A stretch of 64,000 bases of DNA, from positions 3,844,001 to 3,908,000 of the forward strand of contig JAKULF010000005.1 in assembly GCA_022661535.1 (NCBI GenBank), written 5' to 3'. Shown here piece by piece: positions 1-64,000 of this stretch. The position numbers were made by a program, and so were the translations under genes. Each line of letters begins with the position of its first letter. Positions within the stretch are counted from its first letter, which is position 1. The notes beneath the pieces were generated by a model. It saw only the letters and a list, made by a program, of their open reading frames with translations, did not search any database and had not been told where the DNA came from. Origin of the DNA: Eutypa lata (taxonomy: Eukaryota; Ascomycota; Sordariomycetes; Xylariales; Diatrypaceae).

Positions 1-1477
1 GTTTAATTGGTGGTCCCGTTCACTCCACGTACTGTGGAGGCTTAAATGGAAGGCTCCCCTTAATGATCGCTTATATTTTTAGTCATTCGTGTGTAAGACC
101 GAACACTGCCGTCGGAGTAGCCCTATCCGTACATACGCGTACTACAACATTAGCTCAGCAATGAGCTAGAGAGCATATTATGTGCGTAGAGCGTGAGGCC
201 AAAGTTTCCAAAGAATGGGATGACAGGCCAAGCGCCCCTGGTGGACGGAAAAAAGACCCTTCCCCTTTTCCCGCATCATCGCCCGGAACGAAGTGGGCCC
301 TTCGGGTTGCCGACACCTCGGACTTTGACACTAGTTCTGCTGGTTGAGGCTAGTGCCAATAGATCCCTAGTATTTCTAGCTTCTTTAAGGGTAGGCTTCG
401 CAATGCTTTGTCTTTTAAGGAATGCCGTGCATAAATGCGGATCCAAGATGAGCACCCTGCAGGGCAAATTATATTTTAAAACGGATTGCAGTCCTCTTAA
501 GTTAGCGATGAGTTATATATTATTTGAATGTCACGATCGACTTGCTCGACAGTCTCCTACTTCGTTACCGATGCACTGGATCACTAGAGTAGGCTGGCGC
601 TTCACGAGTCAAGCCGAAATGAAATAGTCGTAGATCGTGCAGTATAGCACATGCGATAGGCTACTTCTCGGTTAGATTTGGTGTAGGGCGCGTGGTGTTC
701 CGCGCTGTGTCTCCGTTAAAGAACCCACATATTTTATGTCGTGCTACTACTGGTTTGAAAGATGCTATAGTTAACTCAAGTTGGTAAATATAAGCGCTAG
801 TCATACGCCCGTCTGCCCACCAAGCGATTTTAAAGATGCGCTGTTTATTTGTAAGATCGTCTAATGATGCACCAATACAGCCCGCCCACACCACACACAC
901 CATACACACACGCACACACACATGTATATGGAGAGCTAGATCCATGCAGCCGTAGCAGTTCATTCCGATGCAGGGTCCAGTAGGTATAACGTAGCTTGAT
1001 GTCTCTCTGTCAACTCTGTTCCTGGTGGTTAGTGGGGGCTGCCAAGACCTGAAATGCCGCTACATCGGAGACTAAGTCGTACAGGAACGTGTTGTCAGGG
1101 ATCGCTACCCAGATTACGGGTGAACATCCGAATGATTGGCACAGATCGCATGTGTAGTCGACCCACCGAAGGGGTTCAGCCGATCTACTGCAAGCCTCTC
1201 TTTGTGTTTTTAGTGGCAAACCATAGCCATTGTGTTCCTCCCTTCCGTTCCAGCGAGGTGTCTCTCTTTTCTTCTTTTTTCAATGGTAAGGTAGGGATGA
1301 CGACGGTCGAATTCTAGGCCCCTCCGACCCCGGATTTCTAATTGTTTTATTACCTATGCTTCCCTCGCCCCCTCCCCCATACAATGTGACACTCCCCTTG
1401 TTCGTAATTTTATCCACGTACCTTTTTTCGTTTGTCTTTTGAGTGGAAAATCCCGTCGCAGGTCGTTCGGCCAGGCA
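1..1477. other. Left-edge region without recognisable gene
   Basis: No coding exon that I can recognise. Open frames here use non-ATG starts or resemble nothing known. The only structure seen is a short CA/TG-type dinucleotide stretch at about 886-922. It probably includes the promoter of the gene starting at 1478. Confidence 0.5.
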
Positions 1478-3110
1478 ATGTTGACCTTTACCATAGAATC
1501 ATGGGTTTGGTACGCACTGACGTGGTTGGTGGTGGTGGCCAGACTGTACGTTCTTCACACACACCTATGTGGCCCGGATATGGATACTTACAAGTCGCAG
1601 CGCGTCTCGGAGGGTGTTGCTTGGGTCCTTCAAGAAGTTGCAGATTGACGATGGACTTATGATGATTGCGATGGTATGGCATGACGCTTAGATCGCGAGA
1701 GCGATTTACATAGCGGACAAACCTATACTAACCTCACCCCTAGGTAACCGACACGGTTCTCATAGTCGGCATGAACATCATATCAACGACCAGCAGTAAC
1801 CTTATCGATCCCGCAAATCCTATAGAACTTACTCCCGATGTCATCAGCGAAAGGGTGTACGGTTCCAAAATGGTTCTCCTCGTGGAACAAATGCAACTCA
1901 TAACTATCTGGCTCATGAAGGCCTGCCTCTTGATCATGTATGGTCGCTTGACGTCAGTGCCTCCTGCAAGTCCGTCTGGTCGAGGGTTTTTCAACTTACA
2001 TATTGTCTATAGTACGAGTTTGACACAACACGTAGTGGTGAAGATTGTTTCGGCCTACGTAGCCATTGGATTTGTTGTCAGTAAGTAATACTCTTGTCTA
2101 TGCTACAGCCTGTCTTAGATGGACTCCAACTCCTTACCAGACTTTGTTTCGTATTTTTCACAAAGATATCCTAACAAAAATTTATAGTGGAAATCCTATA
2201 CTTCGGCGTATGGTGTCGGCCTTTCAGTCAATACTGGGCAGTCCCCCCTGATAATGGTAACTATTCCCACCTTCTTTCTTTTAATTAGTCATGCTAACAG
2301 TATATAATCAGTTCAATGTTCGGCCGCTACGAATCACCTTATCACCAACGCCGTTCTCAATATTTCGTCAGATATCATGATTATATTACTTCCCATGCCG
2401 GTTTTCCTAAAATCACAACTTCCTACCCGGAAGAAGGTGATGCTATGTGGTATATTTGCTCTGGGAACATTTACAGTAGGTCCAACTCTGCGTATTCTTG
2501 GTCGCATCGCGGATATATTGGCTATGGCGTGGTGGTGTCAGGGCCTACCTTAATATCACAAGGGAAGCGATACTAATCATATATCCATCATCAGGTCCTC
2601 TCTGCAATTCTCAACAAGTACTACAGTTTCAACGCGCCCTTTGCCTCGGATTGGACGTATTGGTATATCCGCGAATCCTCCACGGCGATCATCACAACCA
2701 ATCTCCCGCTCACGTACACCTTGGTACGGATCGCGCTGAACTTCTTCGGGCTCGGCAGCAAACTGTCCACGGCACGCAAATCCCACCCGGGGTCGCACTT
2801 TCGACCGAGCTACGGGACGCGCATCAGCTCGAATGCGAGAAGCGGGGAAGCGGCGAATTTCGACCGGTCCGATAGCCAGGAGGAGATCAACCGGGAGTAC
2901 GGGGTCCCGCTGCGGATATATCAGAAGCACGAGGTGCGCTTCAGCTCCCACACGATCGAGACCCGAGCCGAACGCGCCGACCGGATGCAGGTCGTGCCGG
3001 AATCTCTGAGAGATACTACCGCGAGTAAAAAGCCCAGACCGTCTGGGGAGGAATCCGACGATGCGGCGTCAAAAGACTCGGCCGTCGGGGTGGTCACGGT
3101 GTGTCATTGA
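1478..3110 (+). CDS. Pth11-like / SAT4-family rhodopsin-domain integral membrane protein
   Basis: Polytopic plasma-membrane protein of the fungal rhodopsin-domain (SAT4/Pth11-like, GPCR-like) family; ligand and partners are unknown. Hand-spliced exons are 1478-1545, 1601-1673, 1744-1952, 2013-2080, 2188-2256, 2312-2475 and 2595-3110, giving 388 residues in frame. All six introns have GT...AG ends, several with CTAAC-type branch sites. Family hallmarks read across the junctions: ESWVWYALTWLVVVARL in the first helix, KKLQIDDGLMIIAM after it, MEILYFGVWCRPFSQYWAV before a Cys-containing loop, and SDWTYWYIRESSTAIITTNLP near the last helix. The cytoplasmic tail (about 110 residues) is hydrophilic and rich in Ser, Arg and Glu. 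There is no N-terminal CFEM domain. The start is the first in-frame ATG; it leaves a very short N-terminus, so a small upstream exon could be missing. Next door is only decayed DNA, so context does not help. Confidence 0.85.
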
Positions 3111-4338
3111 ACACAGCGTAGATGTAGATATGATAGCGTTTGAATTATAATAGACTTTTCAAGACCACACTTTGTGACGGTCGAATTGTTTAACATGTTG
3201 TGGAACGTAATGCAGGGTCGTCTCAGGGAACATGCTAGATCATAACTCCTTAACGATACGCAGACATTGCCTGCCCTGCAAGGAGCTCCTACACCAGACA
3301 GGGAGGATGGGTATTTAAAGGGGCTTATGGGCCCCACAGGAACGTAATAACACAATATTTATTAGGTGGAATTCCATGAACTACTCAAAACGGCATCTAT
3401 CTCTGGCCAAAGGGGTCCCATTTCCGCCTAACTGTGAGCATTCTCGTCCGACCAGCCTTATGCACATTGTATCGATGCTTTGGAAAGTAGTTGGCACGCC
3501 TGATTCACAATATTGCAAAGAGCCAGTGCACTTGAAAAGTGAATAAAGGGTAGCCAAGGTCGATAGATCTATAGGAGAGGGACTTCCGCCACACCATGGA
3601 TCTACCTCACACACTGAAGACGAAAAGGTATATATTGACAATTGGCGAGACATTCCATCCATTATGCACCTTCATCACCTTAGGATTATTTCTCATATAC
3701 TTGCCTTCAGTCCGAGCACTCTTTAGGCTCGTATTATGCATTCAGGTGTCATCGTGTAGAGCCTTATGTCGCAAACAGTCTGCCTCCTTCCCTTGGTTGA
3801 GTAGGAGAACCTGAAGACACATCAATTTCTATCATTACTCGCTCGGTTATGGAATGCTTTCCCCCTGAAGTTTGAGACCGCCAAAGTATTCTGTGTATTC
3901 GTCACTTTTACTACCATTCTTGCTGGGACACTAGTAGTAAGTCTTTCTATGCTGGTACAAAATCTCTGAACGAAAGATAGAGCCAACCGTCTCAATCCGC
4001 CAACAGACCGGGATTAGAATGTTGAGGTATTAGATTTGTAACAGTATACACCTGGCGAGGATGACAGTCAAAGCGTCATTCCACATGTATCTATCAATGA
4101 CACGAAGGTTCATGTGATTCTTCCTACGTCACATTCCGATGTAAACCTCCGCAAACTAATACTAGCTAGGTAAGCGATCATAATACTCTAAAAGCTATTC
4201 CACCCCTTGGTTCTTTTGTCTTTCCCAAGGGTCTTCTATTTAGCCCCATCTCTATGGCAAATAGTCAAATTGAAGTCGCGCAAAGGCTTATCCTTCAAAG
4301 AGTCTCTCTCTACTGGGCTATCCAAACCCGACACTCCT
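3111..4338. other. Intergenic, no gene seen
   Basis: Mixed-composition DNA between the Pth11-like gene and a decayed gene. Short open frames on both strands have no recognisable domain and no convincing splice pattern. Confidence 0.45.
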
Positions 4339-5424
4339 TTTATGGAACGAGACTTTCGACAAGCCCCTGCTGGCGGGCGGGAGCCACCTCACGAAGGTAT
4401 CAGGTGTGCTTGACTACTTGAATTCGCTGGCTCCTGAGCAGGACGATGAGCTGCTCCTAATGATGGACGCCTACGATATACAGATGCAACTGCCTACGTC
4501 GACCCTCACTAGATGGCACTACGAAGCCCGCGACGCCGCCCAGCAGCGGATTGTGGCAGGGCGAGTGGGGGCTCTGCGGCGGGAGTTCGCGGAGGCCTCG
4601 GGGTTGATCGAGGACGGGAACCCGCAGCACGCCCCCGAGCACTTCCCCGACGACGGCGCTCACTGGCCCGACAACCAGTACGGCGGGTCCGACCAGAGCG
4701 TGTTCGCCAACATGTACGGCCGGCAGGAGTGGGTACGGGAGAGGCTGCGGCTGAAGCACGCGCGGTCCGGCACGAAAGCCCGGATATCGTAGATCTTCGG
4801 CACGTGCATCGATGACGCCGTCTCGCCGAGCTTCACGCACGAGGAGTTCGATCCGGACCTAAGCGTCGGGAACCCGTGCGAGTTCGGCATCTACCTTGAC
4901 GTCTGGAGCCACTTCGGGGACCAAACCATGAACTCCGAGTGGGACGGCAGCTAGGTGATCTATAATCAGACGGCGCCAGAGGACCAGGTCGTGAGCAGGA
5001 CGGTATTCGACTGCCCCGCGCGAGTTCCTGCCACAGTTCCGGACGATGTCGTTAACTCCACGCTGCCTATTGAGTCCGATGGCGTGTAATTCTCTAATGG
5101 CTCGTCACCGTGGCTTACAAAACCACTTTATACCCACTACTGTTTATCCCAGGTTCCGGTCTTTAGATACATGAATGGGTCGAAAGAGCACCGCGAGTGG
5201 GATTGGCCGAAGGTTTGGTATTAATCATAAGCCCGAATTATGTTGGGTGATTTAGAGACGGCGCTTGCAGGTTAGTCCGGAGACATGATATGGAGCGATC
5301 ATAAGGTCAATTCGGACTTGAGGGTCGACGGCGGCGCGTGGACAGATAAAGGGGACTTGATGACATGGGACGAACTATGCCCAGTTGATTATGACCAGGA
5401 AATATTCCGTGATATTAATAACTA
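4339..5424 (+). pseudogene. Decayed copy of a conserved fungal protein of unknown function (in-frame stops)
   Basis: A long reading frame resembles a conserved fungal family I know only as hypothetical, possibly [23 protein letters not shown]. Recognisable blocks are KVSGVLDYLNSL and DDELLLMMDAYD (about 4395-4475), YGGSDQSVFANMYGRQEW (about 4680-4735), CEFGIYLDVWSHFGDQT with MNSEWDG (about 4880-4950), and a tail with WTDKGDLMTWDELCP ending at TAA 5422-5424. The frame is broken by stops at about 4790 (TAG), 4951 (TAG), 5088 (TAA) and further 3' ones near 5222 and 5274. Between the first and second blocks the copy seems shorter than its relatives, suggesting an internal deletion. No starting exon was found. 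The stops can be explained by C:G to T:A transitions. It is dead as read. Family memory is moderate and the function is not known to me. Confidence 0.6.
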
Positions 5425-5648
5425 ATAATACAAATCAGCGCGCATTTGAGTTTCGCATCGAGAAACGATTGGTCTAACAGAGGTTCTTAACGATAGTCAT
5501 TCGTTTTCATTCTCCGCCTCTATATATGGAAAAGCACAAACTAGCCCTCAGTAAATATCCATTTGCAAAAATTTTCCAATTGTCCACCTTTTAAGCCAAT
5601 GAATTCTATAGTTACCATCTTCCACATTCATCAAAAGCCAAAATTTCT

Positions 5649-6522
5649 CTAAAAGAACTTGCTGTCCAGCTCGCCCTTAGTATTTCCGATCTGCACTTGA
5701 TAGACATAGGCGTCCACCACCACGCCCTCACCGCGGTAGGCGCCGAACTTGGGGTCGCTCCGGCCCGGGAACATGTTGCCCTCGACGACGTTGGTGCCCG
5801 AAGTGGAGAACGTGACCGTCTCGCCGCCCCACCACAGCTTCACGTGGCCCCCGCTGCTCTTGGCCAGGATCTCGAGGCCGACGGTGTAGGTGGTCTCGGG
5901 CTTGATCGCCGTCTTCCACTGCGGGGCACGGCTGGCCCCGCCATCGGAGGAGTAGCCCAGCTGCAGCTCGCCGTCGCGGATCTCCAGCGACAGGGGAATG
6001 TTGGCGCCGCCGCCACCGCTGTTCGCCTCATACTCCTTCCACTGCCAGACCATGAGCGCGTGCGGCGTCGCCCCTAGCGAGAACTCATATCCGATGAAGT
6101 ACGTCTCTCCAGACTTCGTCTTCTTGTTGAGGGCATGGTACTCGGTACTGATTCGCATTAGTTACATCAAGCTGATGGACTGCCATGAAGACACCAGCAG
6201 GATCTTGTGGCAATTGCCAATTGGGTCTTGAACGAAATAGAACAACGAGGTCGGACAATGGATACCGGACTGCTTACCGGATGCTGGTTTCGTTGCGGTG
6301 GAAGTGGGCGCACTTGGTGCCGCGCCTGTCTACGTCGCTCTTGATGTACAGGCCGTCGCTATTCTCCTTCACCTTCACGCCTCGCTCGGCTTCTAGCTCG
6401 CGCGATCCGATCACAGCGGGATCGTCGCCGCGGGCCGCATTGTAGTCCACTAACAAAGCACTAGCGGCTAGGCTACTGAGAACGAGGATATTCAAGAGGG
6501 AAAGGGGGTTGATGCGGGCCAT
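5649..6522 (-). CDS. Secreted glucuronan lyase-like protein, polysaccharide lyase family 20
   Basis: Predicted extracellular lyase cleaving beta-1,4-glucuronan by beta-elimination, like the Trichoderma PL20 enzyme. Exons 6522-6278 and 6147-5649 splice (GTAAGC donor, CTAAT branch, CAG acceptor) to 247 residues, the usual PL20 size. Residues 1 to about 24 form a signal peptide with a hydrophobic core (ILVLSSLAASALL). The jelly-roll body carries strong family blocks: TEYHALNKKT, GETYFIGYEFSLG, ALMVWQWKEYEAN and GNMFPGRSDPKFGAYRGE near the C-terminus. Without the splice neither half is a full domain. It stands alone between a pseudogene and a repeat-rich region. Glucuronan lyase is the best-fitting activity; the exact substrate cannot be read from sequence. 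Confidence 0.87.
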
Positions 6523-7071
6523 GTTGGGTATTTCAAATCGTGTCTACTCCACTAAGAAATAATTTCTCGTTCGGGGGGGGGGGAGAGATTTACTTGATTT
6601 AAGTGACATGAAGGGGTGTTTTCAGATTCGCTTTAAACTACTATTTATACATACTCTTGGTCCTATATATACCAAGTGTATAGCGTCAGCCAGTTGCAGT
6701 AGGACTAGGTCATTGCTCCATTTCTGACCTTGATCAGCGCGATCAAGTCATATTACCTCAGCTACCTGCTAGATTCGGAAACGTTCCACAAGGAAAGTTT
6801 CGGCCACCAAGCTCCTCCAAAGACTGTACAACGTGAAGTTCTATCTAGTGTCATAATATATGACAATAAGGGTTGTATCCATAAGCCATTAATGTGTGGT
6901 AACACAATGAGCAATACTTCTGACTCTTGCTTCCAGCTGCGAAAGGCTCGGCGCGTCAGCACATTGTCGATGTTCATTCATTTTCGCGCAAGATCTCTGA
7001 TAGCGCAAACTTGGTGGCTTTAGCCCGGTCACCTGTCATTATCAAACACTAAAAGATAAAAAGGACGACGG
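6523..7071. other. Promoter side of the PL20 gene, otherwise empty
   Basis: Contains a homopolymeric G run of about 13 bases near 6570-6584, inside the probable 5' region of the PL20 gene, and AT-rich sequence. No gene recognised. Confidence 0.4.
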
Positions 7072-7275
7072 TTAAAAGATCAAATAAATTAATGACGATC
7101 TGACTGCATAAAAACATGGCAGATGCTGCGCTATAAAGAATTTCACAGCCATGCCCAATAAGCCAAATAGGAGGCCATAGGACATGAGGGCCTTCTTGTC
7201 GTCGAGGCGGTCGAAGATGAAAGTATTAGAAGGCCTGCGCCGCAGGATATCGGCGTCTGGCTCAGACATGACAAT
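7072..7275 (-). pseudogene. Possible fragment of a P-type cation ATPase
   Basis: A short minus-strand frame reads SEPDADILRRRPSN, then DRLDDKKALMSYGLLFGLLGM. This looks like the segment of fungal Na+/K+-type P-ATPases just after the hinge, where the E/D-A-D-I-M-x-R-x-P motif is followed by a helix with SYG-x-x-G. Nothing of the P-domain or of the remaining membrane helices is found around it, so at best it is a relic. The match is short and was judged by eye; a chance resemblance is possible. Confidence 0.3.
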
Positions 7276-7320
7276 CATAACTAAGTCCTCCCGTCGGAAA
7301 AGGGGTGTCACGGCCTGACT

Positions 7321-7351
7321 AAACCATTAAACCATTAAACCATTAAACCAT
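7321..7351. repeat. 8-bp tandem repeat AAACCATT, about 3.9 copies
   Basis: Four consecutive near-perfect copies of AAACCATT. Not the TTAGGG-type fungal telomere repeat. Confidence 0.9.
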
Positions 7352-7540
7352 CGTACCCCCCAGAATTTCCAAAAGTAATACAAAATTCCAAGGCGCACAA
7401 ATATTCCTTAAATAAATACATAAATCTACGGCCTTACTATTACAAATAACCAATCCGCCAACCAATCTTATTAATGCTACAAGACCTATTAGGACCGTAA
7501 CATGTATAACAAAATCTAATCTGGCCCGGTTAGCTTTTGC

Positions 7541-7660
7541 AAAAAAAAAAAAAAAAAAATCTTTTCCGTACTAAGATTTGAACCCAAAGACTGCTATGCA
7601 TATAAGGCGGTTAAGTTATAAAAACTGACTTTCGGTTTTTTTTCGCTAAGTCCTGCACCA
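7541..7660 (-). repeat. Degenerate tRNA-like (SINE-like) element ending in poly-A/T
   Basis: On the minus strand a B-box-like GGGTTCAAATCTT (7573-7585) is preceded by tRNA-arm-like sequence and followed by a T run that is a 19-A homopolymer on the plus strand (7541-7559). This is the layout of a Pol III-transcribed tRNA-derived element with an oligo-T terminator. The A box is poor, so it is probably inactive. Confidence 0.35.
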
Positions 7661-7689
7661 GCACTACGACCTACCGTAAATTGTAAAAC

Positions 7690-8180
7690 TTGATTCTATA
7701 TACGTAGGTTCGCAAGCTGTAAATCTATAAGCAGTAGGCCTGTAAGCGGTAAGTCTGTAACACTTTATTCTATTTTAATATAGGGGCTAGTGGCAAGGGA
7801 TCAGGGCTATTATACAGCTTCGAAGCCTTCGGTTTTCTGACATCTATAAGATGCAGATCTGTCCCTTCTGTACTTAGATTCCTTCCTTTCTTTTACAAGG
7901 TGATCTGTACCATATAGACTTTAATACATTTGGTATATGCGTATCATCCATCTTAGCTCACCCGGGCTTACTGTACCGGTTCAATATATGTAGGTCTATA
8001 AGCTGTAGATCTGTAAGCAGTAGGTCTGTAAGCTGAAAGGACCTGCCACCACCTAGCACCAAGCACCTACCTAGGCCAAAAGCTAGATGGTCAGCAGGTA
8101 TGTAGGTAGTCAAGTGCACCACCACCTAGGTCATCAAACCCTAGGGTATTTACAGCTTCATTGTAGGTCTGTATCTCTTT
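7690..8180 (+). repeat. Diverged minisatellite of the GTAGGTCTGTAAGCTG family
   Basis: Repeats of a motif like GTAGGTCTGTAAGC(T/A)G occur at about 7705-7765 and 7985-8040. They are followed by an ACC(A)CCTAG-rich segment and a stretch containing CCCTAGGGTATTTACAGCTTC with TGTAGGTCTGT. The same combination appears at about 61930-62560, so this is one dispersed family. Confidence 0.7.
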
Positions 8181-8284
8181 TAAGACCCCGTCCCTTCCTA
8201 GCAAACAATGATAAAACAGTCATTGATTTGAGATGTTTTAGGATTCAAGGGTCATTAGGCTGTAGCTGAGATACTCATTTTTGG

Positions 8285-8680
8285 AGTGTGAACATCAATT
8301 GTGCGGATGTCGATGGGTTCACACCACTTGGCATCGCCGTTGAAAGGGGTCAATTCACCCTGGCAAAAGCTCCTAGGAAAGCACGCCCAGATGTGGCCCA
8401 AATCTACTACTAACTGCTCACCCTTATGATTTACAGCATTAAATGGACACAAACCTCTGGTTGAATTGCTCCTCGAACATGGTGCGCATATACACCATCT
8501 TTCTGATAATAAGGAGACACCTGTGATCAATGCTGCCAAAATAGGCCACAACATGGTCGCGAAGATACTTATTGAAATGCATGCGGATATTTTACCCTAA
8601 AAGATGATGACGGGCGTACAGCGTTGCTATATGCCAAGCAAAAAGCATACTTGTACTCACTAAAGCCTATTAGTAACAGG
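8285..8680 (+). pseudogene. Ankyrin-repeat remnant
   Basis: Three pieces of ankyrin repeats can be read in shifted frames: VNINCADVDGFTPLGIAVERGQ (first 20 residues of an early repeat, about 8288-8390), then LNGHKPLVELLLEHGA and ETPVINAAKIGHNMVAKIL (about 8438-8600), then DDDGRTALLYAKQKA (about 8600-8650). Frames change between pieces and a stop closes the second, so no intact protein is encoded. TPL-x-x-A and LLLEHGA are standard ankyrin helices. The remnant is probably part of a former multi-repeat gene; nothing upstream identifies its partner domain. Confidence 0.65.
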
Positions 8681-8946
8681 TAATAATGAGAAGTATATCT
8701 ACCGAGTTAAGCTGGACACAAAGAACAGCGGTAATACAATGCTTAACAGCACCTTATCATATCATACTAAAAACGGTGTTCTCCTCTCCTTAAGGAAAAG
8801 TACTAAATCTTCATCAATCAATCTCAAATAGGATATCTTATATATCACTAATTCCGACCTAGTCAGGGGGGCTTCGCATGTCTTAAGTTGTACTAAGGCG
8901 GGCATTACTGATCTTACATAAAACTAAATCTTAACCAACATTCGGG
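8681..8946. other. AT-rich spacer downstream of the regulator gene
   Basis: Short AT-rich intergenic stretch; no feature recognised beyond the likely 3' region of the minus-strand regulator gene. Confidence 0.4.
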
Positions 8947-11594
8947 TTACCAAAAATCCCCCGTCCCGCGGCTTAATCCGTTATAACCTTGCCCGAACCC
9001 GTATCCAAAGAGTGACGCGAACTCGTCCGCGGGTGGCGGTAAACCGGACATGCTCCCATCCGCAGCAAATATTGGTGCAGCAGATTGGACTGGCGCAATA
9101 CCATTTCTTGCCGTGTTCATGAAACCTTGCGAAAAGTTGGCCGGCTGTGGAGGCAAAGGCATCGAGGCACCTAGGGAGGAGCTCCCCGCCTCCTGAACAG
9201 ATGAGTCGGTCTTCCATAGCTTCTCCCACTGCTTGAAGCGTGCGTAGTCCGTCTCAGGCGTGGCACCAGTCACATCTTCGGTGGCGTCCAGCCTGGCGAT
9301 AGCGCGCTCGAATGCCTCGATAAGCGACGCCTCAGCACGTGCAGATTCGCCGCCCGCCGCCATCTCTTTTATCATCCCCATGCCGTAGCGCAACGAGTTT
9401 CGCAGGCGATCCGTCTTCTTCTGCAGGCATTGAGTGATGATCACGAGGAGCGCGGCACGACAGGCGCTGAACTCTGTGTAAGATGCGCGTGCGAGCCCGA
9501 CTGTATTTCGAAGGAGATGGCACGTGTCGATAATTGTCAGTGCAGCATCAACACAGTCCGTGACAAGGATCGATCGCTGGTTCGTTCGGCCGGATGTGGA
9601 TGACCGAGGTACTGAATCCGCGGGAGAAGTCGAGACGTTGGCATTACTTCTCGTTGATTCTTTCGGGAAGATGAAAGATCGACCGGCAAACATGCGAACG
9701 AGGCAGTACTCGAGCTTCAGGTGCATGTTAGGGCGAGAGACAGAGGACTGTACACTGGCATCTTTTTGAAATATGTCGTCAGGAAGAGACTCCCACCATC
9801 TGAGAAATTTGTCTTTGATCTCTACAAGTTTTGTCAGGCCTTCTGGCATCTCATGTTTTGCCTGCGTCCTGAGGATGAAACTGTGCCGAATGATAAGCAT
9901 GCATAAAAGAAAGGGTTAGATCGACTTCATGCTTACATCTCGTGAGCTATTGTCCCCAAGACCTGGTTCAAATGCAGCGTTGCCATCATACGACGGTAAT
10001 GTAGCGGTGGACTCAGTGGCCACATATCTGAACAATCGACGGGCATTTCCGCGTCGACATCTGAACTTGAAATCGAGATTGGTCTACCATGAAATATGCC
10101 AACCCGCCTAGTAGTATTCGTTAGACAACCCAATTATAATGCCCAGGGAGTTTTAATCGGACGTTACTTCTCTATCGTGTAAGCAGTCCACCACACGCGA
10201 TTTCTGGTCTCGCGGACAACTGGGTCTAGCCCTTCCCCAGTATATTTCCTATGCATGCCATTCTGTATAGCCAATTTGACTGCAAGGTTTAGGTATATAT
10301 ATGACAAACCAGATGCGTCAAGCGGCAAGGTGTATAAACCAATGAGGAGACACGCCTGAACGCTCTCTAGCGAAGCGATCGTAATAACATCGGGCACGAG
10401 CCGACATGCCTGCTGGTAGAACATGATGCCAACAGAATCCTCTGAGAAGGGGCCAGGTCCAGGGGATGGATCATGAGATGAATCGCCATTGCACTCATGT
10501 TGAGAATCGAGGTACGCATACTGCGTGCCAATTGCGAGGATGATGAACAGCATGCATACAGTTCCGACGTCGCGTCGAGAAAGTGATTGAGCATTCTCGT
10601 AGGCCATCTTGAGCTTGCCCATCAACCAACCTCGTTCGACATAAAAGTAGTTCGTCTCGGCATGCTTGAAGAATGCCTCGACGAGGTAAGTAGCTACATA
10701 GCGAGGAGGAAGTGAAGCCAGCGAAGTGAGTGTATCTGAAGATGACTGCAGCTCTTCAGGGCGGTAATACTCCTTGATTCTGGGATCTTGTGTGGCATCC
10801 TGTAGATATAATTAAGCCCTGTGAATGGGTGGATTTAGCGAAAGCTCAATACGTACATTTCTATCCGGATCTGGTACACACTGCTCAACCCATTCCTTGA
10901 TTCGCATGGAAAAGTTCCAATGCGAGAACTCGCCGGAGTAATCTACATCCGGTATCCGTTAATGGACCTATATTGGGGCATCAACCGGGGCTGTCACTTA
11001 CGTGTGATGTTATTTTCGAGCGGCTTGACGGTGAAATTTTCATCGTCTACTCCAAGGCAGCTAGAACTATGTGACTGTACATCAAGTAGCCTGGGTCTAC
11101 TTTGTTGCTTATCAACGGATTCCGCTAAGTTCCGAAGAGTCTCTGCATCTAGATTGCTATTACCGATATAATGAGACAGTATCTTCTCCATATAGTCAAG
11201 GCGTTGCTCAATTCCCATCGATCCCTGCGGCCTGGAAGGGGGATCTCTACTAAGAACAGTCAGTAAACGAGGTTTGCCTATTGGGTCGCCGCTTTGTGGA
11301 GTATTACTCCGGGGTTTCTACCTAGTAGCTGTAAGTTCCGGCCCGGTGTCGCTACCTCTGATCGGCGGCCGGATGAACTCGCATCGCTGGTGCAGCCGCA
11401 TGCATCTCCGACACGGCACGCCTCCGTCGCATTTCTCTTTCTGCTTTCTGCAATTGTCGCAGCTTTAGGTGCAAATAGTTGAGTAACATATCGTGAGTGG
11501 TGGAAGGGTTTGTGGCTTACGCTCTAATGGCCCGTTTACGATCCCTTTCTGCCACCCGACGCTGCCTTTGTCTCTGAATGTTCTCACTATCCAT
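8947..11594 (-). CDS. Zn2Cys6 (Gal4-type) transcription factor with fungal_trans domain
   Basis: Nuclear DNA-binding regulator. Exons 11594-11521, 11462-11322, 11249-11002, 10942-10857, 10799-10168, 10107-9937 and 9880-8947 splice in frame to 761 residues; all six introns are GT-AG. The zinc cluster spans residues 26-52: Cys 26, 29, 36, 42, 45, 52, the exact C-x2-C-x6-C-x5/6-C-x2-C-x6-C spacing, reading ACDNCRKQKEKC and GGVPCRRC. It is preceded by a very basic stretch (RQRQRRVAERDRKR). A linker with a heptad-like segment (IEQRLDYMEKIL) follows. The fungal_trans region covers roughly residues 190-450, with the hallmark NRVWWTAYTIEKRVGIFHGRP crossing an intron (shown here in part: GIFHGRP is the classic end). 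The C-terminus is Gly/Pro/Phe-rich. It is the only regulator next to the 12-24 kb catabolic genes and is the likely pathway-specific activator. An apparent stop after the zinc cluster lies inside intron 2. Confidence 0.9.
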
Positions 11595-12241
11595 CGAGGT
11601 TCAAGCGACACCTGTGCGTAGTATCCAATCACTGGGATCCGCCCAGCCCTGTATATAAAGGTTTGTGCTGCAACAATAGAGTCGCAATGCATTCAAATGT
11701 ACTACTTCTGCACAGCTGAATGTCACTGCGATGCAAGGTTAAGGTGCTTATCACAACTCTACTCGAACTACTGAGACCCCAGTCATTAAAAAAAGGCAAT
11801 GAGCTCCGAAACTGGAAGCGAGTAATGTCCGATACCTACTAGAGTCTAGGTGTGCCTTAGTACGCCTATACCACGTGAAAGCAGGTGGATTCACTGGTCG
11901 GAGGCTAATCAGACTAGTGCTCATATGTATCTCTAGGAGGTAGCGTATGAAAGATCTTAACAGGATACACACAAATAAACAAATTGGTCTCTTATTAATG
12001 TTACAACGTCTCCAATAAAAGTTCAGAGGCAGCATCGTGACGTTCAGTGCATAATGAGGCATAGTTAACTCTAGTTACGATGCAACTATTATAGATAAAA
12101 GCGACTTAATAAAAAATACATATTCAATTCAATGTGCTCAGCTAGGCCATTTTATGGATCGTTCGTCAAAAGACGCCACTATATGATTATCCATCCATCA
12201 TTCATGCCACTCCCAGGGGCCTACATCTGTTCCATTGCCCT
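11595..12241. other. Intergenic between regulator and MFS gene
   Basis: Holds the promoter of the regulator gene and the 3' end of the MFS gene, both on the minus strand. No third gene recognised. Confidence 0.5.
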
Positions 12242-13942
12242 TCAAACTTCGCTAGCACGGGGTTCCCGGCCTTCTAGGACTGCTTGATCGCGCGCCAACA
12301 TCTCCAACTCCGCCTTCGTTCGTCCTTCCTTGGGTAGGTACTTAAAGGCGATAGGGATACAGATCGCCAGAAGTGTACCGAAACCAGTGAAAGCACCAGT
12401 GGTGGCAAAGCCCTTGACGAATTGAGGCCCGTCACTAGTTGGCCAAAGTCGGCTGCCGTAGACGGCTGACAAGTTGCCCACAGAGTTTGTCAGGGCCACG
12501 ACAACGGCACGCTTCTCCGCCGGCAGATCTATCACCTCCGAGGCCCAGTTGAGGATCAGTGGCAGGGCCGTGTAGAGACCAGCAATGTAGAAGCACAGCA
12601 TGACGTACTGGACGATCGCATTCGATACGGCCACGCAAACGATCGTACAGATGAAGCTGAGGCCCAGACACCCTGCAATATGCCACCGACGGTCTCCGGT
12701 CTTATCGGCCGTCCACGAAAGGACGACGAGGAATACGGCGCCGACCATCCAAATGGGAATCGTCATGTACTGCGCAGTGGTGGACGCGTACCCCATGGCG
12801 GCAACAATGGTAGGAATGAAATAGGAGATCGTGCAGGAGCCGAGGTCCATGACGAACAGAACGACGAAGAAGTAAGTCCGCGGGTCAGCCAAGGCCGCCT
12901 TGACGGCTTGCCAGTGCGTGAGCTTCATGCTGTGTCGGGCCGCGCTGGTATTGCGATCGTGGATCATGCGGACGACAGCCAACTGGCGCTCTGCCAAGCT
13001 GAATCGCTTTGTCGTCTCGGGGAAGTCGAGCAGGATGAACTTCATGAAAAAGGCGAAGAAGATGGTGCAGCAGCCTTCGATGAGGTAAAGCCATCTCCAT
13101 CCACGGATCCCAGCCACCCCCTCCATATTCCCCGTGATTGCGCCAGCTAGGAGTCCGCTTACGGCGCCGGAGCAGACAGAGGCCGTGAAGAAAATCGAGA
13201 ACCGCTTTCCTAAGAGGATATTAATATTACATCATGCATTTCCGCACAGCTGATGCCGGGGGAAGACCAGGACTAATTACTCACCGACTTCACGCTTCTT
13301 GTACCAACATGTCATCACGTACAAAACGCCAGGGAACATTCCGGCTTCAATGCAGCCGAGGAAAAAGCGAATGACTAGGCCACCTCGATAGTTCTTCACT
13401 ACTGACATAACGGCGCAAAGAGTGCCCCACAGAACCATAATGATGGGGAGGTACCAGGAAGGGCGCGATCGCGTGAGGATCAGGTTTGAAGGAACCTCAC
13501 AAATCAAGTATCCGATAAAGAAGATGGAGACCAACATAGCATATTCTAGTGTCTGGTCAGCCTCACCAAATAGCACGCTGATAGAATTGGGAAAACATAC
13601 GTGAATCAGTCAGACCGAGGTCTGCATTCATGCCCGCGACTTTGGCATTACCCTGTTGATATCTCATTAGTTTCATTTTCTCGGGCATTATCTCTATCAG
13701 AATGCAGGACTCACAATGTTCTGTCGGTCGATGTAGGCCAAAATGTACATGAACCAGAGGGCTGGCAGCATATACCAGTCCAGCTTGCGGACCAGTCGCT
13801 TCTCCGCCTCTGTATCTGGTACATAGTCTCGCAGTGCCCGTTCGAGCTCTAATTGTTCTTCTGACAGGACGACCTTATCGGTATATTTGTCGTTACAATC
13901 AAGAGCTGGCGTAACAATCTCCTCTTTCTTAATGTCAGCCAT
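12242..13942 (-). CDS. MFS permease, anion:cation symporter (Dal5/allantoate permease-like)
   Basis: Plasma-membrane proton symporter of the major facilitator family, ACS group, which imports small organic anions such as allantoate, ureidosuccinate, nicotinate or pantothenate. Exons 13942-13715, 13652-13601, 13545-13285 and 13209-12242 give 502 residues, a normal ACS length. Motifs: EKRLVRKLDWYMLPALW before TM1, YIDRQNIGNAKVAGM (the D-R-x-N-x-G-N-A signature crossing intron 1), LICEVPSNLIL, and RFFLGCIEAGMFPG in TM4-5. A 48-55 nt intron 2 is needed to restore SQYAML. The N-terminus starts MADIKKEE and is cytosolic. Divergent from the dehydrogenase at 14929 across 986 bp, it probably supplies the substrate of the neighbouring catabolic genes. 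The substrate itself cannot be read. Confidence 0.92.
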
Positions 13943-14928
13943 GGTCGAAATGTCAGCAGATGCTTCTGAACAGGACTCTGGATCGGGCTTTGATCAAGGG
14001 TGGTTGTTGCAATGGACGTGACGTGGATGAGGATCCCTTGCAGACCCGACCTCCTCTTTATACTAGGATTGATGTTTATCTTCGTTATTCTACCTTGAAA
14101 CACAGCGCTGCTTGTGAGCGTAGATAACAGATGACTAGGGAGGTATCCCTAGGCTATCTAACAAATGACATCTAGGTCCTCGGGTCCATCAACTTGCTAA
14201 TCAGGATCTACCTAGATTACGATCGGGACGCATTACCAGGCCCCCGCATTACATGCAACGACCACACAAGACATTACGCGCAGGTTTTCGTCACTATCGA
14301 GAGCCTTGTGCTGATAAGGTACGTCTCCAACGGCTCTTGACACTAGCTGCATTTAGTGTAATAATCAGTGACTGTCTCCGTCTGGGGAAAGCATCTAGCT
14401 TCGAGATAGTCGGAGATAGTTGTCGGGGAGCCGTGGCGACTCGGTACAACTACTAGCGCAAAACAGGTAAGTATGGCGGACCGGATATGCACACGAGTGG
14501 GACCGGCAATGAGATTCCCAGATAGCGGCTCGAAAAACAGGGCCTGTGATAACAGACCGGACCGGCTTGCTACCATACACCGGCAGACCGGTACGGTGCC
14601 ATTGTTGCCCCTGAATAGGCTTTAGCTCTTCGATGTGATCTCAGCTCTGTCTTGGCGCATCCCAGCTGACACTGAGGATCGTTGGAAGTAATCTTGGTGA
14701 GCCTGTGATCCGAACTCCGGTGTTGTATAGCCTCGCCAGCCGCGCGATAGCGCATGGCATTGACGAAACCGTGGCTGCTAGGTACTTTGTTGTCTATATA
14801 CTCTCTGTGAAAGCTGATAACCGATGTGATCCAGATTCTCGGAAGAATCAATTTCAAAAAGCTACTGTACCGTACTCACCCCCTTTATCAAAGTTTTCGT
14901 TCATTTTAATCAGCCTCTTGTGTCCATC
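13943..14928. promoter_or_regulatory. Divergent promoter between MFS permease and tartrate/IPM-type dehydrogenase
   Basis: 986 bp between two outward-facing starts. It contains a cluster of CCGG-bearing words: ACCGGCA at 14502-14508 and 14579-14585, plus tandem ACCGG at about 14556-14565 and ACCGG again at 14587-14591. CGG/CCG words are the usual half-sites of Zn2Cys6 proteins. Assignment as regulator sites is inference. Confidence 0.45.
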
Positions 14929-16064
14929 ATGTCCAATCATACTAAGACCTACCGTATTGCAGCAATCCCTGGTGATGGGATTGGTATAGAAGTAGTTGAA
15001 GTCGCTCTTGAGGTTCTTCAAACAGTCGCCAAAGTCACTGGAAGCTTCACTGTCGAAACCACTAAACTTCCCTGGGGAAGCGCATTCTACAAGAAGAACG
15101 GCTACTACCTTCCACAGGACTTTTTGGGTACCCTGAAGGCATATGATGCTATCCTCTTTGGAGCTGTCGGCGCGCCTGGTATGTGCACACGGAACACCGT
15201 TTATATTTATTCGTATGCTTACAATGACCGTCAGACATCCCGGATCACGAGTCGCTCTGGGGTCTCCTTTTGAAGATGAGGGGACCCATGCAGCTCTATG
15301 CCAATATGAGGCCGATCCGGTGCTTCACCAAACCTCGCCTTGAAGGCGCGGATCCCGCGCATTTGGATTGGCTCCTAGTGCGGGAGAGCAGCGAGGGCGA
15401 GTATTCCGGGCATGGAGGCCGCTCGCATATCGGGCAAGAGTGGGAGGTTGCGACGGAGACCAGCATCTACACCCGCTACGGGGTCCGTCGCATTATGCGG
15501 CAAGCGTTTGAGGCCGCCAGCAGGCGGCCGCGCAAGCACCTGACCGTGGTGAGCAAGTCGAACGCCCTGCGCCACGGGCTGGTGCTCTGGGACGAGATCG
15601 CAGCCGAAGTGGCCGCCGGGTTCCCCGGTGTGACCTGGGACAAGGAGCTCGTGGATGCGATGACTATCCGCATGGTCCAGAAACCGTGGACGATCGATAC
15701 CGTGGTGGGCACAAATTTGCATATTGATATATTGTCCGATTTGGCCGCAGCACTAGCAGGATCCATCGGGATCGCGGCGTCGGCGAACTTGGACCCTACG
15801 AGGACCAACCCATCGATGTTCGAGCCGGTGCATGGCAGTGCGTTCGATATCATGGGTAAGGGCATCGCCAACCCAATTGGCGCTATCTGGGCGGCTGCTG
15901 ACATGATCGCTTGGCTGGGCGAGCAGCCGGCGGCGGATCGCATCATGGGTGCAATTGCGAGTGTGTGCAAGGACGGCAAGGTAACTGCTGATATGGGAGG
16001 CACATTAAATACGAAGCAAACAGCAGAGGCTATTTGTGAGGCGATAGAGTCTCGCAATACGTAA
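14929..16064 (+). CDS. Tartrate dehydrogenase/decarboxylase-like (isopropylmalate-isocitrate dehydrogenase family)
   Basis: NAD-dependent oxidative decarboxylase acting on a 2-hydroxy dicarboxylic acid; closest in style to tartrate/D-malate dehydrogenases (TtuC/YeaU type). Exons 14929-15178 and 15235-16064 (donor GTATGT, acceptor CAG) give 359 residues, full family length. Motifs in order: IAAIPGDGIG at the start, AILFGAVGAPDIPDHESLWG across the intron, RESSEGEYSG, a KSNALRHG lysine block, DAMTIRMVQKP, DILSDLAAALAGSIG, and FEPVHGSAFDIMGKGIANP (here cited by key residues H and D). The block before DILSD reads NLHI rather than the common NLFG, and SAFD replaces SAPD, so substrate binding may be unusual. 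Convergent with the ALDH gene (322 bp apart). Confidence 0.88.
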
Positions 16065-16385
16065 TAATGTATGAATATTTGATTCTGTCTAACTATAATT
16101 GTACATAACAGCGTAGTCTCCAATCTTCATGATCAGTAGTGTGGACCTTTGTAGATGTTATAAATGCTAGTTTCCTGGGTAGATCCGATCCTGGATTGTG
16201 ATTTCACCCGATTCCGTTGAAAACGTCAGGGTAAAGAACATTGCTACAAATAAAATGATTTCCTAATTCGGTCAGTAGTTAGGTGGTAACTAATATGAGG
16301 TAATTTCCGCTTTCAGTACACCAGTTTTACATGGTCGCTAGAAAAGTGTTGTCTAGTACGTTATCTCTCTTTGCTAAACTCCAAT
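16065..16385. terminator. Convergent 3' region between dehydrogenase and ALDH genes
   Basis: 321 bp between two stop codons facing each other. It should contain both polyadenylation regions; no single signal stands out. Confidence 0.35.
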
Positions 16386-18030
16386 CTATGCCTCAATTCC
16401 AGTCATAATCATTTTTGTGATGGTAAATTCATCAATACCGTACTTGCTGCCCTCTCTTCCAAACCCGCTCTGTTTCACTCCGCCAAATGGAGCAGCTGGG
16501 TCGCTGATAGCCCCTGCGATGTATGTTAGTATGGCTCGGGAACAGCAACAGAAACACTACTCACCAATATTAACACCAACCATGCCGACCTCCAAAGCCT
16601 CAGCCACTCGCCAGCACCGACTCACATCCTTGGAGAAGAAATATCCTGCAAGCCCAACATCGGAATCATTCGCCAGTGCGATGGCTTCCTCTTCAGTCTC
16701 GAACTTGAACAACGCGGCTACAGGGCCAAAGGTCTCTTCCCAGCAGATCTTCATGCCAGGTTTCATGTCAGCAAGAACTGTGATACCAAAGAAATTAGGT
16801 CCTATGTCCGTTAGAGGCTTGCCACCATACAACACGCGGGCGCCTTTCGACACGGCATCTTGCACGTGATCCGCGACTTTCTGGGCCGCACGGCCATGAA
16901 TCAGGGGGCCGTGGGTTGTGTCAGACGCGAAGCCGTCGCCGACCATAAACCCTTTCACAGTATCCACCACCATCTTCACGAACTTGTCATACACAGCTGA
17001 ATGCACCAAGATACGATTGGCACAAACGCATGTCTGCCCCGAGATGCGGAACTTGGAGGCAACAAGACCACGAATGGCAGCGTCGAGATCCGCATCTTCA
17101 AAGACGATGAATGGGGCGTTTCCGCCCAGCTCAAAAGAGAGCTTTTTCAGAGTGGACGAGCACTGGTTCATCAGCAGCTTCCCGACGCCGGTCGAGCCGG
17201 TGAAAGAGACCTTCTTGATAATCGGGTTCGTGGTCAAGACCTGGCCTACTTTGACTGTGTTGTCCAAAGCGGTAATCACGTTGACCACACCGGGCGGTAT
17301 TCCGGCCCTGTGCGCAAGCTCGGCGAGGGCGAGGGCGGTCAAGGGGGCTTCGGCGGGTGCTTTGATGACCACTGTACAGCCAGCGGCGAGGGCTGGGCCA
17401 GCTTTGCGAGTGATCATGGCGGCCGGGAAGTTCCAAGGTGCAATAAGGCCGCAGACACCTATGGGCTCTTTTATCGTGACCAGTCGACAAGCCGGATTGG
17501 TTGCCTGGATTGTGTCGCCGTATATACGCGGAGCTTCCTCCGAGAACCACTCGAAGAATGATGCTGCATAGTTGACTTCAGTTCTGGAGTCAGCCAGAGG
17601 CTTGCCGTTCTCAGCCGTGATAATCGTCGCCAAATCCTCCGTGTTTTCGATCATGAGATCGTACCATTTCCGCAACAAGCGAGCCCTCTGGCGCGCTGGA
17701 GTTTTCCTGTACGATTTGAAGGCGGCATGAGCAGCCTCGATGGCCAGCTCGGTGTCCCTGTCATCAAACTCAGGACACTGTACCACTTCAGCCAGCGTAG
17801 AAGGATCTATGAAGGGTAGTTAGTTGATTGCGCTAGGATCAAATGAAGCAGGTTGACTTGCTGTCTACAGAGAATAATCTCCCCGACTGTGCGAGAACCC
17901 AGTTTCCATTAACATAGCATGATGTTTTCAACAGCGAGGGGTCGTTCAGCTATGAAAGGAGTTAGTCCTGGTTCCAATCGTAATTTATATCTCCGTAATT
18001 AGAGAGTACCTGTAATGTTGTTGACGCCAT
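16386..18030 (-). CDS. Succinate-semialdehyde dehydrogenase-like aldehyde dehydrogenase
   Basis: NAD(P)-dependent oxidation of an omega-semialdehyde to the acid; by motif and neighbourhood succinate semialdehyde to succinate. Exons 18030-18010, 17949-17862, 17806-16565 and 16513-16386 yield 492 residues. The intron at 17861-17807 is a GC-AG intron (donor GCAAGT); only this donor keeps the frame, giving [13 protein letters not shown]. Catalytic residues are the general base Glu262 in [10 protein letters not shown] and nucleophile Cys296 in [10 protein letters not shown], where the second Cys two residues on is typical of SSADH. The cofactor-site motif FTGSTGVGK is at about 238-246. The C-terminus [15 protein letters not shown] is standard. 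A divergent partner of the GABA transaminase with a 612-bp shared promoter, so the two form a GABA-to-succinate module. The short first exon (7 codons) gives MASTTLQ, with no clear mitochondrial presequence. Confidence 0.93.
17807..17861 (-). other. GC-AG intron in the SSADH gene
   Basis: 55-nt intron with donor GCAAGT, branch-like CTAAC and acceptor ATAG. The nearby GT donors (GTAGAC, GTCAAC) both break the reading frame, whereas GC gives a normal ALDH N-terminal sequence. Confidence 0.8.
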
Positions 18031-18642
18031 TGGAAAATATTCGGGTGATAATATCTAGGTACACTCTATATTCGAGGATTGAGTAAGGTCAAGTGTTCAA
18101 CCTGTTGGCTTCTCTGTAGACTCGAACGTGGCAGGTCTATCATATACGGAAATCGTTCAAAAAGCCTCTTCATGTGCTCCAGTGTAGTGCCACATCTACT
18201 CGTCCATGGCCGCTCCCGGTCATTGCTGGAGTGGACCCAGCCATTTTGTGCCGGCCCGGAAGTACGAGTTGCACGCACAATTCACAGCGCTTGGATTTTA
18301 GCTACTATGTAAATATCCAACTCCGCTAGAAGCACATAAGATCAACGAATGTGTCAAGCTATTGAAAAGAGCAGCATGCTATACGTCTAGATGCGAGTCG
18401 AGAACGCCGCCGGCGTTCTGACCGGGCTGGTGATCCGGCTGGTGTGGGTCGAAAACTTGACCAAATTAGGAAGGTCCACGCGAACAACAACAGGAGGCTC
18501 TCTTCTTGAAGCTCCGTTATAAGGCGAAATTCCTTACCATCGCGGATTTTTTGATTTTTTTCCACAGACAAGATATACCAAGCATCTACAACCTCAACGC
18601 AACGACTAAGCTTCATACTCACTAAAAATTTGATCAATAATT
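18031..18642. promoter_or_regulatory. Divergent promoter of SSADH and GABA transaminase genes
   Basis: 612 bp separate the two ATGs. In the middle sits a GC-rich palindrome (18401-18419) followed by a direct repeat GGCTGGTG at 18425-18432 and 18437-18444. The layout suggests joint induction of the two genes. Confidence 0.6.
18401..18419. promoter_or_regulatory. UAS-GABA-like palindrome AGAACGCC-GCC-GGCGTTCT
   Basis: A perfect inverted repeat with 8-bp arms and a 3-nt centre. Its core GCCGCCGGCG matches the core of the yeast UGA upstream activating element (RCCGCSGGCG, CCG-N4-CGG type) bound by the Zn2Cys6 protein Uga3. It lies 371 bp from the SSADH start and 224 bp from the GABA-T start. Function is inferred. 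Confidence 0.55.
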
Positions 18643-20414
18643 ATGACGGCTATTCTCGACAACACGGTTTCGACCGAGGTCCCTGGACCCCTATCCCAGG
18701 CCAGCGCGAAGAAGCTGGACGCCTTCTTCGACGCGCGTGCCGTGCATTTCGTGGTTGATTATGACAAGAGCGAGGGAACATAGTATGTAATACCACGGCA
18801 TCACTGTCGTCCATCGGGTTAACCATTGTTGTACAGCATTGTTGATGTCGATGGCAACCGTTACCTTGACGTGTATTCGCAAATTGCATCTATTCCCATC
18901 GGGTACAACAACCCCGCTAGCATTGCTGCCGCCCAGTCTCCAGAGATGCTATCAGCTCTGGTGAACCGGCCCGCAATTGGAAACTTTCCCTCGCGTGTAT
19001 GGGGGGAGATCCTCGAGGGTGGGCTACTAAAAGTTGCGCCAAAGGGCCTAGACCAGATTTTCACTGCCCAGTCCGGCTCCGAGGCCAACGAGCTTGCCTT
19101 CAAGGCGTCCTTCATGCTCTACAGACGGAAGGAGCGCGGACATGGCGTGGAGTGGTCTAGTGAGGAGGTCGCGTCTTGCCTCGACAACGCTAAGCCCGGC
19201 TCCCCAGAGCTGGCTGTTATGAGTTTCAGAAACTCGTTCCACGGACGCGGCTTCGGTAGTCTGTCGACGACGCGATCAAAGGCCGTCCACAAGCTTGACA
19301 TCCCTTCTTTTAACTGGCCTCAGGCGCCCTTCCCAGCTCTGAAGTACCCTCTAGAGAAGTACGAGACGGAGAATAACGCCGAGGAAAAGAAATGCCTGCA
19401 GGCAGTCGAAGATTTAATCAAGTCTTGGTATGTTTCTCCTTAAAGCTACCAATAGGATGTATACTGATGTATATCAGGCACTGTCCTGTAGCGGCACTGA
19501 TAGTGGAGCCTATTCAGAGCGAAGGTGGTGATAACCACGCCTCTCCGGCGTTCTTCCAGGGCCTGCGGGACATTACCAAGAAACACGGTGTGGTCATGAT
19601 CGTGGACGAGGTTCAGACAGGTAAGCAAGACTCCCGATAGATTTTGTCTTATTACAATATTAACGGTACGCCTTAGGGTTCGGAGCCACTGGCACGTTCT
19701 GGGGCCACGAGCACTGGAACCTAACGTCGCCCCCTGACATCGTTACATTCTCCAAGAAAGCCCAGACTGCTGGTTACTTCTTCGGAGATCGTGCGTTAAT
19801 TCCCGATAAGGCTTACAGACAGTTTAACACGTAAGTCTTCTCAATGAACTGACTTATCTGTGAACGACCCTAACATACAATAGGTGGATGGGAGACGCTG
19901 CCCGTGTCATTATGAGCAAGGCAGTCATCCAAGAGATCCTCGATAAGAACCTCGTCGGACAATGCGTAAGTGACATCAATTTAGCATAATTTAATACAAG
20001 CCTCAAATCTTTGCTAACAGACAAAAGGCCCGTGTGGGAGAAGCGCTGTACGCCGCCATGGAGAAGCTCGCTCAGAAATATCCCGACTACGTGCAGAACC
20101 TGCGCGGAAAGGGCCAGGGGTAAGACCAAAAATTACAGTTCTCTTCTCCTGCCGATTTTCGCTGACACGTGTAAAAAAGTACCTACATCGCCTTTGATAC
20201 CAAAGATGCCGGTGCTCTTGTGAAGTCGATGAAGAAACGTGGGGTTCTGACGGGTACCTGTGGAAAGGAGACTGTCAGATTACGACCCATGCTTATTTTC
20301 GAGGAAAAGCACAGTGAGTTTGAATTTATCATGATTGGACAACCGGTTTTGCTAATCTTTATAACAGTTCCAGCTTTGATCGCTGCCTTTGATAAGGTAC
20401 TTGGGGAGTTGTAG
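18643..20414 (+). CDS. 4-aminobutyrate (GABA) transaminase
   Basis: PLP-dependent class III aminotransferase moving the amino group of GABA to 2-oxoglutarate, producing succinate semialdehyde for the divergent dehydrogenase. Eight exons (18643-18782, 18837-19427, 19478-19620, 19677-19830, 19884-19965, 20028-20119, 20180-20313, 20368-20414) join in frame to 460 residues, the size of fungal GatA/UGA1. Motifs: GYNNPASI near the N-terminus, [18 protein letters not shown] at the phosphate site, [21 protein letters not shown], and cofactor Asp287 in [10 protein letters not shown]. The Schiff-base lysine is in FSKKAQTAG (Lys318/319), and RLRP lies near the end. No clear mitochondrial targeting peptide, in line with cytosolic fungal enzymes. 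A second, accessory copy relative to a housekeeping gatA elsewhere is likely but cannot be shown from this window. Confidence 0.95.
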
Positions 20415-21294
20415 GTAGTCTTAAAAGGGATCATGTGTTTTGGGGATATCATACCCGTTCCTCCGCGCCATTTATTTATTTTACATTTGCATAGGTAGCA
20501 TTTTCGGTAGTTTAAGGAAATCAGCCCTTCTGTCCTTCATTGAAGTTTCAATAAGTTACATAATTTAGCAATGTTCCTTTCGCGATGTCAATATAACCAA
20601 GCCACGAAGTATGTATGGCGTTGTAGGCCTATGGCAAAAATACGCCACGAAAACCTCCAGCCCGGATCTGCCACGTACGGAAGTGAGAGCACTGCAAGAA
20701 TTCATCTTCAGAATATGATGCCTCCATACAGGCTTCTTCTTCAACCTAGTATTTTGACCCGTGACTGCTATAAACATCTCTAGTGTATTGGATCGCATGG
20801 CTACCCCGATACACTGGGTAGATAGTAGGTAGGTTGGGCTGAGTATTTCTTGTACTATGACATAATGATAAACATCTTACATAATAGTCAGTAGATATTA
20901 CTTGACCTTGCATAAATTCTTTCCAACTAATGCAACTCTTCACATCTAACAGCAAGTGCACCTTAATAAATGGGTTTGGATATCAACCACTATCCGGTCC
21001 TCAAGGGCACGCCGGGTCGGGCCCATGGCAATGGAGCCGCTATCTTGCGGGGAAATTTCTGGGACCGGAAGCTAGCGCCAGATTCCTTACACCGGAGATT
21101 GATACGATTGCATTCATATCGACACCTAACGATTCATTATATGACGGAGTGGATGGTCATCGATGAATGCACATCGTTGCATCACGGCCACGATCTATCC
21201 TAGGAATCGCAGTATTAAAGACATATAAATCCGGCTAGCATTCAAGCACTAAACAAGGTCCCTCCTATACGTCCACTTCTTCACTCCCATCCCA
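20415..21294. other. Spacer with promoter of the HAD gene
   Basis: 880 bp without recognisable coding sequence. CCGG words (TATCCGGTCC about 20991, GGACCGGAAG about 21061, CACCGGAG about 21091) resemble those in the neighbouring promoters. Confidence 0.4.
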
Positions 21295-22087
21295 ATGGCT
21301 TTAAGTAGAAAGCATGTTGTATTTGACGTCGTAGGAACTTGCATGTCCTACGATGCGATATTTGATGCGATTGACACAAGGCTTGGCGACCGGCTGCGAG
21401 CCGAGTGCATTAAGCCCAAACTTCTAGGATACACATGGTTCGAAGCTGCCGAGAGAGAGTACACATACCTAAGCATCTCGGGGAGGTACAAGCGTTTCTA
21501 CGACGTGTTCACAAGCTTGTTCTACCGCATGCTCTGGATGGCCGGCATCGAGGAGCCGCGCGAGTTCGCGACCGACGAGGACCTGGGGTACATTCTCGAG
21601 CAATTCATGAAGCTCGACGCCCGCCCCGGCGTTGCCGAGTGCTTCCAGATCCTGCGCGACGCGGGCTTCACCTGCTGGGCGTTCACCGCGGGCGACACGA
21701 AGCGCGTTAGTGGGTACTTTGCCCGCAGCGGCATCGATATGCCTGCCGAGAACTTCTTATCGTGCGATAGTCTCGGCATTGGCAAGCCGGCGCCGGAGTC
21801 TTATCAACCGCTCCTGAAGCAGTTTGGCGCCGACGAGTCATGGTTTGCCGCAGCGCACATGTGGGATGTGTCGGCAGCAAAGAGCACCGGGTACGTCGAG
21901 CGATTGAACTCTCCTGCGGTACCACTTATAATAATGCTAACAAAAACATAACAGGTTTAAAGGGGCCTATTGTACAGTGTGGGAGAAGGAGCCGTGTACT
22001 GATCTGTTTGGCGAGATGGATGTGATGGCAGATAGCTTCCCGGACATGGCTCGGAAGATAGTCAATGCTTCCAAGGTCGGATCGTAG
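21295..22087 (+). CDS. Haloacid dehalogenase-like hydrolase, type II (2-haloacid dehalogenase-like)
   Basis: HAD-superfamily enzyme of the subgroup that includes L-2-haloacid dehalogenases; the true substrate could be a halogenated acid or a phosphate ester. Exons 21295-21890 and 21955-22087 (donor GTACGT, acceptor ACAG) encode 242 residues. Motif I VVFDVVGTCMSYD carries nucleophile Asp11, and its D-x-x-G-T lacks the second Asp used by phosphatases, which favours dehalogenase-type chemistry. Motif II is AFTAGD, motif III Lys is in GIGKPAPESY, and motif IV AHMWDVSAAKSTG has the acidic residue and the helix start. A helical cap lies between motifs I and II (about residues 20-110). It is co-oriented with GABA-T and the FAD oxidase, so it probably belongs to the same pathway. 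Confidence 0.87.
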
Positions 22088-22719
22088 ACATTGCGATAGC
22101 AAATATACAATCTATACATAGTAGCAATACCTTAAATTATCTAGTTACCCAGACTGGTTTCGTCAATGGGTACTAGGCGTAGCCGGTTGACGAACCACAA
22201 TTACTACGGTAAACCGGCAATCTGCCGGTCCAAGTCCGGCTTGGGAGATAGTGTAGAGATAAGCGTCCAAAGTTGTTGTACGAAGTATTATTAGGACACG
22301 GCCTATTGGTAGAAGAAATTCCAGTTATAGTAAGGATCGCTTGAGCGTCCCACCGGCTTAGGCTGGGCCAGTCAGGGACCCTTTTAGTGGTAATGGTCGG
22401 GCCGGTGCGTGATTCCCGCCCAACCCGCCTATCAACAACGGTGTAGGTCGTACCTAGGTAGTCACCTCTAGGTGCTGCGATATGCGTGGTAATAATTAGA
22501 TGCCGCTTCGAATAACATGAATAATTGATTCACTACAATATTTAATATACCGAAACGAAAGACAGTGGAAGGCAAGTTGCGAGACACATAATTAAGGTGT
22601 TAAGCAACCCACTCATAAACATCCATCAAGACTTTTACACTTCGGCTGTTATTACTCTTATTCTAAAGTCAACTAGTATATGCATATATAAGCCGACTTC
22701 ACAGAGACCTCATCCTGCA
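22088..22719. promoter_or_regulatory. Promoter region of the FAD oxidase gene
   Basis: 632 bp. It holds a perfect palindrome ACCGGCA-ATC-TGCCGGT at 22213-22229, further CCGG words at about 22235 and 22352-22402, and a TATA-like TATATAAG at about 22684-22691, roughly 30 bp before the start codon. Confidence 0.5.
22213..22229. promoter_or_regulatory. Palindrome ACCGGCA-ATC-TGCCGGT
   Basis: 7-bp perfect arms around a 3-nt centre. The half-site ACCGGCA also occurs at 14502 and 14579 in the MFS/dehydrogenase promoter. Candidate Zn2Cys6 operator; the function is inferred. Confidence 0.45.
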
Positions 22720-24278
22720 ATGGCCGGAAAGCCACAATCAAAGTGTCTCTCTCCAGTTGCCAATCCGGTAGCATCGTTTTGGACTATACCGCCGCACGGC
22801 CTTGATGACCACCGTAGCACACCAGATCTCCCAAGCGTGAGCGACGTGGTGATTATCGGCGCTGGATTCGCAGGGGTCGCCACAGCATACCACTTATTCA
22901 AAGACAACCCGAACCCGCCATCTGTTACCCTGCTGGAAGCCAGAAAGGTCTGCTCCGGGGCGTCGGGCCGCAACGGTGGCCACGTTAAGCCCGACACCTA
23001 CTTCAACGTGCCGAAGTACACCAGGCTATATGGTGCAAAGGCAGCAGCCGAGTTAGCCGCTTTTGAAGCTTCACACCCATATGCAGTGAAAACCCTCGTA
23101 GAGAGCGAGAGATTGGATTGTGATTTCCACCTTACGCGTGCTGTGGACGTGTATCTGGACCCTGAGCATGCGAGAGTCACCGAGGAAGCCTATCGGAAAC
23201 TTTTGAATGACGGTGTGGTGGATCTCAAGGACGTGGCGTTCACCCCTAAGAAAGACGCTGAAAGAGTAAGCCCAGCACTCGGAAACCTTTGGCCGAGCAT
23301 CATGCGTTAACCACTCAGGCGATCAAGATTTGAAAGCAATGTACTTATACTTTAAAAATAGATATCAGGGGTTAAGGGGGCCCAATGCTGCTTCTCCTTT
23401 ACAGCAGCCCATCTTTGGCCGTTAAAGATGGTCCAACAACTAGTCGAGAAGCTGCTGGAGAAGGGTCTGAATCTGCAGGCCAATACACCTGTGAAATCGG
23501 TGTCGTCGACCAGAAACTCCCAGGGACTTTGGACCATCGAAACAGAGCGCGGTACGATTGCTGCTCACAAAGTAGTCTACGCCACAAATGGCTACACGGC
23601 ACAGGTTCTGCCCGAATATACCGGCCGTATTGTTCCTGTTCGTGGCATCTGCAGCCGTATCGTCACCCCCCGAGGTCCGAACAGTCCGCATCTGGTGAAC
23701 ACCTACGGGATCCGGTTTGACTCCAGCAACAACGATTACCTCATTCCGCGCGCGGACGGGAGCATCGTGGTCGGGGGCGCTAGGCAGAGGTTTTGGCACG
23801 TGCGGGACCAGTGGTTTGACAACGTTCGAGACGATGAGCTCGTTGCCGACGCAGTTTCGTACTTCGACGGCTACATGCAGCGTCACTTCCGGGGTTGGGA
23901 GGCTAGCGACGCCAAGACAGACCACGTGTGGACTGGCAGTGAGTTGCGCCCAATCCGTTACTCGCTTAGTTAGGTAGAGACAATTTCTGACTATATCCAA
24001 CAGTTATGGGCTACAGCTCCGACTTCTTGCCGCATTTGGGCGAGGTCCCAGACAAACCCGGCCAGTATATCATCGCTGGGTTCTCGGGCCATGGCATGCC
24101 TGAGATTTTGCTCTCAAGCAAGGGCGTGGCCGCCATGGTGCGAAATGGAATATCTTTTGAGGAGTCGGGACTACCTCAGATATTCAAAACATCGACGGAG
24201 CGAATAACGAATGCTAAGAGCCCGCTAGAGGAATCACTACAACCATTATGGAACGGTAATGATAGAGCAAAACTCTAG
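22720..24278 (+). CDS. FAD-dependent amine/amino-acid oxidase (DAO family, gamma-glutamylputrescine oxidase-like)
   Basis: Flavoprotein oxidising a C-N bond of an amine or N-substituted amino acid with release of an aldehyde or oxo acid and H2O2. Exons 22720-23265, 23362-23938 and 24004-24278 splice to 465 residues. The Rossmann dinucleotide motif VVIIGAGFAG is at 43-52, followed by the acidic residue in TLLEARKVCSGASGRNGGH, the second FAD-contact block. The middle has AAHLWPLKMVQQL and NTPVKSV, then VVYATNGYT. The C-terminal FAD-closing block is IIAGFSGHGMPEI. Intron 1 is taken with the acceptor at 23361 because it alone gives the family-like ERISGVKGA. No signal peptide and no peroxisomal SKL; the end reads RAKL, a weak PTS1-like tripeptide (AKL). 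Within the cluster it is the most likely first enzyme, delivering an aldehyde or GABA-type product. Confidence 0.88.
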
Positions 24279-25213
24279 CCGCAGCCGTATTGCGTGCGTT
24301 ACCTATGGGCAATGAAGCATCCAGTGATATGAGGATAAAGAGTATTATGCACTCGTGGAAATATATATCAAGTATTTAATGAGTAGGGCCTGATCAACAT
24401 TTTTAGGGGTATATTCATGTCCAATTGTCAGCTACTCTAGGACCTGCTTCGCAAATTAATAGACATCAGACATTCACCCCGTCATGAATACAGTGCGCTT
24501 CCACGTTCGTTTTTATATAATAGTCACCCTGCACCGATTCACCCCCCTTTTCCTTCTGGTTAGTAATTTTTATAGTTACATTTCTCTAGTGAAGAGCCAT
24601 TACGCACCATCCTTCTAGCAGTATCAACATACTTTACATATGTACCTGTGCCCAGTAAAATTAAATCACATCTATTAAGTGGCTAAATTCAGAACAAGAG
24701 AATCGTTCATTCTTATCCAACCAAGGGATAGCTGAGACCAAACATCCAAATTAGGAAAGGATTGGTGTTCACGGTTGATTTGCGCTAGATTTCATCGTGG
24801 CGCTTGCGGGAACCAAACGTATCTGGCATTTTAGACGTCATAGGGCTTAGTTGAGCCTGATTGGGTGCAGGCAGCGGCAACCCTCACAAAGAAACAAGGG
24901 GTTTCGTCATTCAGGAAGGCGGCAGGGCGGCTGTGTCGTCCAGTCGCATAGGCACTCAACGATAATTACAGTCAGCAGCAAACTTGGTAATTGATTGATC
25001 TTTCAGCTTCTTCTATTTACACAATTCTTAGTCGTATGCATTATCCTACTTCGTTATTTTGAATTGCGACCTATTGCTGTGAAGGCGCTTTGTTGACAAA
25101 GTACGACGGGGGGCCTTTGTTTAATCTTGAAGTTTGAGATTCAGTTACAGTCGGGACTTGAAGTAAAGTAAGAAAAGAGAGGAATAGATAACAACATTGG
25201 CTTCAATTCAATC
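24279..25213. other. Intergenic, right border of the catabolic cluster
   Basis: No gene recognised. Marks the change from the catabolic genes to an unrelated membrane protein gene. Confidence 0.45.
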
Positions 25214-26337
25214 ATGGGTGCAGATTGTACATCCGTGCCCGACAATGTGCAAAGCGATGCAGGCGTCGCGGGCATAGGCGTAAGTTGATGTTCCTTACCT
25301 CATCCGATGCCTCCATCTGTACTCTCGCTTGCATCAACGATAGACTGACCTTGCGATATTTGGCAACAACACAGGTCCTCCTCTCCTTCATCGTAACAGC
25401 CGCCATCGCATTGACGCTCAGCGCGACCCTGATCATGCAAGAGATGCGCACCTCCCTCTCCTCCTCCTCCTCCTCCTCCGCCTCCTCTTTCCGGCCCTCG
25501 GTCCTGCGCCGCAAGCTGCTGAACGCCTACTCGGACCAGCAGATCCTCACGGGCATCGGGATCCAGGGCGTGGGGCTGGCCAAGACGTCGACGATGGCCC
25601 CCTACCACTTCTTCATCATCTGGATGCTGTCGCTGCTGTCGATGGCGGTCCACAACGCCACCCTACTGGCGCTCGTGCACGACTTCCGCCGCGACTGGGT
25701 CCTGCGCTGGCTGCGCCAACTGCTCATGTTCGGCAACCTCGCCCTCTCGTGCGTCTACGGCGTCTTCGTTCTACGCGGCGTGCAGACGGGCCTCAGCGAC
25801 TCGACCCTGCCGGTCGCGTGCGTCTGGAGCCCCGATGTGCCCCCCGACGCGAAGACGACGGGTCCGAATGTCGGCACCTCGTACGTGGGCACCATCGCCG
25901 TCATAGCGGGCAACGTGGTTGTGTTTGCTCTCAGCACGTGGTACCTGCACTCGCGGACGCAGAGGTTCTACAAGGTCATCCAGCTGGTCGGAATGGTGCT
26001 CATGACGGCGAGCGCGGTGGGCGCTACAGCCCGGGTTATCATCATGGCTCAGGCATTCGGGACCCCACCCGTCCCTATGAGCGACGAGGGCGAGCGGTCC
26101 TGGAGTTTCGGCTCGCTGCTCTCCATCGGGATGCTGCTGCTGCCTCTCGTCTCTGCCGTCGAGATCCTCCGGGGTGAAATCAAGTGCGCCCCTCCCGTGA
26201 GCGATGATGAGGGGGCTTCTGATAAGACGGCATTGCTCGATGGTGCGAGTGAATTGCGGGATAGGACCGGCGGAAATCGGTCCAGCTTTCAGCCTATCCC
26301 CTTTGATGGCTTTCGGGCCAGCCGATTCAAGAAGTGA
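25214..26337 (+). CDS. Fungal polytopic membrane protein of unknown function
   Basis: Exons 25214-25279 and 25375-26337 (donor GTAAGT, branch CTGAC, acceptor CAG) give 342 residues. The N-terminus MGADCTSVPDNVQ with AGIGVLLSFIVTAAI after the splice is a pattern I know from uncharacterised fungal multi-span proteins. About seven hydrophobic segments follow, including FFIIWMLSLLSMAVHNATLL, LMFGNLALSCVYGVFVL, YVGTIAVIAGNVVVFALS, VIQLVGMVLMTASAVG and LLSIGMLLLPLVSAV. A poly-Ser stretch lies near residues 58-68, and a 45-residue hydrophilic tail follows the last helix. GIGIQGVGL before TM2 seems conserved in the family. No enzyme motif is visible; a receptor-like or transport role would be guesswork. 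Confidence 0.75.
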
Positions 26338-28330
26338 GCGAATTCGCTCTCAGATGAAGCACGGGTAAACGATATAGTTAGTTTTCAGGCGCAAGTATTG
26401 GTTTCATGACTTGTATAATGATAACAGCATACGATTAGGGTTCCATCAGTATTAGGTTAGCGATAGGGATGTTTTAGGCGCAACAAGATACCCAAAAAGT
26501 CGATTCAAAGAATCATTTTACATATTACAGAATGGCCAGTCTTGCCTAAAAATAGGTAAAATATGACATTCCTTGGGGTGATACCTCTATGCGAGGAGAT
26601 TGGTCACACTGGGAAATTACAAACCGCATAGCATAAATAAAGGGGCGAATCAATAGTATTGGCTTCACCTAGTCCGAAACAGAATCACAATGCCACGATA
26701 GCTACAAGTTACTATTTTTAACAGCAATTCATCACGTTGTGGAGGCGTTGTTGATAAAGCATGTGTGTAATGTCAAATAAGATTTTGTCATCGAATTCTA
26801 AACACAGTGTCAACGTACGTACAGTCTGAAATGGGACAATAGAACCTCTCCAAGAACAGAATTTTCAGGCAGGTGAGTCTTGGTATAAATGTCAATCACA
26901 CGTTTGTTAGGCAATTATAGAACCAAAGTACAACGTCTTTCTTCATCCAGGCTGTCATCCTTGCTCCTAGCCGAGCTACATATTCTGCTTAGACTATGTA
27001 TTACGTACTTATTCCATGATACCATAATCCCAGGGCTACAGTGTTCGATTGAATCGAGAGGCTTCACCGACAATTAACTGTCTCCGATGGAAAATCTTGC
27101 TCTATACCAACGTTTACACTGCTTATCCAGATAAAACTGGGGTCAAGAGAATTAAGATCTCACCTCATGTATTGATTCGTCCTTTTTCTTAGTTGAGATA
27201 TCTTCTTACTCATCTCTAATAGAACAATATATTCCTGTATTTGGGTATATAATTACATCCAGCTCCAAGGCGCAAGACTAGTAAATAGTGGCTTGACGCT
27301 GAAGTCGTTCATTGCCTCCAATTGGTAATTGTATATAAGAACTAACCTCAAACATTTTGCTACTTCCCTGTTTGAATATAGTAACTTCATTTTGAAGGGA
27401 ATGATCTTCATGGGGCTGAATATTTGACAAAGAAATAAGAATATTCCTTACGAAATTTGTGTTCCACAAGGCTGAGACGCGAATGTATATCGTTTCCCTA
27501 ACAATTATTCCAAGCTTCCTTCGCCGTGCGCCAACTCTATGCAAACTTCTGACGTGTAAATATATTATCTAATATCCCACTACACTCTATTATATAACCT
27601 CCACTGCTGGCGGGGATCCCCACAATCAAGGTCGTATAACTTATACACACTGCACCGCAACGAGAAGTTCCTCATCTAGTTAGGTATTATATAATTTTGC
27701 CAGGGGCTGGGAATACCAGTCAAGCCAATTGACAATATATGCAGTGTACCTTATGATTTATGGGGCTTAATGCATCAATTATTTTGATCGCCATCGGTAA
27801 GTCGCACATTATACCTTGTACCACATGACTAGGAGTAAGATCTAGTCGATCTATAAGCATCCCATCAGACGGGACTCCACAACGCAGGGCTGAGCCGACG
27901 TCGCTGGCTTGGCAGTGAACCCGACAGCCGAATAACGGTATAGCTGACTTATACACTGTGGCTAGCTAAACCAGAAGATCGTCAACTCAACGCGAAGATC
28001 TACACCGGCCTGACCCAATGACGTGGTGAATAAGTGACTTTGACTGACTTGATATGACATAGTCTTCGGAATCGAGGCGTGGGTACAAGCCTCGCAGGAT
28101 GGAGACAATGTTCAGTACCTGGCTGGCCTTTGAGGTTGGGAGAGTCCGAAATAGAAGCATCGGAAAAGTATAAGTATGGCTTCAGCTTCCCTCTGAGACC
28201 GTTAGAAGTGAATCAACACACTCTCAACTCAAACCATCAAGCCATCTCCAGTACTACTACAAATCCATTCTCAGAACTTCAAAGTTATACACTTAAATCA
28301 ACACCAACCAACCCCACACACCTCGCAAAA
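26338..28330. other. 2-kb intergenic region, AT-rich
   Basis: No gene recognised. The last 170 bp contain a TATA-like AAGTATAAGTATGG near 28166 and CAAC-rich leader sequence expected before the secreted-protein gene. Confidence 0.45.
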
Positions 28331-28744
28331 ATGCAGTTCAACGTCGGTCTCCTCTTCATCGCTACCCAGGCCATTGGCGCCCTTGCTGCTGCTGGCTCTG
28401 GCTCTACCGCCAACCCCCACAACATTCTGGGCAAGCGAGACTGCTGGCACGGCGAGAAGGTCGGTTGCACTGATGGCTACTGCTGGAAGAAGTGCGGCAA
28501 CGATGAGTCCGGTATGAATCCTACAGTCCTTTGCTTCCGCTTTCCCCCTCCTCCCCTCCTTCCCTGATGATTCCCGATGAGATAAATTATACTAACCTCG
28601 CTATCAGGTACTTGGTGCTGGACTGCCCGAAACGATGGCTTCGGTGACTGGTACACGTGCTCCACTGCCGACGACTGCAGCGATGACCAGCCTTGCAGCC
28701 AAGCAGTTGATGGCTGCGATGCCTGTGGCTGCAGCTGCAACTAG
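28331..28744 (+). CDS. Small secreted cysteine-rich protein (effector-like)
   Basis: Exons 28331-28511 and 28608-28744 (donor GTATGA, CTAAC branch, CAG acceptor) encode 105 residues. Residues 1 to about 21 are a clear signal peptide (QFNVGLLFIATQAIGALAAA). A Kex2-like LGKR site near residue 36 probably releases a mature chain of about 69 residues with 12 cysteines, i.e. up to six disulfides. Blocks include GYCWKKCG, GTWCWTARNDG, a TCSTADDC pair and a GCDACGCSCN end. The mature part is acidic and rich in Trp and Gly. I recognise the GYCWK-x-CG/WCWTA style from small secreted fungal proteins but know no function; an effector or antimicrobial role is possible. It stands alone, surrounded by long intergenic DNA, as is common for effector candidates. 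Confidence 0.82.
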
Positions 28745-29801
28745 GATGTTAGCCAGTCCTCCCACATTCATACTGAGTAACTATCACGTCTAGTCTGGTT
28801 ACGCAGTTTATCTATTGGAAGAGAAGGGGAGAAATGGTTAGAAGGATGGGTCCTTGTACATAGAATGTTCTTCATCCCCCTAGGTTCACTCGGTGGACTA
28901 GGTATACATTCTTTTACCCTCTGGCATTCTTCATTATATGTTGTTGTGCCTAGGTTCCTTAAAGCTCTATAATATAGATAATCATAGAATACAATTCCAA
29001 CCAACGCTTAAAACCATTTAATGTTCTGGCATACTTAGTATACCTAGACAAGTAGTAGCTTGCGGAGCCAACGAATATGGTTTGATAGGACTTCTGCCTT
29101 TAAGTTGGAAATGTGAGATGTCTGCAAACGTATAGCCTCCATATTCCATTTACGCCCAGGGGAAGCCTGACAGCAGTCAACCGTCAAATAAACCAACTAG
29201 CCAACCAATGCCTAGTAAGTGTAGTGATAACGATAGTCTAAGTTAAACAGCGTGAGATTAATAGCCACACAGGACTACGCGGTTAAATAAAGTTACATCA
29301 GTGGCTCAGCTGAAGGGTTACATCTTAAAGTTGCTATCCAACGCGTGACCGTAAAACATCGCCCACAACAATACTCTATAAGGGCTGAAGAACTGAAGCG
29401 GCTTGAAATGGTAGGTAAAGGTGTAGCTTGTATTATGTACACTATTATTGGGTCAAATGGCGTATTAATGTAAGCTTCGATCAAACTCTGAAAGAATTGT
29501 CGTGGGTGGTGACTTCTGGTCATTCCTCGAAGACATTAGGTCTTATCTAAGAACTATGCAAATGATTATCTAGATGCATTACACAATTCAACCCTATCAC
29601 GTCAGTGGCTTTCACATCATCTACCACGGATCGAGATTAGAGTTTCCTATGCTAAGCGTTTCCTGATATATCATTACATAATCACCAAGCACCGTGTATA
29701 AAACACTTGGCTCAGACTAGGAGATCATAATATCCATTCAGCTAAACACATTTCAACGATGATTAGGGCTGTCAGCTTACAAGGTCCACACCGCCTGCGT
29801 A
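28745..29801. other. Intergenic, no gene seen
   Basis: 1.06 kb between the secreted-protein gene and the 3' end of the ABC transporter. Short frames only. Confidence 0.45.
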
Positions 29802-32800
29802 TTAGTTGCCCCTCTTTTGCTTCAACTTCGCCAAGACACCCCCGAGCGGGTTCTTGCCCCTGAACCTCAAAAACGTCGCGAAATACACCACCGCATAATT
29901 AAACACAATGAAACCGCAGACGATGCCGAAGTCCCGCCAGATGTTGCTGTAGTAGACACTGAACTGGCTCCCAAACTCATCGCCCGTGGCGTACTGACAG
30001 AACTCGCAGAAGCCATCGGCACCTGTAGTCACGCTGCCTCCAGCCTGGGCGATATAACTGTTGACGTAGTCGTCACAGGAGAGGCCTGGCGGTGGCTGGA
30101 AGCGTGCAAACTCGCCGGTGTCGCAGTATACGGGCTGATTGTGGATAGCGGTGGCGAGGAAGGCCTCCAGCAAGTAGTGGAAAGGGGTAAGCCAGTACAT
30201 CCAGTCGTGCCAGAAGGCGGGTAGCTGGGCGGGCGGCACGACGACGCCGCAGAAGGAGACGACGAAGAGGAAGAAGAGGGGCACGAATAGACTAGCGAGT
30301 AGCTCGTTCGGGCTGAATGCCGCAATGGCTTGGCCGAACCCTACATAGTACAGTTCGAAGAGCGTCATGCACAGGAAGGTAAAACCGGACATGAAGCCAA
30401 GGTTACGATAGCCGGCGATGCCCCACCACCAGCAGTTGAAGTAGACAGCACCGGCGACGATGGCGTAGGGGATCTCGACGAGGACGGCGGCCGTGGTCCA
30501 CGCGACCCATGAGTAGATCTTGGCGTTGTTCTCCCGCGACTCGAAGACGTTGCGCGAGTGGAGGAACATGGGCTGCAGCTGCTGGATCAGCGGGGGCGAG
30601 ATGGTCAGCGTCATGAAGATCGAGAACAGCCGCGACTGCATGTCGATGCTGGCGTAGCCCAGCTTGTAAAACGTAAAGCAGTTGAACAGCCCCGTGAAAA
30701 TGTGCAGAATGAACTTCCCGAGGATGTAGTTCGGCGTCCGCCAGTACGCCACGAACGACCGCCTGACCACCGCCGCCGTCTGCGTCGCGAGCGGCATCGC
30801 GTATTCGCGGTCGTCCTGCACGTTCCGCGAGTGCTCGGCGTTCTTGCGCCTCTCGATCATCTGGCCCATTTCCCGGGACTGCTCTGCGTAGTTCTCCGAT
30901 TGAGACCAGGTGTCGCCCCAGTCTTGCCCCTTGTAGTCTGGGTTGCCGGCTCCGATGGTATCGAGCATCCACTCAGCGGGGTTGGCCACCTCGGGACACT
31001 TCGGACCGCCGTGTTTCTCGAAATAGCTAATCAGTTTTCTGCTGTCCTTTCCGAGCTCCCCGGCGTAGACGACACGACCTCCTGACTTGAGGAGGATCAA
31101 TTCATCGAAATGTTCGAAGAGCACGGCGGAAGGCTGGTGGATGGTGCAGAGAATGGCCTGGCCTGCGTCGGCGAGTTTGCGCAGGAACCGAACTATGTTG
31201 AAAGCGGCCGCCGAGTCAAGACCAGACGTAGGCTCGTCCAAAAACATGAGCAATTCCGGCTTAGACGCCAATTCCACACCGATAGTCAGCCTCTTCCGTT
31301 GTTCCGGATTGAGACCCTCGCCAACCCTACCGATGATGGCGCCAGCGATGTCTTGCATTTCCAGAAGCTCGATGATTGTCTCGCAATAAGCATACTTCTC
31401 TTCCTTGGCGACCTCCCTCGGCTGACGGAGAAGGGCCGAGAACTGAAGCGCTTCTCGCACGGTAGCAGCTATTATATGGTAATTAGTAAATATCCATTGA
31501 AGACGACGGGGTTTTTTTCGGGATGAACTAACTCGGCTCATGAATATCAAGCTGCTCTGCAAAGCCAGTAGCTCTCTGGAATGATTTCGGGAGTGGTTTT
31601 CCGTCCACGAGGAAATCTCCTGATATGACGCCAAAGTTGACTCTGTGTATTATTGTCAGCCGCCACTTAATCTATACTGGCAACGAAAATGAATTTGTTA
31701 CTTACCGCTGTGCTAGAACATTTAGCAGGGTTGTCTTTCCTGCTCCCGAAGCTCCCATGAGAGCTGTTAACTTGCCAGGCCTAACAAAGCCCTGGACATT
31801 TTGCAGTAGCTTCCTTTCGCCGCCTTGGAAGGGTATCGTGTAGTTGACGTTCTGGAAAGTGAAAATCGCCTCATTCTTCGCTACGTTTTGCATTGCTTCC
31901 TTGTCTCTCTCTTCTTGCTCCTTGGCATTCTGGGGAAGGGTCTCCGGAGCCTTTTCGTTGACCTTCCCTGTCTCCTCGTCCCCGACAGTGCCCTTCCGGC
32001 CTCCGGTCTGGATGGAATGCTCGAGGGTCTTCGGCACCTGGCCGCGCTTGAAAACGGTCACGGATGCCCCGCCCGCGTTCGGTTTCATCATCTCCATCCC
32101 CAGCATGCCGATGGCTAGGAAGAAAAAGAAGAACGCCCATAGGAACCCGAAGTTGCGCCAGAGGTGACTGCGGGTGTAACTAAACGCAGCTTGGATGTAG
32201 GCGGCGCCGGAAACCGCCGTCGAGCCAGGGATAGATCCGGCCAATGTGCACGACTGGTACTGCGGCGAAGCCCCGGGACCCTGGGGGACGAGAAACGGGG
32301 CCACGCACGGCAACTCTATGTTATAGAACTCGTTAGACATCAGCGCCTCAAAGCCGTATTGTAACCAGTTGATCCATCTTAGCCACCCGAACCACGGATG
32401 CATGGATGAAGGAGGGATGAGGTATCCCGTGTACACAATGAGGATCTGAATGGCAACGCCAGTCACCTTTGTAGCATCATCCAGTGTCTTGAATATCGCC
32501 GATATAGCCCGGAAGAAGGCGTACGTTGTCATGGTGACCAACCAGAGAATGAGGATGGAAATAAAAAACTGCGAGGCCGTAGGGGCCAATCCAGCCATCC
32601 AGTAGATGATGATGTCGAACAGCACGACCTGGACGAGGACTAGTGGAATATCCACGACAGTCTGGGCCAGAGCGTACGCGGAGGGCCGGTAGAATGAGAA
32701 GTTCTTATGCTTGAGCAGGATAGGTTTGGACTCGAAAGCAGCTGTCTGCTCTGCGAGAGCCAACAAGGCGTTGAACAGCAGTATGAAGAACAGTACACCG

Positions 32801-35031
32801 CCACGGGTGAATGCTCCTGCGCTGGTGTCTGGTAGGTTGTAAAACAAGCTTCCCACCTACTAGATATTAGTATATTGTTCTTCAACTTGAGTACTTACCG
32901 TGTAAAAATGACTAAGATATAAGTTATACCAAGACATTACGAAATAATTATATACATACTACAGTTAGGTTAGTAGTTGCCATGGGATCAGGATCGTAAG
33001 AGAGTAAGATGCTCCAATGTGATTCGTAACGGAGATGTTCCTATACATACCGATTAAACCTTGAAAGATAATGCCCCCCCATTTTCCGAATAACGAAGCC
33101 TTATCGCCCAACATGACGAAAAACTGGCGCTTCGTCAGGGCAATAACCTGCTGGTGGAAAGGGATCGTGAAGTTCTTCTTCTTCGTCTTCTTCGAGGTGT
33201 TCTGGGCCCGCTCACGGTGCTGTTCCCCGAGATGTGCTTCGTACTCCTCGATATCGCTGATGTTGCGCCGATACGCCTCGCTCCGCACGTAGGCATCGGC
33301 GAAGTCCTGCGCCGACCGGGGGACGCGGTCCTCCCACCCCGGTCGCACGCTGCGCTCGAAGGGGTCGGTGACGGACGTGAGGAAGTCGGCCGTCGTCCAC
33401 CGGTCCGGGCAGTCGAACCCCAGATCCAGGAAGTACTGCTTGGCGCGGTCGGACGGCCCGTAGTATAAGCACTTCCCGTGGTCGATCAGCAGCACCTTGT
33501 CGACGAGGTCATCTAGGTAGTAAAACTAAGTCAGTATGCCATTTTGAGCATATCTTGCAGAAAGTTATATAACGGAACGAGAAAGGTAGGAACATTAAGC
33601 TGTTTTGTACTTACACAAGCTCTCCCCGGCTTGGTAGAGCGAAACGGCCGTGGAGACCTGCGCCATGTTCGTCAACGCCCGCAGCGATTGGACGTATTCC
33701 ACCGCGGTTGAGGCGTCCAGACCTTTGCTCGAGTTGTCCCACCCCTGGACGCTGGCTTTGGTGATGAGCGCCTCGGCGATACTAACGCGCTTGCGCTCCC
33801 CGCCCGACACGCCTCGGATGTACTCATTTCCGACCTTGGTGTCCATCGTATGCTCGATCCAGAGCAGCTTCGTCGCCACCCGGAGGAACTCCTTGACGTA
33901 ATCCTGGCGGCTCTCGCCCTCCATCCTCGACTCCTTCCCGGGGGTGCGGGTCTGGAGCGCGAAATTCAGCGTGCGCCGGACCGACAGCGTGGCGTAGTGC
34001 AGGTCGTCCTCGGGGTTGTAGATGATCTCGCCCCGGAAGTCGCTGGCCATGGTCTTGGCGTCCGCGCCGCCGTAGGTCACCTGGCCCGAGACGCCCTCGA
34101 ACCCCGCGCGCTGGTTGCAGAACGTCTTCAGAAACGTCGTGCAGCCGGACCCGGGCCGGCCCAGCACCAGCAGGATCTCCCCGGGCCGCACGCACCCGTT
34201 GAAGTTGGAGAGGAGCTCCCGCACGGGCGGCTTGGCCGTGGCCGCCTTCAAGCCCTTGGTGAATAGGTTCTTCAGAAACCGGGGCGGCCCCACGAAGATG
34301 TCGCCGACTGTTGGCTGCAGGCTGGCACCGAGGCCTAGCCCTTTCACCGTCAGGTCCCGGAAGATCACGCCGGCGTGGCGGGTCTGCTCCTCCTCGCTCT
34401 GCGCCTGGCGGGCTTTCCCGAACAAGCGAGACATCAGTCGCTCGATCTCGTCGTGCTCTTCTTTGGACTCGACGCTGGAGGCGGTGCTCTTGCGCCGCGA
34501 CAGGGCCCGGAACAAGTCATCTTCGGTCTCGAAGGTACTTTTCCTGCGCCCAAGACTTGATCCCCCATCCTTGTGATGGTCTGCTCCGGTCTTTAGGTCT
34601 TCGAAGTGTGGTTCGGTTGTGGTTCCCTCAGTTTCCTCTCCTGAGTGTGATGATGATGGTGAGACATCCTTGGTCCGATTGGCAGGGGTACTACCTCGAG
34701 AGGATGTAGTTGCAGCCTGTGTAGCAACTCCCGTGCTACCATCCGAGGTCGAACTAGCTTCTCTGACTTTACCCTCAGCAGAGGCTTGAGCCGTTGAAGT
34801 TGTGGAGGAAGCGACGTTAGCGCCTCCTGTTGTGCCATACTGCGCTGGTGGTAATACATTCCTAGTAGATTGAAGTGACCTTCCTCCCGATGCTATTGAT
34901 AGCGAGCTGTTTTCTTCAACGAATGTAGATTTTGAATGGGAAGTAGATCCCCGAAGTGCATTCACCGGTGGTGTCTCAGGGAAGCCACCGGGTATGTCTT
35001 GGTCTCTTGGGGTCGGTCTATTGACATCCAT
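29802..35031 (-). CDS. PDR-type ABC transporter (ABC-G full transporter)
   Basis: Plasma-membrane drug or metabolite exporter with reversed NBD-TMD-NBD-TMD order. Exons used: 35031-33615, 33512-33047, a 13-nt microexon 32911-32899, 32856-31706, 31642-31533 and 31468-29802; total 1607 residues in frame. NBD1 has Walker [10 protein letters not shown] (about residue 289), signature [14 protein letters not shown] and Walker B with D in [15 protein letters not shown]2 has Walker [10 protein letters not shown], a degenerate signature [12 protein letters not shown] and a canonical [11 protein letters not shown]. This split of motifs is normal for fungal PDR proteins. The Ser/Thr-rich N-terminal extension (about 190 residues before the conserved part) is long. 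The exon joint near 33050-32857 is uncertain: the strong donor GTATGT at 33050 cannot be joined to the acceptor at 32857 without a frameshift. The 13-nt exon between GTATAG and GTAAGT sites restores the frame. Confidence 0.9.
32899..32911 (-). other. Proposed 13-nt microexon of the ABC transporter
   Basis: Preceded by CTTAG and followed by a consensus GTAAGT donor, then a TACTAAT branch and TAG acceptor 42 nt on. With donor GTATAG at 33046 it restores the frame and inserts about six residues before GSLFYNLP. Confidence 0.45.
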
Positions 35032-38000
35032 TTTGGCTTTAGTAGCTATGAAAGGACTTTAAAGGGGTAGCTAGCATGAAGTGAGGTATATCTCACTACC
35101 ACTACGTAGCTCACGCGAACTGATTGGCTTCAATTTCAGAAATAGAAATGAAGATCTAAGAATTGAGAGCCTGGTGTCAAGAGGAACAAACACCCAGGGA
35201 AAATAAATCTAATAAGTATAAAGGCTAGATATTATGATGTCTTAGACATCGGCACTGAAAGCAGTCCGATGTGGCTTTCTAGTGTCAACGCTGAGCCCAT
35301 TGCAATTGGTTAAGCCAACGAAACGACCGGGATCAATCCACGATTTCAGGCAGTAGTCTTATGCTAGTACAAGTGCTGGTTGAGTCATTATGTCCCAATC
35401 GTTGCGGTTGCGATTCAGTGACACAATCTGTTGACGCGTTGTTATAGAAGAATCGCAATTACAAACCAGGTGGAGTGATGATGCAATAGACTTGCGTATA
35501 CCTACTTATGGCTTGAAACCCCCTTATCAGATCGACTAACGTTACACTAGTTCGCTGCTGAAGAGACAGGGCTACTAATTATGGGTCAGTTAAGAGCCGC
35601 AAGATCTTATTTCAGTCATCGTCTAGACCTATCTACTGTGTATATTAGCATGTCTACATATATAGTTGAGAAGAGTGGTTTTATTATGTCACGCCAAACA
35701 ACTCATGGTTATCAAAGCAGGATAAATATTGATTATGTAGCTACCTTATGAAAGACGAGGTTGTTCATCTTTGTCAACTGCTTACAGTAGCCATAATCGA
35801 AGGGCTATTGCTATAGTCGAATAATAGCGTGAAGAGCGTAGGTATCGAGTGAAATAGATCATGATCTACTGTGTAGTGAGTGAGTCCTATTCACATGCTA
35901 GACTGACAGCTCCAGCGCGTTAGTGCTAACAAGAGCCGACAATTCTAGATCATGACGCTAAAATCAAGCTTTTATCTAGATACGAATTTCCGGCTTCCGG
36001 GTTTAACTAGTAAAGACCGAGATATGTAAGTCAAGGTCGGGGATAGCATCAAAATAACTGCTTATACTGCCATGGCATTCCTGACGCTATTGTGTAAAAC
36101 CGACTGCTTTAGGGGCGGTCTAGTAACAACCTCCCTATATTTAGTTGATTCCCAAGCGGATATTTTGGAGGGGTTGTGCTTATCATTCGCCTTATTCTCA
36201 GGGGTGCCATACCTAATTTAGTGTAAGGTATCAGAGGGAAACATTCCGCGGATCCCGGTCATTCGGCCGATCCAGTCGCGGTACGCCGAGATCCCGCTCT
36301 TCCGATGTTAAAAAAGCCGGCTCTATTGCAGCGGAAACATAGCCTCATTTGCCTACTTCAGCGGAGTATATGGGTTTGCTCGATGAATTTTCTTTTCTTT
36401 TCTATATTTCGTAGATCATATGTATTTGCGAGGTCTGAACCTTGTGTTGAGCAACCTTGTCGATACTCTCGGAGCTACGGAATCCTCACATACTGCAATG
36501 TTATCAAGGAAACGTATCATTGCTTCGTTCATTTACGATAGGAGAAATAACATGTGAAACTAGTTTACTAGCAACATTTGTATGAGTTCCGAAAGAGCGA
36601 GATGGGAATGAGATTAGTAATTTGATATGTAGCTTATTAATACATCATTCTTTCCCTTTTCCATATTGGTAGATGCTGCGGCACCCATGGTAACTCAACG
36701 TCATGTTATAACTGCCACCTAGTTCACCGGCGAGCTTTTCCAATATGAAGGGAGTGTTTGTAGACATCGTTCTGACTGGATAGCAGTAGCTTCTGTGTAT
36801 CTGAAATATAAACTAAGCTTGAAGGTTACACCGGGGTTGAGGTATTGGCTGTATCAATGTGGATCGGCTAAAACACACCCAACCCCTAAAAGATATGAGA
36901 ATTGAGGAGATAAACAAAGGGTAGAGGAATTACCTAACATATACCACATATGGTTACTGTTACCATCATCTCTTTGAACCTTCCAGTCATGACTGCTGCA
37001 GATTGGGGTCTACATCATTGTCTGGCATTTCATTTATATTAAGGTCATCATCATCTTGTGCCCCGTGTAACTTCCTGAAGCATGTTAAGCTTAGGTCAAC
37101 AACTTTTTCCGTCTAGTGTCTGAAAGACACTAGGCGGCGATGACAGACGTAGCCCCCAATAGACCGAGCATCCAGTAGTCGATAAGGTGAGCTTTACCGG
37201 CTCCAATGCTCCCGGGGAATGAGTGATGCAAAACAGTAGCAGATTTCTCGAATGAACTCTCAGTTTGGATGAAAATGCCCTAGTAATTATATACGCTAAT
37301 GTTGAGATAGACGGAGGAAGACGATGTACCTAACCAACTGAATGAATAATGCCGTATCGTGGCATGGCGCTTCTATCTGCACAATAGACGCAACTTAAGT
37401 CCAAAGGCTTTTAAACAGGCTGAGAACTAGGGATAGTCACAAATAACTTGGTCCAGCTGTGCCCTGTTCAGGCATGAAGACGGCATGTTGAAGTAATACA
37501 TAGTCTACTTATCTACTGTGAAATGTAAGCTATAAGATGTGCCCAGTCATGCTCTATACTCATACATTCTAATCAGGTTCATATCAAAACCAGTGTGAAA
37601 GTGATTGCATCCTACTAATAACGGTTGTATGATAAACTTGACAATTATCGATACTGTTGAAAGACGTACAGACTGCCAGAAGAATAAATGTATAAATTCC
37701 AATGGCACAATTAAAGATGTTTATGGTGACACTGATGTTAATGATCCAATGAGATGAGGGCAAGCATTATTATCCCGTTACCTACCTGCCTACATACCTG
37801 TCCAGCTGTCATTGGGGGCCCCCAGCTGTGTTTAGCGTCGCGCTAACTCCAGGTTAATTGAATTGTGGGGTGTGGTGCTGTGGCCTCTGGGCCTCCCTTA
37901 TCTTGCCCCATGACATCCGCGAATGACCCAGAATTCTTACATTCTCATGACGAAGTCAACGGCTGTCACGGTTGTTCACCCAACTTACCCACTCGAGATG

Positions 38001-38151
38001 ATCTAAGAAACTATCTCTATACCGACCGTGTTTCTGTATTTCCTGCATTTAACGACGCGAACAAACTAGTTCTTTCGGCCGGTCCGAATTTGGATGTAGT
38101 TACGATACGAAACTCCAACCAGCCCGAGGACCGACTACCCAGCCACGCAAC
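35032..38151. other. 3.1-kb gene desert
   Basis: No gene recognised on either strand. It holds the ABC transporter promoter at the left, a perfect inverted repeat at 37113-37133, a small GC-rich island near 36245-36315, and on the minus strand a short acidic frame (DDDDLNINEMPDNDVDPN, about 37000-37070) that may be the end of a lost gene. The last 300 bp form the leader of the nucleoside transporter gene. Confidence 0.4.
37113..37133. repeat. Inverted repeat CTAGTGTCT-GAA-AGACACTAG
   Basis: 9-bp perfect arms around a 3-nt loop, isolated in intergenic DNA. It could be a hairpin, an operator or a TIR remnant; nothing nearby decides. Confidence 0.7.
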
Positions 38152-39609
38152 ATGGATCGCTTAAAGTCTTTCTTGCAGAGTAAGAAGGTGGATGAGCAGG
38201 AGTATGAGCCGTTGAACGAGAACCCTGAATCCCACGAGGGAACTTCGAGTTCACACCAGCACCACCAGCACCACCACCATGCACCTGACGATGTGCCCTT
38301 CTCATGGGTTGAATATGGCATCTTCACCTTGCTAGGTGTCGCTATGCTATGGGCATGGTGCGAAAAAGCCCCTCATTTGTGTAATACAAGTATAGTAGGC
38401 AGGCACTAACTATTACCTTCCAGGAACATGTTTCTTGCCGCGGCGCCATATTTCCAGAGTCGATTCCAAGAAGACGACTGGGCGCTACAGAACTTCCAGC
38501 CCGCGATCCTATCCGTGTCGACCCTGACGAACCTCGGAGCCATGCTAGTCCTGACGAACATACAATACTCGGCTTCGTATCCCTTCCGGATAAACCTAGC
38601 TCTCTACATAAACGTGACGGTCTTCGCGCTGCTGACCATTTCGACCCGTGCGTTCCTTGATACCTCGACAACTGCTTATCTCGCATATGTGTTGTGCATG
38701 GTCGCACTTACCGCATGGGCCGCCGGACTGATCCAGAATGGCGCCTTTGCATTTGCATCAAGTTTTGGAAGACCTGAGTACATGCAGGCTATAATGGCCG
38801 GACAAGGTGTTGCCGGTGTTCTGCCCCCACTCGTTCAGGTCATTTCCGTCCTGGTCGCACCACCTGAAGATTCGCTGCAAAATGTAGATGGGGTTACACC
38901 GGCCATCGGAACGGCAGCTTTCATATACTTCCTTACAGCTGTGATCATGTCTATCGCCGCTATCGTAGCTTTCATCCCGCTAGTCCACCGCCACAACCAC
39001 ATCGTTGAGAACAGGATGATTGAGCAGATGGCTGCTTCCATGACCAGTGTCGAGGAAGCTGAACGTGCCTCGCGCAAGGTCGTCAGTATGTCGACACTGT
39101 TTAGGAAATTGCATTGGCTAGCCGGTGGGGTGTTCATGTGTTTCGTGGCTACCATGTTCTTTCCGGTTTTCACACCGAAGATCCTGTCTGTCACACCCCC
39201 AGAGGAGGCAAACAGCCTTTTACAGCCTGCCGTATTTATCCCGCTAGGTTTCTTCTTCTGGAACCTAGGGGATCTTGGCGGGAGGTATAGCACATTGTTG
39301 CTTCCTTACACAGAGCGACCAGCCATTCTATTTGCGATGAGCATAGCACGATTGATGTTTCTGCCCCTTTACGGGCTGTGTAACCTTCATGGCGAGGGCG
39401 CTGTCATAAATAGCGATATTTTCTACCTTGTGGTGGTCCAGTTCCTATTCGGATTGAGCAATGGTTGGCTCGCCTCTAACTGTATGATGGCTGCAGGAGA
39501 GTGGGTAGAGGAAGGTGAACGTGAGGTTTCCGGCGGGTTTATGGGGCTTTGCCTCGTCGCTGGGTTGGCTTTTGGCAGCATATTGAGCTTCACTGCTGCT
39601 GGTATTTAG
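38152..39609 (+). CDS. Equilibrative nucleoside transporter (SLC29/FUN26-like)
   Basis: Facilitated nucleoside carrier; the yeast relative FUN26 acts at the vacuole. Exons 38152-38357 and 38424-39609 (donor GTGCGA, acceptor CCAG) give 463 residues with about eleven hydrophobic helices. Hallmarks: MLWAWNMFLAAAPYFQSRF in TM1 across the intron, NGAFAFASSFGRPEYMQAIMAGQGVAGV in TM4-5 (family motif G-x-x-x-x-Q/A-G-Q-G-x-A-G), FFPVFTPKIL, FFFWNLGDLGGR (the conserved N-x-x-D-x-x-G-R) and LFGLSNGWLASNCMMAA near the end. The N-terminal tail before TM1 has a His-rich run (QHHQHHHH, about residues 42-49) and is cytosolic by prediction. Intact and typical. Confidence 0.92.
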
Positions 39610-40618
39610 TTATGTAGATGTATAAGAGTTTGGATACTATAGACAATAGGTAAGGCATAAGGATTTAGTTACATGGCGTTGGCAGGCGAATTGATCGATC
39701 ACATGATAGAGGAGGGCTTGGCTTGTGTTATACTTACCTAAACTTTCTATATATATGTACATATAAATTACCAACTCCTTATCAATTGATTTTACACGAG
39801 ACCCCTGAACAGACTGACAGATTAGGACGGGATTCATACATAATATAATCAATCTTGCTAATCAGACCTGATGACCGCAGGAAGGCGAACTAAGTGGTGA
39901 CGGTCATTGGTGGCGGCCGCTCCTATCGTTTACTATTCGTTCAAATGCGACCCAGTATTTTCATGCGTAAGACCCTAGCTTCTCCTACGCCACAGGGATG
40001 TCGTAAATCGTTCTAGGCAGTGCCGATAGACCAAGATCAGCCCAGATCTAAGAACGCCAATCTCTTAGGTCATTGCCGGTTGCCAACACAAAAGTGTGAA
40101 ACTTAATTCTTCTAAAGTTGCATCTTTCTTTCCTATTGTGTTTATTATTATTATCTCTCGTTACTTTCAATAAGGATGTTGTAATGATCAGTAGTGTCTT
40201 TCTCTCCTTCTTTTTAATACTTCCATCAGTCGTTACATCCACTGTGTTCCGATAATCGACTATTAATCAAGTCTGCTACTTTGCACACGCTCGCTCGCTC
40301 ACTCGGTTGCTTCGATTACACACTTCAAGGAAGAGAGACACACGGAAGCTACGTAATATATCGCAACATTGTCTTTCTCGTTAGACATTTTCTTGTTGAA
40401 CCCGACTCATTATTGTCTTTCGCTCGGATCTTGGTGGAACAGTTTCTTTGTTGCTCAGAGGCGGCTACTGGTGGTTACTGCGAAGTCGCACAACTCTAAT
40501 AAAAAAAAGAAGAAAAAAAAAAGGAACAAAGCTCGAGTTAATTTCGAGCTGGCATCCATAACCAACTTGTAGTCTTCAACTTACCATTCCCCTCTTTTTT
40601 GGTTTCCCCTGTTCAAAT
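39610..40618. other. Intergenic, promoter of the inositol kinase gene
   Basis: 1 kb without a gene. An A-rich purine run (about 40499-40530) lies within 120 bp of the next start codon and may be in the 5' leader. Confidence 0.4.
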
Positions 40619-41782
40619 ATGGAAGCCATCTGGGAGAAGCTATCGCGGCCCCTCCCGCCATCCGGCTCGGACCCGGAGCCGATTGTTACGTCCGAAGTAA
40701 GCGAGGACCTCACCGCTCTTCTCAGCAGGTACCAGTTCGAGTACCTAGCCGAGGGCCGGGCCAACGTCGTCTTCAGCATCCGGGACGTAGCAGCAGCAGC
40801 TACAGGTGACCCAACACCGCCACCACCCAGGGGCCAGTTCCTCGGCACGCTCCTCCGCGTGCCCAAGACCACGCCGGGCGTCACGCCCTGCGACTACGAG
40901 ACCCTGCAGCGGTTCCACGAGGAGGCCGTCGAGCGCCGCGTCGGCCGCCAGCACGTCGTGCCCCAGATCCTGGTCAGCATCTCTCAGGGTCTCGCGGACC
41001 GCCTCGACGCCGGCCTCAGGCGCGACAGCACCCGCGGCGACCATGACCACGACAACGACAACGACCACGAAAAGAAGATCCACCCTGGTCCCGCCATGCT
41101 GGTCCAGGACATGGGGCCCTCTCCCGCCTACCCCCTCGCCCTCGAGTTCAAGCCAAAATGGCTGGCGCAGTCGCCCCTCGCGCCGCCGGGCGCCACGCGG
41201 TGCCGGAGCTGCGCTCGCGAGGCCCTGCGGAACGCGCAGAAGATCCAAGCTGCTGCTACCTCGGCGGAATCTCCACCCCCGCCTCCACCGCTGCCCCCGG
41301 TATGTCGGCTTGGTCTCGTGCACGACGACCCGGCGGTGTTCCAAGCCACGGTCGACGAGCTCGCGGCGCCGTGGGGCTGGTCGGAGGCCGACCGGGCGCG
41401 CCTGGCGGCGGGGTTGCGCGCGTCGGGCGTCCTGGAGCGCATTCGCGAGTTGCAGGTGAGCGGCGATCCGGAGCGCACGTTGTTCGAGAGGCCCGAGGAC
41501 CCGGATTTCGGACTCGCTATGACCTTGAGGGATTGCTCGTGCTTTGTGCGCATGACTTCTGGTGGTGGTGGTGGAAGTGGGGGAAGGGGAGGGGAGGTGG
41601 TTGTTAAGCTTGCTGACGTCGACAAGAAGAATTGGGAAGAGAAACAGACGTATTGGCAGAAGTCGCATCTGAATCTTGTCCAGGGCGGTTGGTACGTGGG
41701 TGAGGAGGAGCCGCCCATCGAGACCCATTGCCTTCTTGGTGGTTCTGGTCCGGGCTGGGCGAATGGGAAGTCTGGCTCCTGA
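40619..41782 (+). CDS. IPK1: Inositol-pentakisphosphate 2-kinase
   Basis: Single-exon gene, 387 residues. Makes phytate (InsP6) from Ins(1,3,4,5,6)P5 and ATP; nuclear in yeast, supporting mRNA export and inositol pyrophosphate synthesis. Family landmarks in order: YLAEGRANVVFSIRD (nucleotide-binding glycine/Asn strand), GTLLRVPK (ATP-site Arg/Lys), the inositol-binding block EFKPKWLAQSP with zinc-site cysteines CRSCAREA, TLRDCSCFVRM, and the catalytic Asp in KLADVDKKNWEEKQTYWQ. The final block WYVGEEE follows. Low-complexity insertions (Asp/His-rich near 140, Pro-rich near 220, Gly-rich near 320) explain local length differences. Start chosen as the first ATG after stops. GC content is clearly higher than in the surrounding intergenic DNA. 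Confidence 0.9.
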   Translation: MEAIWEKLSRPLPPSGSDPEPIVTSEVSEDLTALLSRYQFEYLAEGRANVVFSIRDVAAAATGDPTPPPPRGQFLGTLLRVPKTTPGVTPCDYETLQRFHEEAVERRVGRQHVVPQILVSISQGLADRLDAGLRRDSTRGDHDHDNDNDHEKKIHPGPAMLVQDMGPSPAYPLALEFKPKWLAQSPLAPPGATRCRSCAREALRNAQKIQAAATSAESPPPPPPLPPVCRLGLVHDDPAVFQATVDELAAPWGWSEADRARLAAGLRASGVLERIRELQVSGDPERTLFERPEDPDFGLAMTLRDCSCFVRMTSGGGGGSGGRGGEVVVKLADVDKKNWEEKQTYWQKSHLNLVQGGWYVGEEEPPIETHCLLGGSGPGWANGKSGS

Positions 41783-43126
41783 GGTAGCTGTCTGGCTTGT
41801 CTGGCTGCTTTACCTACTTACGTTCAAACGAGATGAAATAATTACGTTTACATTTAATGGGATGGAAGTACATTTAATGGGATGGAAGGGTGGCATGATA
41901 GGAATAGGAGTGTAGGTATGGATGGATATATATTGTTTTGGATTATTGCTGTAATGCCTAGTTCCGAAGTTCACTACTCATATTAATAAATGCAATAAGC
42001 ACAGTTGCAGTATCTACCAAGAGGTCAATTTGTCAGGTCTTATAGACAGCTTATTCTTTGGGGAGAGCTAATGAAGACCACGCGTGTCGGTCCGACCAGA
42101 GTCTATTCTGTAGTCCATGACTGCGTCAATGGGGAGAAGACGAGCAAAAGAAGACCAGCAAGTAAGAAGACGTGAACGTCATGATGACAATTTGTACTCA
42201 AGTTGAGTGGCTATGGAGGCCATTCTACAAGATAGTTGATATATAACCTTTTCTTCGTCGATAGCAGCGATCAAGAGTTTTACACCGGTACCATATGCGG
42301 CGCAAACTTTGTCACTATGTTTTCAGAGTAGGGGACAGGATCCGAACAACTTCAAACCTGAACAAAGTGTGGGCTGGAATCGAATATTTAAAGAGAAGTG
42401 GTCTGGATCTCATCTGCTCATGTTAGATTATATGGGCCCAGGGCCTGTATCAGTTGGTGTGCTCGTAAAGCCAAATGCTCGAGTTTGTACGAAGGTTATT
42501 GTGCTGCTTTTTTTTATAGCGAAGTCGGAACAAAAAATTACCTAGGTACCTAAGTTATAAGTTGGACAAGTAGAGGTCTCGAGGCGTTATGCCGGATATA
42601 ATATTACCAAGTGTATTGCACATAGACTCTGGGTACAAGCACCATGCCAGCATTTAATGCCATACCTCCTAACAACGGACCAGCGGCGGCTTTATAGGAT
42701 AAACAGGTTGACTGGAACCGAATAATCTGTGATTAAAATTGTTGACAACTACATAATCACTTACTGTTACATTGCTCGAAATTGTATTATTCAAACTTAC
42801 TGTGTTTTTTAACGCAATCTGATACTTGGACTTTCTCGATTCTTACAGCCAAGCAGTGCCACTGGTCAATGTACATCCTCGACCATAGTCTCCTCCACCT
42901 GCCTGAAATTCCCGTAAAATCAAGCAGTCTCAACTTAACCAGTCCAAACAGCAGGGCCGGGGTTTTTGTATCCAATCACTAGAACATCCAAAATTAGCAA
43001 ATACTCCTTCTAAGTAACGTGGCGAATCTCGCGGGGTCTTGGTTGTGTTTTAACAGTAGAAATTTCTTGAACCAAGAAATAGACCCTCGAGACAAGCTAG
43101 GAAAGGGGGGAAGACCACTCTAGATG
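41783..43126. other. Intergenic between IPK1 and the AA9 gene
   Basis: No gene recognised. Contains a 20-bp direct repeat just after IPK1 (listed) and otherwise AT-leaning DNA. Confidence 0.45.
41849..41888 (+). repeat. Two tandem copies of a 20-bp unit (TACATTTAATGGGATGGAAG)
   Basis: Two identical adjacent copies about 65 bp after the IPK1 stop, in its probable 3' UTR; most simply a recent slip duplication. Confidence 0.9.
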
Positions 43127-44312
43127 CTACTCACAGTCTCTGCCGGTATTTGGCAGCAAGGTCTTCTCAACCGGTACCGCGATACCTGCCACATTAACAC
43201 TGTATCAGCTGCTGCTACACCATTAAACGTTCTAAAATGGCTACTTACTCGGGTCGTACGGATCATAGGCCGAAGGAAACTGGACCAGAGGACCTGGAGT
43301 GCCTACATTTCGGTTAGAAGCGCATTCAACAGAGCAATGTGACATCTACGTACCGCCTCCCTGCCCAACAACCTCGATGTGCGAGCAGCCGATAAAGATC
43401 TGTGTTCCATTGAACCCAGGATTAAGCATATACATCTGCTCAGCTCGCAGGAGGTACTTTCCTGGAGGCGTCGTCTCGGGGATGGTGTAGTTCATCTAGT
43501 AACACCGAGTTAGCGTATGGGAAAGTTCCTCTTTCTCAAATTTGCACCCTGCTTTCTCTTGTGACGAAAAAGAAAACGGTGGCAAACTTGCTCGGGGACC
43601 GACGAAATGGGAGTAACACTTACGAACACGTAATGAGGACCACTGAATCCGTTTATCTCCCAGACATATTGATCCAAGTACCCGTATTCTCCAATCTTGA
43701 ACCAGTCACCGTCGCCTTGATACGAAGTCAAGTCATCGCCAGATGGGAGTTTGGACAGATATGCTTGTGCTGGGCCGCCATGATAATAGCCTTCTTCGTA
43801 TGGCTATAATCTCTCTTGTTAGTGAGGCATTCAACGCAGCCCTGTGTGCCCCGCTAATCACACCGAGGAACAAAAGGGAGACGCGATAAACCTACCTTCG
43901 GAGGGAAAGCACTCGACTGGGTCCCGATGCCAATACTATCGCCAGCACGGATGGTCGCTGTCTGAACCCCGGCACCGTAGCGGACCCCACCAAAGCCACA
44001 GGTGAGGTCAGTATCGGTCTGATCAACGACATAATACGGCTCTGCCGGGAAGTCGGTTTTTCTTTACTTGTAACCCATCAGTCCGTAGGTTCAGGAGGGA
44101 AGCGTAGAGCGGAAAAGAAACTAACCGTGAGTACTGCAGGTCTTTGCTGATCGTCCCGTTGACAATCAGTCTCGTGAGGGCGTCTAGCGGGGGTTCACGA
44201 ATTAGCAATGCAGATGAATGCAGTCGAGCGGATTGGAAGAGTTCGTACAATGTGCAGACACTACGTGGCCGGTGACTTGCAGAAGCGCTGCCGCTCCTAG
44301 GTTAACCCTCAT
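43127..44312 (-). CDS. Divergent AA9-type lytic polysaccharide monooxygenase
   Basis: Predicted secreted copper enzyme of the AA9 fold. Seven exons (44312-44249, 44183-44126, 44061-43896, 43803-43624, 43495-43354, 43302-43249, 43185-43127) join in frame to 240 residues. A 20-residue signal peptide ends HVVSA, so the mature chain starts at His21 (HYALTRLIVNGT), the first half of the histidine brace; the codon pair is created by intron 1. The second brace histidine is His104 in YYHGGPAQAYLSKLP. DWFKIGEYG and PPGKYLLRAEQ are AA9 blocks. In the C-terminal strand AA9 enzymes have Q-x-Y with an axial Tyr; here it reads GTQIFIGC, i.e. Gln188 kept but Phe190 at the Tyr site. No His is found in 176-187, where the second-sphere His normally lies. 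No CBM1 follows; the end is VEKTLLPNTGRDCE. Fold sure, activity doubtful. Confidence 0.87.
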
Positions 44313-45260
44313 ATTGGCTGGCCGAGTAGCTTTGGCACTTGTAAATGGTAAGTGGGTTCGGCCGATCTTGGTATCGATTTCGCTACGAAGTTTTCTATTC
44401 CAATTTGCATCCGACCGAGAGGCACACGCCTATATATATGTACTTGGTCGTGGAATCGCACCCACTGTCGGTACGTTTTAACGAAGTTAGGTTCATTTGA
44501 CGGTAACTAGAGAGACGGCGGGACATCTTGAAATTATCCGGCCGAGCTCGTATCTGCTCGTGGAGGTCGTTTTTCGTCGTCGTCGGGTAATAGATGCCAA
44601 TACCACCTGCCACTTAAGGTTAGTAATATGTTTATACTGACGGCCTCGCATCTTCTTTAAGACCTTTTTGCGTTAGTCCCTTAACAGAATGCTTATTATA
44701 TGTGTATTGAGACTACCTTTGGTCTGCGATAGAAGCTTGGCTGCAGAAGGATAGATAGGTAGAAACTCTCCACGTACAACTTGGATACGAGGCAAGATCA
44801 ATTACGGATGGTATTGGCCCTTGTCGAAGTTCTTGGACTTGAAGCATGTGGCATCACATCTTCGTATTGCATTATAGTCTATTATATAGGCGACCCAGAA
44901 ATCCCACAGAAGTTACCTCAGGAACCATGAACAGTGGAACGCATGCAAGGTCCAGCCGCAATAGCAAAAGAATCGTAACAGAGCGACTACTAGTAGCATC
45001 TCCTGACGTAACCAAAAAACAGTGGATAATTTATCTATTCGTAGCCAGCTCGAGTATTGTGAAAGTTTTAAAACTTCAATCTCTTTGTATATAAGTAGGG
45101 AGCGAGGCTAAGGCCGACGATCCTCACATAGCACCAGCAGCTTCGGCGGTGCTACCGCTACCGACGGCAAGCTGAAGTTTTCTAATACTACAACCGATTG
45201 TTAGTGGATGGCATCCGCAACAAAAGCTCCAGTTGTTGTAGAGGGTTTATTTGTCCAAAA
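44313..45260. other. Intergenic upstream of the AA9 gene
   Basis: Promoter side of the minus-strand AA9 gene; no other gene recognised. Confidence 0.4.
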
Positions 45261-45638
45261 TTATCTGTTCTTGGCCGTGATGTTATCGCAAGCGAGGGCG
45301 TCGCTGCGATTCTCGAAAGTAACGGAAGATTCTAAAAGTGGTTCGGACTTTAACGTTCCATGGAAGATATTGGTAACGTATGCATAGACTTGACTGTAGA
45401 CCCATATATAGCTTATGTTGCTCTGGCCTGCGACTATTCCTCCCTGCGCTCGTGCTTGCACCTGTTCCTGTGCCCATCTAGTCGGCCTTTCAGGGACCTC
45501 TTTTACCACCTTATTATTCTGCCTGCCTTTGTTTCTCGGGGTCCGTTCAAGGTCCTCGCTCGCAGATGAACCTTCTGAAGGTTTACGGTTATGCTCGGAG
45601 CTGCTACCAGCAGTCGCCTTTTTCCTTGGCGAGGTGCG
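45261..45638 (-). CDS. Unrecognised hydrophilic reading frame, possibly a 3' exon
   Basis: A minus-strand frame of about 125 codons ending TAA at 45261. The product is hydrophilic, rich in Ser, Arg, Lys and Gln (for example KPSEGSSASEDLERTP and RWAQEQVQARAQGG), with a final segment TFENRSDALACDNITAKNR. No domain is recognised and no starting ATG is obvious; an upstream ATG at about 45807 would need an intron. It may be a real terminal exon, a relic, or chance. Confidence 0.2.
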   Translation of the reverse strand, partial: RTSPRKKATAGSSSEHNRKPSEGSSASEDLERTPRNKGRQNNKVVKEVPERPTRWAQEQVQARAQGGIVAGQSNISYIWVYSQVYAYVTNIFHGTLKSEPLLESSVTFENRSDALACDNITAKNR

Positions 45639-47632
45639 ACATGTGGGCGATGTATACTGTTGGCTTGCACCTTATCGCGACATGTTGGACACAGGGGCAC
45701 GCACACGATTCGGGCATGTGTCAAGAAGCGCACTACGACGGATCTGCTGCGAACCGTGATACTCTGCATTCGTGGTCTTCCGCTTCTGCCCACCTTGATA
45801 CTTCCATCTTCGTGGTGCGCGCCCACCTAGCCGAAAGTTCGTAGGAACAGTTATACATTACTACAAAATCACTACCGGCGAGGTTCGAAATGTGGGAAAA
45901 TATTTACCGAAACACGGACCAATTCACAGACCAATTCAACCTAGTAATGGACTGTGGGTGAGTTTAACAGACTCTGGGCTATCTGGAAGATCTTACCAAC
46001 AACAAGATCTCTCCTTACCGTCTTAAATACGGGTCTTTTTCTCTAGGCCAGAGAAAACATGGATGTACCAAAGAAAGTCCACTCTCTCATGCGAGGTCAC
46101 GGATAAATAAACATACGTTGAATGGGCCTCAGAACTACTTTATTCTACTCAATTATAAAACCTCTCAAAGACGCTATACTCTAGCCTCACTGGAGGTGCA
46201 AGGGCCCTCACAGTGGTTTTTGAGGCCGAGGGTCCCTGAAGCATCTCATAGCAACAGGCTCGAACCTTTACCACCATACTCTAACTCTAAGCAGTACGGG
46301 GCGAGTGATATGGCGTAACCAGACATAGGAGGGGGCTTGCTGAGTTGGGAGTTCAAACTATTGGATAATATATACATTACTTGACTGAATTTTCCTAACT
46401 TGATGTTTCTTGTTACGAATTACTCGGGGCATAGTACGTGTTATATAAAAGATAAAAGACGGACCTAGCTTAGCATATTCAATGTACCTTATGGGATCCT
46501 CTCTGCCATTACTTGGCCTTGATACTGTCTATCAATATCTACCTCCTCCTTTGACTTTTCTGGTCGTCTTGATCTTAATAAATGTTGCATCGTCAGTGCA
46601 CTAGGCACCAAGTCCAGCATTGGTTTTGCCACCTACCTTCCACCTAGTTGTAGATTGTCCGACAATAGGTATGTCTTTCCTCACCTGTAAAATTGTTCAA
46701 AAAATAGATATGTATTTAATCAGTGTATCTATTTTCTAGGGTGGATTATCTACTTATTGAACGTTCCTTAACGAGGATTTCTCGGGCAACGATACTCAGA
46801 CGAGCTCGGCAATTCTAGAAAATGGCTAGCACTTGACCAGGAAACAGACTATCTATTTAAATGATGATGACATTATAAGGGATACATAGAGCTCAGTGCA
46901 ACTGCAAATATGAGAATCTCCTCCTCATCAGCAGGTATCAATTGGATGGGTTCCGCCACATCGTCGGTACGCTGTGGGGGGTCAGCGATGAGCTTCCCCT
47001 GGTTGTGGGCGGCTATCACATATGAAGGTCTATGCCGCGGCGATAGGACGGACGAGGCGGTCTACCGCAACCTTCACCGAGTTACTAAGATTGCGGAATT
47101 GCTGGCGTATTTGTCAACTGAGAATTGGGAAGAGAGAGGAGGGCTAGGCTGGAAGGGTCGACGAAAAGGAAGAATGAAGTGAGGCTGTGGCGGAAATTTC
47201 ATCTGTTGGGGAGCGAGGAGATGCTCGGCCACCGTGGGACTTCGTCTAATTTAAATCTTCGTTTCCCTCCTATAGATATCTCCTTTTGTTTGGTGCTAAT
47301 GCCAATAATACGCTATACGTCACATCTAGCAAATCGTCTTCCGGAATTTCAAAATAATATTCAGTTGTACTTAAAATTTACTAAGAGGAAGGGGTGTGAG
47401 TGTGATGACGCAGGTCGGATTGGTTAACGAATGATGTGATGAGGTCCCCAACGCTTCATTGGGGCTGAGCATGTAGGCTAAATATGGATGAGGCTGTAGG
47501 TTGACAACTGCCACTCACTAAAAAAAGACACCCAGGTCTGCGACATCCCTTTGATTGTTTGTCCAATTCATTTCCCGTTTCCCCCCTTTTCTTCTCCTTG
47601 AATGCGTGAGATTTTGATAACACTTCAGTTCC
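45639..47632. other. Intergenic, possible relics only
   Basis: No supported gene. A plus-strand frame at 46910-47182 contains MSFPWLWAAITYEG and RVTKIAELLAYLSTENWEE, which looks protein-like but matches no family I know; it may be the end of a lost gene. Confidence 0.35.
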
Positions 47633-48816
47633 ATGGACCCTCTAAGTGTTGCAGCATCGGTAGTAGGCCTGCTAACAGCGGCAGGCAAGGTCTACACACT
47701 CCTAGATGGCCTCGTGGCTTCGATCAAAAATGCACCGAAATCCATGCAGGAAGCCCAAAATGAGGTTAAACACATCGAGGTGGCTCTATATTCATTACAG
47801 CGATTCATCCTACAGCTGGACCTCACCAAACCGCAGCGAAGAGCGCTAATACAGGTTTATGACCTAACAGCAATGCTTGCGGATGCTATGATGTCCTTCT
47901 CAGAATTCGAGAGCACCCTACAGCTTCTAGCTACACAAAACCAAGTCCGCACTGTAATCAACTGGGCCAACTATAAGAAGCATATCGATGAGCATCTAGC
48001 TAGATCAAAACGCCATAAGGAATCTATAACTATGATATTAAACATTCTGCGATGGTGCGTGTTAGGAGATTCCCCTCATAAATTGAATAGTATAGTATGA
48101 CTAACACCCACAGCGAATCGGATCTGGAGGCATCACACCAACAGGGAGAACTCCAGCGACTGATTGAAGAGCTCATAGCTGATAACAATGAACTTAAGTG
48201 GATGATGTATCAAATCGAAAACTCATTTGATGCCGGAAGTATCCTTACCCGCCGCCTGGCAAATAACATTGAGGATGACGCCTCAACTATAAGGGAACTT
48301 GACCGCAGGAAAACGGCCCAACGCCCGAGTAGTCCTTCACAGCATCATCTCCCTAGATCTACCTCTCAGCTTGTGCTTGAGCAGTCGTGGGTCTATCGAA
48401 GGAACCAGAAAAACGATTGTGATTGTTCATTCACCAGCTCCATTGAAAGATCGCACATCTGGTCTATGTTCTCGAAACATACTTTAGCAGATATATCCGT
48501 GCTATCGGTCATCGCCATGCCACTAACAACCCTCGATGTCGCCAATGGAAGATACTACGAGGTCGATAATGAGAGACAAACAGAGGCTAGGCAGGTAGAA
48601 AATGCACATTGGCTCTTACCCGATTGGCCCTTACTCGATATATCTGAGGAGGGAATAAGCAATTCTAAGACAGGGAGAGTTCCCACCTTGTCTTTCGAGG
48701 ACTTTCAGAAACTTCAGAAATCAGTCACTTCTTCGATGCCTCTGATACGTAACGAAGGGTGTTCCGCAGAATCAGACGGTAAAACTACAGATGTCTGTCT
48801 CACATGGCAACGTTAA
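47633..48816 (+). CDS. Fungal STAND N-terminal-type domain protein, probably degenerate 3' half
   Basis: Exons 47633-48054 and 48114-48816 (donor GTGCGT, branch TGACTAAC, acceptor CACAG) splice to about 374 residues; the TGA seen by straight reading at 48098 is intronic. The N-terminus MDPLSVAASVVGLLTAAGKVYTLLDG is the typical opening of the fungal N-terminal domain of STAND-type and related signalling proteins, followed by helices with EAQNEVKHIEVALYSLQRF. A coiled-coil-like segment follows the splice (LQRLIEELIADNNELKWMM), then a region with VYRRNQKNDCDCSFTSS and DVANGRYYEVDNERQ. Around 48330-48385 the frame reads SQHHLPRSTSQLV, while the +2 frame reads HSIISLDLPLSLC, which fits relatives better as I remember them, so two compensating indels are suspected. 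A LIM remnant lies just downstream, suggesting a once longer or fused gene. Confidence 0.55.
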
Positions 48817-48829
48817 AACCTGCACCGTA

Positions 48830-49266
48830 GAGAACAAGTCGGACGTAGAAGAAGTCTACAACTGTAGTGCATTTGACGAGGTTAGTATTCTAAGTAGCCT
48901 TTCGAACCATCAGCAATTGGGATTATTAACAAAGCCGCTTTTAGTTGATGGAAGAAGGACAAGTATGGGAACTTGTTAGTACTGAAACCCCTGCTCTCTG
49001 TATCGCCACTTACACGGGCTAATATTTCCCCCCTAGATGGCAAGCGATGGCATCTGAATTGTCTCCGCTGCACTACCTGTGGCTCGTTGATGGGCCCGGA
49101 CGACAGCTTCCTCCTCTTTGGTAATAGTTCGATCTCATGTCCCAAATGCATCGAATGGGACCGGGAAATTGAGCGTCCTCGTAATGTCAGAACGTCCCAG
49201 GGAAGCTTCCACATAAATTGCCACGAGGTCTTGGTAGAACGGCGTATAAGGAGACAGATCGAATGA
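48830..49266 (+). pseudogene. LIM-domain remnant
   Basis: The frame from about 48973 to TGA 49264 reads DGKRWHLNCLRCTTCGSL, then SISCPKCIEWDREIE, then RNVRTSQGSFHINCHEVLVERR. H-x2-C-x2-C-x2-C and a later C-x2-C are LIM zinc ligands; the last block resembles the end of the second LIM finger of fungal LIM/RhoGAP proteins (ARTSQGIF-x-CHE type). The intervening finger seems deleted. Upstream, in another frame, EEVYNCSAFDE (about 48850) may be the start of the first finger with one Cys lost. No start codon or intact domain; non-functional as read. Confidence 0.5.
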
Positions 49267-51379
49267 AACTATTTCCAAGCAACGCCACCATTGCCACGGC
49301 GCGTCTACGAACCCAAAGCAGTCTCATGTTCTTATGACCGCTATTTCTTGTACAGTTTGCAACGTAGTCAAGGAACTTTTTCTAAATTGTGCAACGCGTT
49401 ACTTTTACGATAACTGGTAAGCTTCATTGTTAATGACAACTACATATTAGTGTAGTATTATTAACATTTAGCTAATATACCGCTACACCAGGGGTATTAC
49501 CGAGGTCGTAGGTGTTGGAAATTGGAAGGGATCGGATAGGTAGAGCTTTACGAAGTAGACATGGATGGGATAGGTAGACTAGGAGGTACGTTTACATCAG
49601 ATGAGTGGCGTACGCGGTTTGTAATCCAAAAAACCATCTCACGATCTTTATATACACCTTCACTTTTGACCATTTTGGATGAAACCAACTGCAAATCCAC
49701 TGCCATTTCATGACAATTGCGCAATGACAACCTACGAAGTCTAAGGTGCTCGTTATATTCACTAATACATTCACAAAAAGTGCTCGTCAGTGGATCGCAT
49801 TGCTTGACAGCTGACTTCAACTACTTAGAAGAAGGAAGGAAATATTCGAATAACATAAGATATGAACAAATGGGACGTATATTCAGGTTTCGTACGGACA
49901 GCAGTTAGTCTGGAATTAAGTTGGTGTGTTTCGTCTTTCTATTGAGGTACAATATTTGGTGACCTTGTAGATCTTGTTTTGAGTAATTGTCTACGTTACC
50001 TTAGATTGTGTTATATACATACCCTTTTCCAACTACCTTTTAATGGCGTAAACTTATTGTCTAATGTTCTTAAGACCGTGTTCAAAGTTGTCCTGGAAGA
50101 GTAAGAGGGCTTGACGTATATAATCATCCATAGGTTCATACCATAAATCGTGGCATGCTAGCGATAGCTGGCAAATATACACGATTATATGTAAGCCTGG
50201 ACTGTACATATGACTGTGATAAGGAGTAAAATGTCGCAATAAAAAGATGCCTGTCAATAATCCCCATGGGGAACTGGCATCTAAGACAGGGAAGTCATCG
50301 GGTGCAGTTCCTAGATCACCCGAGAAGCTATGATGGTTCACATGAGCGATCCAACCTGCCGAAGGTCTTTAAAATTTGTGCTCACACATAGCAATTTAAG
50401 GTAGATAAGTGGGTTACATAAACCACCTGGGCAGCTGCCCAGCTGAGCAGTCAAAATCGGTCGGGGCCTATTTGTTCCCGAGATTGAACGAGAACCTTAT
50501 CGAACGGTGATGATAAGGTATCATCGCGTGCTGATTCCTTCCTACCCTCCATGTTCGGTTATTACCTTAGATGCAATAGGATTGGTTCATTCAATATCCC
50601 TCCATGTCCCCGAAAGCATTAAAACCCCCGGCACAGACCAACTGTTCCGACTCTTGTATGTAACTTTCTCTTACCAATATGTACGTAGTTAGCCAGACCT
50701 GATCGTTAGCTCTAAACTGGTTTCAGCGGGCGCGTTTCCCTTCGTGGATCCACCACTTAAAGCAGATGTGCCAGTGGTGCGGATTAGGAAGTGAATAAGA
50801 ACCGAATTATTCACCTTTATGCATGCTGTTTATCAATTCACCAGTCGGGTTTCCCATTATGCTCATCCCTGCATAAGACCCCAAATTTTATCCCCTAAGA
50901 TTTTCTTCTTCTGCTGAATTTAACAAAGCTACCGACGCGCATAGCGTCATATTACCCATCACACCACGCACGATCCTCCTCTACCTCTTGCCTTCACTAA
51001 AAAAAAATTAATTAACGCCGGCCGGTCCCTACCTCCAGTTACCACGCATTGACATCGGCGCTATCTACCTAAACTTTATTCTTTATAATTATCAACTATC
51101 ACAACACCAATTTATAGATCGTGTTTCACAAATAGAGCTTTGACTCGTTTACTTTCCTAGATTTTGATATTAGCTTTCGCCTGCTCTCTACCTATCAGAA
51201 AGTCGCGCAAGCTCTGGAATTACCGGAACTACTACTACAGTTCGACGACGGCGATTACGATTCTTATCAACGCACCGACCGACCGAACAACCGCAAGCTC
51301 TTACACGCACCAGCCTACCATTTCCCGGCTATCTTGAAAATCATAACAGAGCGCGATGTACCTCTAATGCCAATTCAAC
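49267..51379. other. Intergenic, 2.1 kb, promoter of MDM34 at the right
   Basis: No gene recognised. A minus-strand frame at 50054-50341 lacks an ATG and any known domain. The 350 bp before 51380 are CT/CA-rich, as in leaders of well-expressed fungal genes. Confidence 0.4.
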
Positions 51380-53433
51380 ATGGCCTTCAACTTCAACTGG
51401 TCGCCGCTAACGGCCGACGCCGATTTCTACGCGCGCGCACGAGACCTGCTAACGACGGCCCTCAACAAGTCCCCGAAGCCGCCCATAATTGTCGATGACA
51501 TCCTCGTTACCGAGTTCAACCTGGGCTCCGTCCCACCCGAGCTCGAGATCCTCGAGATCGGAGACCTTGCCGAGGATAGGTTTCGCGGCATCTTCAAGAT
51601 GAGCTATTCCGGCGATGCCTTCCTGACGCTTAGGACGCGAGTGCAAGTATGTCTGCGATTCCTATTATATATACTTGGTTTTCTACAAAGCAAAAAGTGG
51701 AAGCTGTTAGAAGTCACGGGTGGTCCTTATGATACAATGTGGTGTTCAATTACAGCTTCTAGTTGGTTATGAGCTTTTTGCTTCACCAATTCTCTATATG
51801 CAAATATCACCACCAAGAGCAAGTGCTCCTAACCCAAACCCCCTTTCAGTCAGTGACTCACAAAGCATTACCACATATCGCGGTCGTTTGGAAATTTGGA
51901 GGGGTTTCGTGTTTATGCAGGTTTTGTGCATGAATACCCCGAGATTGCTCACAGGGATTCGCGAGATGTTCTCGAAACATCTTTCTAACTTAGCTCGAAA
52001 AACAATCCGGTGCGTTATATCAGATGCTAATATACCGAATATAGGCAAATCCCCTGAATACCTACCTTGCTTCTAAGCCAACCTTCACGTCGCCGCAGCC
52101 TTTGGCAGCCTCAGCAGGTTTAACAATACCATTATCTATCACCTTGTCTGAAATCAAGCTCTCCGGCTTCGTAATATTAGTATTTTCCAAACAAAAAGGC
52201 CTTACGCTAGTATTCCGAAATGATCCTCTCGAATCTCTCAAGGTCTCTTCGACCTTTGACTCGATTCAATTTGTGCGGGATTACCTACAAAAAACCATTG
52301 AGGGGCAATTGCGGACCCTGATGATGGATGAGTTACCCTCCATCATTCACCGCCTCTCCCTGCGGCTCTTCTGCCCCGACCAACTTCCTAGGGAAGAAGA
52401 CCCACCGAAGGAGGCAGATGATGAAGCTGTCATTGATCCATTTGCCAACTTGCCTGAGGGGGCGGTGGATTCCACTGGACACGTACTAGATCCGAATGAG
52501 ATCGCATCGATGTCTTTTGAAAGAGCATCTGAGCTCCAATCGCTGTTCTCTCAGAAGAACCTACTGCGCCTAGCGGCGTTAAGCGACTCTCACCGCACAT
52601 TGTCTCTCTTCACCCCAGGAATCCGAGACGCCATGTTTAGGGCCTGGACGGGGCCTACGGAGCAAGCTAGCAGTGGATCATCCACACCGCTTGCCACTCC
52701 TAGTTTAATGCGCATGCAATCCGTGCAGGGGTCCTCCACGACATACACATTCACTGATGCCAGTAGCATCGATCAAGGCGGCTACATCGCCTCCAGACCA
52801 TCGACGGCGAGTCTTGGATCCAGTGCAAATGGTTTATCATTGGGCACGGGTCGGCCCCGTACTTCACGAAAAAAGAAGACTCGTGTGGTCAACCTCCGCC
52901 GGCCGAAGACGGCCCTGGAGACGACCAGCGAGGTGGGGGAGACTGTTTCAGACTCGGACATGACCTCGGTGGCGGGTCCAAGCTCAGAGCCGATCATGAC
53001 CACGTCAATTGCTGAGGAGCCCGAAGAGGTCCCACCACCCATTGATCCATCCAGAGTTCGGTTTTCTGCCGAGAAGAAGGGGCTGCCCTCTCGCACTGCC
53101 TTAGACATGAACATCTACGAGAGACCGGCTACGGAGGAGGAAGTTCTCGTGGCACCAATCGAGGCAGACGAGACGACTACCGCCTCAGCCCAGAAGGAGA
53201 AGGAGCTAGAAGCTGTCGCAGCACCTCCGTTCACCAGAAACCCTTTCAACTTGGACAGACGTCGCCCCACCACTGGGTCTGACACGTCATCGGTAATCTT
53301 GGAGCAAGCCTGGATCATGAAGATGGCCGGCGAGATCGCACGTCGCGTGTACGATGAGAAGCAGCGCAGAGGGGAGGACATCTGGGTCGAGAATGACGAT
53401 GCGCCGCCACCGGCGTACGAAGCTACCCAGTAA
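51380..53433 (+). CDS. MDM34: ERMES complex subunit Mdm34
   Basis: Mitochondrial outer-membrane subunit of the ER-mitochondria encounter structure, carrying an SMP lipid-transfer domain. Exons 51380-51646 and 52045-53433 give 551 residues. The SMP part starts at residue 1: [20 protein letters not shown], then [30 protein letters not shown] (key: I-V-D-D, N-L-G). After the splice it reads [54 protein letters not shown] and [21 protein letters not shown]. The rest (about residues 230-551) is disordered, with Ser/Thr-rich segments and a basic patch ([16 protein letters not shown]). The intron is long for this window (398 nt) but uses GTATGT and ATAG and gives the exact family junction RVQ-ANP. 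Confidence 0.95.
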
Positions 53434-55378
53434 CCCTAACCCACCTATCCACCCACCCACAAGCACGCATGCATGCACACACAACTGTCATTTTGATGTT
53501 TATTTTTCTTTGTTCAGCAGCACATGGCGTTTGGAGAAGAGCGGGCAATTGGCATGCGGGCAATATCCCAATGTTTAATGTATATACTTTTTTGATGTCG
53601 TTCCTGCATGCATGCATCTGTACATAGATAGATTTCACTGGCGTTTCTGGAGCGGGGAAGAGGGGACACCAAAAAAAAAAAAAGATTGAGGTTGGACGGG
53701 GGTCTTGGAAGTGTTATTGGAAACACTCTTGAGAATTCGTTTTATGGATGGCCGACCCCCCTTTCTTTTTTTAGGAGACCAAAATGGCGACGAGATCCCA
53801 CAGATGACGACGACGACAATGAGACGATGATGATAATGTCTATTTTGCATACATCGAATCACATTTGTCGTTTTTCTCTGTGGACTCGTCTTCAGAACTA
53901 CCTACCTCTATCCGAGTGTTTTCATTTTCCTTTTCTATTATCTAGTTTTACAGAGCCGTTCGAGACAGAAAGGGCCGAACAGAACAGAAACGGCTGGTCA
54001 GTCAGGAGAGAGAAAAAAAGGGGTTTATTTTGTATATACACCTTTAGGGAATATTTTTCTCTCGGGAGAAGAGAGCACGGATGGACGGATGGATGGATGG
54101 ACGGACGGACGGTGGGACGGATGGAAGGATGGGAAGGACGGTCGGACAGGAATTGGCATGGACGGTGGGACGGTCGGTTGGTCGGGGAATATCGTTGTTT
54201 GTTTGTTATAGATTGTTGCAGTTTTTTGCATCACGTAACGAACGTCCTTCGGGGGATCTGGGCTGGCGATCAGACGCCGAGGTGACTTCACTCAAGGCTG
54301 GTTAGAACCCTTAGAGAGAATCACTCCAATCCAAACATTACCAAATTGGCAAAAAAAAAAAAAAATATTGTACCTGTGTTCTTGTGAAAATGGGATGTGC
54401 TTGCTTGAAATATGAATTGCTCCGATATAGGGAGAAGTCGAAGAGACGTGTCAAGCGACTCGGCGGGTGGTAGGGAACGTTCAAGATGGCAAAATACATA
54501 CATACATGCATGCATAGGTCTTGCGCCCATGGAATCCGTATGAAACATGTCCAGGTATAGAATTTCTAGACGGAGCTCAACGTTACCGGAGTTACGAAAT
54601 CATTTTCACGGAGCGTAGATTGATGGATGTCATGATGTGCTAAAATATAATTAGCACCGACGATGATGCTAATTTGATATTAAGGTTAAGGCATCTATCT
54701 ATCTTCGTTTAGACGCCTGACGCGGTGATGACCATGAAGATGTCTACACCCAGTAGGCGCCACTAGCAACTCTCGCGCACCGTGAGTCATATACATTGAA
54801 CCGAGTGATGTAGTCTCCCACCCATTGAACGTCATGCAGGGAGAAAGAAGAAAATATGCTATATACCTCCAGTTTCCCATTTGGAACCCGCGAACGCCTC
54901 TTCCCATGTTTGCCTGTTTTCCAGATCCGAGTAGACCGTAGTTCCATGATAAGAAATCAATATAAATAAGCCTTGAATGCAACCACCGTCGACGCCGCCG
55001 CCATATGGGGATATCTTTGCGCCCTTTTTCTCCCAGGTTGGAAAACACACACGTGCAACTCCAAGACAATAGAAGAAAGGGAGAAAAAAAGGAGAAAATA
55101 TAGTGAAAAGCTAAGAGAAGTTGGGCAGATGGAATGCATTTGACCAACCCAACTCCGTCCCATCCAAAGGCCCGTAAACACCTAGTGATAGCAGGCTAGG
55201 TAAGGATGTAACTTTATTATTTCAATTTGGATGATAATATCTCATCGAGCTTCTCCGCCGACACCCTGAGAGTCAGAATGAGCCGTTTCCGCCGATCCAC
55301 CAGAGAATGAGGATCACCACCACCACTATTACTACTACCACCACCACCATCACCACCACCCATCATCGCACCCGCCTT
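53434..55378. other. Gene-free region with simple repeats
   Basis: 1.9 kb between the MDM34 and YAF9 3' ends, which converge. It holds CACC/GCATGCAT simple sequence after MDM34, poly-A runs at about 53669-53684 and 54349-54365, and a GGAC/GGAT minisatellite (listed). The open frames here are repeat artefacts. Confidence 0.55.
54078..54180 (+). repeat. GGAC/GGAT minisatellite
   Basis: Imperfect tandem 4-bp words GGAC and GGAT (with GGTGGGAC variants) for about 100 bp. Confidence 0.85.
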
Positions 55379-56452
55379 CTAGACAGCGGTGGTGGTGGTC
55401 TTCGGGGCGGGGGTAGGGGCGGTGGCGGCAGCTTTACCACTGCCACTACCACTACTACTAGCACCAGCACCAGCACCAGCATTAGCGCTGTTATTCTTCG
55501 CAGCAGCAGTAGGATTAGCGGGAGCAGCGTTCTCGGCCTTCAGCTGCGCCAACTCGGCCTCCTTATCCTTGATCGCCTTGTTCATCTGGCGGACCATGTC
55601 GTGGACCTTATCCCCGGCCTCCCTCAGCCGCTTGATCTCCAGCGCCTCGGTGTCGCGGCTGAACGGCTGCCCGGGCTTGTTGGACTGCGGGATCATGGCG
55701 CTGCGCTCCTTGACGTCGCCGCCGCCGCCACTCCCATCTGCCGAGGCCTGTTGTTGTTGTTGTGGTGTCGGCTTGCTGCTGCTACCTCCTTTACCCCCTC
55801 CCTTTCCTTTCCCTCCTCCCGTGGTTGGCGTAGGCGGCGGTTTCGTCCCCTTGTCGTGCGCACCCGTCGTAAGCACATGGTAGAAGTCCTCGAACGGCTC
55901 GTTGAACAGCTGCTCCTCGTACGTCCACGCGACGACCTCGCCACCGGACCGCATGGCCTCCTTCTCTGCTTCGGTGCGGCCGTACGGATGGAGTCGCAAG
56001 TGGTGGTATAGAGTCTGTGGCTTCTCGCCACTTCTGCTATCGTAATACAGCTTAATCGTGATTTCGAACTCGCCCCATCCCGTCTCGTTCACCACGAATG
56101 CGCGCGGATGTTGTTGTTGCTGTGCGGCAGTAGCCGGTTTCTTGCTATTGCTGCTGTTGTTATTAGCGGCAGCAGCAGCGGCGTTGCTCTCGCGGATGAT
56201 GGCGTCGGCGTCTAGGGTTCGCAGGTGGTTCGGTATCGACTCGTGCAGCTTGAACTGCACGCGCCGCAGCCAGTAGAATATGTCGGTGTCTTCGATCCCC
56301 TTCACGAATACCTGCCACGAGTGCGTGTGGTCCGCCGGCACCCCCGGAGGCTTCGGGTTGTCCGTGTCGTTGAAGGGGCGCGCCGTCGTGCCGTAGATGA
56401 AGGGCCGGAAGATCTGCACCCCTTTCATGCGCTTGCCTCCCGGAGGCGCCAT
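55379..56452 (-). CDS. YAF9: YEATS-domain protein Yaf9 (SWR1/NuA4 subunit)
   Basis: Reader of acylated/acetylated histone H3 shared by SWR1 and NuA4 chromatin complexes; nuclear. Single exon, 357 residues; Met1 opens MAPPGGKRMKGVQIFRPFIYG. The YEATS fold covers about residues 10-190 with PADHTHSWQVFVKG (the His-Ser aromatic-cage loop), VQFKLHESIPNHLR, ETGWGEFEITIKLYY (cage Trp) and LYHHLRLHPYG. A low-complexity insert of about 30 residues (poly-Ala, Asn, Ser, Gln; about 90-118) sits inside the YEATS fold, between HLRTLDADAII and PRAFVVNETGWG. Gly/Lys- and Gln-rich linkers follow, then a coiled coil (EALEIKRLREAGDKV to ELAQLKAE) that anchors Yaf9 in the complexes, and an Ala/Ser/Gly-rich tail. 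Longer than yeast Yaf9 only through these inserts. Divergent from COQ11. Confidence 0.93.
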   Translation of the reverse strand: MAPPGGKRMKGVQIFRPFIYGTTARPFNDTDNPKPPGVPADHTHSWQVFVKGIEDTDIFYWLRRVQFKLHESIPNHLRTLDADAIIRESNAAAAAANNNSSNSKKPATAAQQQQHPRAFVVNETGWGEFEITIKLYYDSRSGEKPQTLYHHLRLHPYGRTEAEKEAMRSGGEVVAWTYEEQLFNEPFEDFYHVLTTGAHDKGTKPPPTPTTGGGKGKGGGKGGSSSKPTPQQQQQASADGSGGGGDVKERSAMIPQSNKPGQPFSRDTEALEIKRLREAGDKVHDMVRQMNKAIKDKEAELAQLKAENAAPANPTAAAKNNSANAGAGAGASSSGSGSGKAAATAPTPAPKTTTTAV

Positions 56453-57350
56453 CGTTTACGGCTGTGGTGGCTGTGGTTGTCGCGAGATGGGATCCGTCGT
56501 TGTTGCTCTCAGGTGGGGGTTATGGTTCTTTGTTTTTGCTGTCGCGGTAGGTAGGCAGGTGGGTAGGTAGCTAGAAGAAGAGGGGGAAACGAGTAGGTAC
56601 ACTTTCTGAAAAGTATTTTCGATTGTACGATGCTGATCCTGATGGAATAAGAAGGTTGAAGATGAAACTGGATCACTGCCACAGGAAATAAGATAAGTTT
56701 GTATTAATGCGAAATTCGACTAAAGGGCAATCTCCTTGGTCATTGACGAATAAATAATAAGTTGGGTGGTAGAATTAAGCCTGAAACTTGAATGGGTGAA
56801 CTTTAACTTTGCTGGGTTATGTTACTGAGTTATGTTACTGCTAAATCATTGGTGGGATAGTAGAGGTAAATACCTAACTAGAAGGGATGTGACGGCATAA
56901 AGAATTTACAAACCTCAGCCTTGCAAGAGCGTTCCATTTATATGGGCCTTTCAAGTTTTATCCAATCAGAAGCTACTCAGGTCCCTGGAAGTGGAGTAGA
57001 GCAGAGCTACGTAGAGCTAAGGAGTGGAAACAGACACTCAGCCTTACACATGCATGTGGGCTGATGATGTCGTTGATTTTACCACCTATTTGGGTAAGAG
57101 CAAGCATGTCACTTTAGCATAACGTGTATGAGGAGTTCATTTGTTTAAGAATACAGATCATTCAAGTTATGGTCTTATTCATGAATGAGTTATAAATCGC
57201 TTACAATCCGAGTTGTCCGGCACTCTGCTGCTTCCTAGATCTTGGGTTTAGTAGCAGGTAGCTCTTCCACTCAGTTGAGCTTATTTTCATACACACGGGT
57301 GGCATACACACACACACACCCACATCCACCCACACTCACATATATGCACC
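56453..57350. promoter_or_regulatory. Divergent promoter between YAF9 and COQ11
   Basis: 898 bp between two outward-facing starts. Near COQ11 there is a CA-rich leader (57307-57345). No specific operator recognised. Confidence 0.4.
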
Positions 57351-58297
57351 ATGTCAGCAGCTAAAAGGCTGGTTGTCTGCGGTGGCAATGGGTTTCTAGG
57401 ATCTAGAATATGCAAATCAGGCGTTGCAAGAGGATGGGACGTCACCTCAATCAGGTAATTATGTCGGCCCACTGCAGTTATATATATGTTCACTCACTAA
57501 CCCCATCACAAAGCCGATCCGGAGCTCCAAAATGGGAGACCGTCACATCGTCCTCCACGCCACCATCATGGGCCCACAAAGTGACCTGGGAGCGGGCCGA
57601 CATCCTGCGCCCAGCGACCTACGCGGCCTTACTCAAGGGCTCCGACTTCGTCGTGCACAGCATGGGAATCCTACTAGAAGCCGACTACAAGGGGGTACTG
57701 CAAGGGCAAGAATCGCCTATCAGCGGCCTGCGCAAGGCCTTCTCCCCAGCCAAGCCGCGGTCCTCGGTCAACCCGCTCGAGCGGGACGTGAAACCAGGCC
57801 AGGAGGAGGACATCCGGCCCCCGGAGACCAAAGACCAGCAGCTCACCTACGAGACGATGAACCGCGACAGCGCGATCGTGCTGGCGCGGGAGGCGGCGCG
57901 CGAGGGGGCGAAGGCCTTCGCGTACGTGTCGGCGGCGGGCGGCGCCCCGGTCCTCCCCGCCCGCTACATCACGACGAAGCGGGAGGCCGAGTCGGCCGTC
58001 GCGCGCGAGTTCCCGGCCATGCGCGGGGTCTTCGTCCGCTCGCCGTTCCTGTACGACAGCTCGCGGCCCATCACCATGCCGATGGCGGCGATGACGGGGG
58101 CGGGCGCGCTGTTCAATAGCGTCACGGGCGGCGTGCTGGGCGCGTTCATGGGCGCCGCGGGCGTGAAGCCCCTGAGGGCCGATGTCGTGGCCGAGGCCCT
58201 GGTCGAGGCCCTGGATGATGAGACGGTCAAGGGTCCCGTTGAGGTCCCACAGATCGAGGAGTTGGCGAATAAGGCGTGGCGGAAGAATATGCTGTGA
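57351..58297 (+). CDS. COQ11: Coq11-like mitochondrial NAD(P)-binding SDR protein
   Basis: Atypical short-chain dehydrogenase of the NDUFA9-like group; in yeast Coq11 (YLR290C) is in the mitochondrial coenzyme Q synthome. Exons 57351-57454 and 57514-58297 (donor GTAATT, acceptor AAAG) give 295 residues. The Rossmann motif LVVCGGNGFLGSRICK is at 7-22, followed by SISRSGAPKW across the splice, WERADILRP, FVVHSMGILLEADYKG (cofactor-site loop), YETMNRDSAIVLAREA, AYVSAAGGAPVLPARYITTKREAE (active-site-like Y-x-x-x-K) and VRSPFLYD. The C-terminus closes with PVEVPQIEEL. Intact. The gene name is by resemblance to the yeast protein and its fungal relatives. Confidence 0.85.
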
Positions 58298-61059
58298 AGA
58301 GAGAAAAAAAAGGGGGAAGGAAGAAAGTGGAGAGTGACCAACTCTGCTCTATGATGGGATCGGGGTCATCGGATGATAAAACTGTACCATAGTCCTGCGA
58401 TGCTATCCCCGATCTGTATGTATAAACACAATGGTTTAGAGAATGGAACTTCAACTTCAATTCTTACACTACCCTGTACTGGGTTTGCTGAGTCATGTAA
58501 GGTAGATTTTCTTCCGCACTACTAACATATATAAGAGGCTTATCTCCGCAGTGCGATGTGACGATACGTCGTCATTGGCCAGTAGCGTCGTCAACAATTT
58601 AGTTCTGAGCTAGGAAGTAAGTACCAAGTCCATTCTGAGATTATACAGAGACTGATCTATAGGCGCGATAAACAATGTAGGTGATCGCTTCCCGCACGTT
58701 TTCAGTTCAGCCCTAAACTAAACCCAATGCCTGCTCCATTGAAAATTTTAACCCTTGAAGTACATTCATAGACTGCACTCCCATCACATACAACCACCAT
58801 CACAGCCCCTCAGGCATCGCAGGTCTAAATGGGATGGGATCTCACCAAGACGAATAGGGCCCGGTGTAGGACTAGCACAAAACCTATAGGGCTTCAAATA
58901 TGGTGCTCCATTAGACGTCACTATTGACCATAATACAAATCTTCAACGCGACAAGACTATTGCCATATTGTCAGGGCAACTCTTACCGGCAATCTTCAGA
59001 TGGGGGGTCAAGGATTGGGAAAACAACGGCAAGAATAAGAGTTGTAGCTGGTCTTACAACAGGCTCATATCCGAGAATGACCTGGACTTGGTGAGTTCTA
59101 CCGTGGACCCAAAAGACTTTTGATGTTTCGGTCTCGATAAATTACCCCCCAACCCCCAACCCCCACGCCTCCCCGCCCCCCCTCGGGCCGGTGACACGGC
59201 CACAACCTACGCCTAGGTGAAATTCGCCCGAATCTTGAAGTCCCGAATCTAAACCGTACTGCCGTCTTCTCAAGGTTCCTCAGGGACCTACCAGTACTAG
59301 TCCTCCTGCCATTAGTCCTGCCACCAGACGTCGTGAAAAGAACTTCATATCGCCTTGAAACAAAGGAAGTGGTTGAGTAGGAACCTCCGAAGCAGGAGGC
59401 AGGTTGTCAGCAGTGCGCAGAACATTGCCCAGGGCCCTTTATGGTGGCCCCGGGATAGAGGCGCAACGTCTCTGCCACAGCAGATGTGATGGGATCGCCA
59501 TGGGGAGTTTGACCCGAAACAGGCTAAGGGAATCTCTTTGTAGTGAGGTCCTTCAGGATCTCGTCGTCAACATCGACACCTTCCAGAGACGCTTGTCGAG
59601 CCTTTCTCTCACAGACTCTTTAGGCGTTTCTTCTTTGGGTCTCTCTGACACCTCTCTTTCTCTTCTTCGAGGCCGGGTTCTTAGAAGAAGAACAAGAGGC
59701 GTTGGCGGCGAAGTCTCCGAAAGAGAGGTTCGGGCCTGTTACGAGCTGGAAATACCTGTCCCAAAACTTGGGTAGAGTTTGGGTTTGGTTGGCCAATTAT
59801 TCTCGCCATGTTTTTGGGCTTATAGTTTTGTCGAAAACGAGACTGTAATCGGAACAAACCGAAAACAATCCCGAAAACAGCTAATCTCAACACCTGACGC
59901 CAACATGCACCGAAGAAGAGGTTCACATGAAGTGCCCACTGAGACTTGTCTCAGTGTCGGCAATGAAGCGGGGACAAGTCAACGCCCTGGTGTGGCGGGC
60001 GTTGTCCTCAATAGCCCAAGTATAGCCTTGGATCGAACTGTGGTCTACTTACGACCGGACTTATTCAGAAAGGAGCATCGCGAGCTTAATCCTTCGGCGG
60101 CGAGGGATGGCCGTCTTGCTGGGCTGCACGACAAAGGTTAGTCTAAGTACACTCTTTAAGCCTAGTAATTGATTGAAAAAGAATCCGAGCAGAGGTCCTT
60201 ACGAGAAGACATGGGGGGTAGGCGCTATGCCGACAGGGTGTATGAGCTAAGCGAAATATAGCATCTCGGGACCGTAATTCGAGGAATGCCCTCCCCAAAG
60301 CAATATAGGGAGCAAAGGGATAATGCCGCATATAAGACCGAAGTCGCCATTGCGAACTGGTTTCGTAGAATAGCAGAATAAACTATATACTCTGCAAAAG
60401 GCTGCACACCAAACTCGCATCCCTAACCGTCTGTCTCTTTTCTCGGCGTTGTATGCCTAAGAAAAGAAGTGGATTCTGTGGTTTCGTTTCTGGGAAGATT
60501 CAAATAAACCTGCTAAGCCAGGGAGTCGGGGCGCCCGTACGCCGCGATGTACGGGTCGAGGTGGGCCCGTGCGATGCGGACCACGATCGCGAGCTCGGCG
60601 TCGACGCCATGCTTGTACATCTCGATGCCGGATTGCTTGAGTGCCCCGGGAACGGCGAGATTGCGGTGAATGGTGCCAAGCACGCAGTACTTGGTAAGGT
60701 AGCCATTGCATTTATCTACAATGGGAGTAGCTTCGAATTGTGTTACGAGGGCTTTAGGTACAGGAGTGATTCCGAATTCCATCAGCCATGTAAAATTCTA
60801 AGCTGAAGATTTGTACAGGTTGCTCTTGATTTGTCAAGTTTGCCGTAGATGCCAAGTCGATAGTAGTACTATCTTCGTCCTTTACGAGAGCGTGACGACA
60901 GGCTAAAGAGGCAGTTTGTATGTAAGTCAAACACCCCCTTAACTTGCCTCAGATCTCAGGCCGCCGTATGTATATTTTGTACCACGCTAATGCACCAAGT
61001 TTTGGCCAATCAAATCTTTAGGATTTTTCGCGAGCTACGGCGGCTTAAGCTTACTTGGT
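58298..61059. other. Gene-poor region right of COQ11
   Basis: No supported gene. Pyrimidine-rich stretches (about 59140-59180, 59600-59690) and several short frames are present. A minus-strand frame at about 60513-60782 (RIARAHLDPYIAAYG with GALKQSGIEMYKHGVDAE) reads protein-like but matches no family I know and may be a relic. Composition falls towards AT at the right end. Confidence 0.4.
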
Positions 61060-61470
61060 GATTTTTACCTTTTAAAATGTTATAAAATAACGCATTATAA
61101 TATATAATAATTCGTAATAAATTTAAAATATATTTAATAAATTTAAAACTTTATATACGTTAAATTTATAAATTAATATATAATTAAAAATTTTTATTAT
61201 TTTTTTAAATTTAAAATAAAATTATATAAATTAAAATTAATAAATTATTTTATAAAAATTATTTAATAAAAATTACTTTATAAATACGTTTAAATGCGCT
61301 TTTTATATATATATTATTATTATTATTTTAATTAAAAAAATTATAATATATAAAGTTTTTATTATATTAAATTATATTTATATAATTTTTTTATAAATAA
61401 TTAAAATTATAATAATAATAATAATAAAATATAATTAAAAAGAATTTATAAATTTATAAACTCAAAATTT
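61060..61470. repeat. AT-rich, RIP-like block (left)
   Basis: About 400 bp almost entirely A and T. The few C bases are mostly in CpG or in ACTT contexts. It is sharply bounded by normal DNA at both ends. Interpreted as saturated C:G to T:A mutation of former repeat DNA. Confidence 0.65.
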
Positions 61471-61771
61471 TGCCGACCGCTGCGGTGCAAAAAAGTACGG
61501 CCCTTCGCAAGCTCCGGGGACTTTTTTCCGACCTCCGGGATCGGCAAAATTTTGCGCCGCAGGCTGTAGCCTACTACGCCAGATCCGAAGAATCTAGCCG
61601 AAGAATTTATCCGAAGTCAAGGGCAGCTGACAATAACAGGGCCATTCGAATTGCGGTAGTACTTACTTTTACTTACAAACTCTATAGTAAATTATGTACT
61701 ACGGCAATTCGAATGTCTGGAAGATCCGAAGGATCCAGGCTGCGGGATTCGAATCTTTTTGCTCTTTCTTT

Positions 61772-61848
61772 GGGATTCGAACCCTAAGCTCTACAAATTT
61801 ACTACTACGTATTACGGATTCTACAGATTTAGCCACTACACTACAGGC
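61772..61848 (-). tRNA. tRNA-like sequence with A and B boxes (pseudo-tRNA or SINE head)
   Basis: On the minus strand TAGTGTAGTGG (61843-61833) fits the A-box pattern and GGGTTCGAATCCC (61784-61772) is a perfect B box/T arm. The spacing of about 50 bases is right for an internal Pol III promoter. The anticodon arm is not well formed and no CCA-side acceptor pairing is clear, so it is more likely a tRNA-derived element than a working tRNA. Confidence 0.45.
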
Positions 61849-61939
61849 TTTTTACACTAATCACTGCATACAAATCTTCCACTTAACTCCATATATATAC
61901 CCAATTCTGCGCCCGTACGCAGGTTTAGCCGACCTATAG

Positions 61940-62560
61940 CCGAGCTAGCTGGTTAAAAGCTAGGTAGGTGGTCAAAGCTGCCACCACCTAGCTGCACCCA
62001 CCTAGCTGCACCTAGCTGCACCACCTTAGAAATCCCTAAGTGGTCAAAGCTTTAGGGCTGTAATTTGTAGGTCTGTAGGTCCGAAAGGTGGCTAGTAAGT
62101 GGCTAGTAGGTCTGTAGGCTGTAGGTCTGTAGGCTACAGTAATCTAGCTGTTGCAGCTACCTATGTACAGCTGTAGGTCAGCTGTAGGTCTGTACGCTGC
62201 AGGGTAGGTCTGTAAGCCACCTAACTAGCTGCTGCCACCTACAGCTTTTAGACCTACAGCTGCTACAGCTACTTATATACAGCTGTAGGTCAGCTGTAGG
62301 TCTAAAAGCTGTAGGGCTGTAGGTTGTAGGGTAGGTCTGCAAGCTACCTAGCTGCTGCCACCGTACAGCTGCTACAGCCACCTACAGCTGTAGGTCTGTA
62401 GGTCTAAAAGCTATAGGGTAGGTTTGTAGGTCTGTAGGTTTAAAAGCTACAGGGTAGATCTGTAGGTCTGTAGGTCTAAAAGCTGTAGGTTTAAAAGCTG
62501 TAGGTCTAAAAGCTGTAGGTCTAAAAGCTGTAGGTTGTAGGTGGTCAAAGCTAGGTGGCC
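61940..62560 (+). repeat. Minisatellite AGCTGTAGGTCT(G/AAA) family
   Basis: Long array of AGCTGTAGGTCTGTAGG-type words, ending at about 62470-62530 in a 15-bp unit AGCTGTAGGTCTAAA repeated four to five times. CACCTAGCTGCACC-type words precede it. It shares words and order with 7690-8180. Confidence 0.85.
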
Positions 62561-62730
62561 CATAAAACCTGAAGGATGCACCCAATCAAAGTGCTGAATC
62601 TTTTTTAGGACCAATCAAAAGACTAGTGTCAATTAGCTTCGAACTAGCTCGGCACTAGGTCCTTATCAACCCAAAATCGACCAATCCGCGAAGGGTATCC
62701 TTATTAATATCCGCTATTCGTGCCAACCTT

Positions 62731-64000
62731 GTTTTTACGATTAATTTTACGATTAATTTCGAGCTATGTTAAAATAAAAGATCTTTTAAATTTAATAAAC
62801 TTTTAAACTTTTAAATTTTTAAATTTATAAAATAATTTATAAATTTATAAAATAATTTATAATTTTATAATTTTATAAAATAATTTATAATTTATAAACT
62901 TATAAATTTAAATTAAATTATATAAATTATTTATTTAAATAATTATTTAATTTATATATTATTATTATTATTTTAATTAAAAAAATTATAACGTTTTAAG
63001 TTTTTTTTATATAATATTTTTTTAAATAATTTTTTTTAAAATAATTAAAATAATAATAATAATATATAAATTAAATAATTATTTAAATAAATAATTTATA
63101 TAAATTTATTTAAACGTTTTTTTTTTAATATATTATAATTATTTATTATATCGTTAAAATTATAACGCTTTAAGTTTTTATTATATAATATTATTTTTAA
63201 ACGATTTTTTACGAAATAATTAAAATTATATTAATAATATATTAATTATAAAAGCGTTTAAATAAAATATTTTAATATTTATAAATTTTTAAATTTTAAA
63301 TTAAAACGAATGATTTTTTTTAAATTTATAATAATAATATATATATATTTATAAATTTTATTTAATTTCGTATTTAATAATATATTTAATTTTTTAATAT
63401 ATATTTTAATTAATTAATTATTAAATAAAATATAAAAAGAATAAAAATTAATTTATATAAAAAAAACGTTTTTAATATTTATAAAGTTAAAAATTATTAA
63501 ATTAAATTAAACTTTTTTTCGTTAATATTAAAATTTTATAAATATTTTTTCGTATTAAATTTAATAAATATATAAAATATAATTAATAAAAAAAAACTTA
63601 ATATATAAAATAACTTTTAACGGATATTTTTTTTAACGTTTATTTAACTTTATATAATTAAAATTTTAATAAAACGTTAATAAAAATTCGAAAAAATAAA
63701 CGATTTTCGAATTTAAATTTTTTATATAATAAAATATAAAATTTTAATTTTTATATTAATTAAATTTATAAAATTAACGTTATATTTTATTTAAATTATA
63801 TAAAATTAAAATTACGTAATATAAATTACTTTTTATTTATATTATATAAAATAAAAATTTATATATTAAAAAAAAATATTATTAATATATATTTTTTATT
63901 ATAAAATAAATATAAATAAATATAAATTTAATATAAAAAAAACTTATTTTTTTTTTAAATATATTATTAATTAAATATAACGAATAAATTAAAAAATATT
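62731..64000. repeat. AT-rich, RIP-like block (right, runs off the window)
   Basis: About 1.27 kb of nearly pure A+T. By eye CpA and TpG are almost absent after about 62900, and surviving C is nearly always CpG (ACG, TCG) or ACTT. No coding potential. Its far end is outside the window. Confidence 0.75.

What the first reader, a model, noticed from the sequence alone, without database searches (positions are those of the whole stretch)
8947..24278. Compact accessory cluster centred on a GABA-to-succinate module
Seven adjacent genes encode a regulator, a Dal5-like permease, a hydroxy-diacid dehydrogenase, SSADH, GABA transaminase, a type II HAD enzyme and a DAO-type FAD oxidase. GABA-T and SSADH are normally housekeeping genes placed apart; here they are divergent neighbours inside a set with import, oxidation and regulation functions. 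The combination suggests a dedicated route for an amine or amino acid (perhaps halogenated, given the HAD enzyme) ending in succinate. I do not know this exact set as a described system; Fusarium benzoxazolinone clusters would be a useful comparison.
Basis: partly seen in the sequence, partly recalled or inferred. Interest (0 to 1): 0.78.

Follow-up and report, generated by a model that had tools for sequence, protein, structure and literature searches.

The report
Fungal amine-catabolism gene cluster, substrate unknown
A fungal chromosome carries seven neighbouring genes that look like a self-contained kit for importing and breaking down one nitrogen-containing compound, probably ending in malate and pyruvate rather than succinate, and the exact compound remains to be found.

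Summary
Seven intact genes (8947-24278) encode a Zn2Cys6 regulator, MFS permease, tartrate/D-malate-type dehydrogenase, SSADH, GABA transaminase, HAD hydrolase and DAO-fold amine oxidase. GABA-T and SSADH are extra copies; the window GABA-T belongs to a separate deep clade. It looks like one unit: the four structural promoters hold 25 CCGG sites against 9 expected (motif chosen after seeing it), the regulator's none. HAD and oxidase carry consecutive locus tags in 3 of 6 comparable fungi and are annotated as one polypeptide in 6 of 120 oxidase relatives; GABA-T and HAD are consecutive in Annulohypoxylon. A second, lone HAD-oxidase pair lies on another contig.

A 2-hydroxydiacid dehydrogenase in the unit suggests D-malate, then pyruvate, not succinate. 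The closest known logic is azetidine-2-carboxylate assimilation (HAD opens the ring to 4-amino-2-hydroxybutyrate, GABA transaminase follows), but this HAD is not an orthologue of azetidine hydrolase (12-16% identity, weaker structural match than haloacid dehalogenases). The Fusarium FDB passages read show none of the five enzymes. Substrate unproven.

The parts
8947..11594 (-). REG: Zn2Cys6 + Fungal_trans transcription factor, 757 aa, 7 exons
   Evidence: cysteine motif at residue 26
12242..13942 (-). MFS permease, 502 aa, 4 exons; divergent from TDH
   Evidence: (PF07690, 130.9 bits)
13943..14928 (.). Shared MFS/TDH promoter region, 7 CCGG sites
14929..16064 (+). TDH: tartrate/D-malate-type beta-decarboxylating dehydrogenase, 359 aa, 2 exons
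   Evidence: TIGR02089 466.3 bits, cut-off 470.4; best solved relative tartrate dehydrogenase 3flk, E 9.7e-95
16386..18030 (-). SSADH, 492 aa, 4 exons (one GC-AG intron)
   Evidence: TIGR01780, over cut-off; GQTCVC and FELGG motifs present
18031..18642 (.). Shared SSADH/GABA-T promoter region, 6 CCGG sites
18643..20414 (+). GABA transaminase, 460 aa, 8 exons; clade distinct from the genome's other copy
   Evidence: (TIGR00699, over cut-off)
20415..21294 (.). HAD upstream region, 6 CCGG sites
21295..22087 (+). HAD-fold hydrolase of the type II dehalogenase kind (no phosphatase DxD), 242 aa, 2 exons
22088..22719 (.). FAD upstream region, 6 CCGG sites including CCGGCAATCTGCCGG
22720..24278 (+). 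FAD-dependent amine oxidase of the glycine/sarcosine-oxidase fold (DAO family), 465 aa, 3 exons
   Evidence: fold modelled on P0121, 99% identical

Best explanation
The seven genes form one co-regulated catabolic unit for a single nitrogenous small molecule. The permease imports it. The FAD oxidase cuts or oxidises a C-N bond of an N-substituted amino acid, and the HAD enzyme hydrolyses a strained ring or leaving group at the carbon next to a carboxylate, giving a 4-amino-2-hydroxybutyrate-type product. The dedicated GABA transaminase turns that into malate semialdehyde, the SSADH into (D-)malate, and the tartrate/D-malate-type dehydrogenase into pyruvate and CO2. The regulator switches the genes on through CCGG-core sites. 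Shown: gene content, extra copies, promoter-site enrichment, recurrence of the HAD-oxidase pair, fold classes. Inferred: order of steps, the hydroxylated intermediates, the end product, and that the regulator binds the sites. The substrate is not identified.
For: Intact genes and families. Second GABA-T 61% and second SSADH 66% identical elsewhere in the genome; the window GABA-T lies across a long branch (0.5, support 100) from the genome's other copy. CCGG: 25 in four structural promoters against 9.0 +/- 2.8 in dinucleotide shuffles, 0 of 1000 reach it; REG promoter 0; 13 of 257 control 700-bp segments have 5 or more. HAD-oxidase link: 6 of 120 listed oxidase relatives carry both domains in one polypeptide, HAD first; 14 contig lengths shared between the two lists of 120; consecutive locus tags in 3 of 6 genomes whose visible tags allow the comparison; a second pair in this genome at C6:106868-110062. 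Whole-set link: GABA-T and HAD are ABKA04_001183 and _001184 in Annulohypoxylon; all three proteins share a contig in four species. Chemistry: HAD motif I is DVVGT without the phosphatase second Asp, and D11, T131, K164, H188, D191 are invariant in 34 of 34 aligned; the top solved relatives are haloacid dehalogenases and epoxysuccinate hydrolases; a related enzyme was trapped with (2R)-4-amino-2-hydroxybutanoate (title of 8hp7); a HAD hydrolase and GABA transaminase are needed for azetidine-2-carboxylate use in A. nidulans (PMC8016842).
Against: No enzyme assay, expression data or transcript support. The CCGG motif was picked after it had been seen in these promoters, so its count is optimistic; taken singly the promoters reach 27, 1, 29 and 7 of 1000 dinucleotide shuffles, and the MFS/TDH one 76 of 1000 base shuffles. 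The HAD is not an azetidine-hydrolase orthologue, so the hydroxylated intermediate is an analogy. The C6 HAD-oxidase pair has no other cluster homologue in the 30 kb around it and does not share the CCGG enrichment: most sites there lie in coding sequence. The dehydrogenase has at least three relatives in the genome at 47-64% identity, one of them near an MFS gene, so MFS+TDH could be an independent tartrate/malate module. In 3 of 6 genomes with visible tags HAD and oxidase tags are not consecutive, and in Neoarthrinium the GABA-T and HAD tags are far apart (JX265_012662, JX265_007161). Sharing a contig is not adjacency for the large contigs.
Confidence: 0.42

Rival explanations
1. One reading: an amine or amino acid is converted to GABA and then through succinate semialdehyde to succinate; the dehydrogenase and permease serve a separate acid.
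For: GABA-T and SSADH score above the curated cut-offs for the GABA and succinate-semialdehyde families; five of the six GABA-T motifs checked are identical in window copy and other copy, the sixth differs by one residue (GSEANE/GSDANE).
Against: Family level cannot tell GABA from hydroxylated GABA. The dehydrogenase shares the CCGG-rich promoter pattern, which ties it to the unit; no enzyme in the unit obviously makes plain GABA.
Confidence: 0.25
2. L-azetidine-2-carboxylate itself (plant proline analogue) is the substrate: HAD opens the ring to (R)-4-amino-2-hydroxybutyrate, GABA-T, SSADH and D-malate dehydrogenase finish it; the oxidase releases azetidine-2-carboxylate from N-substituted forms.
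For: AzhA and GatA requirement in A. nidulans (PMC8016842); R-configured trapped product in 8hp7 would give D-malate, a substrate of this dehydrogenase kind (recalled); no clear azetidine-hydrolase orthologue among the three other type II HADs examined.
Confidence: 0.15
3. Tartrate/epoxysuccinate unit: HAD hydrolyses an epoxysuccinate to tartrate, the dehydrogenase oxidises tartrate, the permease imports it; GABA-T, SSADH and oxidase handle the amine half of an epoxysuccinyl-amine.
Against: Haloacid dehalogenases match slightly better by Z; no peptidase or amidase among the seven genes to split such a compound.
Confidence: 0.1
4. Chance neighbourhood of three independent two-gene modules (MFS+TDH, GABA-T+SSADH, HAD+oxidase).
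For: Each pair is compact; HAD+oxidase occurs without the rest on C6 and a TDH relative lies near an MFS gene on C8.
Against: All four structural promoters share the site enrichment, with the caveat that the motif was chosen after the fact; GABA-T and HAD have consecutive tags in Annulohypoxylon; four species keep GABA-T, HAD and oxidase on one contig.
Confidence: 0.08

Closest known systems
Azetidine-2-carboxylate assimilation (Pseudomonas AC hydrolase; A. nidulans AzhA + GatA)
   Same: HAD-fold hydrolase feeding a GABA transaminase; toxic or unusual plant-derived nitrogen source (PMC8016842)
   Different: HAD not orthologous; in A. nidulans the downstream step uses the general GABA pathway, here a dedicated GABA-T, SSADH, dehydrogenase, permease and regulator are clustered, plus an amine oxidase
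Bacterial putrescine (Puu) pathway (recalled)
   Same: DAO-fold amine oxidase, aldehyde dehydrogenase, GABA-T, permease and regulator in one unit; some fungal relatives of the oxidase are named gamma-glutamylputrescine oxidoreductase by their depositors
   Different: No ligase (PuuA) or gamma-glutamyl hydrolase (PuuD) among the seven genes; extra HAD and 2-hydroxydiacid dehydrogenase
Fusarium FDB1/FDB2 benzoxazolinone clusters
   Same: Accessory fungal catabolic clusters with a Zn2Cys6 regulator and transporters
   Different: FDB1 table lists NmrA-like, MFS, amidases, dienelactone hydrolase, metallo-beta-lactamase, amino acid transporter, salicylate hydroxylase and Zn2Cys6; none of the five enzymes here; FDB2 list not seen in full
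L-2-haloacid dehalogenases (Rhodobacteraceae 2yml/4cf5, Zobellia 7arp) and cis-epoxysuccinate hydrolases
   Same: Fold and, by inference, nucleophilic-Asp chemistry; His188 lies opposite a His of 2yml in the alignment, and a His mutant (H190A) was studied in the Zobellia enzyme (title)
   Different: About 20% identity; separate fungal subfamily; substrate unknown

Membership tests
Azetidine-2-carboxylate hydrolase / AzhA | Orthology to Pseudomonas AC hydrolase (AzhA is 44.5% identical to it) | tested here: not met
Azetidine-2-carboxylate hydrolase / AzhA | Ring opening of azetidine-2-carboxylate to 4-amino-2-hydroxybutyrate | not testable with these tools
   needs enzyme assay
Type II HAD C-X hydrolase (fold class) | Nucleophilic Asp in a DxxGT motif without the phosphatase second Asp, plus Thr, Lys and Asp motifs (definition recalled) | tested here: met
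NCBIfam TIGR01428 haloacid dehalogenase type II | Score over the curated cut-off of 125.4 bits | tested here: not met
   83.0 bits
Eukaryotic GABA transaminase (TIGR00699) | Score over the curated cut-off | tested here: met
   712.7 vs 567.2 bits
Succinate-semialdehyde dehydrogenase (TIGR01780) | Score over the curated cut-off | tested here: met
   678.8 vs 646.4 bits
Tartrate dehydrogenase (TIGR02089) | Score over the curated cut-off | tested here: not met
   466.3 vs 470.4 bits, just below; still the best NCBIfam match, and tartrate dehydrogenase is the best PDB match
Fusarium FDB1 cluster | Metallo-beta-lactamase, amidase and dienelactone-hydrolase genes | tested here: not met
   none among the seven Pfam assignments against the FDB1 table
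Puu pathway | gamma-glutamyl-putrescine ligase and gamma-Glu-GABA hydrolase in the unit (recalled) | tested here: not met
   seven genes, none of these families

The most novel reading that the evidence does not exclude
A dedicated fungal pathway for azetidine-containing plant metal chelators (nicotianamine or mugineic-acid type): the amine oxidase cleaves the N-substituted chain, releasing azetidine-2-carboxylate and 4-amino-2-hydroxybutyrate or malate-semialdehyde pieces; the HAD opens the azetidine; GABA-T, SSADH and D-malate dehydrogenase take all pieces to malate and pyruvate. Nothing in the evidence excludes it, and it uses every enzyme in the set. The chelators' structures are recalled.
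Probability: 0.08. Interest if true: 0.8.

Novelty: new variant of a known kind. Interest (0 to 1): 0.5.

Why it matters
Fungal clusters that degrade unusual plant nitrogen compounds help decide which hosts and niches a fungus can use, and many lack a known substrate. Here a HAD-amine oxidase couple recurs in several fungi, sometimes annotated as one protein, and the papers listed by eight literature searches did not describe it. Naming its substrate would give a function to a large fungal protein family now labelled '2-haloacid dehalogenase' or 'hypothetical protein'.

Tried and rejected
In plasmids, 53 records matched, 30 were listed, all at 29.7% identity or less; the four neighbourhoods read list no GABA-T, SSADH or DAO oxidase. 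Fungal genomes are not in the collections; co-location across fungi was inferred only from locus tags and equal longest-contig lengths.

AzhA orthology: first assumed, then rejected. Three other type II HADs of this genome were compared with the PDB; none is a clear azetidine-hydrolase orthologue, one is close to fluoroacetate dehalogenase 4A. The remaining, weaker HAD places were not examined.

The C6 oxidase promoter seemed at first to share the CCGG motif (top control segment); reading it showed that most sites are in coding sequence, so this was dropped.

HAD-oxidase single polypeptides: three of six junctions (P0130, P0144, P0152) contain a Met where the oxidase would start, so some may be merged gene models; they are used only as evidence of adjacency.

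Trees used a quick search without bootstrap: 45 of 120 GABA-T relatives; 40 of 120 HAD relatives plus the six fused ones cut to 235 residues. The Dothideomycete Aaosphaeria groups with Microdochium in the GABA-T tree (99) and among Sordariomycetes in the HAD tree (weak): a hint of horizontal spread, not tested further. Thozetella's HAD falls in another HAD subgroup, so its shared contig is weaker evidence.

PMC8022950 and PMC5371717 were seen in passages and are not about it.
Full report
What is there. Spliced models give seven intact proteins between 8947 and 24278, each with the expected Pfam family above its cut-off. Order and strand: regulator (-), permease (-), tartrate/D-malate-type dehydrogenase (+), SSADH (-), GABA-T (+), HAD (+), DAO-fold oxidase (+). 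Two divergent pairs share promoters: permease/dehydrogenase (986 bp) and SSADH/GABA-T (612 bp). Open frames on either side (5649-6161 -, 25192-26337 +) match no Pfam family and were not counted as members.

Whose genome. The assembly has 54.5 Mb in 29 contigs. The oxidase is 99% identical to one of Eutypa lata UCREL1 (P0121); HAD and GABA-T are 96% and 93% identical to Annulohypoxylon sp. FPYF3050 (lists show one representative per 90% cluster). The organism is therefore probably a Xylariales fungus near Eutypa (lineage of Eutypa); this is inference.

An extra pair. The genome holds a second GABA-T at C8:4616964-4618380 (61% identical over the main match; same contig, about 0.75 Mb away) and a second SSADH at C5:4958524-4959969 (66%). 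In a tree of 47 rows (45 of the 120 listed relatives, the window copy and the other copy) a branch of length 0.5 with support 100 separates the window copy's clade from the clade of the other copy.

Co-regulation. The four structural promoters hold 7, 6, 6 and 6 CCGG sites, 25 in all, against 9.0 +/- 2.8 in dinucleotide shuffles (0 of 1000 reach 25); singly 27, 1, 29 and 7 of 1000 shuffles reach the observed number; the regulator's promoter has none. Of 257 control segments of 700 bp and similar GC, coding ones included, 13 have five or more. CCGGTC and ACCGGC are the most enriched hexamers. The motif was noticed in these very promoters before it was counted, so the numbers are optimistic. Binding by the cluster's Zn2Cys6 protein is inferred.

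Recurrence in other fungi. No fungal genome collection was available, so three lists of 120 proteins were compared. Six of the 120 listed oxidase relatives carry DAO and HAD domains in one polypeptide, HAD first, although some junctions look like merged models. HAD and oxidase lists share 14 contig lengths, three of them short (9,155, 28,090 and 43,116 bases); oxidase and GABA-T lists share six, HAD and GABA-T five, and all three four (Aaosphaeria arxii, Sarocladium implicatum, Thozetella, Cyphellophora europaea). Aaosphaeria is a Dothideomycete and Cyphellophora a Eurotiomycete. Visible locus tags: HAD and oxidase consecutive in 3 of 6 comparable genomes (FSARC_13219/13220, ACJ41O_012259/012260, AAFC00_005022/005021; not Plec18167, M1834, N7468); GABA-T and HAD consecutive in 1 of 2 (ABKA04_001183/001184; not JX265). 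Within this genome a second HAD-oxidase pair sits at C6:106868-110062, with no other homologue of the window proteins in the 30 kb read around it.

How it probably works. Type II HAD enzymes leave a 2-hydroxy acid (recalled). If the product carries a 4-amino group, GABA-T gives 2-hydroxy-4-oxobutyrate, SSADH gives malate, and a dehydrogenase of the tartrate/D-malate type gives pyruvate. The configuration fits: a related HAD was trapped with (2R)-4-amino-2-hydroxybutanoate (title of 8hp7), which would lead to D-malate. In A. nidulans a HAD hydrolase (AzhA) and GABA transaminase are both needed to use azetidine-2-carboxylate as nitrogen source, and 2-hydroxy-4-aminobutyrate is given as the product of the Pseudomonas enzyme (PMC8016842: abstract, introduction, one results section, first part of the discussion and passages seen). 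The present HAD is not the orthologue of that enzyme, so the parallel is one of working principle only. This reading explains why a 2-hydroxydiacid dehydrogenase sits in the unit, which 'ending in succinate' does not.

Verdict. A real, accessory, probably co-regulated catabolic cluster; not found described in the papers listed by the eight searches; substrate open. The FDB clusters are not a match as far as seen (passages only of PMC4726666 and PMC10512309).

Noticed in passing
L047 2841-6086 (C6:106841-110086): Isolated second HAD-oxidase pair (HAD 52-66%, oxidase 34-56% identical by segment); the HAD upstream region contains a run of TTGACTTC repeats.
   Followed up: partly
L057 (C8:5515001-5525000): A relative of the dehydrogenase (54-63% by segment) lies within 3 kb of an MFS gene 26-32% identical to the cluster's permease, with a weak regulator match nearby: possibly a separate tartrate/malate module.
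   Followed up: no
L063 (C10:5931101-5932000): A HAD open frame strongly resembling fluoroacetate dehalogenase 4A (9c9e, 172 bits).
   Followed up: no
window 61000-61499 and 62500-63999: GC falls to 0.05-0.24 in 500-bp windows next to stretches of 0.46-0.51: strongly AT-rich blocks.
   Followed up: no
window 29802-31649 (-): PDR-type ABC transporter piece (ABC2_membrane, PDR_CDR); further long open frames up to 35058 on the same strand look like more of it, by eye only.
   Followed up: no
P0246, P0006 (Aaosphaeria arxii): Dothideomycete copies of GABA-T and HAD group with Sordariomycete sequences, a hint of horizontal spread of the cluster.
   Followed up: partly
window 17807-17861 (-): The SSADH model needs one GC-AG intron.
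   Followed up: no
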